Assembly (NCBI RefSeq): GCF_020379485.1
Contig: NC_063439.1
Coordinates: forward strand, 14,143,683 to 14,207,682
Source of the DNA: Brassica napus
Taxonomy: Eukaryota > Streptophyta > Magnoliopsida > Brassicales > Brassicaceae
DNA length: 64,000 bases
Direction of reading: 5' to 3'
The notes under the pieces were generated by a model. It had not been told where the DNA came from and did no database searches. It saw only the letters and a program-made list of their open reading frames with translations. A program made the translations under genes and the position numbers. This document shows positions 1 to 64,000 of this stretch, in pieces; within the stretch, counting starts at the first letter, position 1; each line of letters opens with the position of its first letter.

Positions 1-1269
1 GAACCGTAGTAGCATGCTAATGGTTAGGTTGATTGGTTAGTTAGCGAATGCAGAATGCTTAGATGATATCGCTAAGTTGTGGATAGTTAGGTATTCTGGA
101 ATTAGTCTTTATGCTAGATTCTGGAATGTGGTTGATTGTGTTGTGATTATTACTTGAAACCTTGTGTTATTTTTACCGGGTTTAGTATTAATCGTATATT
201 GGCCGATAGCATTTGTGTAACCCACAATGCTAGGCATATTGGGGTGAGTTAGTGTTCCTTCAGACCTCGTACCCGGCGGGTTCAAGGAAACCCCTTATTC
301 GCTGGATCGAGAAGACTCAGCCGAACGGTGTCATGTACTATGGCTGAGTATTACACGACGGTGTAATGGGGGCAGTGACCCGAAGGACTGTGGGCTGTCG
401 CGCGGTGACCCGAAGGACTGTGGGCCGCGGTCGGTTGAAAGTTCCTTCTTCCGGCCTTTGTGGTAGGGAGATAGGATATTGCCGATAGTGAAGGAGGAAC
501 CTAACGTCACCAGGGCCCGAGTTTGTTATATATATTATATCGTGTTTTGGGTTGTTAAACCCTGGTTTAAATCGAGTTTGAGTTTGGTGATAAGCTAGTA
601 ATTAGCGTAATGCTAGTTATCTTGCTATGGTTTACCGCTGCGTATTTCGAATATTGCTCATTGTTATTAAATTGTGTTGTTAGGTGAACCTCTCGCTTTA
701 GATTGTTTGGGGTGGGATAGCGAGGGGTTGTATTTGTTAGTGGGGGATTGTAACTCGCTGAGTAATGCTAGATTACTCACTCCTCACTCGTTGTTGTTTT
801 CAGGTGACCAGTAGTGAGCTCGTAGAAAGCGCGGGGGGCTAGGCTGGCTGGTGTAGATTTGCATCTTTTTGCTTAAGACGCTTTCAGACTATAAGTATGT
901 ACTTTCGCTTTCTTGGCATGCCACCACTTGTATAATATTTTGTGTATTGTAAACCAGATATTATATAAGATAAATAAAGCGAATGTTTTGTGAAACTGCC
1001 TTGTTGTTCTGATATTAGCTTGTCCGAGCTAACACAACGTCAGATTGGAGTACGGGTTGAGAAGCCTTAGGCTTTGGTCTGACGGGACGTGTTAGTGGGC
1101 GGCCTGGCCTAGTTACGAATTGCACTTTTTGTAACTTTGGCTGGATTGCCCGTTAACCCGTCTTATAGCGCTCCTGAGCCTTGGTAGACAGTCGGGCCGT
1201 CGGTCATGTTCTTGTTTGATTGTTGGCCGGTGGTTTGACCTATGCCTAGAACGGTTTGGGGGTGTTACA
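1..1269 (+). mobile_element. 3' part of a long gypsy-type LTR (family C), truncated by window start
   Basis: This segment matches the right half of the solo LTR at 25783-27439 almost end to end. Both share the phrase around 'agcatgctaatggttagg', the 'cgaggggttgtatttgttag' type block, a poly(A) signal (AATAAA at 973-978 here, 27017-27022 there) and the same terminus, GGGGTGTTACA. The terminal CA at 1268-1269 is followed by ATCGT, a possible target duplication whose partner lies outside the window. It appears to sit inside the antisense ORF of the Tat fragment that follows. Chromovirus-like termini suggest Ty3/gypsy, but no coding part is present to prove it. No gene is visible here. Confidence 0.8.
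973..978 (+). promoter_or_regulatory. Poly(A) signal of the family-C LTR
   Basis: AATAAA lies in an AT-rich stretch about 290 bases before the LTR end. The same hexamer is at the equivalent place (27017-27022) in the second copy. This is consistent with R/U5 polyadenylation of the element. Confidence 0.4.
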
Positions 1270-1484
1270 ATCGTTACTCGCTGGGAGTTGATGAGGGAAT
1301 GGCTAAGGAAGCAGAGTGCCCAGTGGGACTTGGCCACGGCGTTGGAACAGTACAAGGATGTGGTCCAAGAGGAAGCCAGGAGCAAAGGTGCCCCCTTCCC
1401 ACTTTTGAGGATGAACCTGCTATTCCACTGTCTTCTGATATGGATGTGGATTCATCCGTTAAGCCGAGAGGATCTCGAACTTGA
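1270..1484 (+). pseudogene. Remnant of Tat antisense ORF (aORF), C-terminal end
   Basis: The plus-strand translation gives an acidic, helix-rich tail: first WELMREWLRKQ...TALEQYKDVVQEEARSKG in one frame. A shift of one base near 1390 then gives PTFEDEPAIPLSSDMDVDSS before the stop at 1482-1484. Tat-lineage elements are known to carry an ORF antisense to gag-pol between pol and the 3' LTR, and the position fits. The N-terminal part is removed by the LTR inserted at 1269. The assignment rests on position and composition, not on a recognised domain. Confidence 0.45.
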
Positions 1485-1675
1485 ACTCGTGTCTACTGCC
1501 GTTCCTTTCTTCAAATAGTGATGTTTGTTTAAGCCGTGGCCCTTTGTGGCCTTTATTATTTCTTCGAACAATGGCCCTGCTGTGGCCTTCTTTTTATTCA
1601 GACTTTTGCTCGCTTGCTTTAAATCGAGCCATTGCATTATGGTTGTTTTGGTCCTAAAGACTATGGGGCCCTCTT

Positions 1676-2290
1676 TGGATCCTTAGATCGTGTTTGGGAC
1701 CCGGAGGTTCCAGTCAGATCATGAGGTCTTTTATCTGGGACCTGTAGGTCTTTTCTCTAGGTCCTGGGACCGAGACTGGGGCCCGGAGGCGATATAGGAA
1801 TCTGGAGATTCTCTGATCAGATCCGGAGATCGTGGTTGGAACCCGGAGGTTTCTGTGATTGGACCTGGAGGTCGTATGAGAATACATGGTTTTTCCCTTA
1901 GATCCGGAGATCGTATCAGGACCCTGGTGTATTTGGACCCTGAGGTCGTGTGGGAACCCGGAGGTCCTTCAGGGATGTAACGGCCCCGATGCGCCCTAGG
2001 CTACACATGGGTTCTATCCTTTTTTCTAGAATCGTATTAGGCCATTGAGGCCTTGTTGGAACCCGGAGGTTTGGATCCGGAGATCGCTGGTTGGAGCCCG
2101 GAGGGTCTTTGAAGTTGTAATGACCCTGATGCACCCTAGGCTGCACAAAGGTTCTAACTTGTTTTTATCTTTGGAACCCTGAGGCCACATAAAAACCCGG
2201 AGGTTCTTCCTTAGATCCTGAGATCTTTGATTGGAACCTGGAGGCTATGGGGGAACCCGGAGGTTCTTCCTTAGATTTTATGCGTAGGAC
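1676..2290. repeat. Field of about 20 short dyads with matching arms
   Basis: A 12-base motif recurs every 20-40 bases. It has two 4-base arms around a CGGA-, TGGA- or CTGA-like centre: AACC-CGGA-GGTT, GACC-TGGA-GGTC, GATC-CGGA-GATC, AATC-TGGA-GATT, GACC-CTGA-GGTC, GACC-TGTA-GGTC and GATC-CTGA-GATC. The arms change together so that pairing is kept. A second, larger repeat ('ccctaggct' block) occurs near 1993 and 2136. The field lies in the spacer between the aORF and integrase of the minus-sense Tat fragment. No coding function is seen. Confidence 0.75.
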
Positions 2291-2638
2291 CCGGAATCGT
2301 TTTGGGAGCCTTGGGTTTCCTTTTTATACGGGGGCTCGCATAAGGACCCAAAGTTCCTTGGGAACCCAGAATGTTTTGTTTTTTGCAGGGACCGTACTCC
2401 GCCTTCCTAGGCAAGACTACTACTGGTACCTGTTTGGATTTCGCATTCTGCCGCTCGGAAGCTGGCCACTATCGATATCCTATGTTGTATTCTACTTCTG
2501 CAGGAAGTCACTTACAGGCTTAGAGGGTGCTGGTGTGAGTGTTATGACCCAAGTCCAGGCTTACGCTGCTTTCCACGTCTGGAGAAGCAAGATTTAGATT
2601 GATCCCTGTATTTCACAGTACTTTTTGAATGAGTATAT

Positions 2639-3934
2639 TGATACCACTCAAATTACCCTAAGGAGTGAATTACTCTTTCAAATAAGAGGTTCAATTGTAG
2701 TCCTTAGGGATCGAATCCACAAGAAGCTAGGGAACCTATTAAATCTAGTTAAATTATTAATTCTAAGTATTTGTTGTTTTATGGGTTTAAAAGTAAATAA
2801 CAATCTTAATTGAGCAAGTCTATTTCTCGACTAACAAGATGATTAGGATTGTAACTTATTAGAAAGGTATTGGATGCAGGGTTTCTATTCAGGTGTTGGA
2901 GATTATAATCCTATAGATGCCTTAACAGTTGCATGCATGATATATTAGAGCTCAACTCCTTAATCACAGTGACCAGCGATGGCAATTTTTCACTGGTTAA
3001 CTAACTAGATCTTGGATCTCAACGGTTAGTCTTTTGATTACAAGAAAGTGTCGATCGATGATCCTATAGGGATATCGATCGATACACCTTTCGCAATGTC
3101 GATCGGTTGTCAAAAGACAATATCGATCGATGCTTCTAGCTAAGCCCTAGGCGCAGGTTGATAATTCTCACTAGCTTTCTAGATCAGCGGTTAGCCTTTT
3201 TCTAGCAGTCCTAGTATGATAGACTATATTCAGAACATGATGGTCAAGGATGCTTGACTCATGTAGATTCCTAGGTTCATGTTCTAGTTAGCAAGGCTAA
3301 AACAAGCAGTAAGAATAATCTATCAATGAATACCACAACTTAGAAAATCTATAGTTGGGGCTAATCCCTCTAACCTATTTGAACCCTGAATCTAACAAGT
3401 AAACTACTCAGACATAGCTAAGCAATTCATCACACAAAATATAGATAAAAACTGCATAGAATAGAATAGATGAATCAATGGAGTTCCAATCACTAATTTC
3501 TCTATGATTTTTTCTCCTAAAACTCTCTCTCTCTCCTGCTGAAAGTAAGAATACAATGGTGGCCAAAAAATTCTCTCGCCTCCTCACACTTAGGCAAGTA
3601 TATAACTATTAGGTTAAAAACTCGTCAGGGGTAATCTTGTAATTTGGTGAAGTCTTGGGTTTAAAGTCGGCTGGAACCAAGTCGCGCTCTCCGCGTCTCG
3701 ACATCGATCGATGGCACAGGATGTACATCGATCGATTTCGTCTTCTTCGTATCGACCTATGATGGTCAGCTCGGATGAAATCTCTTTTAAGCTCCTAAAT
3801 GCTCCATAATCATCACTTTACTCCAAGATACTTCAGAACCTGAAAACATACCTAATATGATAGAATATATAGTATATAGATAGTACAATACTTATATACC
3901 ATGGGTGAAAATGGGTCAAATCCATGGTATATCA
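2639..3934 (-). mobile_element. LTR of Athila-like element A1
   Basis: It starts TGATACCACTC and ends GGTATATCA, the termini shared by the Athila-like LTRs at 7120, 32315, 49331 and 58277, and at 1,296 bp it is close to their 1,303-1,313 bp. It is more divergent than those copies. It carries two clusters of the TCGATCGA palindrome (about 3050-3130 and 3700-3740). The PPT complement follows directly at 3935, so in the minus sense this is the 3' LTR. The preceding pentamer is TATAT; no matching duplication is in the window. Confidence 0.88.
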
Positions 3935-4138
3935 ACTCCCCCAGACTTACCATTTTGCTTGTTCTCAAGCAAAACAAACAGGCAGTCCCTCTAAAGAGGT
4001 TTGAAAACAGCAGAGACTTAAAGATTTAAAACATAGAAATCATCACCTCTACAATTTCGCAAACCACATCTAAAAAGTCCTAATCACAAAAGCACATTAT
4101 GCAATACCCTAGCTTAGCAACCAAATTCAACTAGTCTA
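3935..4138 (-). mobile_element. 3' end of A1 internal region with polypurine tract
   Basis: 'actcccccagactta' beside the LTR is the complement of a purine tract, AAGTCTGGGGGAGT, just upstream of the 3' LTR. The next 190 bases match the region right of the LTR in A3 (33641 on) and A4 (59609 on). A1 is cut at 4138, where the Tat1 LTR begins, so Tat1 probably jumped into A1. The candidate target duplication is GTCTA (4134-4138), with its partner outside the window. Confidence 0.75.
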
Positions 4139-4593
4139 TGTTGGGGAAAAAATACTCCGGTATCATTTCCTCCAGCCTCCAGGCAGGACCCAGACCCTCG
4201 GGTCCCCGATAAGGGAACGCTCCAGGTCCCCGCTAGAAGGAACCCTGAGTTCGGTCCCTGAACCGAGCTCCCTTCCAAAAAATGGAAAACCTTCCATATT
4301 TCCGAGTATGGAAGAGTTTAACCTAAGGAAACCGACTCCTAGACGACTATATAACGACTACTAAAACCCTAAATAAAAGGATCGACTTCCCTAAGGCTTA
4401 GAGACTAGAATTAGACGGCTAGAACTAGGGTTCTTACTCAATACTTTGTAACCTCTCTTGTTCTGGTTTGTCTGATTAATAATACGTCTCTTCAAGCCTA
4501 TCCTCTCTAAATCCTCATGAAATACATATAAACTATCAGCTTATCCATCGTTCCGTAGTACTCACAAAGAGCCTTCACAAAAATCCCCTAACA
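4139..4593 (+). repeat. 5' LTR of Tat1 (455 bp)
   Basis: It begins TGTTGGGGA and ends CCCCTAACA, giving near-perfect inverted termini, and is followed directly by the PBS. A TATA box (TATATAA, 4348-4354) lies mid-LTR. It contains neither of the two palindrome types that mark the other LTR families in this window. Confidence 0.85.
4348..4354 (+). promoter_or_regulatory. TATA box of the Tat1 LTR
   Basis: TATATAA in a GC-richer context, about 210 bases into the LTR. It is the only good TATA match in the 455-bp LTR, so it probably marks the U3/R boundary just downstream. Confidence 0.5.
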
Positions 4594-4613
4594 GTTTGGC
4601 GCTAGAAGGAGGG
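4594..4613 (+). other. Primer binding site, Tat type
   Basis: The motif TTTGGCGCTAGAAGGAGGG starts at the base after the LTR. The identical motif follows the LTR of the palindrome elements (16564 plus strand; 43823-43842 complement). TGG at its start matches the CCA end of a tRNA. I did not identify the tRNA. Confidence 0.75.
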
Positions 4614-5279
4614 AAGTAATCTAACTACGTGATGATGGCAATGGATAAACGTAACAAGCTACCCGAAGCCATTCAAAGAGGAATCAAGCCCCAGGGCTAA
4701 TCCGACAACTTACAAAGTCGAGCAGACGAACTCGTCAAAGCCGAGCCCGTCCAGCCACGCCTATGAGCTAGGACGATCCATGTCATATTTGAAGGACCGG
4801 AGGCGTACAGCGTAAACCACGCCACTATTCAGGAAAACTCCCGCGACGCATGGGGCAACTCCGAGGGGGTAAAGTTAGAGTATCCCGAAGCCAATGAAAT
4901 AACCTTCACCGCAGAAAAACGAGAGGGAGTCTTGTTGCCACACCACGATACCCTCGTCATCTCGCTTACTATAGCAAAATGCCTGGTTAAACGAATACTG
5001 GTGGATAGCGGCAGCTCCAGTAATATCATCTTCCAGACCGCATACCAAGGTCTAGGGCTGGAGGACAAAGCCCTAGTACGAAAAGCAATCTCCCTTGTCG
5101 GATTCAGCGGGGAGGTCAAGCAAACAATAGGGGAGCTCGTCTTCCCTGTCCATGCTGAAGGGGTCAGCCTATCTACTAAGCTCCTGGTAGTCAACTGTCA
5201 CTCCCCCTACAACGTGATCATGGGCCGAGCGTGGGTTCATGGAGTGGGGCAGTTCCCTCGACTCTCCATCAAACAATAA
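4614..5279 (+). pseudogene. Tat1 gag remnant and aspartic protease
   Basis: After the PBS a short ATG frame (from 4632) stops after about 22 codons, and almost all of gag is missing. From 4770 one frame is open to the stop at 5277-5279. It has the retroviral-type protease signature: LVDSGSSSNIIF (catalytic D in DSG) and, about 80 residues later, the flap-distal [10 protein letters not shown] segment. The family cleaves the polyprotein during particle maturation. Just after the protease the frame is lost, and the next part of the polyprotein continues in another frame from 5231. This is a dead copy. Confidence 0.8.
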
Positions 5280-6828
5280 AATTTCCCACTCCTTGGGGCG
5301 TTAGGGAAATTAGAGGAGATCAGGAGACTACCCGTGGCTGCTACCAAGTCGCTCTGAAGAAACAAATCGAGGCCGTACCGCCCCCACAAATCAAGTCCCG
5401 AATTCCGCACACAGAGGAACCGGAAGTCGAGGATATGGATGACGTGCCAGTAGTCGAAGGCTATTCAACTCGTAACCTCAAGATCGGCTCTAAGCTCCCA
5501 GAGGGATTAAGAAGAAGACTAGTAGATTTTCCCAGGTCCAATTCCGATTGCTTCATGTGGTCCCATTCAGACATGCCCGGGATCGACCCCGAGATCATTA
5601 TCCATCAGCTGGAAGTAGATCCCTCGCACCAGCCTGCAAGATAGAAGCAAGAAAGTTTGCTCCAGAAAGAGACATTATAATCAACGAAGAGGTCAGGAAC
5701 CTATTAGAAGCAGGGTTCATCCGAGAGGTGCAATACCCAGATTGGCTAGCCAACGTGGTCATGGTCAAGAAGAAGAACGGAAAATGGCGGGTCTCCATCA
5801 ATCTCACAGACCTCAACAAGTCCTGTCCGAAGGACCCTTTCCCTCTGCCGCACATTGATAAGCTTGTCGATGCTACGACTGGACACCAGCTAATGAGCTT
5901 CATGGATGCTTTCTCCAGCTACAACCAAATACTCATGCACCCCGAAGATCAAGAGAAAACCTCCTTCATGACGTCTCGGGGGATCTACTGCTACAAGGTC
6001 ATGCCCTTCGGCCTGAAAAATGTCGGATCGACATATCAGAGGTTTGTGAACATGATATTCGCGGATCTAGGAGAAACTATGGAGGTCTACATTGACGACA
6101 TGTTGGTGAAATCTCTAGAGGCGGAGGACCATATCTCGCAACAGGCCTTTTCTACCCTCCGTAAATACAATATGAAGCTCAACCCAGCTAAATGCTCCTT
6201 TGGCGTCAGCTCTGGAAAATTCTTAGAGTACATTTTGACCCACCGGGGCATTGAAGCTAATCCATAACAGATCAGAGCTATTCATTCAATTCCTTCCCCG
6301 AGGAGCGTAAAAAAAGTCCATAAGCTAACTGGTAGAATGACGGCTTTAAGCAGATTCATCTCCAGGCTCTCTGATAAATCCCACGCCTTCTTCAAAACCC
6401 TCAAGAAGCCAAAGGATTTCGAATGGACCAAAAAATGCTAATCGGCTCTCCAGGAGTTCAAGGATTATCTTACTACTCCCCCTCTCTTATCCAAACCCTT
6501 GCTTGGCGAGGTCTTGCTGCTATACCTCGCTGTCTCAGAGCATGCAATTAGCGTCGTCTTTGTTTGAGAAGAGGGAACCAAGCAACTACCAATGTACTAC
6601 GTGAGCAAAGCCCTTCTAGACGCAGAAACACTCTACAGTCACCTGGAGAAGTTGGCCCTGGCCCTGATGGTCGCCGCTTGCAAATTACGACCTTACTTTC
6701 AGGCTCATCCGGTGGTGGTCGTCACTTCCTTCCCTATAAAGCTGGTCCTACATAAGCCTGAGGTCTCCGGACGATTGGCAAAGTGGGCAGTGGAACTGGG
6801 AGAATAAGACATAATCTTCCGACCCGCT
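5280..6828 (+). pseudogene. Tat1 reverse transcriptase and start of RNase H
   Basis: It copies genomic RNA to DNA in the family. Visible RT blocks are VVMVKKKNGKWR, the KSCPKDPFPLPHID block, FMDAFSSYNQI (first catalytic D), MPFGLKN and YIDDML at 6088-6099 (the catalytic DD). The connection region follows (LTGRMTALSRFISRLSDKS), then the start of RNase H (AISVVFV, MYYVSKALLDAE). The reading crosses one frame change near 5640. In-frame stops include 6265-6267, the TAA near 6438, the TGA near 6566 and the TAA near 6805. The copy is decayed but easily recognised. Confidence 0.9.
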
Positions 6829-7119
6829 ATGGCAATTAAGTCCCAGGCCTTAGCAGACTTCGTGGCCGAATTCTCTCCAGCTTTACTCCCGGCTCTCGAG
6901 CAGGAGGTACGCCTTCAGAGTGGGATAAAGGAAAAAGGGGAATGTGTCCTACATGTGGACGGCTCCAGTAACGTTTGGGGAGCAGAAGTAGGAATCGTAC
7001 TCACGTCCCCAACAGGGAACACAGCCTCAAGGGCCGTAAGATGCAACTTCAAAGCAACGAACAACGAAAGCGAGTACGAGGCCTTGATCGCTGGGTTATC
7101 GCTCGCTCACCAACATGGC
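6829..7119 (+). pseudogene. Tat1 RNase H domain, cut by A2
   Basis: The frame carries the type-I RNase H landmarks: HVDGSSN (catalytic D at 6958-6960), GAEVGIVLTSP, then NNESEYEALIAGL (catalytic E). It is broken at 7119, where the Athila-like LTR begins (TGATATACC). The rest of RNase H and the start of integrase are missing on the other side of A2, so sequence was lost as well as interrupted. Confidence 0.88.
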
Positions 7120-8422
7120 TGATATACCTTGGATTTGACCCATTTTTACCCATGGTACATAAGTATTTTACTATATATATATATCTATGTTTTCTACTCT
7201 TCTAGGTATGTTTTCAGGTTCAGGTGCATTTCGGAGTAAAGCTATGACTTTGGAGCATTTTGGAGCTTAAAGGACATTTCACCCGAGCTGACCACTTAGA
7301 GGTCGACGAGAGGAAGAACAATCGATCGATGCGCGTCAGTGCTGACGATCGATATCAGGAAATGCCTCGACATATGAAGATTAATATCGATCGATGTACA
7401 CAAGTACCATCGATCGACGTCGAGACACCAGACGCGACATTTTGAATTCATCAAACTTAAAAACCAAGGCCAAGCCAAATTACCAAAATGCCCTGAAGAG
7501 TTTTTAACCTAGTAGAATATATACTGCCTAAGTGTTTTGACGGCAGGGAGCTTTTTTCTAGACCTAGTTTTGTTACAAGTTTCATTTGGGAGAGAAGATC
7601 ACTTGTGATTGGAACTCCTTGTTTCTATTTCTTTTCATCTATACTATGAGTTTCTATTCCTTTATTGTTATGAATTGCTTTGCTATGTCTGAGTAGTTCA
7701 ACTGTTAGATCCAGGGTTCAGATAGGTTTGTGGGATTAGCCCGAAACTATAGATCTGCCTTGTTGTGATATTCATGATAGACTTGTATTCATTGCTTGTT
7801 TTAGCCTTGCTAACTAGAACTTGATCATAGGATTACATACTCAAGCACCCTTGTTATCCCATCCTGACATCTATCTATCATATTAGGATTGCTAGAGAGG
7901 GCTAACCGCCAATTTAGCATCTTAGTAGGGCATTTCATACTCGCGCATAGGCCTGGCTAGAACCCGTCGATCGATGTCCTCAACTGACTATCGATCGATG
8001 TTGGCAAAGGTGTATCGGTCGACGTCTTAATAGACCATCGATCGACACTCTCTCGTTGTCTGCATACTAACCGTTGAGATACGAGATCTAGTCTGTTAAC
8101 CAGTGCTACATGCGACAGCTGATCACTGAGTTAAGCGAATGAGCTCTAATATATCATGCATGCAACAGTTAGGCATCTATAGGTATTATAATCTCCAACA
8201 CCTGAATAGTGGCCCTGCATCTAATATCATTTCCAACCAAGTTACATTTATTATTTACTCGCTTGTTACTATTGCTATTTCATTTAGACATTTACAACCT
8301 TTAGAATTAATAAACACTAGATTTAATTGTTCCCTAGCTCCTTGTGGATTCGATCCCTAAGTACTACATCTGAACCTCTTTTGATGAGAGTAACACTCCT
8401 TAGGGTAATTTGAGTGGTATCA
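7120..8422 (+). repeat. 5' LTR of A2
   Basis: It begins TGATATACC and ends GAGTGGTATCA, 1,303 bp, in the same orientation as Tat1. It has two clusters of the TCGATCGA palindrome: about 7318-7425 near the start of U3 and about 7970-8045 nearer the end. A TATA-like TATATA at 7518-7523 lies between them. Confidence 0.9.
7518..7523 (+). promoter_or_regulatory. Probable TATA box of the Athila-like LTR
   Basis: TATATA followed by CTGCC, just downstream of the first palindrome cluster. The same 'agtagaatatatactgcc' block is kept in the LTRs of A3 and A4. Confidence 0.4.
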
Positions 8423-8426
8423 AATT

Positions 8427-8445
8427 TGGCGCCGTTGCCGGGGAG
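8427..8445 (+). other. Primer binding site, Athila type (tRNA-Asp)
   Basis: TGGCGCCGTTGCCGGGGAG lies four bases after the LTR end. It is the PBS known for Athila elements and is complementary to the 3' end of tRNA-Asp. Confidence 0.85.
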
Positions 8446-8532
8446 CTTTGATCGCCGTTAGATTTAGTTTTATTGATTCTTATTCTTTTCTCTACCCCTT
8501 TCTAATAATTTTTTTATTGTCTTTTCAGGTGC

Positions 8533-10057
8533 ATGCCCAGTGGTACCAGAACGCACCATCCGTAGAGGTCAACGTTCCACATCGCTCGACACAACAACTT
8601 CGTCGTCGATCGATACGTACAACCAACCGTCGACCGACACCAGACCATCATCGTCGATCGATCCCAATCGTTCGACAACGATCGATACTACACCGCTTAC
8701 GTCGATCGATACCGTGTCGTCAAAAATGGTAAAAATTATTATTCTAACTCAGGACGAGAACGGAAACCTGTATGACCAGGCCGGTCATCTGCGTAATGCA
8801 ACAGGTCAGAAAATAGATGCTCAGGGGACTGTAATCCTTGATGCTGATGCTACAGGAGCTGCTCAACCTGTATACGAGGACGCTCGATCGAAACCACTGG
8901 CCGACTACAATCGCCCAGATGAGTACTATTCCAACAGATCAGCTATTCAACTTCTGGAGATCCAGAAGCAGAATTTCGAGCTGAAGCCTCAATACTACAC
9001 CCTCGTGTCGCAGATACCCTACTCTGGGTTACCGCACGAGCATCCTATGGACCATTTGGAACGGTTCGAGGATCTAATCGCTGCTATTCGGATGGAAGGA
9101 GTCCCCGAATATTACCTGCTGTGCAAGCTCTTCAGATACACGCTGAATGGAGAAGCGATGCACTGGCTTAGGCAGCAACCCACATGATCTTTAACATCCT
9201 GGAGCGACATGAAGAATGCTTTCTTACGAAACTTCTTCGATGAGGCGCACCCTAAAGAACTTCAGAACAAAATTTCCACATTCTCGCAGAAGGCTGGAGA
9301 GTCCTTCAAAGATGCATGGATTAGATTTAGGTTCTTCCAGCAAGACTGTCCACACCACGGATTTAACGAAGTGCAGCTGTTAAGCACTTTCTTCCGAGGT
9401 CTCGCCTTACAGTATCGTTGGAAGCTGTGAGACTTATCGAAAACCTTGCTAACAGCAGCAGCACCAAAAACACTGACTCTGAACATAAGAAGTCTGTAGC
9501 CTCTATCGGAAAGGAACAGATGGACGAAGTAATAGCTAAGTTAGATGTGGTGCACGAGCTTCTTAGGAAGCAAGTCTGTTCAGCTGAAGGAGAAATAGCA
9601 GATACGGAATGAGAAGAAAATGTGAACTACATCGGAGGTACCGGATTCCAGAAATTTGGAAACCAGGGCGGAAACAGAAACTTCTTTTGAAATGGCCAAA
9701 GAAGTAACCAAAGTTCACAATTTCAAAAACCGTTCAACAACAACAAAAGCTACTCGAACTCTTACTACCAAAATCCACCACCCCAGACTCAGGAAAGCAA
9801 GATCGAAGAAATGCTTGATCGAGTACTGTTGGGACAACAACAAATCACCGTGGATATCAACGGTAAATTAGACTCCGCCTACAACAATCTGAACATCAAA
9901 ATCGAGACCTTAGGGACTCAGGTGAGAAAATTTGAAACCCAAGTAATTCAGACGGGCGAGACTATAAAGAGGCAAGAAGCTTTCGCTAGAGAGGCAGGAG
10001 CCGACAAAGGAAAACACCACGTAAATGCCATCATAGATGATGATTTCTGGCAAGTGG
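8533..10057 (+). pseudogene. A2 gag, truncated and disrupted
   Basis: Translation gives the Athila-type capsid region (PHEHPMDHLERFEDL, YTLNGEAMHWLRQQP, FKDAWIRFRFFQQDCPHHGF) and a glycine/asparagine-rich stretch near 9640-9700. The N-terminal part holds several Ser-Ile-Asp motifs and one copy of a short repeated domain (DENGNLYDQAGHLR). Compared with A3, about 60 bases are missing just after the ATG at 8533 and about 57 near 9415. Stops occur at 9185-9187, 9610-9612 and near 9687. Gag would form the particle and bind RNA; this copy cannot. Confidence 0.85.
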
Positions 10058-10070
10058 CACGTAAATGCCA
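10058..10070. other. 13-base filler at a deletion junction
   Basis: CACGTAAATGCCA here is an exact copy of 10018-10030, 40 bases upstream inside A2 gag. On its left is A2 and on its right is Tat1 integrase. Copied filler from nearby sequence is the usual mark of error-prone end joining. Confidence 0.7.
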
Positions 10071-10097
10071 AGTTCCCCATGGCGCCGGGGCAGAAGG
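10071..10097 (+). pseudogene. Tat1 integrase, short piece before the solo LTR
   Basis: The bases before the family-C LTR read PMAPGQK in the frame that continues after the LTR at 27440 (KVFLLIV). They belong to the start of the integrase core. The zinc-binding N-terminus and the first catalytic Asp region were lost in the A2/Tat1 deletion. Confidence 0.7.
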
Positions 10098-10923
10098 TGT
10101 GATAACCCGCCCTTCGAGATACGAATGGTCGAGATAGAAGATTGGTCGAGCATCAACTTGGTGGTCGAATCGCAGACGATAAAGATCGATAGGGAAATTT
10201 TGAAGAACGAGGTGGTCGAAGAATTGATCGTGAGTGAACTATGAGTTGAACAAGTTGCTCGACCATAGTTATAAGATGTCTTAGATTGATTAAACGGACG
10301 TTTTGGAAGCAAGAACGACGGGATCGAAGACAGCGGGAAAACCCGATATTGTACGAATCCCTAATTTTGGTATTCTGTAATATTTTTTGGAGAAGCCAGA
10401 GGCTCGGGAAATATTACCGTCAAGGTTATAATGGAGTCTGGAGTTTATTTTAAATATTCAGAACGTCAGAGCGGGAGCAGAAAAATATTCGGGATTAATC
10501 GTGGGCCGAAAATATGCCGGAAGGGTCAAAATCGCGTAAATCGACCGAGAAGCTCGAGGTGTCTCAATGCATGTAATCAGGACGTGATGTCAACCATCTG
10601 ATATGCTGTCTGTCTATAGAAGCACGAGGTGTTGGCACGCATGGAAACAGCACATGGGGACTGACACACAGAAGCACGAGATGTCATCATATCTGCAACC
10701 GCAGCATGCTGATCGACATTTGGGCACCGTGTGTTGTCGTGCATGTGATCCAGACATGCTGATGAACATATGGTCATCCAGGTAGGATTAGAGGTCTCAC
10801 TTTGCATGAGCCCTAGCCATGCTGAAAGACATGTGGAGCACGAGGTGCGGCCGCGCATGCAACCGGAGCCATGCGAGCCGACACACAGGCTGCCACCGAC
10901 CTGAATCTGATTGGCTGCTGTCT

Positions 10924-10933
10924 TATATAAATA
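10924..10933 (+). promoter_or_regulatory. TATA box of the family-C LTR
   Basis: TATATAAATA followed by GGCATGCCC. It is a strong plant TATA match about 120 bases before the point where the LARD element inserted. The region upstream (10560-10900) is a GC-richer block with recurring 'gcatgc' and 'cacgag' words and no recognisable gene. Confidence 0.55.
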
Positions 10934-11310
10934 GGCATGCCCACCTTCACATTTCAACACATCCAGACCACTTCAGATCAGTTTAAAAACGTGAGTGAAA
11001 GTAGAGAGAAAAAGCAAGAGGTTTCGATAGTTTTCGAGATCAGTTATGTTGAGGTCAAAATCGGTCACGACGGAATCAATGTCTGAAAGTCCGTAAAAAT
11101 CAGCATAACCGTTTTTACGAAAAGTAATCTTCATAGAGATATCTTTACGAACAGCCTTGCAGTAAAATATCGTCCAAATCTCAATCGAACCACTAAATAC
11201 CGATTGTCCGAAGGCAACGGACACGTATCCAAATCGGCCGCGGACAAGCTCGAGTATGGAAATCAGACCGCGGACAAGCCAAGCTCGATCGATACGCGGC
11301 GACCAAGCAT

Positions 11311-14300
11311 GCACACAGCTCGGTCGCTACGTAGCGACCGAGCATCCGTCTCGCTCGGTCGCTACGTAGCGACCGAGCCCGAGCCAAGCTCGGTCGCTAC
11401 GTAGCGACCGAGCGATCGTCCCGCCGCTACGTAGCGACCGAGCGATCGCTACGTAGCGACCGAGCGATCGTCCCGCTCGGTCGCTACGTGGCGACCGAGC
11501 TCGAGCCAAAGCTCGGTCGCTACGTAGCGACCGAGCTCGAGCCAAAGCTCGGTCGCTACGTAGCGACCGAGCAATCGTCCCGCTCGGTCGCTACGTAGCG
11601 ACCGAGCGATCGTCCCGCTCGGTTGCTACGTAGCGACCGAGCTCGAGCCAAATCTCGGTCGCTACGTAGCGACCGAGCGATCGTCCCGCTCGGTCGCTAC
11701 GTAGCGACCGAGCTCGAGCCAAAGCTCGGTCGCTACGTAGCAACCGAGAGATCGTCCCCCTCGGTCGCTACGTAGCGACCGAGCGATCGTCCCGCTCGGT
11801 CGCTACGTAGCGACCGAGCGATCGTCCCGCTCGGTCGCTACGTGGCGACCGAGCTCGAGCCAAAGCTCGGTCGCTACGTAGCGACCGAGCGATCGTCCCG
11901 CTCGGTCGCTACGTAGCGACCGAGCAATCGTCCCGCTCGGTCGCTACGTAGCGACCGAGCGATCGTCCCGCTCGGTTGCTACGTAGCGACCGAGCTCGAG
12001 CCAAATCTCGGTCGCTACGTAGCGACCGAGCGATCGTCCCGCTCGGTCGCTACGTAGCGACCGAGCTCGAGCCAAAGCTCGGTCGCTACGTAGCAACCGA
12101 GAGATCGTCCCCCTCGGTCGCTACGTAGCGACCGAGCGATCGTCCCGCTCGGTCCGCTACGTAGCGACCGAGCGATCGTCCCGCTCGGTCGCTACGTGGC
12201 GACCGAGCTCGAGCCAAAGCTCGGTCGCTACGTAGCGACCGAGCGATCGTCCCGCTCAGTCGCTACGTAGCGACCGAGCGATCGTCCCGCTCGGTCGCTA
12301 CGTAGCGACCGAGATCGAGCCAAAGCTCGGTCGCTACGTAGCAACCGAGCGATCGTCCCGCTCGGTCGCTACGTAGCGGCCGAGCTCGAGCCAAAGCTCG
12401 GTCGCTACGTAGCAACCGAGAGATCGTCCCCCTCGGTCGCTACGTAGCGACCGAGAGATCGTCCCCCTCGGTCGCTACGTGGCGACCGAGCTCGAGCCAA
12501 AGCTCGGTCGCTACGTAGCAACCGAGAGATCGTCCCCCTCGGTCGCTACGTAGCGACCGAGCGATCGTCCCGCTCGGTCTCTACGTAGCGACCGAGATCG
12601 AGCCAAAGCTCGGTCGCTACGTAGCGACCGAGCGATCGTCCCGCTCGGTCGCTACGTAGCGACCGAGCTCAAGCCAAAGCTCGGTCGCTACGTAGCGACC
12701 GAGCGATCGTCCCGCTTGGTCGCTACGTAGCGACCGAGCTCGAGCCAAGATTGGTCGCTACATAGCGACCGGGCGATCGTCCCGCTCGGTCGCTACGTAG
12801 CGACCGAGCTCAGCCAAGCTCGGTCGCTACGTAGCGACCGAGCGATCGTCCCGCACGGTCGCTACGTAGCAACCGAGCGATCGTCCCGCTCGGTCGCTAC
12901 GTAGCGACCGAGCGATCGTCCCGCTCGGTCGCTACGTAGCGACCGAGCGATCGTCCCGCTCGTCGTCTACGTGGCGACCGAGCTTGAGCCAAGCTCGGTC
13001 GCTACGTAGCAACCGAGCGATCGTCCCGCTCCGTCACTACGTGGCGACCGAGCTCAAGCCAAAGCTCGGTCGCTACGTAGCGACCGAGCGATCGTCCCGC
13101 TTGGTCGCTACGTAGCGACCGAGCGATCGTCCCGCTTGGTCGCTACGTAGCGACCGAGCTCGAGCCAAAGATTGGTCGCTACATAGCGACCGGGCGATCG
13201 TCCCGCTCGGTCGCTACGTAGCGACCGAGCTCAGCCAAGCTCGGTCGCTACGTAGCGACCGAGCGATCATCCCGCTCGGTCGCTACGTAGCAACCGAGCG
13301 ATCGTCCCTCGGTCGCTACGTAGCGACCGAGCGATCGTCCCGCTCGGTCGCTACGTAGCGACCGAGCGATCGTCCCGCTCGGTCGCTACGTGGCGACCGA
13401 GCTCGAGCCAAAGCTCGGTCGCTACGTAGCGACCGAGCGATCGTCCCGCTCGGTCGCTACGTAGCGACCGAGCGATCGTCCCGCTCGTCTCTACGTAGCG
13501 ACCGAGATCGAGCCAAAGCTCGGTCGCTACGTAGCGACCGAGCGATCGTCCCGCTCGGTCGCTACGTAGCGACCGAGCTCAAGCCAAAGCTCGTCGCTAC
13601 GTAGCGACCGAGCGATCGTCCCGCTTGGTCGCTACGTAGCGACCGAGCTCGAGCCAAAGATTGGTCGCTACATAGCGACCGGGCGATCGTCCCGCTCGGT
13701 CGCTACGTAGTGACCGACGATCGTCCCGCTCGTTCGCTACGTAGCAACCGAGCGATCGTCCCGCTCGGTCGCTACGTAGCGACCGAGCGATCGTCCCGCT
13801 CGTTCGCTACGTAGCGACCGAGCTCGAGCCAAAGCTCGTTCGCTACGTAGCAACCGAGCGATCGTCCCGCTCGGTCGCTACGTGGCGACCGAGCTCGAGC
13901 CAAGCTCGGTCGCTACGTGGCGACCGAGCTCGAGCCAAAGCTCGGTCGCAACGCAACGACCGAGCGATCGTCCCGCTCGGTCGCTACGTAGCGACCGAGC
14001 TCAGCCAAGCTCAGTCGCTACGTAGCGACCGAGCGATCGTCCGCTCGGTCGCTACGTAGCGACCGAGCTCGAGCCAAAGCTCGGTCGCTACGTAGCGACC
14101 GAGTGATCGTCCCGCTCGGTCGCTACGTGGCGACCGAGCTCGAGCCAAAGCTCGGTCGCTACGTAGCGACCGAGCGATCGTCCCGCTCGGTCGCTACGTA
14201 GCGACCGAGCTCGAGCCAAAGCTCGGTCGCTACGTAGCGACCGAGCGATCGTCCCGCTCGGTCGCTACGTAGCGACCGAGCTCAGCCAAGCTCGGTCGCT

Positions 14301-15570
14301 ACGTAGCGACCGAGCGATCGTCCCGCTCGGTCGCTACGTAGCGACCGAGCTCGAGCCAAAGCTCGGTCGCTACGTAGCGACCGAGCGATCGTCCCGCTCG
14401 GTCGCTACGTAGCGACCGAGCTCAGCCAAGCTCGGTCGCAATGTAGCGACCGAGCGCTCGTCCAGCTCGGTTGCTACGTAGCGACCGAGCTCGAGCCAAA
14501 GCTCTGTCGCTACGTAGCGACCGAGCGATCGTCCCGCTCGTCGCTACGTGGCGACCGAGCTCGAGCCAAAGCTCGGTCGCTACGTAACGACCGAGCGATC
14601 GTCCCGCTCGGTCGCTACGTAGCGACCGAGCTCAGCCAAGCTCAGTCGCTACGTAGCGACCGAGCGATCGTCCCGCTCGGTCCGCTACGTAGCGACCGAG
14701 CTAAGCCAAGCTCAGTCGCTACATAGCGACCGAGCGATCGTCCCGCTCGGTCGTTACATGGCGACCGAGCACGAGCCAAAGCTCGGTCGCTACTAGCGAC
14801 CGAGCGGTCGTCCTGCTCGGTCGCTACGTAGCGACCGAGCTCAGCCAAGCTCGTCGCTACGTAGCGACCGAGCGATCATCCCGCTCAGTCGCTACGTAGC
14901 GACCGAGATCGAGCCAAAGCTCGGTCGCTACGTAGCGACCGAGCGATCGTCCCGCTCGGTCGCTACGTGGCGACCGAGCTCCAGCGATCGTTCCGCTCGG
15001 TCGCTACGTAGCGACCGACCCGCTCGGTCGCTACGTAGCGACCGAGCTCGAGCCAAAGCTCGGTCGCTACGTAGCGACCGAGCGATCGTCCCGCTCGGTC
15101 GCTACGTAGCGACCGAGCTCGAGCCAAAGCTCGGTCGCTACGTAGCGACCGAGCGATCGTCCCGCTCGGTCGCTACGTAGCGACCGAGCTCGAGCCAAAG
15201 CTCGGTCGCTACGTAGCGACCGAGCGATCATCCGCTCGGTCGCTACGTAGCGACCGAGCTCGAGCCAAAGCTCGGTCGCTACGTAGCGATCGAGCGATCG
15301 TCCCGCTCGGTCGCTACGTAGCGACCGAGCTCGAGCCAAAGCTCGGTCGCTACGTAGCGACCGAGCGATCGTCCCGCTCGGTCGCTACGTAGCGACCGAG
15401 CGATCGTCCCGCTCGGTCGCTACGTAGCGACCGAGCGATCGTCCCGCTCGGTCGCTACGTAGCGACCGAGCTCAGCCAAGCTCGGTCGCTACGTAGCGAC
15501 CGAGCGCTCGTCCCGCTCGGTCGCTACGAAGCAACCGGGCTCGAGCCAAAGTTCGGTCGCTGTGTAGCGA
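11311..15570. repeat. Array of about 120 copies of a 26-bp perfect palindrome
   Basis: The unit is GCTCGGTCGCTAC followed by its exact reverse complement, centred on TACGTA. Copies are joined by two alternating spacers, gatcgtccc (9 bases) and tcgagccaaa (10 bases; a short form tcagccaa also occurs), giving 35-36-bp steps. Many variants are C-to-T or G-to-A at CpG (TAGCAACC, GGTTGC, CTACATAG). Longer blocks recur, for example 'aatctcgg' blocks about 352 bases apart (11651 and 12003). Read as protein it gives meaningless ARSLRSDRA or LGRYVATE repeats on both strands. Confidence 0.97.
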
Positions 15571-15991
15571 TTGAACCTTTCCGAACGTCAATACGACACC
15601 AGTTCTTGCATTCTCGTCAAAACCTTCGAATGCTATCTCCCGAAGACCGTAGCAAGCTCAGTCCATGTTTCCCGCCATTCTAATTCATCGATCAAACTTC
15701 GCGGATTAGAAACCGCGGAAAACTCGTAGTAAACGTGTCGAGTCGGAAGACGGCCCAAAGGGACCTAAAACACGACTCGAGGCCCATCCTATGATTTTCC
15801 TAACCAAAAGCCCGTAAACCACAGCCTGGTTACGCTTGGTCCACAAGGAAGGATAAATGTCAAGTTTCCGCGGATAAATACGGAAGTTTTGAAGATAATT
15901 GTGAAGATCGGGAAAAATGGAATATCTCCATTTTTATGCTATGACGGCTTAAGGGCAGAAGAGTAAAAGCGTAAACCGACCTTGGAGCTAG

Positions 15992-16000
15992 TATATAAGG
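15992..16000 (+). promoter_or_regulatory. TATA box of the LARD 5' LTR
   Basis: TATATAAGG, about 420 bases downstream of the array end. It is kept at the same place in the other LTRs (24866-24874; complements at 28161-28169, 36607-36615 and 44218-44226). The palindrome array therefore lies in U3, upstream of the promoter. Confidence 0.7.
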
Positions 16001-16563
16001 AGTCCTAGGCGAGGAGCAAGGGAGAGAACTTTTTAGATTCGGAATTCTCTGCACTTAGAAACTTTAGGCTTATTCTCGACAAGTTCGGTTTCTATGACTG
16101 GCACTCAATTACTAGACGAACTCGCCCAGGCAGTTCGATCTCTTGTCCAGCTCTATCAATTGAACTACGTTCGGCTTGATCCTCGAAAGGGGTACGTAGG
16201 CAGCCTTTAACAAGGTTCAGTCCGAAATCAATCTAAGCCTTTTAGATATCTTTTTCGTCCTTTGTTATCGAGCTGCGACTCAACTAGGATTAGGGTTTTA
16301 TGTTGCTAGAACTAGGTAACTCGCTGACGGCCCCCTGCGGCCAAAGCCTTTGTATTCTCTTGTAATGATCGCAACGCTCTTACGCGGACTCGAAATAAGA
16401 TCTACTGTTTTCTCTAAACTCGTTTGTTATCTTTTCATGATTTCCGCATATATTCGATCACTTGTCGTTGGCTCTCGCAGAGATCCGGGACCTCTGGGAA
16501 ATTAGGGTTTTCCTAGTTTCCTTATTTAAACGGAAATCGACAGTGCGAATTTCGGTTCCCACA

Positions 16564-16583
16564 GTTTGGCGCTAGAAGGAGGG
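16564..16583 (+). other. Primer binding site of the LARD
   Basis: TTTGGCGCTAGAAGGAGGG directly after the LTR, identical to the Tat1 PBS. It links this element to the Tat lineage although no pol is present. Confidence 0.8.
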
Positions 16584-16606
16584 GAGGTAACGGATTACTC
16601 TTACTC

Positions 16607-17071
16607 ATGGCCACAAAACGCTTGATCGAAACGATGTCTGGATATATGAAAGATAAACTCGTAGCACTGACTGCTCCTATTGCCAACGCTTACGCAAACG
16701 CCGTAGTTTTGAAAATCGAAAACTTAGTCGCGGCCTTCCGCCACAGGAAGAGCACTAAAACAAGCTCGCGATTTCTCCCTGTAAACAAGAAGGGAAACGA
16801 TAAATCTTATCAAAACCCCGTAAACAAATCTCGATGCGTAAGGGTTTTACCAAAACACGTTTTCCGAAAACATTTCGGAAGGATAAAACTTGTTCTCCCA
16901 AAAAAACCGCTGAAAAACCCCTACGTTAATCGCGGAAAAAGGAAACACAACAAAACGATCACACTGCTCGGTCACGCACACGCTGCTCGGTCGCTACGTA
17001 GCGACCGAGCACGCACACGGCTCGGTCGCTATGTAGCGACCGAGCACACACGCTGCTCGGTCGCTACGTAG
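16607..17071 (+). CDS. Short ORF after the PBS, unknown; runs into palindromes
   Basis: The ATG at 16607 is the first after the PBS, at the place where gag starts in relatives. The first 120 or so codons are basic (many K, R, N) and show no domain I recognise and no clear similarity to the gag at 43776. From about codon 125 the frame is palindrome sequence (ARSLRSDRA type). It may be a wrecked gag start or chance. Function unknown; probably not a real protein gene. Confidence 0.25.
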
Positions 17072-17330
17072 CGACCGAGCACGCACGCTGCTCGGTCGCT
17101 ACGTAGCGACCGAGCACGCACGCTGCTCGGTTGCTACGTAGCGACCGAGCACGCACGCTGCTCGATCGCTATGTAGCGACCGAGCACGCACACGCTGCTC
17201 GGTCGCTACGTAGCGACCGAGCACGCACACGCTGCTCGGTCGCGACGTAGCGACCGAGCACGCACACTGCTCGTTCGCTACGTAGCGACCGAGCACGCAC
17301 ACGCTGCTCGGTCGCTACGTAGTGACCGAG
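16976..17330. repeat. Second palindrome cluster with a different spacer
   Basis: About ten copies of the same 26-bp palindrome sit in the internal region, but joined by acgcacacgct-type spacers (9-11 bases) instead of the two LTR spacers. One arm mutation (tcgcgacgtag) and several CpG decays are seen. The palindrome, not the spacer, is what is shared with the LTR array. Confidence 0.93.
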
Positions 17331-17335
17331 CTCAA

Positions 17336-18240
17336 GCCAACTCTCCACTCGCTACATAGCGACCTGTAAGGCCTCAGAAAGGTCCTCTTTTGGGTTCTCT
17401 TTTGAATCCTTGTCGAAACACTTTTCGTTTCGTCTCAATCGGAGTTTCCGTTGAGATTTTACGACGAAAACAAGTAGGACTCTTCTCGGCTTGCTTCCAC
17501 TCGCTACGTAGCGACCTGTCAGACTGTCAGTCGCTACGTAGCGACCTGTAAGGCCTCAGAAAGGTCCTCCTTTGGGTTCTCTTTTAAATCCTCGTCGAAA
17601 CGCTTTTCGTTTCGTCTCAATCGGAGTTTCCGTTGAGATTTTACGACGAAAACAAGTGGGACTCGTCTCGGCTTGCTTCCACTCGCTACGTAGCGACCTG
17701 TCAGACTGTCAGTCGCTACGTAGCGACCTGTAAGGCCTCAGAAAGGTCCTCCTTTGGGTTCTCTTTTGAATCCTCGTCGAAACGCTTTTCGTTTCGTCTC
17801 AATTGGAGTTTCCGTTTAGATTTTACGACGAAAACAAGTAGGACTCTTCTCGGCTTGCTTCCACTCGCTACGTAGCGACCTGTCAGACTGTCAGTCGCTA
17901 CGTAGCGACCTGTAAGTCCTCAAAGGGTTCCTCCTTTGCGTTCTTCTTTGAATCCTCTTCGAAACGCTTTTCGTTTCGTCTCAATCGGAGTTTCCGTTGA
18001 GATTTTACGACGAAAACAAGTGGGACTCGTCTCGGCTCCCTTCCACTCGCTATAGCGACCGAGATGACATCCTCACTCGCTATAGCGTCCTGTCAGGCCT
18101 CAAAGGGGTCCTCCTTTGCGTTCTCCTTTGAATTCTCATTGAAACGCTTTTCGTTTCGTCTCAATCGGAGTTTCCGTTGAGATTTTACGACAAAAACAAG
18201 TAAACCTCATCTTAAACTCCTTGGCTTGTTTCTGCTCACC
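17336..18240. repeat. 182-bp tandem repeat containing the palindrome core
   Basis: About four and a half units. The word ttgcttccac starts at 17491, 17673 and 17855, exactly 182 bases apart. Each unit has two copies of the 14-bp core TCGCTACGTAGCGA (flanks 'cac...cctgtcag' and 'cag...cctgtaagg') and about 120 bases of other sequence with 'gaaacgcttttcgtttcg', itself a dyad. The last units are degenerate and the cores shorten to TCGCTATAGCG. It is noncoding. Confidence 0.92.
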
Positions 18241-18330
18241 CTACCTCCATCTTTGCGTTCACTTTCGAATATCGATCGAAACGTCTCTTGTTTCGCCTCG
18301 ATTGAAGTTACCATTGAGACTTTACGATAT

Positions 18331-18350
18331 AAAAAAAAAAAAAAAAAAAA
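18331..18350 (+). repeat. Poly(A) run of 20
   Basis: Twenty consecutive A residues at the right edge of the tandem repeat region. It is a simple repeat with no LINE or SINE features next to it. Confidence 0.9.
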
Positions 18351-20678
18351 CAAACCGCAAAGACCTATTTTCTCGCATGGATTCAGATTAATCGTATAAA
18401 ACGGCAATGGTTAACTTAACACCTTAGCCGCCTTAACTATACGATTACGTTGAACTTTTTTTACAAAAATCGACGTCTTATCTAAGGAGAAGATAACAGT
18501 CAAGTTCGGAAGATAAATGTCAAGTTTCAAAGGATAAACACCAATATCGGAAATGGCGAACATACACGAGAATAGGAAACGGAAATGAGCACGCAAAACT
18601 GAGAAGGGACAAAACTGCATCTTCGAGAGAACTAAGGTATTTCCGACTTGAAATTTTTGAAATCAGACTTGGAGTTTTCGTAGGAAATTACTTTGAGGCT
18701 GCCATAGAACTTTAGGGAACGTAAAACCTAGGCGGATAGTCTAGCGAACTAAGTTTTAAGCGATTTTTCCTGTCTCGATATATTGTTCCATAATTGGTCA
18801 TCCAGATCTTGCAAACCGATCTAAACTCTCCGAAAGTCGAGAAACGATCGCCACACATATCAAGCTCGCTTCCTAAAAAGAGAAAAAGTTAGAGACATGA
18901 ACGTCGTCTTAAAACCGATTCATTTCTGGCAATTTCCTCGGAACCGACATATCCCAAGTCGTCAACGTGGAAACAACCAAATCACAGTCCAAGCGTAACC
19001 TATGAAAAACGTCCCGCGACTAGATCGTATTGAAATAAACTTCGGTAATACTCCATGGGTAACTCCAAGCAACTTTCACCTAAGATCAAAATCACAACGG
19101 GAACGTTTCTCGTAGAACCCGCAGAAACAATGCTACTTTGACATATGTATACATATCACTGAGTTACGACCTTCGTAAAATCGGTTATGTGATATGATAA
19201 ATTATCGTATAGCCCACAGTCGGAAATCATATGATAAATTCTTCGTAACGAAACTAATTCCTAACAACCAAACGGTTAACGGAAAATCGAAACTTTTCGA
19301 AAATTGACCAAGTTCAATACGCTCCTCCAAGCCCGCAACGTTTTAACCGTAATACGCAGCATGTAAGGAAAAATTCAGAACAAAGCTCCTAGAGCTATAC
19401 GAAACATCCTAAAGAATCCACGAAATAGATCTCGGATGGCCAACACTTCACAAAACACTATGAAGGAACACGCCTGTTCCCATGGACAAATTTACATGAC
19501 ACCTCAGTCATAATTCCTCGATCGCAAATAAAACTATTAGCATCCAAACAGGAACAACAATTTTGGCTGCGAACATTTGTAGTCAAACCAGAATGTTTCT
19601 CAAACGCAGGGCTAAGACTAAACCCTTGCAACATCGCGAAACATCTACAAACCCGCGAACATTTCGAGCCCGAAACGCGGCATACAAAAGAATAACAAAT
19701 CTTCAGCATCGCGAGACGTCGCAGACGCCTGAAGATTCGTTCTTCGACAAAATTTCCTTCCTCGATAAAAACATTTTCTTGGAAGACCAGACAGTCATAC
19801 GCACTAACATCTTCTCAAAACATATCCTTCGCGAAGACTCGAAACGGTATTTTTTACCATTAAGTTTGTTGCTGATCACAACAAACTCTCAACGTCCTAA
19901 ACAGACTTAGCCATCTCGTAGAGATGACTCTCGTACATCCGACACAAGGATAATAGCGCTATAAAAGAAATCCGAAATTTTGGTCCAGCACTTCCGATCT
20001 CCGGAGAGATGCTCGATTCCAACCATACAAGTCGTATAAGCCGAGAACCTATCGCGGACTTTAAATCGGTATGGAATCAGGATGAAACTGAAACGGGATA
20101 CGTAAGTCGAATTAGTCATCGCACCCTCTAAAACCAGGAGTAAACCTAGGTCTTGCCCTAAACCCAGCGCACTGGTCTCTAACATCTCTAGGCATAGTAT
20201 CAAACACCCTGATACGAGATCCCAAAATTTGTCTCTTTGCCAATATTCGAGAATCTTCAGAAATCCCGCAAGTTTACACACTGCGGAAAACTCTCGAAAC
20301 AGATTACGGATATAGCAATTCACACAGAGTTAGATTACGAGATGACAACTCGTAGTTTTTCTTCTACATCCATACAAAATGCCATTGGCAGCAACACGCC
20401 TTATAACCGCTACATAAAAACTAGACCATAAAGGTTTCACTAGAAAACTGGTCATAAGATCCTTAACTCAAAGACGAACTACGAAAGGCTTGATCCCTTC
20501 AACAAGGGTACGTAGGCAGCCGTCATAAGGCGCAGCCCCAATCTTATCGCGTTTTCTACTTTTAGGAGAGCGAGAAGATCACTTACCACAGACCTTTTCA
20601 ACCATTAATTCCGCCTAACTCACCTAACTTGCCTAAAGCCACTCGCTAGAACCTCACGCTAGAAGCTCATGATTCTAA
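18351..20678 (+). other. Noncoding internal spacer of the LARD
   Basis: No coding region is convincing here. Parts match the reverse complement of the post-aORF spacers of relatives: the 'cctaggtcttgccctaaac' block near 20148 has counterparts near 40435 and 51585. At 20490-20517 is a copy of the hairpin/TACGTAGGCAGC motif. The LARD thus kept the spacer that lies between pol and the antisense ORF in full elements and lost both genes. Confidence 0.7.
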
Positions 20679-20695
20679 CGAGCTGGGGGGCTAAC
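20679..20695 (+). other. Polypurine tract of the LARD
   Basis: CGAGCTGGGGGGCTAAC lies directly before the 3' LTR. Its complement lies beside the LTRs at 31104, 31658 and 38016, so it is the family's plus-strand primer site. Confidence 0.8.
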
Positions 20696-20959
20696 TGTTG
20701 GGGTCAAAATCGGTCACGACGGAATCAATGTCTGAAAGTCCGTAAAAATCAGCATAACCGTTTTTACGAAAAGTAATCTTCGTAGAGATATCTTTACGAA
20801 CAGCCTTGCAGTAAAATATCGTCCAAATCTCAATCGAACCACTAAATACCGATTGTCCGAAGGCAACGGACACGTATCCAAATCGGCCGCGGACAAGCTC
20901 GAGTATGGAAATCAGACCGCGGACAAGCCAAGCTCGATCGATACGCAGCGACCAAGCAT

Positions 20960-23900
20960 GCACACAGCTCGGTCGCTACATAGCGACCGAGCATCCGTCT
21001 CGCTCGGTCGCTACGTAGCGACCAAGCAATCGTCCCACTCGGTCGCTACGTAGCGACCGAGCTCGTGCCAAAGCTCAGTCGCTACGTAGCGACCGAGCGA
21101 TCGTCCCGCTCGGTCGCTACGTAGCGACCGAGCTCGAGCCAAAGCTCGGTCGCTACGTAGCGACCGAGCGATCGTCCCGCTCGGTCGCTACGTAGCGACC
21201 GAGCGATCGTCCCGCTCGGTCGCTACGTAGCGACCGAGCGATCGTCCCGCTCGGTCGCTACGTAGCGACCGAGCGATCGTCCCGCTCGGTCGCTACGTGG
21301 CGACCGCGCTCGAGCCAAAGCTCGGTCGCTACGTAGCGACCGAGCGATCGTCCCGCTCGGTCGCTACATAGCGACCGAGCGATCGTCCCGCTCGATCGCT
21401 ACGTAGCGACCGAGCTCAGCCAAGCTCGGTCGCTACGTAGCGACCGAGCGATCGTCCCGCTCGGTCGCTACGTAGCGACCGAGCTTCGGTCGCTACGTAG
21501 CAACCGAGCGATCGTCCCGCTCGGTCGCTACGTAGCGACCGAGCTCAGCCAAGCTCGGTCGCTACGTAGCGACCGAGCGATCGTCCCGCTCGGTCGCTAC
21601 GTAGCGACCGAGCTCGAGCCAAAGCTCGGTCGCTACGTAGCGACCGAGCGATCGTCCCGCTAGGTCGCTAAGTGGCGACCGAGCTCGAGCCAAAGCTCGG
21701 TCGCTACGTAGCGACCGAGCGATCGTCCCGCTCGGTCGCTACGTAACGACCGAGCTCGAGCCAAAGCTCGGTCGCTGCGTAGCGACCGAGCGATCGTCCC
21801 GCTCGGTCGCTAGGTAGCGACCGAGCTCAGCCAAGCTCGGTCGCTACGTAGCGACCGAGCGATCGTCCCGCTCGGTCCCTACGTAGCGACCGAGCTCGAG
21901 CCAAAGCTCGGTCGCTACGTAGTGACCAAGCGATCGTCCCGCTCGGTCGCTACGTAGCGACCGAGCTCGAGCCAAAGCTCGGTCGCTACGTAGCGACCGA
22001 GCGATCGTCCCGCTCGGTCGCTACGTAGCGACCGAGCTCAGCCAAGCTCGGTCGTACGTAGCGACCGAGCGATCGTCCGCTCGGTCGCTACGTAGCGACC
22101 GAGCTCGAGCCAAAGCTGGTCGCTACGTAGCGACCGAGCGATCGTCCCGCTCGGTCGCTACGTAGCGACCGAGCTCAGCCAAGCTCGGTCGCTACGTAGC
22201 GACCGAGCGATCGTCCCGCTCGGTCGCTACGTAGCGACCGAGCTCGAGCCAAAGCTCGGTCGCTACGTAGCGACCGAGCGATCGTCCCGCTAGGTCGCTA
22301 AGTGGCGACCGAGCTCGAGCCAAAGCTCGGTCGCTACGTAGCGACCGAGCGATCGTCCCGCTCGGTCGCTACGTAACGACCGAGCTCGAGCCAAAGCTCG
22401 GTCGCTGCGTAGCGACCGAGCGATCGTCCCGCTCGGTCGCTACGTAGCGACCGAGCTCAGCCAAGCTCGGTCGCTACGTAGCGACCGAGCGATCGTCCCG
22501 CTCGGTCCCTACGTAGCGACCGAGCTCGAGCCAAAGCTCGGTCGCTACGTAGTGACCAAGCGATCGTCCCGCTCGGTCGCTACGTAGCGACCGAGCTCGA
22601 GCCAAAGCTCGGTCGCTACGTAGCGAACGAGCGATCGTCCCGCTCGGTCGCTACGTAGCGACCGAGCTCGAGCCAAAGCTCGGTCGCTACGTAGCGACCG
22701 AGCGATCGTCCCGCTCGGTCGCTACGTAGCGACGAGCGATCGTCCCGCTCGGTCGTTACGTGGCGACCGCGCTCGAGCCAAAGCTCGGTCGCTACGTAGC
22801 GACCGAGCGATCGTCCCGCTCGGTCGCTACATAGCGACCGAGCGATCGTCCCGCTCGATCGCTACGTAGCGACCGAGCTCAGCCAAGCTCGGTCGCTACG
22901 TAGCGACCGAGCGATCGTCCCGCTCGGTCGCTACGTAGCGACCGAGCTTCGGTCGCTACGTAGCAACCGAGCGATCGTCCCGCTCGGTCGCTACGTAGCG
23001 ACCGAGCTCGAGCCAAAGCTCGGTCGCTACGTAGCGACCGAGCGATCGTCCCGCTAGGTCGCTAAGTGGCGACCGAGCTCGAGCCAAAGCTCGGTCGCTA
23101 CGTAGCGACCGAGCGATCGTCCCGCTCGGTCGCTACGTAACGACCGAGCTCGAGCCAAAGCTCGGTCGCTGCGTAGCGACCGAGCGATCGTCCCGCTCGG
23201 TCGCTAGGTAGCGACCGAGCTCAGCCAAGCTCGGTCGCTACGTAGCGACCGAGCGATCGTCCCGCTCGGTCCCTACGTAGCGACCGAGCTCGAGCCAAAG
23301 CTCGGTCGCTACGTAGTGACCAAGCGATCGTCCCGCTCGGTCGCTACGTAGCGACCGAGCTCGAGCCAAAGCTCGGTCGCTACGTAGCGACCGAGCGATC
23401 GTCCCGCTCGGTCGCTACGTAGCGACCGAGCTCAGCCAAGCTCGGTCGCTACGTAGCGACCGAGCGATCGTCCCGCTCGGTCGCTACGTAGCGACCGAGC
23501 TCGAGCCAAAGCTTGGTCGCTACGTAGCGACCGAGCGATCGTCCCGCTCGGTCGCTACGTAGCGACCGAGCTCAGCCAAGCTCGGTCGCTACGTAGCGAC
23601 CGAGCGATCGTCCCGCTCGGTCGCTACGTAGCGACCGAGCTCGAGCCAAAGCTCGGTCGCTACGTAGCGACCGAGCGATCGTCCCGCTAGGTCGCTAAGT
23701 GGCGACCGAGCTCGAGCCAAAGCTCGGTCGCTACGTAGCGACCGAGCGATCGTCCCGCTCGGTCGCTACGTAACGACCGAGCTCGAGCCAAAGCTCGGTC
23801 GCTGCGTAGCGACCGAGCGATCGTCCCGCTTGGTCGCTACGTAGCGACCGAGCTCAGCCAAGCTCGGTCGCTACGTAGCGACCGAGCGATCGTCCCGCTC

Positions 23901-24437
23901 GGTCCCTACGTAGCGACCGAGCTCGAGCCAAAGCTCGGTCGCTACGTAGTGACCAGCGATCGTCCCGCTCGGTCGCTACGTAGCGACCGAGCTCGAGCCA
24001 AAGCTCGGTCGCTACGTAGCGACCGAGCGATCGTCCCGCTCGGTCGCTACGTAGCGACCGAGCTCAGCCAAGCTCGGTCGCTACGTAGCGACCGAGCGAT
24101 CGTCCCGCTCGGTCGCTACGTAGCGACCGAGCTCGAGCCAAAGCTTGGTCGCTACGTAGCGACCGAGCGATCGTCCCGCTCGGTCGCTACGTAGCGACCG
24201 AGCTCGAGCCAAAGCTCAGTCGCTACGTAGCGACCGAGCGATCGTCCCGCTTGGTCGCTACGTAGCGACCGAGCGATCGTCCTGCTCGGTCGCTACGTAG
24301 CGACCGAGCGATCGTCCCGCTCGGTCGCTACGTAGCGACCGAGCTCAGCCAAGCTCGGTCGCTACATAGCGACCGAGCGCTCGTCCCGCTCGGTCGCTAC
24401 GAAGCAACCGGGCTCGAGCCAAAGTTCGGTCGCTGTG
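20960..24437. repeat. Palindrome array of about 98 units with higher-order repeats
   Basis: Same unit and spacers as 11311-15570. A marker variant, taggtcgctaagtggcgacc, starts at 21661, 22291, 23055 and 23688, giving steps of 630, 764 and 633 bases. Neighbouring variants (ccctacgtag, tagtgacc, gctgcgtag) repeat in the same order. This is a higher-order repeat of about 18 palindromes, absent as such from the 5' array. Confidence 0.93.
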
Positions 24438-24865
24438 TAGCGATTGAACCTTTCCAAACGTCAATACGACACCAGTTCTTGCATTCTCGTCAAAACCTTC
24501 GAATGCTATCTCCCGAAGACTGTAGCAAGCTCAGTCCATGTTTCCCGCCATTCTAATTCATCGATCAAACTTCGCGGATTAGAAACCGCGGAAAACTCGT
24601 AGTAAACGCGTCGAGTCGGAAGACGGCCCAAAGGGACCTAAAACACGACTCGAGGCCCATCCTATGATTTTCCTAACCAAAAGCCCGTAAACCACAGCCT
24701 GGTTTACGCTTGGTCCACAAGGAAGGATAAATGTCAAGTTTCCGCGGATAAATACGGAAGTTTTGAAGATAATTGTGAAGATCGGGAAAAATGGAATATC
24801 TCCATTTTTATGCTATGACGACTTAAGGGCAGAAGAGTAAAAGCGTAAACCGACCTTGGAGCTAG

Positions 24866-24874
24866 TATATAAGG
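24866..24874 (+). promoter_or_regulatory. TATA box of the LARD 3' LTR
   Basis: TATATAAGG in the same context as 15992-16000. If used, it would drive outward transcription into the family-C LTR. Confidence 0.6.
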
Positions 24875-26014
24875 AGTCCTAGGCGAGGAGCAAGGGAGAG
24901 AACTTTTTAGATTCGGAATTCTCTGCACTTAGAAACTTTAGGCTTATTTTCGACAAGTTCGGTTTCTATGACTGGCACTCAATTACTAGACGAACTCGCC
25001 CAGGCAGTTCGATCTCTTGTCCAGCTCTATCAATTGAACTACGTTCGGCTTGATCCTCGAAAGGGGTACGTAGGCAGCCTTTAACAAGGTTCAGTCCAAA
25101 ATCAATCTAAGCCTTTTAGATATCTTTTTCGTCCTTTGTTATCGAGCTGCGACTCAACTAGGATTAGGGTTTTATGTTGCTAGAACTAGGTAACTCGCTG
25201 ACGGCCCCCTGCGGCCAAAGCCTTTGTATTCTCTTGTAATGATCGCAACGCTCTTACGCGGACTCGAAATAAGATCTACTGTTTTCTCTAAACTCGTTTG
25301 TTATCTTTTCATGATTTCCGCATATATTCGATCACTTGTCGTTGGCTCTCGCAGAGATCCGGGACCTCTGGGAAATTAGGGTTTTCCTAGTTTCCTTATT
25401 TAAACGGAAATCGACAGTGCGAATTTCGGTTCCCACAAGTTACTACACCAGTTTTGGATCGACGCCTAGAGAAGTTTCTGTTTGAGTTGAGAGTTGTTCA
25501 AGGGAGGCCATTCAGGGTTAGGCACGCCATTAAGATCAGTTGGGATAGGAGGCTACTTGAGGAGTTCAAGAAATGGTTTTGGTCGAGGATTCGGGCAAGG
25601 GTCAAAGCCACAACGAACCAAACACGGTGAGTCACGGAAATTGATTGCTGACTTGTTTTCATGCAGGTTCCCGTTACTTGGAGGTTGGATCATGGCAGGA
25701 GGCTGGGTCTAACTTAGTAACGGTTTGATTAGTTAATAGTCGAGGTTTGGTTGAGTTGATAGCATGCTTAGTTATTGTTTGGGAATCGTAGTAACATGCT
25801 GATTGTTAGGTTGCTTGGTTAGTTAGCGAATGCGAACCCTTAGATAATATTGCTAGGTTGTGGATAGATAGGTATTCTGGAATCTATCCTTGGTTGATTT
25901 CTAGGCTGTTAGATAGCATGCATAGATGATTATTGCTATTGCGTTATTATCGGTTTGCATGCATGGATTGTGATGTTGTTGTTTCAGTTGATTATATGTT
26001 AGTACTAGGCAACT

Positions 26015-26150
26015 TAGGTCATATAGACCGAATTTCTAGTACGTGTATGGTTGAGTTAGTAAGGGATCTAGGCCATATAGGCTGAGTTCCTAGTTTGTGT
26101 AGTACTTAGCATCCTAGGCCATATAGGGCGGATTGCTGGTACTAGTGTTT
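26015..26150. repeat. Three short dyads in the family-C LTR
   Basis: 'taggtcatatagaccg', 'aggccatataggctg' and 'aggccatatagggcg' occur about 60 bases apart. The first has GGTC-ATATA-GACC arms. They resemble the arm/centre design at 1676-2290, but with only three copies the case is weak. Confidence 0.5.
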
Positions 26151-26211
26151 AGTATCAAGCTTTGCCGATAACTTGCCTGATCAGCAATGCTAGACTTGTG
26201 TTTTGGGTGTT

Positions 26212-26465
26212 ACGCGGCAAGGAAGGTTACGTAAGCATGTCCCTACGCGGCTTGGCAGAGAGGTTGCATAAAGCATGCTCTGTACGGGGAGGTTGCTAGA
26301 AAGCATGCTCCGTCATGTGGTATCTTTGGTGGGTGCTTCATGTTAGTTTGCGGCAAGGAAGGTTGCTAGAGTATGTCCCTACGCGGCTGGGCAGAGAGGT
26401 TGCACAAAGTATGCTCTGTACGGAGAGGTTGCTAGAAAGCATGCTCCGTCATGTGATACCTTATC
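26212..26465. repeat. 137-bp tandem duplication in the family-C LTR
   Basis: 'gcggcaaggaaggtt' occurs near 26213 and 26350. 'agcatgctccgtcatgtg' follows each time, with the 'cctacgcggct' and 'agaggttgca' blocks between, so two tandem copies. No open frame is shared. Confidence 0.75.
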
Positions 26466-27016
26466 AGGGTTACATGTCAGTTCTGTTGGATGTTATAACC
26501 AGTGTGCCTTTGTGGCTGCGAGTTAGGTGTTCCATGGTTGTGTATGTGATTAGAGAGCTCGAGTGAGGATGTGTAGTTAAGGTGTAGAGCGTCATAGCAT
26601 ATATTATATTATTATGCTAATGGTGGATTATATTCTGCTGCTTATCTTATTTATGTTCTTGTTGAGTCACTCGGGTTTCCATGGGGGAAGTCTCGAGTGA
26701 TAATTATTATTGTTGTGTTATTGTTAGGTGAACTCCTCGTCTTAGATTGTTTGGGGTTGGGATGGCGAGGAGTTGTATTTGTTAGTTGGGGCCCTGGCTA
26801 ACTGAGTGACATTAGGTTACTCATTAAACTCACCTATCGTTGCAGGAAACCTTAGTGGGAGACCGGGTAGCATGGAAGCTGGACGTTAGGAGCACCGGAA
26901 GTACTTTTGCCTTTCCTTTTGTAAAACGGTACTAGTTAAAGTCTTTTGACTGGATATTGGCACTTGGCCTGGATCCATCTGTAATATTTTACTTGTAACG
27001 AATCTTTATTATATTT

Positions 27017-27022
27017 AATAAA
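27017..27022 (+). promoter_or_regulatory. Poly(A) signal of the solo family-C LTR
   Basis: AATAAA in an AT-rich run about 420 bases before the LTR end, at the place matching 973-978. Confidence 0.4.
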
Positions 27023-27439
27023 AGTGATGTTTTATATTCATTACAATGGTTCTCTGATAAATAGACTTGTCCGGTCTAAACTCAACGTTAGGTTTAGGTA
27101 CGGGTTGAAAAGCCTTTGGCCGCGATCTAACGGAACCGTTAACTCATAGAACGGGTTGCAAAGCCTTAAGCCATGATTTAGCGGGACGTGTTAGTGGATG
27201 AACTGGTCGAAGTTTGGGACTAAGTTCTGTGACTTTGACTGGATTGTCCCTAGCCCGTCATGTAGCGCTTCCGGACTATGGTGTTGGGTTGGACGGTCAG
27301 TCATGTTCTTGTTTGATTGGTTGCTGGCCGGTTGGCCTTTCATCTCCAACCCTTGGTGTGGGTCGTCTGTCGGTCATGTTCTTGTTTGATTGTTGGCCGA
27401 TGGGTCGACCTATGCCTAGGACGGTTCAGGGGTGTTACA

Positions 27440-27595
27440 GAAGGTCTTCCTCCTAATAGTGATAGACTACTTTTCGAAATGGATCGAGGCAGAAGCACTC
27501 AGCAGAATAACCGATCTCCAGATCAGAAAGTTCATATGGACAAACATAATCACACGGTTCGGGGTTCCAGAAGAAATCGTCACCGACAACGGCCC
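27440..27595 (+). pseudogene. Tat1 integrase core, part 1
   Basis: The frame continues from 10097 across the solo [22 protein letters not shown] and [12 protein letters not shown] are classic gypsy integrase core blocks, with the second catalytic Asp in TDNG. The integrase would insert the cDNA into the genome. It is interrupted after TDNGP by the minus-strand palindrome-family LTR, at the duplication GGCCC. The first catalytic Asp is not present. Confidence 0.88.
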
Positions 27596-28930
27596 TGTGG
27601 AAACCGAAATTCGCACTGTCGATTTCCATTTAAATTGAGAAACTAGGAAAAACCTAATTTCCCAGAGGTCCCGGATCTCTGCGAGAGCCAACGACAAGTG
27701 ACCAAATATATGCGGAAATCATGAAAAGATAACAAACGAGTTTAGAGAAAACAGTAGATCTTATTTCGAGTCCGCGTAAGAGCGTTGCGATCATTACAAG
27801 AGATCATGAAAGCTTTGGCCGCAAAGGCTGTCAGCGAGTTATTTAGTTCTAGCGGCCTAATAGCTCAAACCTAGTTGAGTCGCAGCTCGATAACAAAAGA
27901 CAAAATAGATACAGAAAAGGTTTTTGATTGATTTCGGACTGAACCTTGTTAAAGGCTGTATACGTACCCCTTTCAAAGATCAAGCCGAACGTAGTTCAAT
28001 TGATAGAGCTGGACAAGAGATCGAACTGCCTGGGCGAGTTCGTCTAGTAATTGAGTGCCAGTCATAGAAACCGAACTTGTCGAGAATAAAGCCTAAAGTT
28101 TCTAAGTGCAGAGAATTCCGAGTCTAAAAAGTTGCCCCCCCATGCCTCTCGCCTAGGACTCCTTATATACTTGCTCCAAGGTCGGTTTACGCTTTTACTC
28201 TTCTGCCCTTAAGCCATCATAGCATAAAATGGAGATATTCCATTTTTTCCGATCTTCGTAATTATCTTTAAAATTCCGTATTTATCCGCGGAAACTTGAC
28301 ATTTATCTTCCCTTGCGAACCAAGCATAAACCGTCCTACGGTTTACGGGCTTTTGGTTAAGAAATCGTAAGATGGGCCTCGAGTCGTGTCTTAGGTCCCT
28401 TTGGGCCGTATTCCGACTGGAAACGTTTATTGCGACTTCTTTCGATAAAAAACGGACTTTCCGCAGTTTTTACCGCAAAGTTTGATCGATTATTTAGAAT
28501 GGCAGAAAACATGAACTGAGTTTGCTACAGTCTTCGGGAGATAGAATTGAAGGATAGACGAGAACGCATGGACTGGTATCGTATCGACGTTTCGGAAGAG
28601 CTCGGTCGCTACGTAGCGACCGAGCTTGGCCAAAGCTCGGTTGCTACGTTGCGACCGAGCTGTGTGCATGCTTGGTTGCCGCATATCGATCGAGCTTGGC
28701 TTGTCTGCGGTCCGATTGCCATACTCGAGCTTGTCTGCGGCCGATTTGGATACATGTCCGTTGCCTTCGGACAATCGTATTTTGTGGTTTGATTGAGATT
28801 TGAACAAGATTTTACCGCAAGGCTCTTCGTAAAGATATCTTTACGAGGATTACTTTTCGTAAAAATGTTCATGCTGATTTTTACGGACTTTCAGACATTG
28901 ATTTCGTGGTGACCGATTTTGACCCCAACA
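27596..28930 (-). mobile_element. Solo LTR of the palindrome family, short form
   Basis: It begins TGTGGAAACCG and ends TTGACCCCAACA, 1,335 bp, flanked by GGCCC at 27591-27595 and 28931-28935. No internal region is left, so it is a solo LTR. It has a TATA complement at 28161-28169 and only two recognisable palindromes near 28600-28660 plus a decayed third. It shows what this LTR looks like without array growth. Confidence 0.93.
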
Positions 28931-29491
28931 GGCCCCCAGTTTACGAGCCACAATTTCAAGGAGTTCTGCAATGACTGGGGCATCAGACTTTCCTTTGCTA
29001 TGCCGCGACACCCCCAGTCCAACAGGTAAGCGGAGTCCACATGCTGAAGAAGCGCTTGGAGGGTTCCAAGGGAAACTGGGCAGAGGAGCAGCACGGAGTC
29101 CTCTGAGCCTATCAGACCACCCCCAAGACAGCAACCCAAGAAACCCCCTACGCGCTGGTATACGGAGCAGAGGCTATAATCCCCACCGAAATGCACGTAA
29201 AGACCACAGTCTCGGGGACTACATCTCAGGAAAAAAAACCACGAGCTAATGTCGCTAAGTCTCGACCTACTCGGCGAAAAGAGAGAAACTGCCCGACTGA
29301 GAAAATGGTCCTACCAACAAGAAGTAGCCAAGACCTACAACAAGAGGGTCATAACCAGAACTTTTCAGCAAGGCGATTGGGTCCTGCGACAAACAGAGAA
29401 AACAACTGGGAAACTCACCCCGGGATGGGAAGGACCCTACAAGATAATAGAGTTACGGGGAGCAGGGGCATACAGGCTTCAAGACGCCTAA
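28931..29491 (+). pseudogene. Tat1 integrase, part 2 and end of pol
   Basis: After the LTR the frame resumes with PQFTSHNFKEFCNDWGI, completing the TDNGPQF block, and then ATPRHPQSN. A base change or shift follows, and the C-terminal part reads in other frames: KRVITRTFQQGDWVLRQ and GKLTPGWEGPYKIIELRGAGAYRLQD to the stop near 29491. That is the usual gypsy integrase C-terminal GPY/F domain. The DDE glutamate region is blurred by frameshifts. Confidence 0.85.
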
Positions 29492-30069
29492 GGTAAAATA
29501 CAACTCAATTGCTGGAATGCCCTACACCTTAAAGCTAATCATTTCTAACAAAGATCACTAGATCATATTCTCTATATCCATTGTTTAAGCATTATGTTTT
29601 CCTACTCCTATGTATGCTGAAACATCTCCAGACTAAAAGCTTATATAATAAAATAGTTCCGACGATAAAAGAGTAGTAGGAATGTCATAATACTTAAAGG
29701 GGCAAACGAGCTGGATCAGGTCCAAGAGACCTTCGATCCTGGCCAACCCTTAATAACAAGTGGTACGACCACGAAAAATCAAAACGGGTATGAGACATAA
29801 GGTAGGAATGGCTCTCCGCAAACCTGAGTATGCCGTCAATACTACCTAAAACCCTGTATAGCCTCAGGCATACCGGGGTCCCAAACAAAAATACCAAAAA
29901 TGTGAAAGTACATGTATTAAAACGCTACGTGCTAGAATAATACAGGGGACACTACTTCTCCACGCGTGAAAAGTAGCAAAGTCTGGCACTTGGGTTTTCA
30001 CCCACACCAGCACCCTCTAAGTCTGATAGTGGCTTTCTATAGAAAGCAGCATGCAGCACGGGAACTCGA
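29492..30069 (+). other. Tat1 post-integrase spacer
   Basis: AT-rich sequence without a convincing ORF. 29990-30060 resembles the reverse complement of 2463-2600 in TatC ('gagggtgctggtgtg' and neighbours). It is cut at 30069, where the TatB LTR begins. Confidence 0.65.
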
Positions 30070-31103
30070 TTTGAGAACCAAAATTTGCGCTGTTGATTTC
30101 CATTTTAAATAAGGAAAGTAGGAGAACCTAGTTTCCCAGAGGTCCCGGATATCTTCTAATACCACACGCTAAGCAATCAGAACACGAGATAGCAACGACA
30201 AAATATAAAAATCGTAAAAGAGAGCAAAGAGAAGTCTTATTCCGAATTTGTGTATGAGCGTTTACAACAAGGTATAAGCCTTGGCTTGAGAGCTGTCGGC
30301 GAGATTCCAAGTCCTAGCTACCCTAAGACGGCTAAACCTAATTGATTCGCAGCTCTAAATAACAAAAACGGAAAGTTGCCTAATTGCTCTAAGTGCTAAG
30401 TTTGCTGTGAAAAAGTTCTCTCTCCATGTCTCTCGCTTAGGACTCCTTATGTACTCGCTCCTAGGTCGGTTTACGCTTTCCCCTTCTGCCCTTAAGCTGT
30501 CATAGCCTAAAAATGGAGATATTCCATATTTCCCGATCTTCGTAATTATCTTCAAAATTTCGTATTTATCCGTGGAAACTTGACATTTATCTTTCCTTGC
30601 GAACCAAGTGTAAACCGTCCTACGGTTTACGAGCTGCTGGTAAAGAAATCGTAAAGTCGGCTTTAAGTCATGTCTTAGGTCCCTTTGGACCGTCTTTTGA
30701 CTTGAAGCGTTAATTACGACTTCTTTCGATAAAAACGAACTTTCCGCGGTTTTTATCGTCAAGTTTGATTGATGACTTCAAATGACGGATAACATGAAAT
30801 TGGTTCGCTGCGGTCTTCGGGAGATAGCATCAAAGGGTAGACGAGAATGCATGGATCCGTGTCGTATCGATGTTTCAGAAGAGCTCGGTCGCTGCGTAGC
30901 GACTGAGCGGGACGTGCACTCAGTCGCTCTGTAGCGACCGTGCGACCTTATTTGGGCTTTTCTCCGATGTCTCGTGTTTCTTCCGCAAACCTCTTCGTAA
31001 GAACAAATCTTTTCCGAAAAAGTATTTGTCATAGAAAAATTCTTACTTTCTTCTTTTGACGTTTTGAATGTTAACTTCGTCGCAACCATTTTTGACACCA
31101 ACA
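30070..31103 (-). repeat. 3' LTR of TatB (1,034 bp)
   Basis: It aligns with the solo LTR at 27596-28930. The terminus is mutated (TTTGAGAACC instead of TGTGGGAACC) and the right end is CACCAACA. The TATA box has decayed (CCTTATGTA near 30444). Two palindromes are left near 30885-30945. It looks older than the LARD LTRs. Confidence 0.85.
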
Positions 31104-31120
31104 GTTAGCCCCCCAGCTCG
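31104..31120 (-). other. Polypurine tract of TatB (first copy)
   Basis: 'gttagccccccagctcg' is the complement of the family PPT and lies directly beside the LTR end. Confidence 0.75.
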
Positions 31121-31657
31121 TTAGAATCCTGGATCGAGAGACGAGATTCTAGCGCGCGGTTTGGGCGATTTAGGCGACCGAGCTTGGCTTGAGCCCGGTC
31201 GCTATGTAGCGACCGGGCGGGATGCACGCTCGGTCGCTACGTAGTGACCGGGCGGGATGCATGCTCGGTCGCTACGTAGCAACCGAGCTTGGCTTAAGCT
31301 TGATTGCTACGTAGCGACCGATCGGGATGCACGCTCGGTCGCTACAAAGTGACCGAGCTTGGCTCGAGCTCGGTTGCTAAGTAGCAACCGAGCGGGCGCG
31401 TGCTCGGTTGCTATGTAGCGACCGAGCATGGCTCGAGCTCGGTCTCTACGTAGAAACCGAGCGGGATGTACGCTCGGTCGCTATGTAGCGACTGTGCGAC
31501 CTTATTTGGGCTTTTCTCCGATGTCTCGTGTTTCTTCCGCAAAGCTCTTCATAAGAACAAATCTTTTCCGAAAAAGTATTTATCGTAGAAATTTTTTTTC
31601 TTTCTTCTTTTGACGTTTTGAATGTTAACTCTGTCACAACCGTTTTTGACCCCAACA
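31104..31657 (-). repeat. 554-bp tandem duplication of PPT plus LTR end
   Basis: The LTR end followed by the PPT occurs at 31103/31104 and again at 31657/31658, with the same 'gagacgagattctagcg' and 'cgatttaggcg' blocks after each. Between them is a small palindrome cluster (31170-31490, about eight decayed copies) and another copy of the LTR terminal 160 bases. The join 'ttaggcg/accgag' falls at a palindrome both times, so recombination between palindromes is the likely cause. Confidence 0.8.
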
Positions 31658-31792
31658 GTTAGCCCCCCAGCTCGTTAGAATCGTGGATTGAGAGACGAGA
31701 TTCTAGCGTGCGGTTTGGGCGATTTAGGCGACTGAGCTTGGCTTGAGCCCGGCCGGTACGTAGCGACCGAGCAGGATGCACGCTCGGTCGCT

Positions 31793-32314
31793 AGCCGAGA
31801 AGAAGCCGGTTCGAGCTGGTACCGAGTTCCTATCCTCTTCTGCCCAGGCCGTTCCTCCGGACCATGGGACCGAGGTCAAGGTTCTGCAAGACGCAGGAAC
31901 TCTTGCTGGCTCGAGCGTTCCGGATACTTCGGTTCTCCCCGCCGGATCGTCCACGACTCCGATTCTCGTCGAGGATAAGGAGAGGGCCACTGAGTCTAGG
32001 CCTCCTCCTCCGGTCAGAAAAAAAGATAGTTCTAGCGCTGCGTGCTCCTAGTGCTGTTCCGGTTGCTTAGCCTAAGGGCCGTAAGAGGAAGTTTACCAAG
32101 GGCGGTAACGGAGAATCTTCGCAACAAGGAGGCTCGAGTCTTGCGTCGGGGCTCCGCGGAAAGGTTTGTCACCTATTCAACTTTTTTTTATGATGATTTT
32201 TTTATCACTAACTGTTTTCTCGTTTCATAGTTCATGTCGTTGATCGACGGGATGATCAGCGAGTGCGGTTTTGAGGCTAGTCGTCTTGCCGGGGAGTTGT
32301 CGGAGCTGCAAGGT
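31793..32314 (+). pseudogene. TatB antisense ORF, middle part with intron
   Basis: A plus-strand frame reads AEKKPVRAGTEF, then a Pro/Ser-rich linker, a basic stretch (PKGRKRKFTKGG), and after an apparent 67-base intron (32164-32230, GT...AG, phase 0) FMSLIDGMISECGFEA. The frame then meets the A3 insertion and resumes at 50639. The N-terminal domain seen in the copy at 38270 is missing, replaced by palindrome sequence. It has a stop near 32069 and a frame change near 32020. Such ORFs are known from Tat elements; their role is unknown. Confidence 0.6.
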
Positions 32315-33621
32315 TGATACCACTCAAATTACCCTAAGGAGTGTTACTCTCATCAAAAGAGGTTCAGATGTAGTACTTAGGGATCGAATCCACAAGGAGC
32401 TAGGGAACAATTAAATCTAGTGTTTATTAATTCTAAAGGTTGTAATGTTTTAAATAAAATAGCAATAGTAACTAGCGAGTAAATGATAAATGTAACTTAG
32501 GTTGGAAATGATATTAGATGCAGGGCCACTATTCAGGTGTTGGAGATTATAATTCCTATAGATGCCTAACTGTTGCATGCATGATATATTAGAGCTCATT
32601 CGCTTAACTCAGTGATCAGCTGTCGCATGTACCACTAATTAACAGACTAGATTTTGTGTCTCACCGGTTAGATGCAGACACAAGAGAGTGTCGATCGATA
32701 GTCTATTAAGACGTCGACCGATACACTTTTGCCAATATCGATCGATTGTCAATTGGGGACATCGATCGACGGGTTCTAGCCAGGCCTATGCGCGAGTATG
32801 AAAATGCTCTACTAAGATTCTAAATTGGCGGTTAGCCCTCTCTAGCAATCCTAATATGATAGATAGATGTCAGGATGGGATAACAAGGGTGCTTGAATAT
32901 GCAATCCTATGATCATGTTCTAGTTAGGTAGGCTAAAACAAGCAATGAATACAAATCTATCATGAATATCACAACAAGGCAGATCTATAGTTTGGGGCTA
33001 ATCCCACAAACCTATCTGAACCCTGGATCTAACAGTTGAACTACTCAGACATAGCAAAGCAATTCATATCAATGGATAAATAGAAACTCATAGAATAGAT
33101 GATAAGAAAATGAAACAAGGAGTTCCAATCACAAGTGATCTTCTCTCCCAAATGAAACTTGTAACAAAACTAGGTCTAGAAAAGAAAAGCTCTCCCTGCC
33201 GTCAAACACTTAGGCAGTATATATTCTACTAGGTTAAAAACTCGTCAGGGCATTTTAGTAATTTGGCTTGACTTTGGTTTTTAAGTCTGCTGAATCCAAA
33301 ATGTCGCGTCTGGTTTCTCGACATCGATCGACGGTACTTGTGTACATCGATCGATATTAATCTTCATCTCTCGAGGTATTTCCTGATATCGATCATCAGC
33401 ACTGATGCGTATCGATCGATTATTCTTCCTCTCGTCGACCTCTAAGTGGTCAGCTCGGGTGAAATGTCCTCTATGCTCCTAAATGCTCCAAAGTCATAGC
33501 TTTACTCCGAAATGCACCTGAACCTGAAAACATACCTAGAAGAGTAGAAAACATAGATATATATATATAGTAAAATAATAATATACCATGGATAAAAATT
33601 GGTCAAATCCAAGGTATATCA
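32315..33621 (-). repeat. 3' LTR of A3
   Basis: TGATACCACTC to GGTATATCA, 1,307 bp. It closely matches 49331-50633. Eight TCGATCGA-type sites lie in two clusters (32690-32775 and 33318-33440). Confidence 0.93.
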
Positions 33622-33640
33622 ACTCCCCCCAGACTTACCC
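33622..33640 (-). other. Polypurine tract of A3
   Basis: 'actccccccagacttaccc' is the complement of a purine tract beside the 3' LTR. A1 and A4 have the same tract with five C residues instead of six. Confidence 0.75.
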
Positions 33641-35018
33641 TTTTGCTTGTCCTCAAGCAAAACATACAGGCAGTCTCTCTGAAAGAGGTTTGAAAATATT
33701 TGGGAACTTAAGATTTTAAAAACATAGAAATCTTTCCTCAACAATTTTGCAACCACATTTAAACAGTCCTAATCACAAAAGCACACTATGCAATATCCTA
33801 ACTTAGCAACCATTTCTAACATAACACAACTCATCAATTCACGTCTGACATCCCCTCTACTGATTTCATTTCTTAGCATAAATATAAAGTGAATGCTTTA
33901 CCTTGGTAGTATTGATCACAGGATGCAAGGATTTCAGACAGGTATCTGGAGCTGCAGGTAAAAGTTAGATCCTAGTTTCTCTCTCTCTAAATTTCTCTCT
34001 TGAGTCAAAGTCTGCTTCCATTGCAGGATCAGTGACCAAGATTGGACAGGCTTCCATGAATCAAAACTTAATGGTGGTTGCCACCAAGTTCTGTTCACTT
34101 CTTTTTGACCTATATCCAAGAGTTCTTTCCGAAAACGAGCCTTGAAGATTGCCGCCTCCAAGTCCCGTTTCGAACTCTTTTATTTGAGTCTTTATGAATC
34201 AAGCCTTAATGGTTTTAGCCACCAAGTCCGGTTCAGACTCATCCTAATTAAACAATAGATCTTTCTTATATATATATATTTTTTTATTCTATAACTAATC
34301 TAGGGTCGAAATCTAGAGAGAGAAAATGTGATAAATAATCTAAACCAGGCGTTACCTTCCAGACCTATATGAAGAATCCGATCCCATGTGTACCAAGCCC
34401 CAAGACAAGCGGTTATGTCAGGTTTAGTGTTGGAAATCAGTTTTGGTTACTTCATGCGGTTCAAGGCAAGTGTGTAGTTGATAGGTTGATCTGCTTTATC
34501 ATCTTTAGTGCTATCTGCAATCAGTAAATCTAAAATGGTGCTAAAGATTGGTTAGATATTCATGTTTAAACCAATATAAGATTATAGTCCCTATTTTCGA
34601 TAGCTAAGCATAATTTTATTTGAAATTTTTTTTTACGTAAGAATAAAATAAATTATATCAGTAAATCTCCCCCCAGACTTAAATTACACTGTCCTAGTGT
34701 AACTCAGCCGGAGTTATGATGAAAAGTGTATGATGTACGAAATGTAACAAGTAGGTAAGATACATCTGACCGGGTTAGATATCGATCGATGGGTAAGTGT
34801 TACATCGATCGTCGTGTGGTTGCATATGTCGAACAATGTCGACGTCTCGTCGTCGGTCGATATTCAGGTCCTCCTACTTGGGTCTCCTAAATCTGAAAGA
34901 AATAAAACGAAAGAAATTAAATGCTAGCTAATAAAACCAAAGTAAAATACCTAATAGTGGGTTGCCTCCCACTCAGCGCTTGGTTATAGTCATTTAGCTT
35001 GACTGTGGTAGTGATTGG
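33641..35018 (-). other. A3 3' untranslated region
   Basis: It is mostly noncoding and AT-rich, with a short (TA)n run near 34267. One 75-codon minus frame (33934-34161) is also open in A4 (59901-60128) with a few changes; it is tryptophan-rich and matches nothing I know. A second clustered purine block ('ctccccccagactta', near 34667) imitates the PPT and is also present in A4. Confidence 0.6.
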
Positions 35019-36232
35019 CTATTGGGTGGAGAAGCAGTTGCTTGTTGGAAAGCAAGACCCCACGTCATCTCTGCGCATTCTGGACCAAGATGCAATAAAA
35101 ATTCTTGTGGCCTCATCATTTCTTGTCCATTTGTCATCCATCTTACCAAGTACATTGGAGATGTTCTGTAGCCTTTCTTGAATGTTGTCAATGCTGACCT
35201 GGTGCCAGCCTATGTTGTCATAGGCGTATGCTGAAAGATCTGTCAGTTCCTTTTGCATTGACTCCACTGTCTTGTGTATCAGCTGCTCGCCGATTGTTGT
35301 AGACTCGGCGTCGATCGATGCGATTATGTGTTCGTTGGTCGATCTCGGTGAGTTGCCGTCGATCAATTTTGCCTTTGTCCTATCGATCGATGCTGATATC
35401 TGATGTTGAGCTGTGAGTTGCCTCTGAATGTCTTTGACTTCTTTCTGTAGCCATTCTGCGTGGTTGTCTAGTCTAGTCCACTGATTTTGTTGTCGAATGG
35501 AAAGTAGATGTCATCGCAGCGTTTGTCAAGTCGTTCCTCCATGTTGTCTAGAGCAGTGTAGATCTTGGATGTGATCTTGTCAACTTCTGCTGCTGTGTAA
35601 GGAAGTAACTCCACAGGTTTCTTGCCATCGGTCCAGGGTCCTCTTAGCCTGTCGATCGATGCTGATTTTTCCTGCAAAAAACTTAGATTAGTAATGTTCT
35701 CAATATCCTTTTGGGCATCAAGTAATTGACTAGACAATTTGTTTAAATATGTCATGACTGGTGATATAAAACGGTCATGCATATCCTCGTAAGTCCTCAG
35801 CCTCTCATTCATTGCTGAGACTTTGGCGTCGAGCGATGTGAAGGTGCACATGTCGATCGATGTGGTTGGATGTTGGTCCTTCTTGCGAATGGTGTCCAGG
35901 TCTTGCTGTAGTAGGTCGATTTTGGTGCTTAGCCAGTCCACGTTGTTGTTGAGAGGGCAGTAAACGTCGTTTATCCTTGTATCGATGTATGAGACTTCCC
36001 ATTCATCCATGTGCTGTGTTGAGCATCGCGGTTCTGCAAGGATCTGAGCTGTAGGAAGACTGACGTCGATCGATGTTGCACATGGTGCGTCGATCGATGC
36101 TGAGGTCGTAGCTTCCTTCTCAAGTTGCTGACGTAAACTATCAATTTCTGTCCTCATTTCTGCCATACATCTGAAAAGCTCATTGTAGCCTCTATCCAAA
36201 GGCTGATGTGTTTCATCTATCAGTGTTTTGAG
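35019..36232 (-). pseudogene. A3 SID-rich ORF, C-terminal part
   Basis: Continues the reading interrupted by the insertion at 36233. It has TSID/ASID motifs every 20-60 residues, and in between mostly hydrophilic, helix-prone stretches (ELFRCMAEMRTEIDSLRQQL, TAAEVDKITSKIYTALDNM). A 5-base duplication near 35474 ('tagtctagtc') breaks the frame compared with A4. The end at 35019 matches the A4 stop at 61028. Function is unknown; long alpha-helical and possibly coiled-coil segments suggest a structural protein. Confidence 0.7.
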
Positions 36233-38015
36233 TGTGGGAACCGAAATTCACACTGTCGATTTCCGTTTAAATAAGGAAACTAGGAAAACCCTAATTTCCC
36301 AGAGGACCCGGATATCTGTTAATTACCACACGTCAAGCAATCAGAACACGAGAATAACAACGATAAAAATAAGAAATCGAAAAGAGAGCAAAGTAGATCT
36401 TATTCCGAATCTGCGTATGAGCGTTACAACAAGGTATAAGCCGGGGCTCGAGAGCTGTCGGCGAGATTCCTAGTTCTAGCAACCCTAAGACGGCTAAACC
36501 TAATTGAGTCGCAGCTCGAAATAACAAAAACGGAAAATTGCCTAAATTGCTCTAAGTGCTAAGTTTGCTCTGAAAAAGTCCTCCTCCTTGCTCCTCGCCT
36601 AGGACTCCTTATATACTAGCTCCAAGGTCGGTTTACGCTTTTACTCTTCTGCCCTTAAGCCGTCATAGCATAAAAATGGAGATATTCCATTTTTCCCGAT
36701 CTTCACAATTATCTTCAAAACTTCCGTATTTATCCGCGGAAACTTGACATTTATCCTTCCTCGTGGGCCAAGCGTGAACCATGCTGCGGTTCACGGGCTT
36801 TTGGTTAGGAAAAATCGTAGGATGGGCCTCGAGTCGTGTTTTAGGTCCCTTTGGGCCGTCTTCCGACTCGACACGTTTACTACGAGTTTTCCGCGGTTTC
36901 TAATCCGCGAAGTTTTATCGATGAATTAGAATAGCGGGAAACATGGACTGAGCTTGCTACGGTCTTCGGGAGATAGCATTTGAAGGTTTGACGAGAATGC
37001 AAGGACTGGTGTCGTATCGATGTTCGGAAAGGTTCAATCGCTACTCAGCGACCGAACTTTGGCTCGAGCCCGGTCGCTACGTAGCGACCGAGCGAGACGA
37101 GTGCTCGGTCGCTACGTAGCGACCGAGCGAGACGAGTGCTCGGTCACTACGTAGCGACCGAGCTTTGGCTCGAGCTCGGTCGCTACGTAGCGACCGAGCG
37201 GGACGATCGCTCGGTCGCTACGTAGCGATCGAGCTTGGCCGAGCTCGGTCGCTACGTAGCGACCAAGCGGGACGATCGCTCGGTCGCTACGTAGCGACCG
37301 AGCTTTGGCTCGAGCTCGGTCGCTATGTAGCGACCGTGCGGGACGATCGCTCGGTCGCTACGTAGCGACCGAGCTTGGCCGAGCTTGGTCGCTACGTAGC
37401 GACCGAGCTTTGGCTCGAGCTCGGTCGCTACGTAGCGACCGAGCGGTACGATCGCTCGGTCGCTACGTAACGACCGAGCTTGGCTGAGCTCGGTCGCTAC
37501 GTAGCGACCGAGCGGGACGATCGCTCGGTCGCTACGTAGCGACCGAGCGGGACGATCGCTCGGTCGCTACGTAGCGACCGAGCTTTGGCTCGAGCTCGGT
37601 CGCTACGTAGCGACCGAGCGGGACGATCGCTCGGTCGCTACGTAGCGACCGAGCTTGGCTGAGCTCGGTCGCTACGTAGCGACCGAGCGGGACGATCGCT
37701 CGGTCGCTACGTAGCGACCGAGCTTTGGCTCGAGCTCGGTCGCTACGTAGTGACCAAGCGGGACGATCGCTCGGTCGCTACGTAGCGACCGAGCTTTGCT
37801 CGGGATTGGTTGCTGCATAGCGACCGGACGGCGTGTATGCGTGGTGACCGAGCTTGGTTTGTTCGGTTTGAATCCCAAAGGATACTTCTTCGTAAAAACT
37901 TCGTATTGGTTATTTTTACGAAAATTACATCTCTTCTTTTACTATCTCTTTCGGAAATACGATCTCCGAGGATTTTCGGGTGGTAATTCCGTCGTAACCG
38001 TTTTTGACCCCAACA
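36233..38015 (-). repeat. 3' LTR of PAL-Tat (1,783 bp, 21 palindromes)
   Basis: TGTGGGAACCG to TTGACCCCAACA, with the TATA complement at 36607-36615. The part from 36233 to 37028 and the last 170 bases match the other LTR of this element. Between them lies the palindrome array. Confidence 0.93.
37029..37840. repeat. Palindrome array of 21 units plus decayed edges
   Basis: The same 26-bp palindrome as in the LARD, in opposite orientation, so the spacers read gggacgatc and tttggctcga. The outer copies (near 37036 and 37808) are decayed, and the inner ones are near perfect and almost identical. The partner LTR keeps the decayed outer pair and just one inner copy. Confidence 0.95.
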
Positions 38016-38033
38016 GTTAGCCCCCAGCCCGTT
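38016..38033 (-). other. Polypurine tract of PAL-Tat
   Basis: 'gttagcccccagcccgtt' is the complement of the family PPT (five G instead of six) beside the LTR end. Confidence 0.75.
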
Positions 38034-38269
38034 AGGATCATGCATCGTAGGATCCTAGCGTGCGGTTAGGCATGTTTGGCAAGTTAGGCGTGATGGATGG
38101 AATTAATATCCGAAAGTCCGAGCTTGAATAGTAAATCCTCATGCTTATAAGAAGGGAGGTAACTTGTTCCATAATTTTTTCACTTTCTTGTTTTTCTCTA
38201 AGATCTTTCTTAAAAAACTTTCTATCTTTCTCTCCACCCTTTTTCTATTCTCTCAAGAGAAGTGTAAAG

Positions 38270-40063
38270 ATGTCGAGCAAGAAAAAGATTGCGAAAAAAG
38301 GGTCTTCGTCCGCGAGTCCTTATGAAGAGCTCGTCGTTCCGAAGATGGAGTTCGTGCCTCACTCGGTGCATCCTGCCGAGAACGAGGCATGGTGGGTTGC
38401 TCATTATGGCTCGTTGACCCCTCCCAAGGAGAAGCCGTTCCCGGTCCTGGTCCATCGTGGAGTCGAGGAAGAGGATGCAAGCAGGACTACTGACGAGTTT
38501 CTCGCGACGATGCGATCGTTCTACCACATCCCGGATGCTGTGGAGTTCCGGGTTCCCTGCCGCGGGGAATGTGCTAACAGCCCCCCGGAGGGTTACTTTA
38601 CTTGCTATGAGGCGTTCGTAGTGCGTTGTCGCCTATGGTTCCCCATACCCGAAATTCTCGTCCGAGTGTTGGATCGTTTCGAAGTTGCGATAAGTCAGTT
38701 GACACCCCTTGCCATTCAGCATCTTATTGGGATCCTGATCCTAAGCTACGAGCATGGCCTTTCCCTTTCCGTCGATCATTATGAAGCGCTTTTGAGGCTT
38801 CAACTTGTCAGGGGTACGGATAAGCATAGGTTGGTCCCTCGGAAATTTATGTCAGTGGTTAAGAAGTTTATTTCGAACTTCAACTCGTGGAAGAAGTTCT
38901 TTTTCTTTGTTCGTATAGACGCTGCATCCGTCGAAGAGAGTTGCATTCCACTGTTCCGGAGGTTGCCGAATGATCGTCCCTTCATCAACCCTTTGCTCCG
39001 TTCCCCGAGGACATCATTTCGGTGAGGGATCTTCTCAGGAATGGTCCCTTCTTCTGGACTTCTTTTACGCCGAAGAGGGTTCGGAAGGCACTGAGATTCG
39101 TGCAACCCGGTCCTGCTTTGGATGCGGACACGGGAAGCGACTCCGAACCCGACGACCAGAATCCCGTCGAAGCTCCAACAGCTGTGCCGGAGTCGAGCTC
39201 TTGGAAGGGAAAAGATGTCGATCTTGGCGACATAGAGTTTTCGATGGATGACTCTATGCTTCCAGGATGGGATCCGAACCTTGCTTACGGCGACGGGAGC
39301 GGTTCGAGCGAGGCCCCTATTCCGGATTTCGATGATTTCTTTGCTGGGCTGCCATCGGGTTTCGATGCTCCTCCTCCTACGAAAGAATCGGCGAGGCCGA
39401 GAGTCGTTGCGGAAGGATCTCGCATCATCAATGGGGTTAGTTTTTTGAGAATTTTTTGGTGATTGTCCTGTGTATATGTTTATAACATGCCAATCGATTT
39501 TGCAGGGCCTGAGCTTGCTGGGCTCGGCCATTGAGGCGGGCCATAGAGAAGCCATGGTCTACCGCTTCAAAGCGGAGAAAGCGGAGCGGGATCTCGCTCG
39601 CGTGCAAGGCGAGATGCTGGAGCGAGAGGCGCAACTTACTCGTGATCATGCGCGGGCTGTTCGTAAAGCGGAGAGGAAAGGCAAAAGAGAAATCGTCGAG
39701 GTGATGAAGACTCGTGCATCTCAATTCCAGGTTGAGTATGGGAACCTCAAGAATGCCTTTACCTCGGTGGGTGACTTTCGCGAGTGCCGCGGTTCGGTCG
39801 GAAGTCTTTGGAGGACGCGAGCCGATGACTATGTGTTTGAAGAGGAAATGAGCTTGATGAAGAGTGGGATGAGTGAACGTGCCCATGCTGAGGCGCTTAT
39901 CCCTCCGATTGACGAGAAGATTCAAGGGTTCTGGGATTCCATCCCGGTTTCCCCTGATACCGAGGAGGTTCCGACCGGGTTTCCCGATGGTGGCGAGGAA
40001 GTGGATCGTCCCGCGGATGCGTTCGGCGCTTCGTTGTCCGGGGACTTTGACTTTGGATTATGA
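38270..40063 (+). CDS. Antisense ORF (aORF) of PAL-Tat, two exons, one frameshift
   Basis: Encoded against gag-pro, as known for Tat-lineage aORFs. ATG at 38270. The first 240 residues resemble the plant 'putative gypsy type transposon' domain (Pfam Transposase_28): [23 protein letters not shown], then [16 protein letters not shown]. An acidic linker follows ([17 protein letters not shown]), then exon 2 with a charged coiled-coil ([19 protein letters not shown]) and an acidic tail ending FGL. A 70-base intron, 39436-39505 (GTTAGT...TTGCAG), phase 0, joins the frames. One base appears missing near 38993. Full length would be about 570 residues. Role unknown. Confidence 0.72.
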
Positions 40064-41200
40064 GGGGCGGATTAGTTATCCTTTTATCTGTTTTCGGCCA
40101 AGTGTGGCCCTTTGAATTTGGATTTTGTTTAGGCCTAGATGGCCGTATTTGTATTTACCGGGACTGGCCGTTGGTGGCTTTGAATCCCTTGCCGCTTTGC
40201 GCGGTTTATTTATATGATAAATGTTTTGTTTCGAGTTTTCCTGAGTAGGGTTGAAGTAAATACGAGTTGTCGTCTCATTAGACGTTCAATCTGTTGGTTC
40301 GTTCGTGATTTTCGTAAAAATTTACTTATCTTTACGATTTTCGAGAACATTGAGATATGAACGGAGAGACATGGTTTAGGATCTCGTATCTTTTAGAGAT
40401 CATGCCTTGAGATGTTTGAGACCAGAGCGTTGGGTTTAGGGCAAGACCTAGGTTTACTTTCGGTTAAGGTTTGTGCGGTGACTAGCCGGCTATTGTTTTT
40501 CCTGTTGCGATTTCTTCCTGACTCGCACCGATTTAAAGTCCGCGATATGTTCTCGGCTTATATGACTTGTATGGTACGAATCGAGCATCTTCTCAGAATC
40601 AACTGGAAGTGCTAAACCAAAATTTCGGATTTTTGTTGTAGTGCGCTTTTGTCCTTGTGCTGGACGTTTTTAAAGATCAAAAGAGTGATCGGATTGCGTT
40701 TGTTTAAGACGGCTGGCGTGTTCGTCGGGGCCAATCGACGAACGGGGTGTAAGGTTTTTGGTGGTCGCGTTCGGACAATTTGTTAGCATTGTCCTCGAAT
40801 TTTAACTTTTGCGACGTCTCGCAGTTATTTCGAGGATTATACGTGTATTTTTGCGTGTTTGAAAGATGATAATCTTTACGATTTTTGGGCCGGAAGGGGC
40901 CGCAGACAAGAGTCTTAACGTTTTCAGGCGTGTCCTGAAAGTTTCTTTTGTGTTTTACTGAAGCGTAAACGTTTTCGATAAAAAGGACAACGTATATTGT
41001 AGTAAAAGTTTTTGAAGTTTCTAAAAACTCGATTACAATAATGAAGATTTTTCTAAGTGGGAGTATACGAGTATACGCACCCACTCCCCCCCCCCCTTTT
41101 TAGAGAGGGGGATAGCTGAACTCGTCTTTTGACGAGCTGCCTACGTACCCCTTTCGAGGATCAAGCCATCTCGTAGTTCTGTTTCATGCCGCGAGTGTTC
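40064..41200 (-). other. Spacer between aORF and gag-pro in PAL-Tat
   Basis: No gene seen. 40380-40620 matches the TatB spacer near 51540-51770 and the reverse complement of the LARD internal region near 20000-20220. The right end carries the hairpin module (41084-41167). Runs of 'ggcc' dyads follow the aORF stop (40097-40160). Confidence 0.6.
41084..41167 (-). ncRNA. Candidate RNA hairpin module downstream of protease
   Basis: Read on the minus (sense) strand it has three stems in a row. The first is CCTC-GAAA-GGGG between the constant words GGCTTGAT and TACGTAGGCAGC. The second is CTCGTC-AAAA-GACGAG. The third is a run of C pairing with a run of G across 'tctctaaaaa'. The copy at 52199-52286 keeps the words but changes the stems to CTCC-ATAT-GGAG and TTTGTC-GAAA-GGCAAA. 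Compensating changes favour a structured RNA. A role in packaging, 3'-end formation or priming is only a guess. Confidence 0.45.
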
Positions 41201-43279
41201 TTACTCGGCGGTAGATGTCGCGATGTCCGCCTTGACCGTGTCGATCGTGGCTGGGTCGACGCTATTTTCCGGATGTTCCGGTTGAGTTGTCGCGTGGGCT
41301 TCGGATTTATGTCGAGCTTCGACGTCCGATGCGTTTGCGTCGATAGACGATTTTACTTCGTCTTCTCCCGGGGCGCTTTTGGCTGAAGATCGATCTATCT
41401 TCGCGCGTTTGCCGTTTGCGGAAGCCGTGATTTGCCTTAACTTATGCTCCGCGAGGAAGCATAGTCGCGACTGTTTTTGGCATCCCCAGATGGCCGCGAC
41501 TCCGCTCGGCGTTGGGAACTTGAGACCCAGGTGGTAGGTTGACGGAACTGCCTGCATGGCGTTGAGCCATGGGGTTCCCATGATCACGTTGTAGATAGCG
41601 GGATGATCGACTACCGCGAATTCGACGATTTTCGTGATCTCCTTGGCCATGACTGGCAATTGGATTGATCCGAGAGTCATCGACACTTCGCCTGAAAAAC
41701 CCGTGAGTGGTTTTGGCGTCGGAATTACTTCTCCGAGTTTGATACTCATCCGCTTGAGAGTGTCGCGGAAGATTACGTTGACCGTGCTTCCCGTGTCGAC
41801 GAGTACCCTTCCGACTTCTAAATCTCGTATGACGAGATCTATGACGAGCGGGTCGCAGTGAGGTTGGTCGATACCGCCGGCTTCTTCCTCTGTGAAGGTG
41901 ATCGAGCAACTTTGGCCGTCTCGAGGAGGAGACCATGTAGGCCAATTTGCACTTGATTCTGCCTTCCGTTGGTAAGCCTTGATGGCCGACACGGTATCGC
42001 CGCAGTATTGTGATCCTCCGATGATCATATTGACTCTGCGACGATTGTTATCGTTCCCTTTGTCATCCGGCCTCCTACCGCGTTTATCCCCAGGATGGTT
42101 TCGTTGAGGGGATTTTTCAGCGGGCGGATTTCTATCCGTCTTTGGAGGCCGATCAGAATCGAGGATGAGATCCTTGACGCTAGTTACTTCCGAAAGCTCT
42201 CCAGCGAGTAGCTTCGCGGCCAGTCTTGCTCCCAAGACTTTGCAATTGGTCGTGGAGTGTCCTCGGGATTGGTGGAACTCGCAGAAGGTGTTTTCGTCAT
42301 ACCCTTGATTGCGAGTCCATGTGTTGCCCGTGGTCCGGCCTTGATCCGAACTGATCGCATAGTTATGCGCCCCTTGGAGATCTTCCCCCTCGTGATGGAC
42401 GTACTTGTCGTTACGAGAGTTCTTCTTTTTCCCCTTCGGATCTGCGTCTTTCGAGGATGGTCTTGCCGGCTTATGTTTTTGCGATAAGACTTTAGTTTCT
42501 TCCTCGACTATGATGTAGTCCGTTGCTTTGTGGAGGGCGTCCTGGATCGTTCGCGGTTTGTCGAGAGTTATCCATTTTCTGAATTTCGACTTGTACCAGA
42601 GCGTCTTTCTCAGCGCGTCGATGGCCACTTTGTCGCTTATCCCGCTGACCCTGGACATTATCAGCTTGAACCGACTGATAAACTCGCGGAGGGGTTCGTC
42701 TTCCCTCTGGGAGAGACTCCAGAGGTCAACATCGGAGGTTTCCCTGTCTATGAATACAGAGTACTGTTTGAGGAATTCCGATGCGAGCTGTCGAAAACTC
42801 CCGATGGTGTTGCGACGAAGGCGTGCGAACCATTCGAGCGCTGCTCCTTCGAGATTTTCGACGAACAGGCGGCAATAGCCGGCATCTTTTTCGCCGTCCT
42901 TCAGTCTTGCTCTTCCCATCGCGATGTGGAAAGCCTGAAGGTGCGCTTTTGGATCGGCCGTACCATCGTACTTCGGTACTTTGATCTTTCCCGGATCGGA
43001 CACCCTCATGTCCGAAATGCGACTGGTAAAGGGGGTCTTTCGAGCTCCTTCCAGCAGTCGATCGATCTCGGGGGCAGCACTAGTAGCATGATGGATTTGA
43101 GACTTTACGGCTCTCACTTCTGCCGCAGTCTTAGTGATGTAGTCGCGAAGATCGCGGATATCCGATGTCTCGTCAGTGGATTTCCGAGCCTGTCGGCGTT
43201 TACTGCGAGTGAGCTCGGTTTGCCTTTCGGCCAGCTCCTCTTGTTCGTTCCAATAGGCGACTTCTTCTTCTTCCGTCAT
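41201..43279 (-). CDS. PAL-Tat gag capsid and aspartic protease polyprotein
   Basis: 692 codons, intact. Residues about 110-290 are the retrotransposon capsid region ([47 protein letters not shown]). Near residue 335 is the Tat-type [14 protein letters not shown] metal-binding motif. The protease has [15 protein letters not shown] (catalytic D) and [11 protein letters not shown]. The frame ends about 70 residues after the protease with no RT. The starting ATG at 43279 overlaps the stop of the upstream ORF as ATGA. Gag would package RNA and protease would mature the particle. It could in principle act for itself and for the LARD, which shares its PBS and PPT. Confidence 0.9.
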
Positions 43280-43776
43280 TGGTTTTTCGAACGGGGAGCC
43301 TTCCCGAGCGGATCGGCTTCTGGTCCTCTTGGATGTCTGTCTACATCCTCGTCGGTGTCGTTGGAGACATCGCTAGGATCCAGGTCAATGTGTTCGGCTT
43401 CGTTATCCTCCGAGTCCTTTGCAGGGGGCGGAAGATTTTCAGGGTTCCCCTTTTCGACGGGAGATTTCTCGCTAGGGTTTTGACCGGAAGGTCGTTCCCG
43501 CGCGAGTCCTGCTCTATCGAGTGGGGTGGCGAAGTCGAGCCTCTTCCCGCGGATTTTGGTGGTTCCGCGGGGACAGATAGCTTGGGTTCTTGCCGTTAAG
43601 GTTTCAACCTGTTTGGTCAAGGTATTAACGAGCTTATCCTGTTCTTCCGACCTTTTCTCATAGGCGGCGTTGGCTTGCGCATTGGCCGCGGATACGTCCG
43701 CTACTGGAGTGTGGAGATCGGTGCCGCTGCCTCCATTAAGAGGAGTTTGCACGTTATCCGCGTCGTTGGTTGACAT
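43276..43776 (-). CDS. PAL-Tat gag N-terminal ORF
   Basis: 166 codons starting at the first ATG after the PBS (67 bases away). There is a helical segment rich in Q, E and T ([16 protein letters not shown]), then a Pro/Glu/Asp-rich acidic region ([16 protein letters not shown]), typical of the poorly conserved front of Tat gag. It ends TGA overlapping the next ATG by one base pair set (ATGA), so the two frames differ by -1. Either this is an ordinary frameshift mutation in a once single gag, or reinitiation/recoding joins them. Confidence 0.7.
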
Positions 43777-43822
43777 GTCAGATTGTGTGTGGCTTTTGCG
43801 GGTTAGATTGATCCGTAAGTCC

Positions 43823-43842
43823 CCCTCCTTCTAGCGCCAAAC
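43823..43842 (-). other. Primer binding site of PAL-Tat
   Basis: 'cccctccttctagcgccaaa' beside the LTR is the complement of the Tat1 and LARD PBS. Confidence 0.8.
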
Positions 43843-44925
43843 TGTGGGAACCGAAATTCACACTGTCGATTTCCGTTTAAATAAGGAAACTAGGAAAACC
43901 CTAATTTCCCAGAGGACCCGGATATCTGTTAATTACCACACGTCAAGCAATCAGAACACGAGAATAACAACGATAAAAATAAAAAAATCGAAAAGAGAGC
44001 AAAGTAGATCTTATTCCGAATCTGCGTATGAGCGTTACAACAAGGTATAAGCCTGGGCTCGAGAGCTGTCGGCGAGATTCCTAGTTCTAGCAACGCTAAG
44101 ACGGCTAAACCTAATTGAGTCGCAGCTCGAAATAACAAAAACGGAAAATTGCCAAAATTGCTCTAAGTGCTAAGTTTGCTCTGAAAAAGTCCTCCTCCTT
44201 GCTCCTCGCCTAGGACTCCTTATATACTAGCTCCAAGGTCGGTTTACGCTTTTACTCTTCTGCCCTTAAGCCGTCATAGCATAAAAATGGAGATATTCCA
44301 TTTTTCCCGATCTTCACAATTATCTTCAAAACTTCCGTATTTATCCGCGGAAACTTGACATTTATCCTTCCTCGTGGGCCAAGCGTGAACCATGCTGCGG
44401 TTCACGGGCTTTTGGTTAGGAAAAATCATAGGATGGGCCTCGAGTCGTGTTTTAGGTCCCTTTGGGCCGTCTTCCGACTCGACACATTTACTACGAGTTT
44501 TCCGCGGTTTCTAATCCGCGAAGTTTTATCGATTAATTAGAATAGCGGGACACATGGACTGAGCTTGCTACGGTCTTCGGGAGATAGCATTCGAAGGTTT
44601 GACGAGAATGCAAGGACTGGTGTCGTATCGATGTTCGGAAAGGTTCAATCGCTACACAGCGACCGAACTTTGGCTCGAGCCTGGTCGCTATGTAGCGACC
44701 GAGCTTTGCTCGGGTTTGGTTGCTGCATAGCGACCGGACGGCGTGTATGCGTGGTGACCGAGCTTGATTTGTTCGGTTTGAATCCCAAAGGATACTTCTT
44801 CGTAAAAACTTTGTATTGGTTATTTTTACGAAAATTACATCTCTTCTTTTACTATCTCTTTCGGAAATACGATCTCAGAGGATTTTCGGGTGGTAATTCC
44901 GTCGTATCCGTTTTTGACCCCAACA
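43843..44925 (-). repeat. 5' LTR of PAL-Tat (1,083 bp, one palindrome)
   Basis: Same ends as the 3' LTR, TATA complement at 44218-44226, and nearly identical outside the array. Only one inner palindrome (near 44685, with a CpG decay) and the two decayed edge copies are present. Confidence 0.93.
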
Positions 44926-44930
44926 TTGAG

Positions 44931-46308
44931 CTCCTTTCCCAGTTTCTCCTGAGCTCCACAAATACCAAACACCATTTCATCGATTTCTTCTTTGGTGTAG
45001 AGTTCTGGTGCCAGTCTTGTGAGTGTGAAGGAAGTGGCATGTTCTGGAAGACAGATGTGGCTCTCTTCAAAAAGAGATGCTCTTTCCAAGTATTTTCCTG
45101 ATGTTGTCCTTTGTGACAGGTATCATCTCACCAGCTGCGCTTCGTGCGTGTCCACGCTCATCTCTGTAGACTCCATATTCGTCCCTTTGTTCCCAAGTGA
45201 ACTTTCTGGCTCCATACATGTCGAAAGCGCGGCTCCCACATTCATAGCGTCTCTCGATCGACGTCGGATTATCCATATCGATCGACGTTGGTGTTACCCT
45301 GTCGATCGATGTCTCCATTATACCGTCGATCGATGCTTGCCCTTTTGGTTGGCGTGATAGATCTGGGTTGGTCTCTATTGGGGTGACTCCTGCGTGGTTG
45401 TTGGGATCTGTTAGAATGACGTCTGGAGTGCCACGTTGCTGTGAGAACAGGTTTTCGGGTCCATTGGTTACTTAAAGGATGTCTGCTATGTCCTCTCTGG
45501 ACACTTGTAAAATCCTTCCATCCATTGCACGTGCGTTGCCATCTGGATCCCTGAAAATACCAAATTCATCAGGTGTTAGAAAACCATAATCAATGTTTGC
45601 ATAATTATTCTTTTTAGAAATAGAGAGATTAGGGTTTAGAGTAGTATCGATCGATGTAGATACAGTTACATCGATCGATGGCAGAGTAATTTCTGCAGAA
45701 CTTGTGTTCTTGAGATGATTGCTCTTCATGGATTTTTCTGTTGATGTAGAAGGAAGAGTGTTCATCTTATTTGCTTGTGTATTTGCTCTGATGTGTGTAG
45801 GTGGTTTCGGAGGTGCAAAACGATTTATATAGGTATATGTAAACCTAGTTAGGGAGGAAATATTCTCCTGCTCCTGAATTTTCGCTGCGGCGCGAATATC
45901 GATCGATGTTCCTTTCGGTGTGTCGATCGATGTAAGCGGTTGTTTTGCTGGACGAGGGTGGGTATCGACCGATGTGGAGTGCACAGCGTCGAACGATGTT
46001 GGAAACGTGTTGGTGAAATTGTGTATTTCAAGTCTTTCATCCTGCAAAGACATTTCTATTGCACGTTCTTTCCAGTAATCCTCATCGTATTCCTCGGTAT
46101 GTTCCTCATGAGGTGAAGTAATTACAGTGTCAACTGCAAAACTTTCATGGAAACCACTGTCTGCGCAACTGCCTATGGAATAATCATCATGTCCTCTCCT
46201 GGTTGGAGGTTGGAAGGCAAAATGTTGGTAGCAATGATTAGGTGAAGCGAAATGGTCAAGTGGGTGCATTATGTCGAATGACGTGTTGTTGTGGTCATCG
46301 GTCACCAT
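44931..46308 (-). pseudogene. A3 SID-rich ORF, N-terminal part
   Basis: Follows the protease. It includes an acidic patch (EEYDEDYWKERAIEMSLQDE), many TSID motifs, and two copies of a short domain: DEFGIFRDPDGNAR (near 45500-45570) and DEYGVYRDERGHAR (near 45130-45200). Compared with A4 it has a C-to-T stop at 45472 and one extra base near 45085. It is cut at 44930 by the PAL-Tat insertion. It was one long frame together with the protease, as A4 still shows. Confidence 0.75.
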
Positions 46309-47239
46309 TTACACATTGGAATCGATCGATGGAAAGAATGGGGGTGTCGGTCGATTTCGAGTACTCTGTTTCGTACTCCGATTCATACTCTGCTCCACAA
46401 TGGCATGCGCCAATGAAGCCAAGTTCTTTCCCATAATCCACAGAATTAATTACCTTTCTCTTAGGTCGGATGGGATCGTAGTGGATGTTTGGGTCTATGA
46501 GCGTTAGACACAATTTATTTTTGTTCATGTCACATACAGCTTCTACTGTAGCTAGGAAGGATCTTCCAAGCAGAAGTGAAGAGTTCCAGTAAAGCTCGAT
46601 GTCTAAGACATGAAAATCTACAGGGACAAGGGCATTACCAATCAGTACCTCCAGATCTCTTATGATGCCTCCGGATCGTTTCTCTGAAAGATCCACGAAG
46701 GTGAAGGATTCTGTTGAGGGTTCGATGGTCAAACCAAGCTGGTCCGCCATGATCCTAGGGAGGATACTAACCGATGCTCCTGTGTCACACATTGAATGGG
46801 GAAATTCAACACCTTTGATTATGCATGGTATTGCAAACTTCCGAGGATCACTCTTCTTCGTCAATGTGATCCTGTGTTTCATCTTTCCTCTGACTTGATG
46901 AAACATTCTCCTAATGTCCTCCTCAGTTACCTTTGTTTCTCTGAAGAACATCCACAACCGGTGTGTGAAGTAAGCTTCATCAAAAGGTTTTTCGATTGGG
47001 ATTCTGAGGACTCGTTTAGTGAAACCATCCATCTCCTTATCGTTAGCTTCCCTCTTAAGGTTTTTAGGAATCTTCTCCTTCCTTTTTCTTAACCTTCTCC
47101 CTTCAGATTCTTTTTCTTCTTGAACAGGTTCTGTTGAACTATTTAAAGGGTTGGGTGTTGGTTCGGGTGGGTTTGCTAATGGTTTAGGTGGTGGTCTGAG
47201 TGCATTGATGTAATCATTATCGATTGAGGGTAACCGCAC
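46295..47239 (-). pseudogene. A3 aspartic protease region
   Basis: Reads a proline-rich linker, a basic KKRKEK-type patch, then PRKFAIPCIIKGVEFPHSMCDTGASVSILPR. The DTG is the catalytic site, and SSLLLGRSFLATVEA is the second conserved protease block. This order (linker, K/R patch, C-D-T-G-A-S) is the Athila protease arrangement. An extra base near 46338 shifts the frame before the SID-rich part, giving the stop at 46295. Confidence 0.82.
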
Positions 47240-47698
47240 TCGGTATGTCAGAGGTGCCTGTCGATCGATGGGAGGTGTGTTGTGACGATCGACGTCGGAC
47301 TCACTCTGTCGATCGATGGTTGAGTTAACCGATCGATTGATTTTTTCATAGAAAGGGGGGGTGGGTGAGGATGCTTAGCTGCGAATTCTCCATGAGTTAG
47401 AATTCGAACCGCATTGCATTCAGTCGAATCGGCAGACGACGTCGATCGATGTCTGGAGTAAACCGTCCATCGATCTTCATCATGGTCTGTCGATCGATGC
47501 GAGTTCATCGACATCGGTCGACCATTGGGATCCGCCGAGACTCATGGAGCTTTCGATTTTGAAATCTCCTTCCTCAAGGTTTTCATTTCTCACCACTTGC
47601 CAGAATTCATCATCTATGATGGCATTTATGTGGTGTTTCCCTTTGTCGGCTCCTGCTTCTCTAGCAAAAGCTTCTTGCCTCTTAATAGTCTCGCCCGT
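47240..47698 (-). pseudogene. A3 region between gag and protease frames
   Basis: Translation continues gag (AREAGADKGKHH, the INAIIDDEFWQV block) beyond the stop at 47699 and then a stretch with several TCGATCGA sites, broken by stops and frame changes. A2 has the same block up to 10057. It was presumably part of one gag-pro frame. Confidence 0.6.
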
Positions 47699-49214
47699 CT
47701 AAATTACTTGGGTTTCAAGTTTTCTCACCTGAGTCCCTAAGGTCTCGATTTTGGTGTTCAGATTGTTGTAGGCAGAGTCTATCTTACCGTTGAAATCCAC
47801 GGTGATTTGTTGTGGTCCCAACAGTACTCGATCAAGCATTTCTTCGATCTTGCTTTCCTGAGTTTGGGGTGGTGGATTTTGATAGTAAGAGTTCGAGTAG
47901 CTCTTGCTGTTGTTGAAGGGTTTTTGAAATTGTGAACTTTGGTTACTTCTTTGGCCATTTCCAAAGAAGTTTCTGTTTCCGCCCTGGTTTCCAAATTTTT
48001 GGAATCCGGTACCTCCGATGTAGTTCACATCTTCTTCTCCTTCAGTATCTGCTACTTCTCCTTCAGCTGAACAGACTTGCTTCCTAAGAAGTTCGTGCAC
48101 CACATCTAACTTAGCTCTTACTTCGTCCATCTGTTCCTTCCCGATAGAGGCTACAGACTTCTTCCGTTCAGAGTCAGTGTTTTTGGTGCTGCTGCTGTTA
48201 GCAAGGTTTTCGATAAGTCTCACAGCTTCCAACGGATTCCGAGTAGTGAAGTTTCCTTCACTCGCCGTATCAAGAGCCATTTGATACTGTAAGGCGAGAC
48301 CTCGGAAGAAAGTGCTTAGCAGCTGCACTTCATTAAATCCGTGGTGTGGACAGTCTCGCTGGAAAAACCTAAATCTAATCCACGCATCTTTGAAGGACTC
48401 TCCAGCCTTCTGCGAGAATGTGGAAATTTTGTTCCGAAGTTCTTCAGCGCGCGCCTCATCGAAGAAGTTTCGTAAGAAAGCATTCTTGATGTCGCTCCAG
48501 GATGTTAAAGATCCTGTGGGTTGCTGCCTAAGCCAGTGCATCGCTTCTCCATTCAGCGTGTATCTGAAGAGCTTGCACAGCAGGTAATCTTCGGGGACTC
48601 CTTCCATCCGAATGGCAGCGATTAGATCCTCGAACCGTTCCAAATGGTCCATAGGATGCTCGTGCGGTAACCCAGAGTAGGGTATCTGGGACACGAGAGT
48701 GTAGTATTGAGGCTTCAGCTCAAAATTCTGCTTCTGGATCTCCGTAAGTCGAATCGCTGATCGGTTGGAATAGTACTCATCTGGGCGATTGTAGTCGGCC
48801 AGTGGTTTCGATCGAGCGTCCTCATCTACAGGTTGAGCAGCTCCTGTAGCATCAGCATCAGGGATTACAGTTCCCTGAGCATCTATTTTCTGACCTGTTG
48901 CATTACGCAGATGACCGGCCTGGTCATACAGGTTTCCGTTCTCATCCTGAGTTAGAATAATAATGTTTACCATTTTTGACGACACGTTATCGATCGACGT
49001 ACGCGGTGTATCGATCGTTGTCGAAACGACTGGGATCGATCGACGATGACGGTCTGGTGTCGGTCGACGGTTGGTTGTGTGTATCGATCGACGACGAAGT
49101 GGTTGCGTCGAGCGATGTGGAACGTTGACCTCTATGGATGGTGCGTTCCAAATGAGCAGGATCGTCTGAGAACAGCAAGTCTTTCTCCTTGTTGCTTCTG
49201 GTACCGCTGGGCAT
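47699..49214 (-). pseudogene. A3 gag
   Basis: Starts MPSGTRSN at 49214 (same start as A2). An early frame change near 48990 separates the first 75 codons from the rest, which is then open to the stop at 47699. It holds SID motifs and DENGNLYDQAGHLR (first copy of the repeated short domain). Next come the capsid blocks HPMDHLERFEDLIAAIRMEG, YTLNGEAMHWLRQQ and SWSDIKNAFLRNFF, and a Gly/Asn/Gln/Ser-rich tail with YIGGTGFQKFGNQGGNRNFF. No zinc knuckle is seen. It is an Athila-type gag. Confidence 0.85.
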
Positions 49215-49307
49215 GCACCTGAAAAGACAAGAAAAAGAAAGATTATTAGAAAAGGGGGTAAAGAAAAGAATAAGAACAAATAAAACTAAATCTAATGGCG
49301 ATCAAAG

Positions 49308-49326
49308 CTCCCCGGCAACGGCGCCA
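49308..49326 (-). other. Primer binding site of A3 (tRNA-Asp)
   Basis: CTCCCCGGCAACGGCGCCA is the exact complement of the A2 PBS and lies four bases from the LTR. Confidence 0.85.
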
Positions 49327-49330
49327 AATT

Positions 49331-50633
49331 TGATACCACTCAAATTACCCTAAGGAGTGTTACTCTAATCAAAAGAGGTTCAGATGTAGTACTTAGGGAT
49401 CGAATCCACAAGGAGCTAGGGAACAATTAAATCTAGTGTTTATTAATTCTAAAGGTTGTAATGTTTTTAATAAAATAGCAATAGTAACTAGCAAGTAAAT
49501 GATAAATGTAACTTAGGTTGGAAATGATATTAGATGCAGGGCCACTATTCAGGTGTTGGAGATTATAATTCCTATAAATGCCTAACTGTTGCATGCATGA
49601 TATATTAGAGCTCATTCGCTTAACTCAGTGATCAGCTGTCGCATGTACCACTGCTTAACAGACTAGATCTTGTGTCTCACCAGTTAGATGCAGACACAAG
49701 AGAGTGTCGATCGATAGTCTATTAAGACGTCGACCGATACACTTTTACCAACATCGATCGATTGTCAGTTGGGGACATCGATCGACGGGTTCTAGCCAGG
49801 CCTATGCGCGAGTATGAAAATGCTCTACTAAGATTCTAAATTGGCGGTTAGCCCTCTCTAGCAATCCTAATATGATAGATAGATGTCAGGATGGGATAAC
49901 AAGGGTGCTTGAATATGCAATCCTATGATCATGTTCTAGTTAGGTAGGCTAAAACAAGCAATGAATACAAATCTATCATGAATATCACAACAAGGCAGAT
50001 CTATAGTTTGGGGCTAATCCCACAAACCTATCTGAACCCTGGATCTAACAGTTGAACTACTCAGACATAGCAAAGCAATTCATATCAATGGATAAATAGA
50101 AACTCATAGAATAGATGATAAGAAAATGAAACAAGGAGTTCCAATCATAAGTGATCTTCTCTCCCAAATGAAACTTGTAACAAAACTAGGTCTAGAAAAG
50201 AAAAGCTCTCCCTGCCGTCAAACACTTAGGCAGTATATATTCTACTAGGTTAAAAACTCGTCAGGGCATTTTGGTAATTTGGCTTGGCCTTGGTTTTTAA
50301 GTCTGCTGAATCCATAATGTCGCGTCTGGTGTCTCGACATCGATCGATGGTACTTGTGTACATCGATCGATATTAATCTTCATCTGTCGAGGCATTTCCC
50401 AATATCGATCGTCAGCACTGATGCGTATCGATCGATTATTCTTCCTCTCGTCAACCTCTAAGTAGTCAGCTCGGGTGAAATGTCCTTTATGCTCCAAAAT
50501 GCTCCAAAGTCATAGATTTCCTCCGAAATGCACCTGAACCTGAAAACATACCTAGAAGAGTAGAAAACATAGATATATATAGTAAAATAATAATATACCA
50601 TGGATTAAAATGGGTCAAATCCAAGGTATATCA
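49331..50633 (-). repeat. 5' LTR of A3
   Basis: 1,303 bp, TGATACCACTC to GGTATATCA, close match to the other A3 LTR. The two palindrome clusters are kept at 49705-49790 and 50335-50440. Confidence 0.93.
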
Positions 50634-51232
50634 AAGGTAGATGGTCTGAAACTGAAGCCATGCTGACGGCTGTCAAGGATTCTCACTCCGCAAAAGTGTC
50701 CAAACTCGAGGTTGAGATAGGTGAGCTCGAGAGGGACCTCGGGAAGACGGCGAGCTCTCTGCTTAAGGAGAAGAAGGCCAGGAAGGCCAAATATTTGGAG
50801 GTGCGTCGACTTCAGCGTCAGATCGAGGGTGACGTAGGATTAGCAAGCCGCGGGATCCGAGAGGCCACGGATGCTCTCCGCTCTTAGTTCCAGGCTCGTT
50901 TGGCAAAGATCTCTGCCTTTCTTGGCTCCCTCGAGTGCATCCGGAGCAGGGATTTGGCCTTGGCGACGATTGAGGGCGGGATGGCCGTAGTTCGGGCATT
51001 CCAGAGCGAGACTCCTCTGTCCTTAGAGGCCGAAGAGACCCGGTTATCCGGCTGCAAGGGGGATTTGGCAGCCGTGGATGGAGATTTCGACCTCATCCTA
51101 GTTGATCTGAAATCCACGTACTTCCTTCCGACGTGTTCAGAAGACCCAGAGGGAAAACATCCCAAGGACGGAGAAAACGGGGGTGACGCGGCTCCAGGCT
51201 TGGACGAAGCGATGGGTGAAGAGGGAGCGTGA
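50634..51232 (+). pseudogene. TatB antisense ORF, C-terminal part
   Basis: Continues the frame cut at 32314, with AAGGT as the duplicated target. It is a charged coiled-coil (SKLEVEIGELERDLGKTASS, LKEKKARKAKYLEVRRLQRQ), an in-frame TAG at 50885-50887, then a further open part ending in an acidic tail (GDAAPGLDEAMGEEGA). The design equals exon 2 of the aORF at 39506-40063, but the sequence is clearly different. Confidence 0.6.
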
Positions 51233-52198
51233 GTTCAGAAGACTGGCCGTTTGTTGCCTTAAATAGCTTTATTTCATGTTTCGGGACTGGTCGTTTGTGG
51301 CTTTGAATCCCTGCCGTTCTGCGGCTTTCTTATTATGACAAGATAATCAAGTTGCGTTTTTCGTGAGTTAGTGTATGGTGTGGAAGGAAGGTGATGAGTT
51401 GTCGTCTCATATCCTTCTTCGATGTGAAATGTCTTGTTCGAGATCTGTTTCGAGAGATTTTCCGCGTGATATAGATTTCGCAGGATATCTGAAGATGTCG
51501 AATATAAACATAGAGGCATGGTTTTAGGATCTCGTATTTTTTTGATATCATGCCTTGAGATGTTAGAGACTAGTGCGCTGGGTTCAGGGCAAGACCTAGG
51601 TTTACTTTCGGTTTTAATATTTATGCGGTGACTAGCCGGCTATCGATTTATCTGTCGTGATATTAACCTGATTCGTACAGATTTAAAGTCCGCGATAGGT
51701 TCTTGGCTTACACGACTTGTTTGATACGAATCGAGCATCTCTCCAGAGACAATTTTTAAGCCAACTGGGAGTGCTAGACCAAAATTTTGGGTTTCTTTTA
51801 TAGCGCTATTATCTTTGTGTCGGATGTACGAGAGTCATCTTCGTGAGATGGCTATTTCTGTTTAGGACGTTCAAGATTTCGATGTGATCAGCACCGAACT
51901 TGGCGGCAGATGTCGCCTTTTTGAGTTTTTGCGCAAAATATGTGTTTGGCTGAGGTGTTTAACATGTTCATTGTTTTTCGTGACGAAGGTTTCGTTTTGT
52001 CGGCCGAAAAAAATAACTCTTGAGGCATTTTTTGCGACGTCTTGCGATGCCGAAGGTTGCTTTTCCCTAAAGACTGGTTTATTTTCGAGGACCTGAAAAT
52101 AGTTTGTGGATAAAAATGTTTCGCTTGGTTAAAATATGTCGGAAACATCGAGGGCGTGGTCAGATGTTTTCGAATTTGAGAGAATACGAGTTTACGTG
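51233..52198 (-). other. Spacer between TatB aORF and integrase
   Basis: No gene is seen. 51535-51770 matches 40380-40620 in PAL-Tat. The first 80 bases after the aORF stop repeat the 'tggcc/ggcc' words also seen after the aORF at 40097 and at 1530-1590. Confidence 0.6.
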
Positions 52199-52286
52199 TC
52201 CACTCCCCCCCCCCTTTTTAGTGAGGGGGGACAGCTGAATTTGCCTTTCGACAAACTGCCTACGTACTCCATATGGAGATCAAGCC
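52199..52286 (-). ncRNA. Candidate RNA hairpin module of TatB
   Basis: Second copy of the three-stem module, here just downstream of the integrase stop in sense orientation. Stems are CTCC-ATAT-GGAG before TACGTAGGCAG, TTTGTC-GAAA-GGCAAA (a GNRA-type loop), and C6/G-run pairing around 'tcactaaaaa'. The G-run with the preceding AAAAA is also a good purine tract. Confidence 0.45.
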
Positions 52287-52319
52287 GTCTCGTAGTTCGG
52301 TAGTTGCGAGGTGGTTTGT

Positions 52320-53376
52320 TTAGTGATAGTATTTTTTGAGATGCATTGCGTTCCAGGTTCTTGGAATTTTTACGCCTTGCATGTTGGCTATTTCGTAGGA
52401 GCCTGGTCGGACGACCTTTTATATTTTATAGGGTCCTTCCCAATTTGCTCGAAGTTTTCCCATGTTTCGTTCAGCGGTGTATTGGAAGACTTTGCGAAGG
52501 ACCAAATCCCCTTCACTGAATCTGCGATTCCGTACGTTGGAATTATAGTACATTGCGGCTGCGTGTTGGTAATTTTGGATTCAAATGCGGCTGCATTCCG
52601 TTCCGTATACCAGAGCAAAAGGTGTTTCTCCCGTTGCTCGCCTTGGGGTGGTACGGTGGGACCAGAAGACTCCTTCGAGTTCGTCGGCCCACCTGCCTTT
52701 TTTAGCCTCTAGGCGTTTTTTGTGTCCGTCGAGAATGGTCTTTGATCGTTTCAGCTTGTCCCTTGCATTGCGTATACCTGGGCGTCGACTTGTTCAGTCG
52801 TATCTTCCATTTTTCGCAAAATGCCTCGAACTGGGTGGAGATAATATGAGATCCGTTATCGGTTACGATCTCGTAAGGAACTCCATGCCTACAGATGATG
52901 TTTTTCCATACGAAATTTTCGACTTGGACATCTTTTATACTTGCGTATGAATCTGCCTCTACCCATTTTGAGAAGAAATCGGTGAGGACTAAGAGGAAAC
53001 GCTTTTGCTTTGAATTATGAAGAGGTCCGACTATGTCCATGGCCCAGCGCATAAAGGGATAGGGCGATGTGATGGAGGAAAGAACTTCGGCTGGTTGTCG
53101 GATGGTTGGAGCATGCCTTTGGCATTTTTCTCATTTTTGCGCGAATTTCTCGCAATCTCTGATCATCGTTGGCCAGTAGTATCCATGGCGTTTGATTCTC
53201 ACTACTAGCGATGGAATGGTTTCCGCAGGACCCAGAACATACTTCCTCCATCACTTTTCTCGCTTTTTCTCCTTCCAGACACGTCATGAGTGGTCCGGAG
53301 AATCTCCATTTGTAAATTTTGCTGTCGACTGTTACATAACGTGCGGCCTGCGTTCGGACTTTGCGGGCTGCCCATT
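52320..53376 (-). pseudogene. TatB integrase
   Basis: From the right: ARKVRTQAARYVTVDSKIY and GPLMTCLEGEKARKVMEEV (N-terminal part), then a frame-shifted zinc-binding area. The core follows with [38 protein letters not shown] and CKGQAE, covering the D, D and E catalytic positions. The C-terminal domain (GKLRANWEGPYKI, GSYEIANMQG, PRTWNAMHLKKYY) ends at 52320. Several frame changes and a stop make it dead. It would have served integration of this family. It is interrupted at 53376 by the gag-only element. Confidence 0.87.
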
Positions 53377-54154
53377 TAATGAGATCCTAGGATGATGCTC
53401 TGGAACAGATGGGATAATCCTTGCAGAAACGAATCAAAAGACTCAAGTTTCTCAAGGTATGTGGATCGAATGGTGACACAAGAGACTGCGGAAAGGCTCC
53501 TTGATACTCCTAGGCAATAGATCGGATATGACACACCAAACTAGAGCCCTTAGTTTCGGGATATTACACACCAGAAGTTGGGTATTACACACCAACACTC
53601 AATCAACTCGACAAGCAAGAAGAAACGAGAAAACAAAGGCTTTTGATAAAAAGATGCATGCTGATACAAGGGGCAACGACCACAATATAAAGGAGAAGCC
53701 TTGTACATGCACAAGGTCTCGGAAATAACAAAAACTCTTAAGTCTAAAGGCTCCCTCGAAAACTAGACAAAGACATTGTTTTCGAAAACTAAATAACATA
53801 AAAACATAGCTATAAAAATAACATAAGGTCTTCATGTGGACAGACCAAGATCAATCATCTAGGAGATAGGAGAAGTAGACTTGTGGCCTCGTTAAAAACC
53901 TTCCTATGGAAAACCCAGTGGGACAAAACCAAAGGTTAGGAAAAGAGCACTTACAAGCTACTTGCCAAGATGATGATCAGCTTGAAGGTGGAGTAGCTTG
54001 AATGATGGTTAAGGTGTCTTGGATGATCAAGCTTCGGCCAAGACTAATGTATTCTTCTTGTTTCCAAGCATTCTTCAATGTTGCATACTCAGCTACAATC
54101 TCTTCAGGTTCAGGTTTATACTTCCACTCCTTGGGGCTTTCCATGATCACATCA
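53377..54154 (-). repeat. 3' LTR of the gag-only element
   Basis: 778 bp, matching 57485-58259 with few differences; a 3-base 'ttg' near 54083 is missing from the other copy. In the minus sense it starts TGATGTGATCATGG right after the PPT and ends CTCATTA. It contains the last 59 or so codons and the stop of the upstream frame, and the 'cccactgggttttcc' and 'ggtttttaacgaggc' words common in plant LTRs. Confidence 0.88.
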
Positions 54155-55750
54155 TCCCCTCCCTCTTCAAAAAGATTTTTCCTCAAATCTGCTTTACCTG
54201 CAATAGAGGGGGCCAAGTCAGTAATATCAAAGTTTAAAATCAGATTACACTTACCTTGCAAGCCTCTTTGATAGGCATTATTGCTGACTTGTTCGGATAT
54301 GTAGAAGGCATTTATCCATTTAGTTCCAGATTCATTATTCAAACCTGATACATTGAAACAAAGCAAGTTAGCACATGAAAAGTTATCATAGAGTAATAAT
54401 CTTATTCCAAATTTGTTTCTGCTCGGTTTTGGCTTGTATGCTGTATCTGGAGGTGCTTCTTTGATGAGGAAGAAGCAAGTGACGTCCTGATGTCTCTCCT
54501 GGTTTATATCAGGCGGCTTGAAATGTTTGTCTTCCTCACGCTTGTTCTTTCCCTTGGTATGCTTCAAAGCTTCCATATAATCTGCACATGACTCTTTTGG
54601 CAAAAACAAGTGCATCATATCTGTGTAATCAATAAAAGAACTCTTGAAAACATGATTAGTTACCTTAGCATGCTCACCTGGTCGCCATAGATAGGATTGA
54701 GATGTTCTAAACTCAGAAAAGTTCAGACAAAGAAAACACAGAATCACCCGACTTGTAGAACGCATAACTCTTTCATTTGAGAAGCTTTGGACATGATTCT
54801 AATTCGACATGAGACCCTGATGAGTTAAGTTTCCATTGCAGTTGAGTTTGTTGCTTAATTCCTTCTGGTTGCTCAGATATGATCCTCGGACTGATCCTAT
54901 GTCAAAGCTGGCGGCTAGACAACTTCCAAGATTTGATTGTTGCATCTCTAATTTAGCCAAGGATCCATTCTTGATACTCTGATCATTACTATAGCCTCTC
55001 CTTTCGAGAAGTATAGTACTCAAAACTGTTTGACCTGTACGAATAGAAAGCAAATCAGGTTTCATGCGCTTCTCTGAATTTAGATAATTACCTCGGGTTG
55101 GTTTATTTGGAGATTGATGTAGAGTGAGTCCATCTGGTGGTTTCTCCTTGATTTGAGAAGAAAACATGAGTTCTCCTCCTACTCCAGTAATCACTTCACC
55201 ATTTACTCTAATGAAATCTCCATCTCCACTCTTGGTTTGACAATCTCTGAAATGATATTGAAGCTTTTGCAAATCTGGTGGCTTTTTCACCTTGACATGA
55301 TCAAGATGCAAGACATTTTGATCAGCTTCCAACTTCTTATTACCAAAGCTGCTTCTAGCACGAGCAGAGCACTCTCCAGGAATGATAAGTATGCTGTAAT
55401 ATGCTCCAGGTTACCACAAGTAGATCTGTAACCTTCCAGCCCAATCTGATATAAGCAGCTCACAAAATTTAGCCAAACTGATATGTTTTTGCGAAATTGA
55501 CAACATCTTGATGATCAGGTGGCCATTTGCTGTGTTGTCTGGTTTGTTGGATACAGGAAAGAGTGCGTAACATTCTCCAATTGTTTTCGTAGTGAAACTC
55601 TTGCTGAGCCGAGACGTGCATCCCTTTAACTTCAGATGGTAAAAGATCACCAAAAACAATTGTTGTTGCTGCCGATTTCTTCTCAATCACTATGGGATTG
55701 TTCCTGTGATTCCACAACTCTCCTCCAGGTTCAAATACAACATGTTCCAT
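53977..55750 (-). pseudogene. PPD-motif coding region of the gag-only element, unknown function
   Basis: Broken into several minus frames (55750-55411, 55332-54799, 54765-53977). The tripeptide PPD recurs: WPPDHQ, KKPPDLQ, KEKPPDGL, FKPPDIN, EAPPDTAY, often preceded by K or E. The last frame is open for 262 codons and ends inside the LTR (IIQATPPSS). I recognise no enzyme domain. The frame breaks may be ordinary decay. It could be an extended gag tail specific to this family. Confidence 0.5.
54155..54171 (-). other. Polypurine tract of the gag-only element
   Basis: 'tcccctccctcttcaaa' read on the minus strand is an unbroken purine run (AAGAGGGAGGGGA) that ends exactly at the LTR start. Confidence 0.75.
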
Positions 55751-55848
55751 GCACAGTTCGTGTCTTGAAAGCTCTACTGCTCTGGTCTTGTTCTAGACAA
55801 AGGGATTGATCAGAAAAGTACCCAAGAATATCTTTTGAATCACACGGA

Positions 55849-56765
55849 TCAATGACAATCAGTTGTCCCTTTTTTGCAAGCCGTCTGTGGCTCCCTGGGT
55901 GTCTCTTCTGGTACTATGGCTTGTTTGAAAGGAACCATGACGTTCTGAACAGGGTGCTCATCTTTCTGAATGGCAGCTGATGATTCTTTGGCTTGATCTC
56001 CTTGAATAAATGTACCTGATACCGGCTCTGCTGAATTAAGTTCTGAGACTGAAGTGATTGACTCCTGGTTATGTTCTTCTAAGGATGGACGTGTAGTGTG
56101 GGTCTCCCTGAATTGTTTCTCCACATCCATAATCACTTGAGACAGCTTCTTATGTCCTCCTCACTGAGACAGCTTGTTGTCTTGCTAGGTAAACCAATAA
56201 CACCGGTTGAACTTGATCTCACTCTGCCTTGTTGTTCCTGGACTGAGTTTGCAGAGCATGGCTTTGTTTCAGACTGTTTTCGAAGCACTGCCTTTTGGTA
56301 CTGTCTTGGAACATACTTATGACGCATCAAAGCTCTTAATTTAAGCCAGGTTGCAACAGGTTCGTTTCCATAGAATCTCCTAGACGACACCAATGGATTC
56401 CACCAGCTTGAAGCATAACCACAAAACTCGGCAGTGGCTAATTGAACCTTTTTTACTTCAGCATAGCTTTGATAATCGAAAATCAACTCCATCTTCTGTT
56501 CCCATTCCACATATGCAGCAGGATCAGACTTGCCATGAAAAGAAGGGATTTGAAATTTCAATCCAGCATGCTTCCGGTTTATGCCCATCTGATCAAACTC
56601 CTTTTTCTTGTACTCATCTCTGGATGATCTGCCTTTCCTTTACTGCTGTAGGTCTTGTCTGAATTTTCTCAATTGATCTTTGCAGACTTCATCCAGACTG
56701 GCTGTGAATTCTTCAAGAAAAAGCTTTTCTTTCTTGCTGAGTTCTCCTTTTTGATCTCCTGCCAT
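55849..56765 (-). pseudogene. Gag of the gag-only element
   Basis: ATG at 56765 (MAGDQKGELSKKEKLFLEEF), an in-frame TAA at 56640, then the capsid region IPSFHGKSDPAAYVEWEQKM, VKKVQLATAEFCGYASSWW and LMRHKYVPRQY, which is the gypsy-type retrotransposon gag family. A one-base shift near 56150 leads to an acidic region (NQESITSVSELNS) up to 55849. Gag would form particles; this copy is broken. Confidence 0.8.
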
Positions 56766-57468
56766 GGTACCTGAGACAAGAGAAAGATTAAGCCAGTAAG
56801 TAGTTCTAACAAAACAGATCACAATTATTGGATTTAGACAACGATCAGAACAGATCAAATCGAGAATAAAAAAATCAAAAACAATCAGGTTGATAATCAG
56901 AACAAGTTTGATAATCAGAAACAGACAGAAGCAACAGAACAAACGATCAATAATAAACCCAAACACAAACAGATCAGTAAACTTCAATCGACTGATCTCA
57001 AAACAGATTCAAATTGCCAAAACAAACCTAACCAACACACAGATAAGATTGAAACAATAAAACCCTAATTAGAACAGAAATAGATCATGAAATCAAGTTC
57101 AATTTCAGATTTGGATTTGATGATTAAAACAGGAAAGAACAGATTCACAATTCTCATAAACAATTTGATTTCTCTTAACCCTAATCAGTTTCAAATCAAT
57201 CAAACAAATTGATGCCTTTTTTAACACGGATCTGATAAGTTTTAAATCAAAAACGTGATCAACAGTCTCAGAACTATCAGATATCAAAAACACAAACACA
57301 GATCGATACGAAATCAAAGAGTATATGAAAAGACTTCAACATATTCGTGATCAAAACACTTAGATCTAACAGATTTCAAGCTTAAACAAGTAGATCTAAT
57401 CAAACTCGAAGAGAATATGAACAGATCAAAACGTGAACAGATAGAAATCAAAACACTTCCTTCCAGAG
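56766..57468 (-). other. Leader of the gag-only element
   Basis: AT-rich sequence between PBS and gag with many 'aacagatc' words. No coding region or strong structure is seen. Confidence 0.6.
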
Positions 57469-57482
57469 TTGCTCTAATACCA
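57469..57482 (-). other. Primer binding site, initiator-Met tRNA type
   Basis: Minus strand reads TGGTATTAGAGCAA, two bases from the LTR. It differs by one base from the common plant PBS TGGTATCAGAGC, complementary to initiator tRNA-Met. Confidence 0.75.
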
Positions 57483-57484
57483 CA

Positions 57485-58259
57485 TAATGAGATCCTAGGA
57501 TGATGCTCTGGAACAGATGGGATAATCCTTGCAGAAACGAATCAAAAGACTCAAGTTTCTCAAGGTATGTGGATCGAAAGGTGACACAAGAGGCTGCGGA
57601 AAGGCTCCTTGATACTCCTAGGCAATAGATCGGATATGACACACCAAACTAGAGCCCTTAGTCTCTGGATATTACACACCAGAAGTTGGATATTACACAC
57701 CAACACTCAATCAACTCGACAAGCAAGAAGAAACGAGAAAACAAAAGTTTTTAATAAAAAGATGGATGCTGATACAAGGGGCCACGACCACAATATAAAG
57801 GAGAAGCCTTGTACATGCACAAGGTCTCGGAAATAACAAAAACTCTTAAGTCTAATGGCTCCCTCGAAAACTAGACAAAGACATTGTTTCCGAAAACTAA
57901 ATAACATAAAAACATAGCTATAAAAATAACATAAGGTCTTCACGTGGACAGACCAAGATCAATCATCTAGGAGATAGGAGAAGTAGACTTGTGGCCTCAT
58001 TAAAAACCTTCCTTTGGAAAACCCAGTGGGACAAAACCAAAGGTTAGGAAAAGTGCACACACAAGCTACTTGCCTAGATGATGATCAGCTTGAAGGTGGA
58101 GTAGCTTGAATGATGGTTAAGGTGTCTTGGATGATCAAGCTTCGGCCAAGACTAATGTATTCTTCTTGTTTCCAAGCATTCTTCAATGCATACTCAGCTA
58201 CAATCTCTTCAGGTTCAGGTTTATACTTCCACTCCTTGGGGCTTTCCATGATCACATCA
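57485..58259 (-). repeat. 5' LTR of the gag-only element
   Basis: 775 bp, close match to 53377-54154, next to the PBS. The right end is followed by the duplicated CCATT and the continuation of the TatB integrase. Confidence 0.88.
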
Positions 58260-58276
58260 CCATTTTTCTGTAGGTA
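58260..58276 (-). pseudogene. TatB integrase stub between two insertions
   Basis: 17 bases that continue the TatB integrase frame (minus strand reads YLQKNG). They are flanked by the gag-only element on the left and A4 on the right. AGGTA (58272-58276) is the likely A4 target duplication. Confidence 0.65.
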
Positions 58277-59589
58277 TGATACCACTCAAATTACCCTAAG
58301 GAGTGTTACTCTCATCAAAAGAGGTTCAGATGTAGTACTTAGGGATCGAATCCACAAGGAGCTAGGGAACAATTAAATCTAGTATTTATTAATTCTAAAG
58401 GTTGTAATGTTTTAAATAAAATAGCAATAGTAACTAGCGAGTAAATGATAAATGTAACTTAGGTTGGAAATGATATTAGATGCAGGGCCACTACTCAGGT
58501 GTTGGAGATTATAATTCTTATAGATGCCTAACTGTTGCATGCATGATATATTAGAGCTCATTCGCTTAACTCAGTGATCAGCTGTCGCATGTACCACTGG
58601 TTAACAGACTAGATCTTGTGTCTCACCGGTTAGATGCAGACACAAGAGAGTGTCGATCGATAGTCTATTAAGACGTCGACCGATACACTTTTGCCAACAT
58701 CGATCGATTGTCAGTTGAGGACATCGATCGACGGGTTCTAGCCAGGCCTATGCGCGAGTATGAAAATGCTCTACTAAGATTATAAATTGGCGGTAAGCCC
58801 TCTCTAGAAATCCTAATATGATAGATAGATGTCAGGATGGGATAACAAGGGTGCTTGAATATGCAATCCTATGATCATGTTCTAGTTAGCTAGGCTAAAA
58901 CAAGCAATGAATACAAATCTATCATGAATATCACAACAAGGCAGATCTATAGTTTGGGGCTAATCCCACAAACCTATCTAAACCCTGGATCTAACAGTTG
59001 AACTACTCAGACATAGCAAAGCAATTCATATCAATGGATAAATAGAAACTCATAGAATAGATGATAAGAAAATGAAACAAGGAGTTCCAATCACAAGTGA
59101 TCTTCTCTCCCAAATGAAACTTGTAACAAAACTAGGTCTAGAAAAGAAAAGCTCTCCCTGCCGTCAAACACTTAGGCAGTATATATTCTACTAGGTTAAA
59201 AACTCGTCAGGGCATTTTGGTAATTTGGCTTGGCCTTGGTTTTTAAGTCTGCTGAATCCAAAATGTCGCGTCTGGTGTCTCGACATCGATCGACGGTACT
59301 TGTGTACATCGATCGATATTAATCTTCATCTGTCGAGGCATTTCCTGATATCGATCGTCAGCACTGATGCGTATCGATCGATTATTCTTCCTCTCGTCGA
59401 CCTCTAAGTGGTCAGCTCGGGTGAAATGTCCTTTATGCTCCAAAATGCTCCAAAGTCATAGCTTTACTCCGAAATGCACCTGAACCTGAAAACATACCTA
59501 GAAGAGTAGAAAACATAGATATATATATATATATATAGTAAAATAATAATATACCATGGATAAAAATGGGTCAAATCCAAGGTATATCA
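58277..59589 (-). repeat. 3' LTR of A4
   Basis: 1,313 bp, same ends as the A3 LTRs. It is slightly longer through a (TA)n run near 59519-59537. Palindrome clusters are at 58650-58735 and 59280-59385. Confidence 0.93.
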
Positions 59590-59607
59590 ACTCCCCCAGA
59601 CTTACCC
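59590..59607 (-). other. Polypurine tract of A4
   Basis: 'actcccccagacttaccc' beside the LTR is the complement of the Athila-like PPT. Confidence 0.75.
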
Positions 59608-61027
59608 TTTTGCTTGTCCTCAAGCAAAACATACAGGCAGTCTCTCTGAAAGAGGTTTGAAAATATTTGGGAACTTAAGATTTTAAAAACATAGAAATCT
59701 TTCCTCAACAATTTTGCAACCACATTTAAACAGTCCTAATCACAAAAGCACACTATGCAATATCCTAGCTTAGCAACCATTTCTAACATAACACAACTCA
59801 TCAATTCACGTCTGACATCCCCTCTACTGATTTCATTTCTTAGCATAAATATAAAGTGAATGCTTTACCTTGGGAGTATCGATCACAGGATGCAAGGATT
59901 TCAGACAGGTATCTGGAGCTGCAGGTAAAAGTTAGTTCCTAGTTTCTCTCTCTCTAAATTTCTCTCTTGAGTCAAAGTCTGCTTCCATTGCAGGATCAGT
60001 GACCAAGATTGGACAGGCTTCCATGAATCAAAACTTAATGGTGGTTGCCACCAAGTTCTGTTCACTTCTTTTTGACCTATATCCAAGAGTTCTTTGCGAA
60101 AGCGAGCCTTGAAGATTGCCGCCTCCAAGTCCCGTTTCGAACTCTTTTATTTGAGTCTTTATGAATCAAGCCTTAATGGTTTTAGCCACCAAGTCCTGTT
60201 CAGACTCATCCTAATTAAACAATAGATCTTTCTTATATATATATATATATATATATATATTTTATTGTTATTATTTTTATTTATTTTTTATTTTTATTCT
60301 ATAACTAATCTAGGGTCGAAATCTAGAGAGAGAAAATGTGATAAATAATCTAAACCAGGCGTTACCTTCCAGACCTATCTGAAGAATCCGATCCCATGTA
60401 TACCAAGCCCCAAGACAAGCGGTTATGTCAGGTTTAGTGTTGGAAATCAGCTTTGGTTACTTCATGCGGTTCAAGGCAAGTGTGTAGTTGATAGGTTGAT
60501 CTGCTTTAGCATCTCTAGTGCTATCTGCAATCAGTAAATCTAAAATGGTGCTAAAGATTGGTTAGATATTCATGTTTAAACCAATATTAGATTATAGTCC
60601 CTATTTTCGATAGCTAAGCATAATTTATTTGAAATTCCTTTTTACGTAAGAATAAAATAAATTATATCAGTAAATCTCCCCCCAGACTTAAATTACACTG
60701 TCCCAATGTAACTCAGCCGGAGTTATGATGAAAAGTGTATGATGTACGAAATGTAACAAGTAGGTAAGATACATCTGACCGGGTTAGATATCGATCGATG
60801 GGTAAGTGTTACATCGATCGCCGTGTGGTTGCCTATGTCGAACGATGTCGATGTCTCGTCGTCGGTCGATATTCAAGTCCTCCTACTTGGGTCTCCTAAA
60901 TCTAAAAGAAATAAAACGAAAGAAATTAAATGCTAGCTAATAAAACCAAAGTAAAATACTTAATAGTGGGTTGCCTCCCACTCAGCGCTTGGTTATAGTC
61001 ATTTAGCTTGACTGTGGTAGTGATTGG
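59608..61027 (-). other. A4 3' untranslated region
   Basis: Counterpart of 33641-35018, with the 75-codon frame at 59901-60128, the second purine block near 60679 and three TCGATCGA-type sites near 60790-60870. No recognised gene. Confidence 0.6.
60234..60260. repeat. (TA)n microsatellite
   Basis: About 13 TA units followed by a T-rich run. A3 has a much shorter run at the same place (near 34267), so it grew or shrank after the two copies parted. Confidence 0.9.
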
Positions 61028-64000
61028 CTATTGGGTGGAGAAGCAGCTGCTTGTTGGAAAGCAAGCATCCACGTCATCTCTGCGCATTCTGGACCAAGAT
61101 GCAATGAAACTTCTTGTGGCCTCATCATTTCTTGTCCATTTGTCATCCATCTTCCCAAGTACATTGGAGATGTTCTGTAGCCTTTCTTGAATGTTGTCAA
61201 TGCTGACCTGGTGCCAGCCTATGTTGTCATAGGCGTATGCTGAAAGATCTGTCAGTTCCTTTTGCATTGACTCCACTGTCTTGTGTATCAGCTGCTCGCC
61301 GATTGTTGTAGACTCGGCGTCGATCGATGCGATTATGTGTTCGTTGGTCGATCTCGGTGAGTTGCCGTCGATCGATTTTGCCTTTGTCCTGTCGATCGAT
61401 GCTGATATCTGATGTTGAGCTGCGAGTTGCCTCTGAATGGCTTTGACTTCTTTCTGTAGCCATTCTGCGTGGTTGTCTAGTCCACTGATTTTGTTGTCGA
61501 ATGGAAAGTAGATGTCATCGCAGCGTTTGTCAAGTCGTTCCTCCATGTTGTCTAGAGCAGTGTAGATCTTGGATGTGATCTTGTCAACTTCTGCTGCTGT
61601 GTAAGGAAGTAACTCCACAGGTTTCTTGCCATCGATCCAGGGTCCTCTTAGCCTGTCGATCGATGCTGATTTTTCCTGCAAAAAACTTTGATTAGTAATG
61701 TTCTCAATATCCTTTTGGGCATCAAGTAATTGACTAGACAATTTGTTTAAATCTATCATGACTGGTGATATAAAACGGTCATGCATATCCTCGTAAGTCC
61801 TCAGCCTCTCATTCATTGCTGAGACTTTGGCGTCGAGCGATGTGAAGGTGCACATGTCGATCGATGTGGCTGGATGTTGGTCCTTCTTGCGAATGGTGTC
61901 CAGGTCTTGCTGTAGTAGCTCGATTTTGGTGCTTAGCCAGTCCACGTTGTTGTTGAGAGGGCAGTAAACGTCGTTTATCCTTGTGTCGATGTATGAGACT
62001 TCCCATTCATCCCTGTGTTGTGTTGAGCATCGCGGTTCTGCAAGAATCTGAGCTGTAGGAAGACTGACGTCGATCGATGTTGCACATGGTGCGTCGATCG
62101 ATGCTGAGGTCGTAGCTTCCTTCTCAAGTTGCTGACGTAAACTATCAATTTCTGTCCTCATTTCTGCCATACATCTGAAAAGCTCATTGTAGCCTCTATC
62201 CAAAGGCTGATGTGTTTCATCTATCAATGTTTTGAGCTCCTCTCCCAGTTTCTCCTGAGCTCCACAAATACCAAACACCATTTCATCGATTTCTTCTTTG
62301 GTGTAGAGTTCTGGTGCCAGTCTTGTGAGTGTGAAGGAAGTGGCATGTTCTGGAAGACAGATGTGGCTCTCTTCAAAAAGAGATGCTCTTTCCAGTATTT
62401 TCCTGATGTTGTCCTTTGTGACAGGTATCATCTCACCAGCTGCGCTTCGTGCGTGTCCACGCTCATCTCTGTAGACTCCATATTCGTCCCTTTGTTCCCA
62501 AGTGAACTTTCTGGCTCCATACATGTCGAAAGCGCGGCTCCCACATTCATAGCGTCTGTCGATCGACGTCGGATTATCCATATCGATCGACGTTGGTGTT
62601 ACCCTGTCGATCGATGTCTCCATTATACCGTCGATCGATGCTTGCCCTTTTGGTTGGCGTGATAGATCTGGGTTGGTCTCTGTTGTGGTGACTCCTGCGT
62701 GGTTGTTGGGATCTGTTAGAATGACGTCTGGAGTGCCACGTTGCTGTGAGAACAGGTTGTCGGGTCCATTGGTTACTTGAAGGATGTCTGCTATGTCCTC
62801 TCTGGACACTTGTAAAATCCTTCCATCCATTGCACGTGCGTTGCCATCTGGATCCCTGAAAATACCAAATTCATCAGGTGTTAGAAAACCGTAATCAATG
62901 TTTGCATAATTATTCTTTTTAGAAATAGAGAGATTAGGGTTTAGAGTAGTATCGATCGATGTAGATACAGTTACATCGATCGATGGCAGAGTAATTTCTG
63001 CAGAACTTGTGTTCTTGAGATGATTGCTCTTCATGGATTTTTCTGTTGATGTAGAAGGAAGAGTGTTCATCTTATTTGCTTGTGTGTTTGCTCTGATGTG
63101 TGTAGGTGGTTTCGGAGGTGCAAAACGATTTATATAGGTATCTGTAAACCTAGTTAGGGAGGGAATATTCTCCTGCTCCTGAATTTTCGCTGCGGCGCGA
63201 ATATCGATCGATGTTCCTTTCGGTGTGTCGATCGATGTGAGCGGTTGTTTTGCTGGACGAGGGTGGGTATCGACCGATGTGGAGTGCACAGCGTCGAACG
63301 ATGTTGGAAACGTGTTGGTGAAATTGTGTGTTTCAAGTCTTTCATCCTGCAAAGACATTTCTATTGCACGTTCTTTCCAGTAATCCTCATCGTATTCCTC
63401 GGTATGTTCCTCATGAGGTGAAGTAATTACAGTGTCAACTGCAAAACTTTCATGGAAACCACTGTCTGCCCAACTGCCTATGGAATAATCATCATGTCCT
63501 CTCCTGGTTGGAGGTTGGAAGGCAAAATGTTGGTAGCAATGATTAGGTGAAGCGAAATGGTCAAGTGGGTGCATTACGTCGAGTGACGTGTTGTTGTGGT
63601 CATCGGTCACCATTGACACATTGGAATCGATCGATGGAAAGGTTGGGGTGTCGATCGATTCCGAGTACTCTGTTTCGTACTCCGATTCATACTCTGCTCC
63701 ACAATGGCATGCGCCAATGAAGCCAAGTTCTTTCCCATAATCCACAGAATTAATTACCTTTCTCTTAGGTCGGATGGGATCGTAGTGGATGTTTGGGTCT
63801 ATGAGCGTTAGACACAATTTGTTTTTGTTCATGTCACATACAGCTCCTACTGTAGCTAGGAAGGATCTTCCAAGCAGAAGTGAAGAGTTCCAGTTAAGCT
63901 CGATGTCTAAGACATGAAAATCTACAGGGACAAGGGCATTACCAATCAGTACCTCCAGATCTCTTATGATGCCTCCGGATCGTTTCTCTGAAAGATCCAC
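61028..64000 (-). CDS. A4 protease C-terminus and SID-rich ORF, intact, partial at window end
   Basis: 990 codons without a stop. It starts inside the protease (SSLLLGRSFLATVGA; the DTG lies beyond the edge), then the acidic CGAEYESEYETEYSES patch. SID motifs follow (about 20, with SVD, SLD and SFD decays), each encoded by TCGATCGAT in the same frame. Two copies of a short domain occur, DEFGIFRDPDGNAR (near 62830-62880) and DEYGVYRDERGHAR (near 62435-62490). The C-terminal 450 residues are hydrophilic and helix-prone (RTEIDSLRQQLEKE, VDKITSKIYTALDNMEERL). No RT or integrase motif is seen. The stop is at 61028. Function is unknown; by position it replaces pol. Confidence 0.8.
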   Translation of the reverse strand: MDLSEKRSGGIIRDLEVLIGNALVPVDFHVLDIELNWNSSLLLGRSFLATVGAVCDMNKNKLCLTLIDPNIHYDPIRPKRKVINSVDYGKELGFIGACHCGAEYESEYETEYSESIDTPTFPSIDSNVSMVTDDHNNTSLDVMHPLDHFASPNHCYQHFAFQPPTRRGHDDYSIGSWADSGFHESFAVDTVITSPHEEHTEEYDEDYWKERAIEMSLQDERLETHNFTNTFPTSFDAVHSTSVDTHPRPAKQPLTSIDTPKGTSIDIRAAAKIQEQENIPSLTRFTDTYINRFAPPKPPTHIRANTQANKMNTLPSTSTEKSMKSNHLKNTSSAEITLPSIDVTVSTSIDTTLNPNLSISKKNNYANIDYGFLTPDEFGIFRDPDGNARAMDGRILQVSREDIADILQVTNGPDNLFSQQRGTPDVILTDPNNHAGVTTTETNPDLSRQPKGQASIDGIMETSIDRVTPTSIDMDNPTSIDRRYECGSRAFDMYGARKFTWEQRDEYGVYRDERGHARSAAGEMIPVTKDNIRKILERASLFEESHICLPEHATSFTLTRLAPELYTKEEIDEMVFGICGAQEKLGEELKTLIDETHQPLDRGYNELFRCMAEMRTEIDSLRQQLEKEATTSASIDAPCATSIDVSLPTAQILAEPRCSTQHRDEWEVSYIDTRINDVYCPLNNNVDWLSTKIELLQQDLDTIRKKDQHPATSIDMCTFTSLDAKVSAMNERLRTYEDMHDRFISPVMIDLNKLSSQLLDAQKDIENITNQSFLQEKSASIDRLRGPWIDGKKPVELLPYTAAEVDKITSKIYTALDNMEERLDKRCDDIYFPFDNKISGLDNHAEWLQKEVKAIQRQLAAQHQISASIDRTKAKSIDGNSPRSTNEHIIASIDAESTTIGEQLIHKTVESMQKELTDLSAYAYDNIGWHQVSIDNIQERLQNISNVLGKMDDKWTRNDEATRSFIASWSRMRRDDVDACFPTSSCFSTQ

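Follow-up and report, generated by a model that had tools for sequence, protein, structure and literature searches.

Organization of the locus

The window analysed here, a stretch of 64,000 nucleotides of Brassica DNA, contains an LTR element (element A) with a long palindrome array in the U3 region of each LTR, and further LTRs of the same family (B, C and D). The features, with coordinates and strand, are as follows.

11042..11046 (+): left target-site duplication (TSD) of element A, AGTTA, read from the sequence
11047..16563 (+): 5' LTR of element A (A5), 5,517 bp
11283..15576 (+): U3 palindrome array 1, in A5; 4,294 bp, 121 units (55 exact), period of about 35 bp
12749..13693 (+): stretch of marker unit M in array 1, 3 copies; exact matches elsewhere in the assembly, none
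15992..15999 (+): TATA box of A5 (TATATAAG), 415 bp past the array end
16566..16579 (+): TTGGCGCTAGAAGG, which we take to be the primer-binding site of element A
16985..17331 (+): internal palindrome array of element A, 10 units with CACGCACACGCT-type spacers
17349..18202 (+): 182-bp tandem repeat of element A, 4.7 copies, with shorter palindrome cores
20696..25437 (+): 3' LTR of element A (A3), 4,742 bp
20932..24449 (+): U3 palindrome array 2, in A3; 3,518 bp, 100 units (54 exact)
21659..23721 (+): higher-order repeat of array 2, marker unit F in 4 copies at spacings of 630, 764 and 633 bp; exact matches elsewhere in the assembly, none
25438..25442 (+): right TSD of element A, AGTTA
27596..28930 (-): solo LTR B, same family, 3 units, TSD GGCCC
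30074..31744 (-): LTR C, older and rearranged, 2 units, duplicated 250-bp junction
31193-31497: 9 further units of LTR C
36233..38015 (-): 3' LTR of element D (D3), 23 units (up to 9 mismatches)
38141..40063 (+): ORFs of element D antisense to gag, the first resembling Transposase_28 at a score under the Pfam cut-off
41201..43279 (-): gag of element D (PF03732, 8.2e-19; PF19259, 2.6e-07), with aspartic-protease similarity below the cut-off
43843..44925 (-): 5' LTR of element D (D5), 3 units, TSD TTGAG

The LTRs of element A enclose an interior of 4,132 bp, in which the two listed ORFs of at least 130 aa contain no Pfam domain above the cut-off and to which the element D gag shows no significant match. 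As a TSD-flanked LTR pair whose interior has no detected coding domains, element A fits, as far as tested, the label of LARD given to it in the original prediction, which also correctly placed an array in the U3 of both LTRs of this single AGTTA-flanked element. Palindromes occur in the interior as well as in U3, as a third array of 10 units and as cores in the 182-bp repeat; one unit of the internal array, with a CACGCACACGCT-type spacer, is matched exactly at 195 places in the assembly.

Placement of element A in a family is through the similarity of its LTRs to those of element D only, and it is the gag of element D that matches Retrotrans_gag and Ty3_capsid above the cut-off; no reverse transcriptase was found among the tested ORFs of the two elements. 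Retand elements are recognized by an antisense TRP28 ORF close to the 3' LTR and by interior tandem repeats before the 3' LTR; element D has an antisense ORF, and element A has interior repeats (16985-18202), which lie nearer the 5' LTR. One feature by which Sireviruses are recognized is present, namely repeated palindromic motifs of the CGG-CCG type that precede the TATA box in the LTR. A Sirevirus assignment was rejected on two others: the PPT AGGGGGAG is absent from the position 10 bp before the 3' LTR, A3 being preceded by GAGCTGGGGGGCTAACTGTTGG, and instead of a copia-type coding region element D has the Retrotrans_gag/Ty3_capsid gag.

The palindromic unit and its place in the LTR

The array unit is a minisatellite of about 35 bp built on a 26-bp palindrome, GCTCGGTCGCTACGTAGCGACCGAGC, which reads CGG-TCGCTACGTAGCGA-CCG and thus carries the CGG...CCG signature. 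About 220 perfect palindromes had been predicted for the two U3 arrays; the number holds for units, of which there are 221, but only 109 of these contain the exact palindrome. Up to 6 mismatches were allowed in these counts and in the one-contig sample described below, and 8 or 9 in other comparisons, the limit altering the numbers slightly (121 or 122 and 100 or 101 for the two arrays). At up to 3 mismatches the window contains 248 matches, and dinucleotide shuffles of it contain 0. Single-stranded, the palindrome is predicted to fold as a DNA hairpin with a stem of 11 bp and a 4-nt loop (-13.8 kcal/mol), and it is rich in CpG (O/E 1.76, compared with 0.78 for the 45-64 kb section of the window). 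The arrays occupy one slot of the LTR: the predicted distance to the TATA box of about 420 bases is borne out by values of 415-416 bp in the LTRs of A and D; in solo LTR B the distance is 430 bp, and no TATATA was found in LTR C.

Selection for symmetry is not visible, because imperfect units are almost never compensated on the opposite arm (only 3 of the 118 imperfect units of element A have fewer arm mismatches than changes). Among the closest relatives of the element A LTRs (siblings, defined below), the palindrome has mutated less than the spacer (0.0035 against 0.0114 per base; L041, which is without its LTR start, was left out), a contrast that is weak because variants are shared by descent and that is not seen in A5, A3 or D3.

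The LTR family across the assembly

The exact palindrome occurs 21,229 times in the 997-Mb Brassica assembly, and the signature of the array end is present at 858 places. A sample of stretches from a single contig contained 15 palindrome clusters, of which 14 lie in this LTR family and the other is a single palindrome. In that sample the arrays are thus not mainly outside the family, the outcome named in advance as counting against the original prediction; satellite DNA with long arrays independent of the element was rejected on the same evidence. Outside the window, the 44 LTR arrays counted, a non-random sample, have 1-34 units, and further giant arrays may exist elsewhere in the genome. Neither the 11.2-kb nor the 14.3-kb spacing is part of this survey, nor are most of the 38, and the counts omit L070, a duplicate of an LTR already counted, and the lone palindrome of L011. 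Siblings were defined as LTRs whose downstream half is at least 99 % identical to that of element A; 40 were scored and 20 fetched, and the 19 that were readable (the twentieth, L046, has N over 1,941 of 1,971 bases) carry 13-34 units, with a median of 22.

Variation between paired LTRs

The number of units is unequal in 15 of 16 LTR pairs; 14 of the 16 have perfect 5-bp TSDs, and the array flanks of the 16 differ at 0-13 positions. One pair has 0 differences in 1221 flanking bases, yet its arrays have 18 and 20 units in a different order; the pair E12.909a has 10 and 10 units at up to 6 mismatches and 12 and 10 at up to 9. Insertions and deletions of whole units are seen in element D (701 bp) and in E11.67 (315 bp), the former being a single clean indel that accounts for the 20 units missing from D5 relative to D3. 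Arrays occur shortened as well as lengthened. This bears on the short forms of one to three copies that had been reported in the window: at the looser mismatch limit B and D5 do have 3 units and C has 2, but D5 is the partner of the 23-unit D3. There is no bias towards the 5' or the 3' LTR (7 against 8, with one tie). Unit orders do not become clearly more distant as the flanks diverge (rho 0.26, P 0.33, n 16), which does not support a steady clock running after insertion; these distances are rough because alignments of low-complexity spacer strings saturate.

Such a pattern would also arise if the U3 array were reshuffled in reverse transcription, by template slippage at hairpins during synthesis of plus-strand strong-stop DNA or synthesis with strand displacement; new insertions would then often be born with unequal LTRs. 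Pairs with 0/1221 and 1/1221 flank substitutions are already about as different as older ones, the relation of order distance to divergence is not significant whether 13 or 16 pairs are taken, and the within-pair distance (0.04-0.36 per unit in 13 pairs) for the most part resembles the distance found between elements (84 comparisons of 14 LTRs, median 0.168); retroviral U3 repeat numbers, moreover, are reported to change on passage (PMC8473008). However, some arrays have been inherited intact, the spacer order of L036 being that of L039 in another element and L039 and L040 differing at one spacer, and greater divergence may go with a larger length difference (rho 0.50, P 0.08, n 13). As fast minisatellite mutation after insertion yields the same picture, and the private amplified variants of element A (see below) fit later growth better, we consider this route possible but somewhat unlikely.

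Element A as an outlier

The arrays of element A, which lie within C159:14154965-14168131, reach about fivefold the median of the siblings, at 121 and 100 units, and their contents are largely disjoint, with only 8 unit types common to A5 (63 types) and A3 (33 types). Variant F is found in 4 copies in A3 only and variant M in 3 copies in A5 only, in an exact-match search of the whole assembly, from which a source element could be missing. That these amplified variants are unmatched makes growth in place the best reading, and the array of element A appears to have been enlarged about fivefold at its locus. The idea of LTRs growing into satellite DNA fits element A, whose arrays are about fivefold longer than those of the 19 siblings and whose two tested variants are each private to one LTR by exact match. 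It does not describe a trend of the family: the sibling median is 22, losses (D5, E11.67) are as clear as gains and unit numbers in the 44 arrays counted outside the window range from 1 to 34.

The disjoint arrays might alternatively be explained if element A were a recombinant of two insertions; this is highly improbable, as its 5-bp TSDs match, its array flanks differ at only 8 of 1223 bases and the two variants tested have no exact match in any other element. A more substantial concern is that both long arrays are artefacts of assembly, in which ordinary arrays, about 20 units long, were falsely expanded or their consensus was left unpolished. Per base, distinct changes are 4.5 times more frequent in the arrays of element A than in those of siblings, and their spectrum is altered, with CpG transitions making up 20 of 71 distinct events in element A and 18 of 27 in siblings (P 0.0009). 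The distinct-event tally is preferred here to that of all units (400 units; 93 CpG transitions at 10 sites, compared with 39 at 8 other G/C sites), which is inflated by amplified variants. Simple slippage does not explain this excess and spectrum and assembly error might, and 34 units is the maximum among the 44 LTR arrays counted outside the window. On the other hand, the window contains no N, A5 and A3 carry different repeated variants, and F and M, having no exact match elsewhere, did not come from a different assembled locus; we therefore regard an artefact as unlikely.

Comparison with known systems

In the titles and abstract openings of the papers listed no description of such an array was found, and one may stand in the body of a paper; no paper was found to contain the letters of the palindrome core. 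The closest likeness is to the repeated motifs of Sirevirus LTRs, which are palindromic, with the CGG-CCG signature in 12 of 13 elements, and are present in 8-32 copies per element, 3-14 of them in the 3' LTR; they are described as specific to Sireviruses, which are Ty1/copia elements (Bousios et al., 2010; PMC2829016). Like the Brassica array they are dyad-symmetric, rich in CpG and upstream of the TATA box, being, as described there, mostly clustered in the upper LTR half and forming CpG islands, and nine env-bearing Sireviruses have extra boxes in internal noncoding DNA, much as element A has an internal array. In contrast to the motifs as described there, the Brassica box is 26 bp long, is arranged as a regular tandem array, belongs to an element of Ty3/gypsy type and reaches 13-34 units per sibling LTR and 121 and 100 in element A. 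The original prediction had pointed to the ACGT core and a possible role in bZIP binding or silencing; the Sirevirus motif is a nearer parallel than such a box by itself.

Repeats carried by LTR elements of the Tat lineage are reported to give rise to satellite-like arrays and to expand at some sites, and Retand of Silene to have non-autonomous forms with expanded tandem repeats (Vicient 2025, PMC11963269; Vondrak 2020, PMC7004042; PMC12477314). As described, the Tat, Retand and Ogre repeats are interior, following the coding region and preceding the 3' LTR, whereas the main Brassica array is in the U3 of both LTRs.

Repeats within U3 itself are a feature of retroviral enhancers. Those of retroviruses such as PERV are present in few copies. 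The 39-bp PERV repeat resembles the Brassica array in that its number rises and falls; it is retroviral, is not called palindromic in that account and was followed in passage experiments (PMC8473008). The targets of VANC proteins in VANDAL transposons are likewise short motifs in fast-changing tandem arrays in noncoding transposon DNA (PMC5735166, PMC10398659), but as described they belong to another class of element, have motifs in the same orientation and a demonstrated binding protein.

The Brassica array might conceivably be a binding platform of this VANC-like kind, on which an element-encoded antisense protein resembling Transposase_28 would act against silencing. Retand elements are reported to carry antisense TRP28 ORFs that probably confer DNA binding (Vicient 2025, PMC11963269), VANC targets are, as noted, rapidly changing noncoding tandem motifs, the palindromes lie in the internal array as well as in U3, and the antisense ORF of element D has 726 homologues, among which, in the 120 listed, all those with names are from Brassica, one has PF04195 and four are called 'gypsy-type transposase'. 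Yet the match of this ORF to PF04195 (TRP28) is weak, at 13.6 bits against a cut-off of 26.2, the predicted structure of the protein is poor (mean pLDDT 38.7 from an alignment of 35 sequences) and element A shows only short similarity to a homologue of it, so that we think such a platform distinctly improbable.

Working hypothesis and significance

Our working hypothesis, which we consider probably correct, is that the palindrome is a repeated cis-regulatory U3 box of a young Retand-like family of Ty3/gypsy elements, forming a hairpin-prone minisatellite that varies by units of about 35 bp. We infer a regulatory function for the array, in which the boxes, as suggested for the Sirevirus motifs, may be dyad-symmetric sites for binding of protein, and the array would be kept because they are such sites. 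Hairpins would lead to slippage or unequal exchange after insertion and so to changes in array length, part of which perhaps takes place during reverse transcription; variants F and M would have been amplified at this locus after insertion, where growth may have continued without check. A wider reading would have palindromic boxes arise convergently in Sireviruses and this Retand-like family, hairpins reshuffle U3 at reverse transcription so that insertions often start out with two different LTRs, and selection hold about 20 boxes in an active element until silencing lets the array run away as a locus-specific satellite, as in element A; we offer it tentatively, as a rather unlikely combination.

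An element's two LTRs serve as a clock on the assumption that they were identical at insertion. Since one part of this LTR changes by whole units while the flanks show only 0-13 differences, array differences could mislead LTR dating that counts them, and the arrays could act as a fine barcode for very young insertions. The comparison with Sireviruses suggests that palindromic control boxes in LTRs are convergent between two LTR superfamilies, and what goes beyond that precedent is that such boxes occur in a Ty3/gypsy Retand-like family and are able to run away, element A being an intermediate between promoter repeat and satellite-like DNA inside one young element.

The palindrome arrays of element A

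Element A, an LTR element on contig C159 of the 997-Mb assembly, has LTRs of 5,517 bp and 4,742 bp (A5 and A3, its 5' and 3' LTR), and the U3 of each contains GCTCGGTCGCTACGTAGCGACCGAGC palindromes repeated in tandem, separated by spacers of 8–10 bp, chiefly GATCGTCCC, TCGAGCCAAA and TCAGCCAA.

Palindrome arrays of element A
11047-25437, element A, TSD AGTTA
11283-15576, U3 array of A5, 121 units, 55 exact
16985-17331, third, smaller palindrome array with different spacers
20932-24449, U3 array of A3, 100 units, 54 exact

The array flanks of A5 and A3 differ at 8 of 1,223 bases, the TATA box lies 415 bp past the end of the first array (A5), and shuffled sequence gave no palindrome matches. After the internal array comes a tandem repeat with 182-bp units that carry palindrome cores; the one internal-type unit tested has 195 exact matches across the assembly, and so is not confined to this copy. 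Element A is also CpG-rich outside its arrays (CpG O/E 1.34 in the A5 flanks and, inside the element, 1.37 at 18205-20695), and its part 11047-20695 has few CAG/CTG compared with the window at 45–64 kb.

The family in the assembly

The exact palindrome occurs 21,229 times in the whole assembly, and the same string read backwards gave no match there. In 18 stretches sampled around listed places on contig C1, 14 of the 15 palindrome clusters adjoin LTR pieces of A's family, the other being a lone palindrome amid AT-rich repeats. This lone palindrome, at L011:4791-4816 (C1:11213791), is exact, has the flanks of the internal array (CACTG...CACGCA) and lies inside an AT-rich tandem repeat; the fetched L011 stretch held no LTR match of A's family. 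The exact string marking the array end occurs 858 times in the assembly; 51 of the 68 occurrences listed on C1 fall between 15 and 19 Mb, as a possible pericentromeric preference would give.

With the downstream half of the LTR, past the array, as query, 4,644 first-look candidates came up, and all 40 that were scored were at least 99% identical over it. Twenty of these siblings were fetched and 19 were readable, with 13–34 units (median 22). The LTR start could be located in 18 of them, and there 322 of the 349 interior units are exact. The array region of sibling L046 (C850:8060-10030) is N over 1,941 of 1,971 bases. Six LTRs from pairs 7.8–9.0 kb apart, one of them counted before, were checked as possible hidden long arrays, and the five newly counted have 9–26 units. 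Together with six further LTRs, the arrays counted outside the window number 44 and span 1–34 units, and the arrays of A (121 and 100 units) are about five times the sibling median.

Unequal arrays between LTR partners

Sixteen LTR pairs were compared (two from the window, four from the C1 sample, seven siblings and three added later), and unit number is unequal in 15 of them. Perfect TSDs flank 14 of the 16; four of five TSD bases agree in E12.909b, and the LTR start of L041/L042 is damaged. At a stricter cut E12.909a is equal, at 10 and 10 units, with spacer order still different. The flanks of L033 and L034 are identical over 1,221 bases, but their arrays have 18 vs 20 units in a different order, and L032/L031, with one flank difference, has 15 vs 20. 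Within pairs, order distance is mostly close to what separates different elements (median 0.168 over 84 comparisons of 14 LTRs), and it is not clearly higher at greater divergence, whether in 13 pairs (rho 0.12, p 0.71) or in 16 (rho 0.26, p 0.33). The difference in array length may increase with divergence (13 pairs, rho 0.50, p 0.08). Spacer order is identical in L036 and L039, which belong to different elements, so arrays can also be transmitted intact. Overall, array changes are frequent and quick, and may take place either at reverse transcription or soon after insertion.

A single strand of one unit folds back on itself as a hairpin of 11 bp closed by a 4-nt loop; long paired stems form when four units are folded together. 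Our working hypothesis is that slippage and unequal exchange at this hairpin-forming minisatellite would alter unit number, which fits the whole-unit differences, the decayed edge units around a homogeneous interior, and the finding of no 5'/3' LTR bias in array differences.

Probable growth at this locus

Of the unit types, 63 occur in A5, 33 in A3 and 8 in both. Two private variants were searched for across the assembly by exact match: unit F has exactly four copies, all in A3 within a 630–764 bp higher-order repeat, and unit M has three, all in A5. The simplest reading is that amplification in place, once the element had inserted, produced at least the F- and M-bearing segments. CpG transitions make up 18 of 27 distinct changes in sibling arrays, a pattern that methylation of the arrays, if present, would be expected to leave. 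In the arrays of A, distinct changes per base are 4.5 times as many, and CpG transitions account for a lesser part of them (20 of 71; Fisher p 0.0009); both features could come from error-prone amplification or from errors in the assembled consensus of these two arrays, the longest ones.

Other family members and motifs in the window

27596-28930, solo LTR B, TSD GGCCC, 3 units
36233-44925, element D, TSD TTGAG, gag and antisense ORFs

A single 701-bp indel, equal to 20 units, separates the LTRs of D (23 vs 3 units). Downstream of the array, the LTRs of D and A align over 739 bases, of which 47 differ, and the alignment has 22 gaps; their upstream parts align poorly; by sequence, D's LTR is of a related subfamily distinct from A's. 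Since A and the siblings share the inner spacers of the 23-unit array, a loss of units from D5 is most likely, rather than a gain by D3. The window (C159:14143683-14207682) is Brassica DNA: one of its ORFs has 726 homologues, and among the 120 listed all with a named source are Brassica proteins. In the older, rearranged LTR C, a 250-bp LTR-end/PPT junction is doubled (30941-31190 and 31495-31744, 17 differences). Another palindromic motif, TCGATCGA, for the most part in the form ATCGATCGAT, has 80 copies in the window where about one would be expected, in zones at 3051-8884, 32691-36090, 45254-50428 and 58653-63651, often in 24-bp steps; some copies lie inside ORFs with SID/TSID peptide repeats.

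Comparison with known systems

In Sirevirus LTRs, palindromic boxes are described that lie upstream of the TATA box and in CpG islands, and nearly all of them bear a CGG-CCG signature; there are 3–14 in the 3' LTR and 8–32 per element, and members with env have extra boxes in an internal noncoding region (PMC2829016). The palindrome of A's family has the same signature and LTR place, and a CpG O/E of 1.76. The family does not belong to Sirevirus, since D has a Ty3-type gag and A's PPT differs. In the maize data described in PMC10760457, such structures are concentrated in copia LTRs, and Ty3 elements are generally without an obvious peak. The antisense ORF, whose domain match is below the cut-off, gives the family a tentative likeness to Retand. 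Satellite birth from Tat-lineage elements is known, from interior repeats in the accounts concerned (PMC11963269, PMC7004042, PMC12477314), unlike the U3 array of A's family. We judge the box to be of a known type, here in another superfamily, of unusual extent and with a measured instability between LTR partners. The boxes are most likely kept up because of a putative regulatory role.
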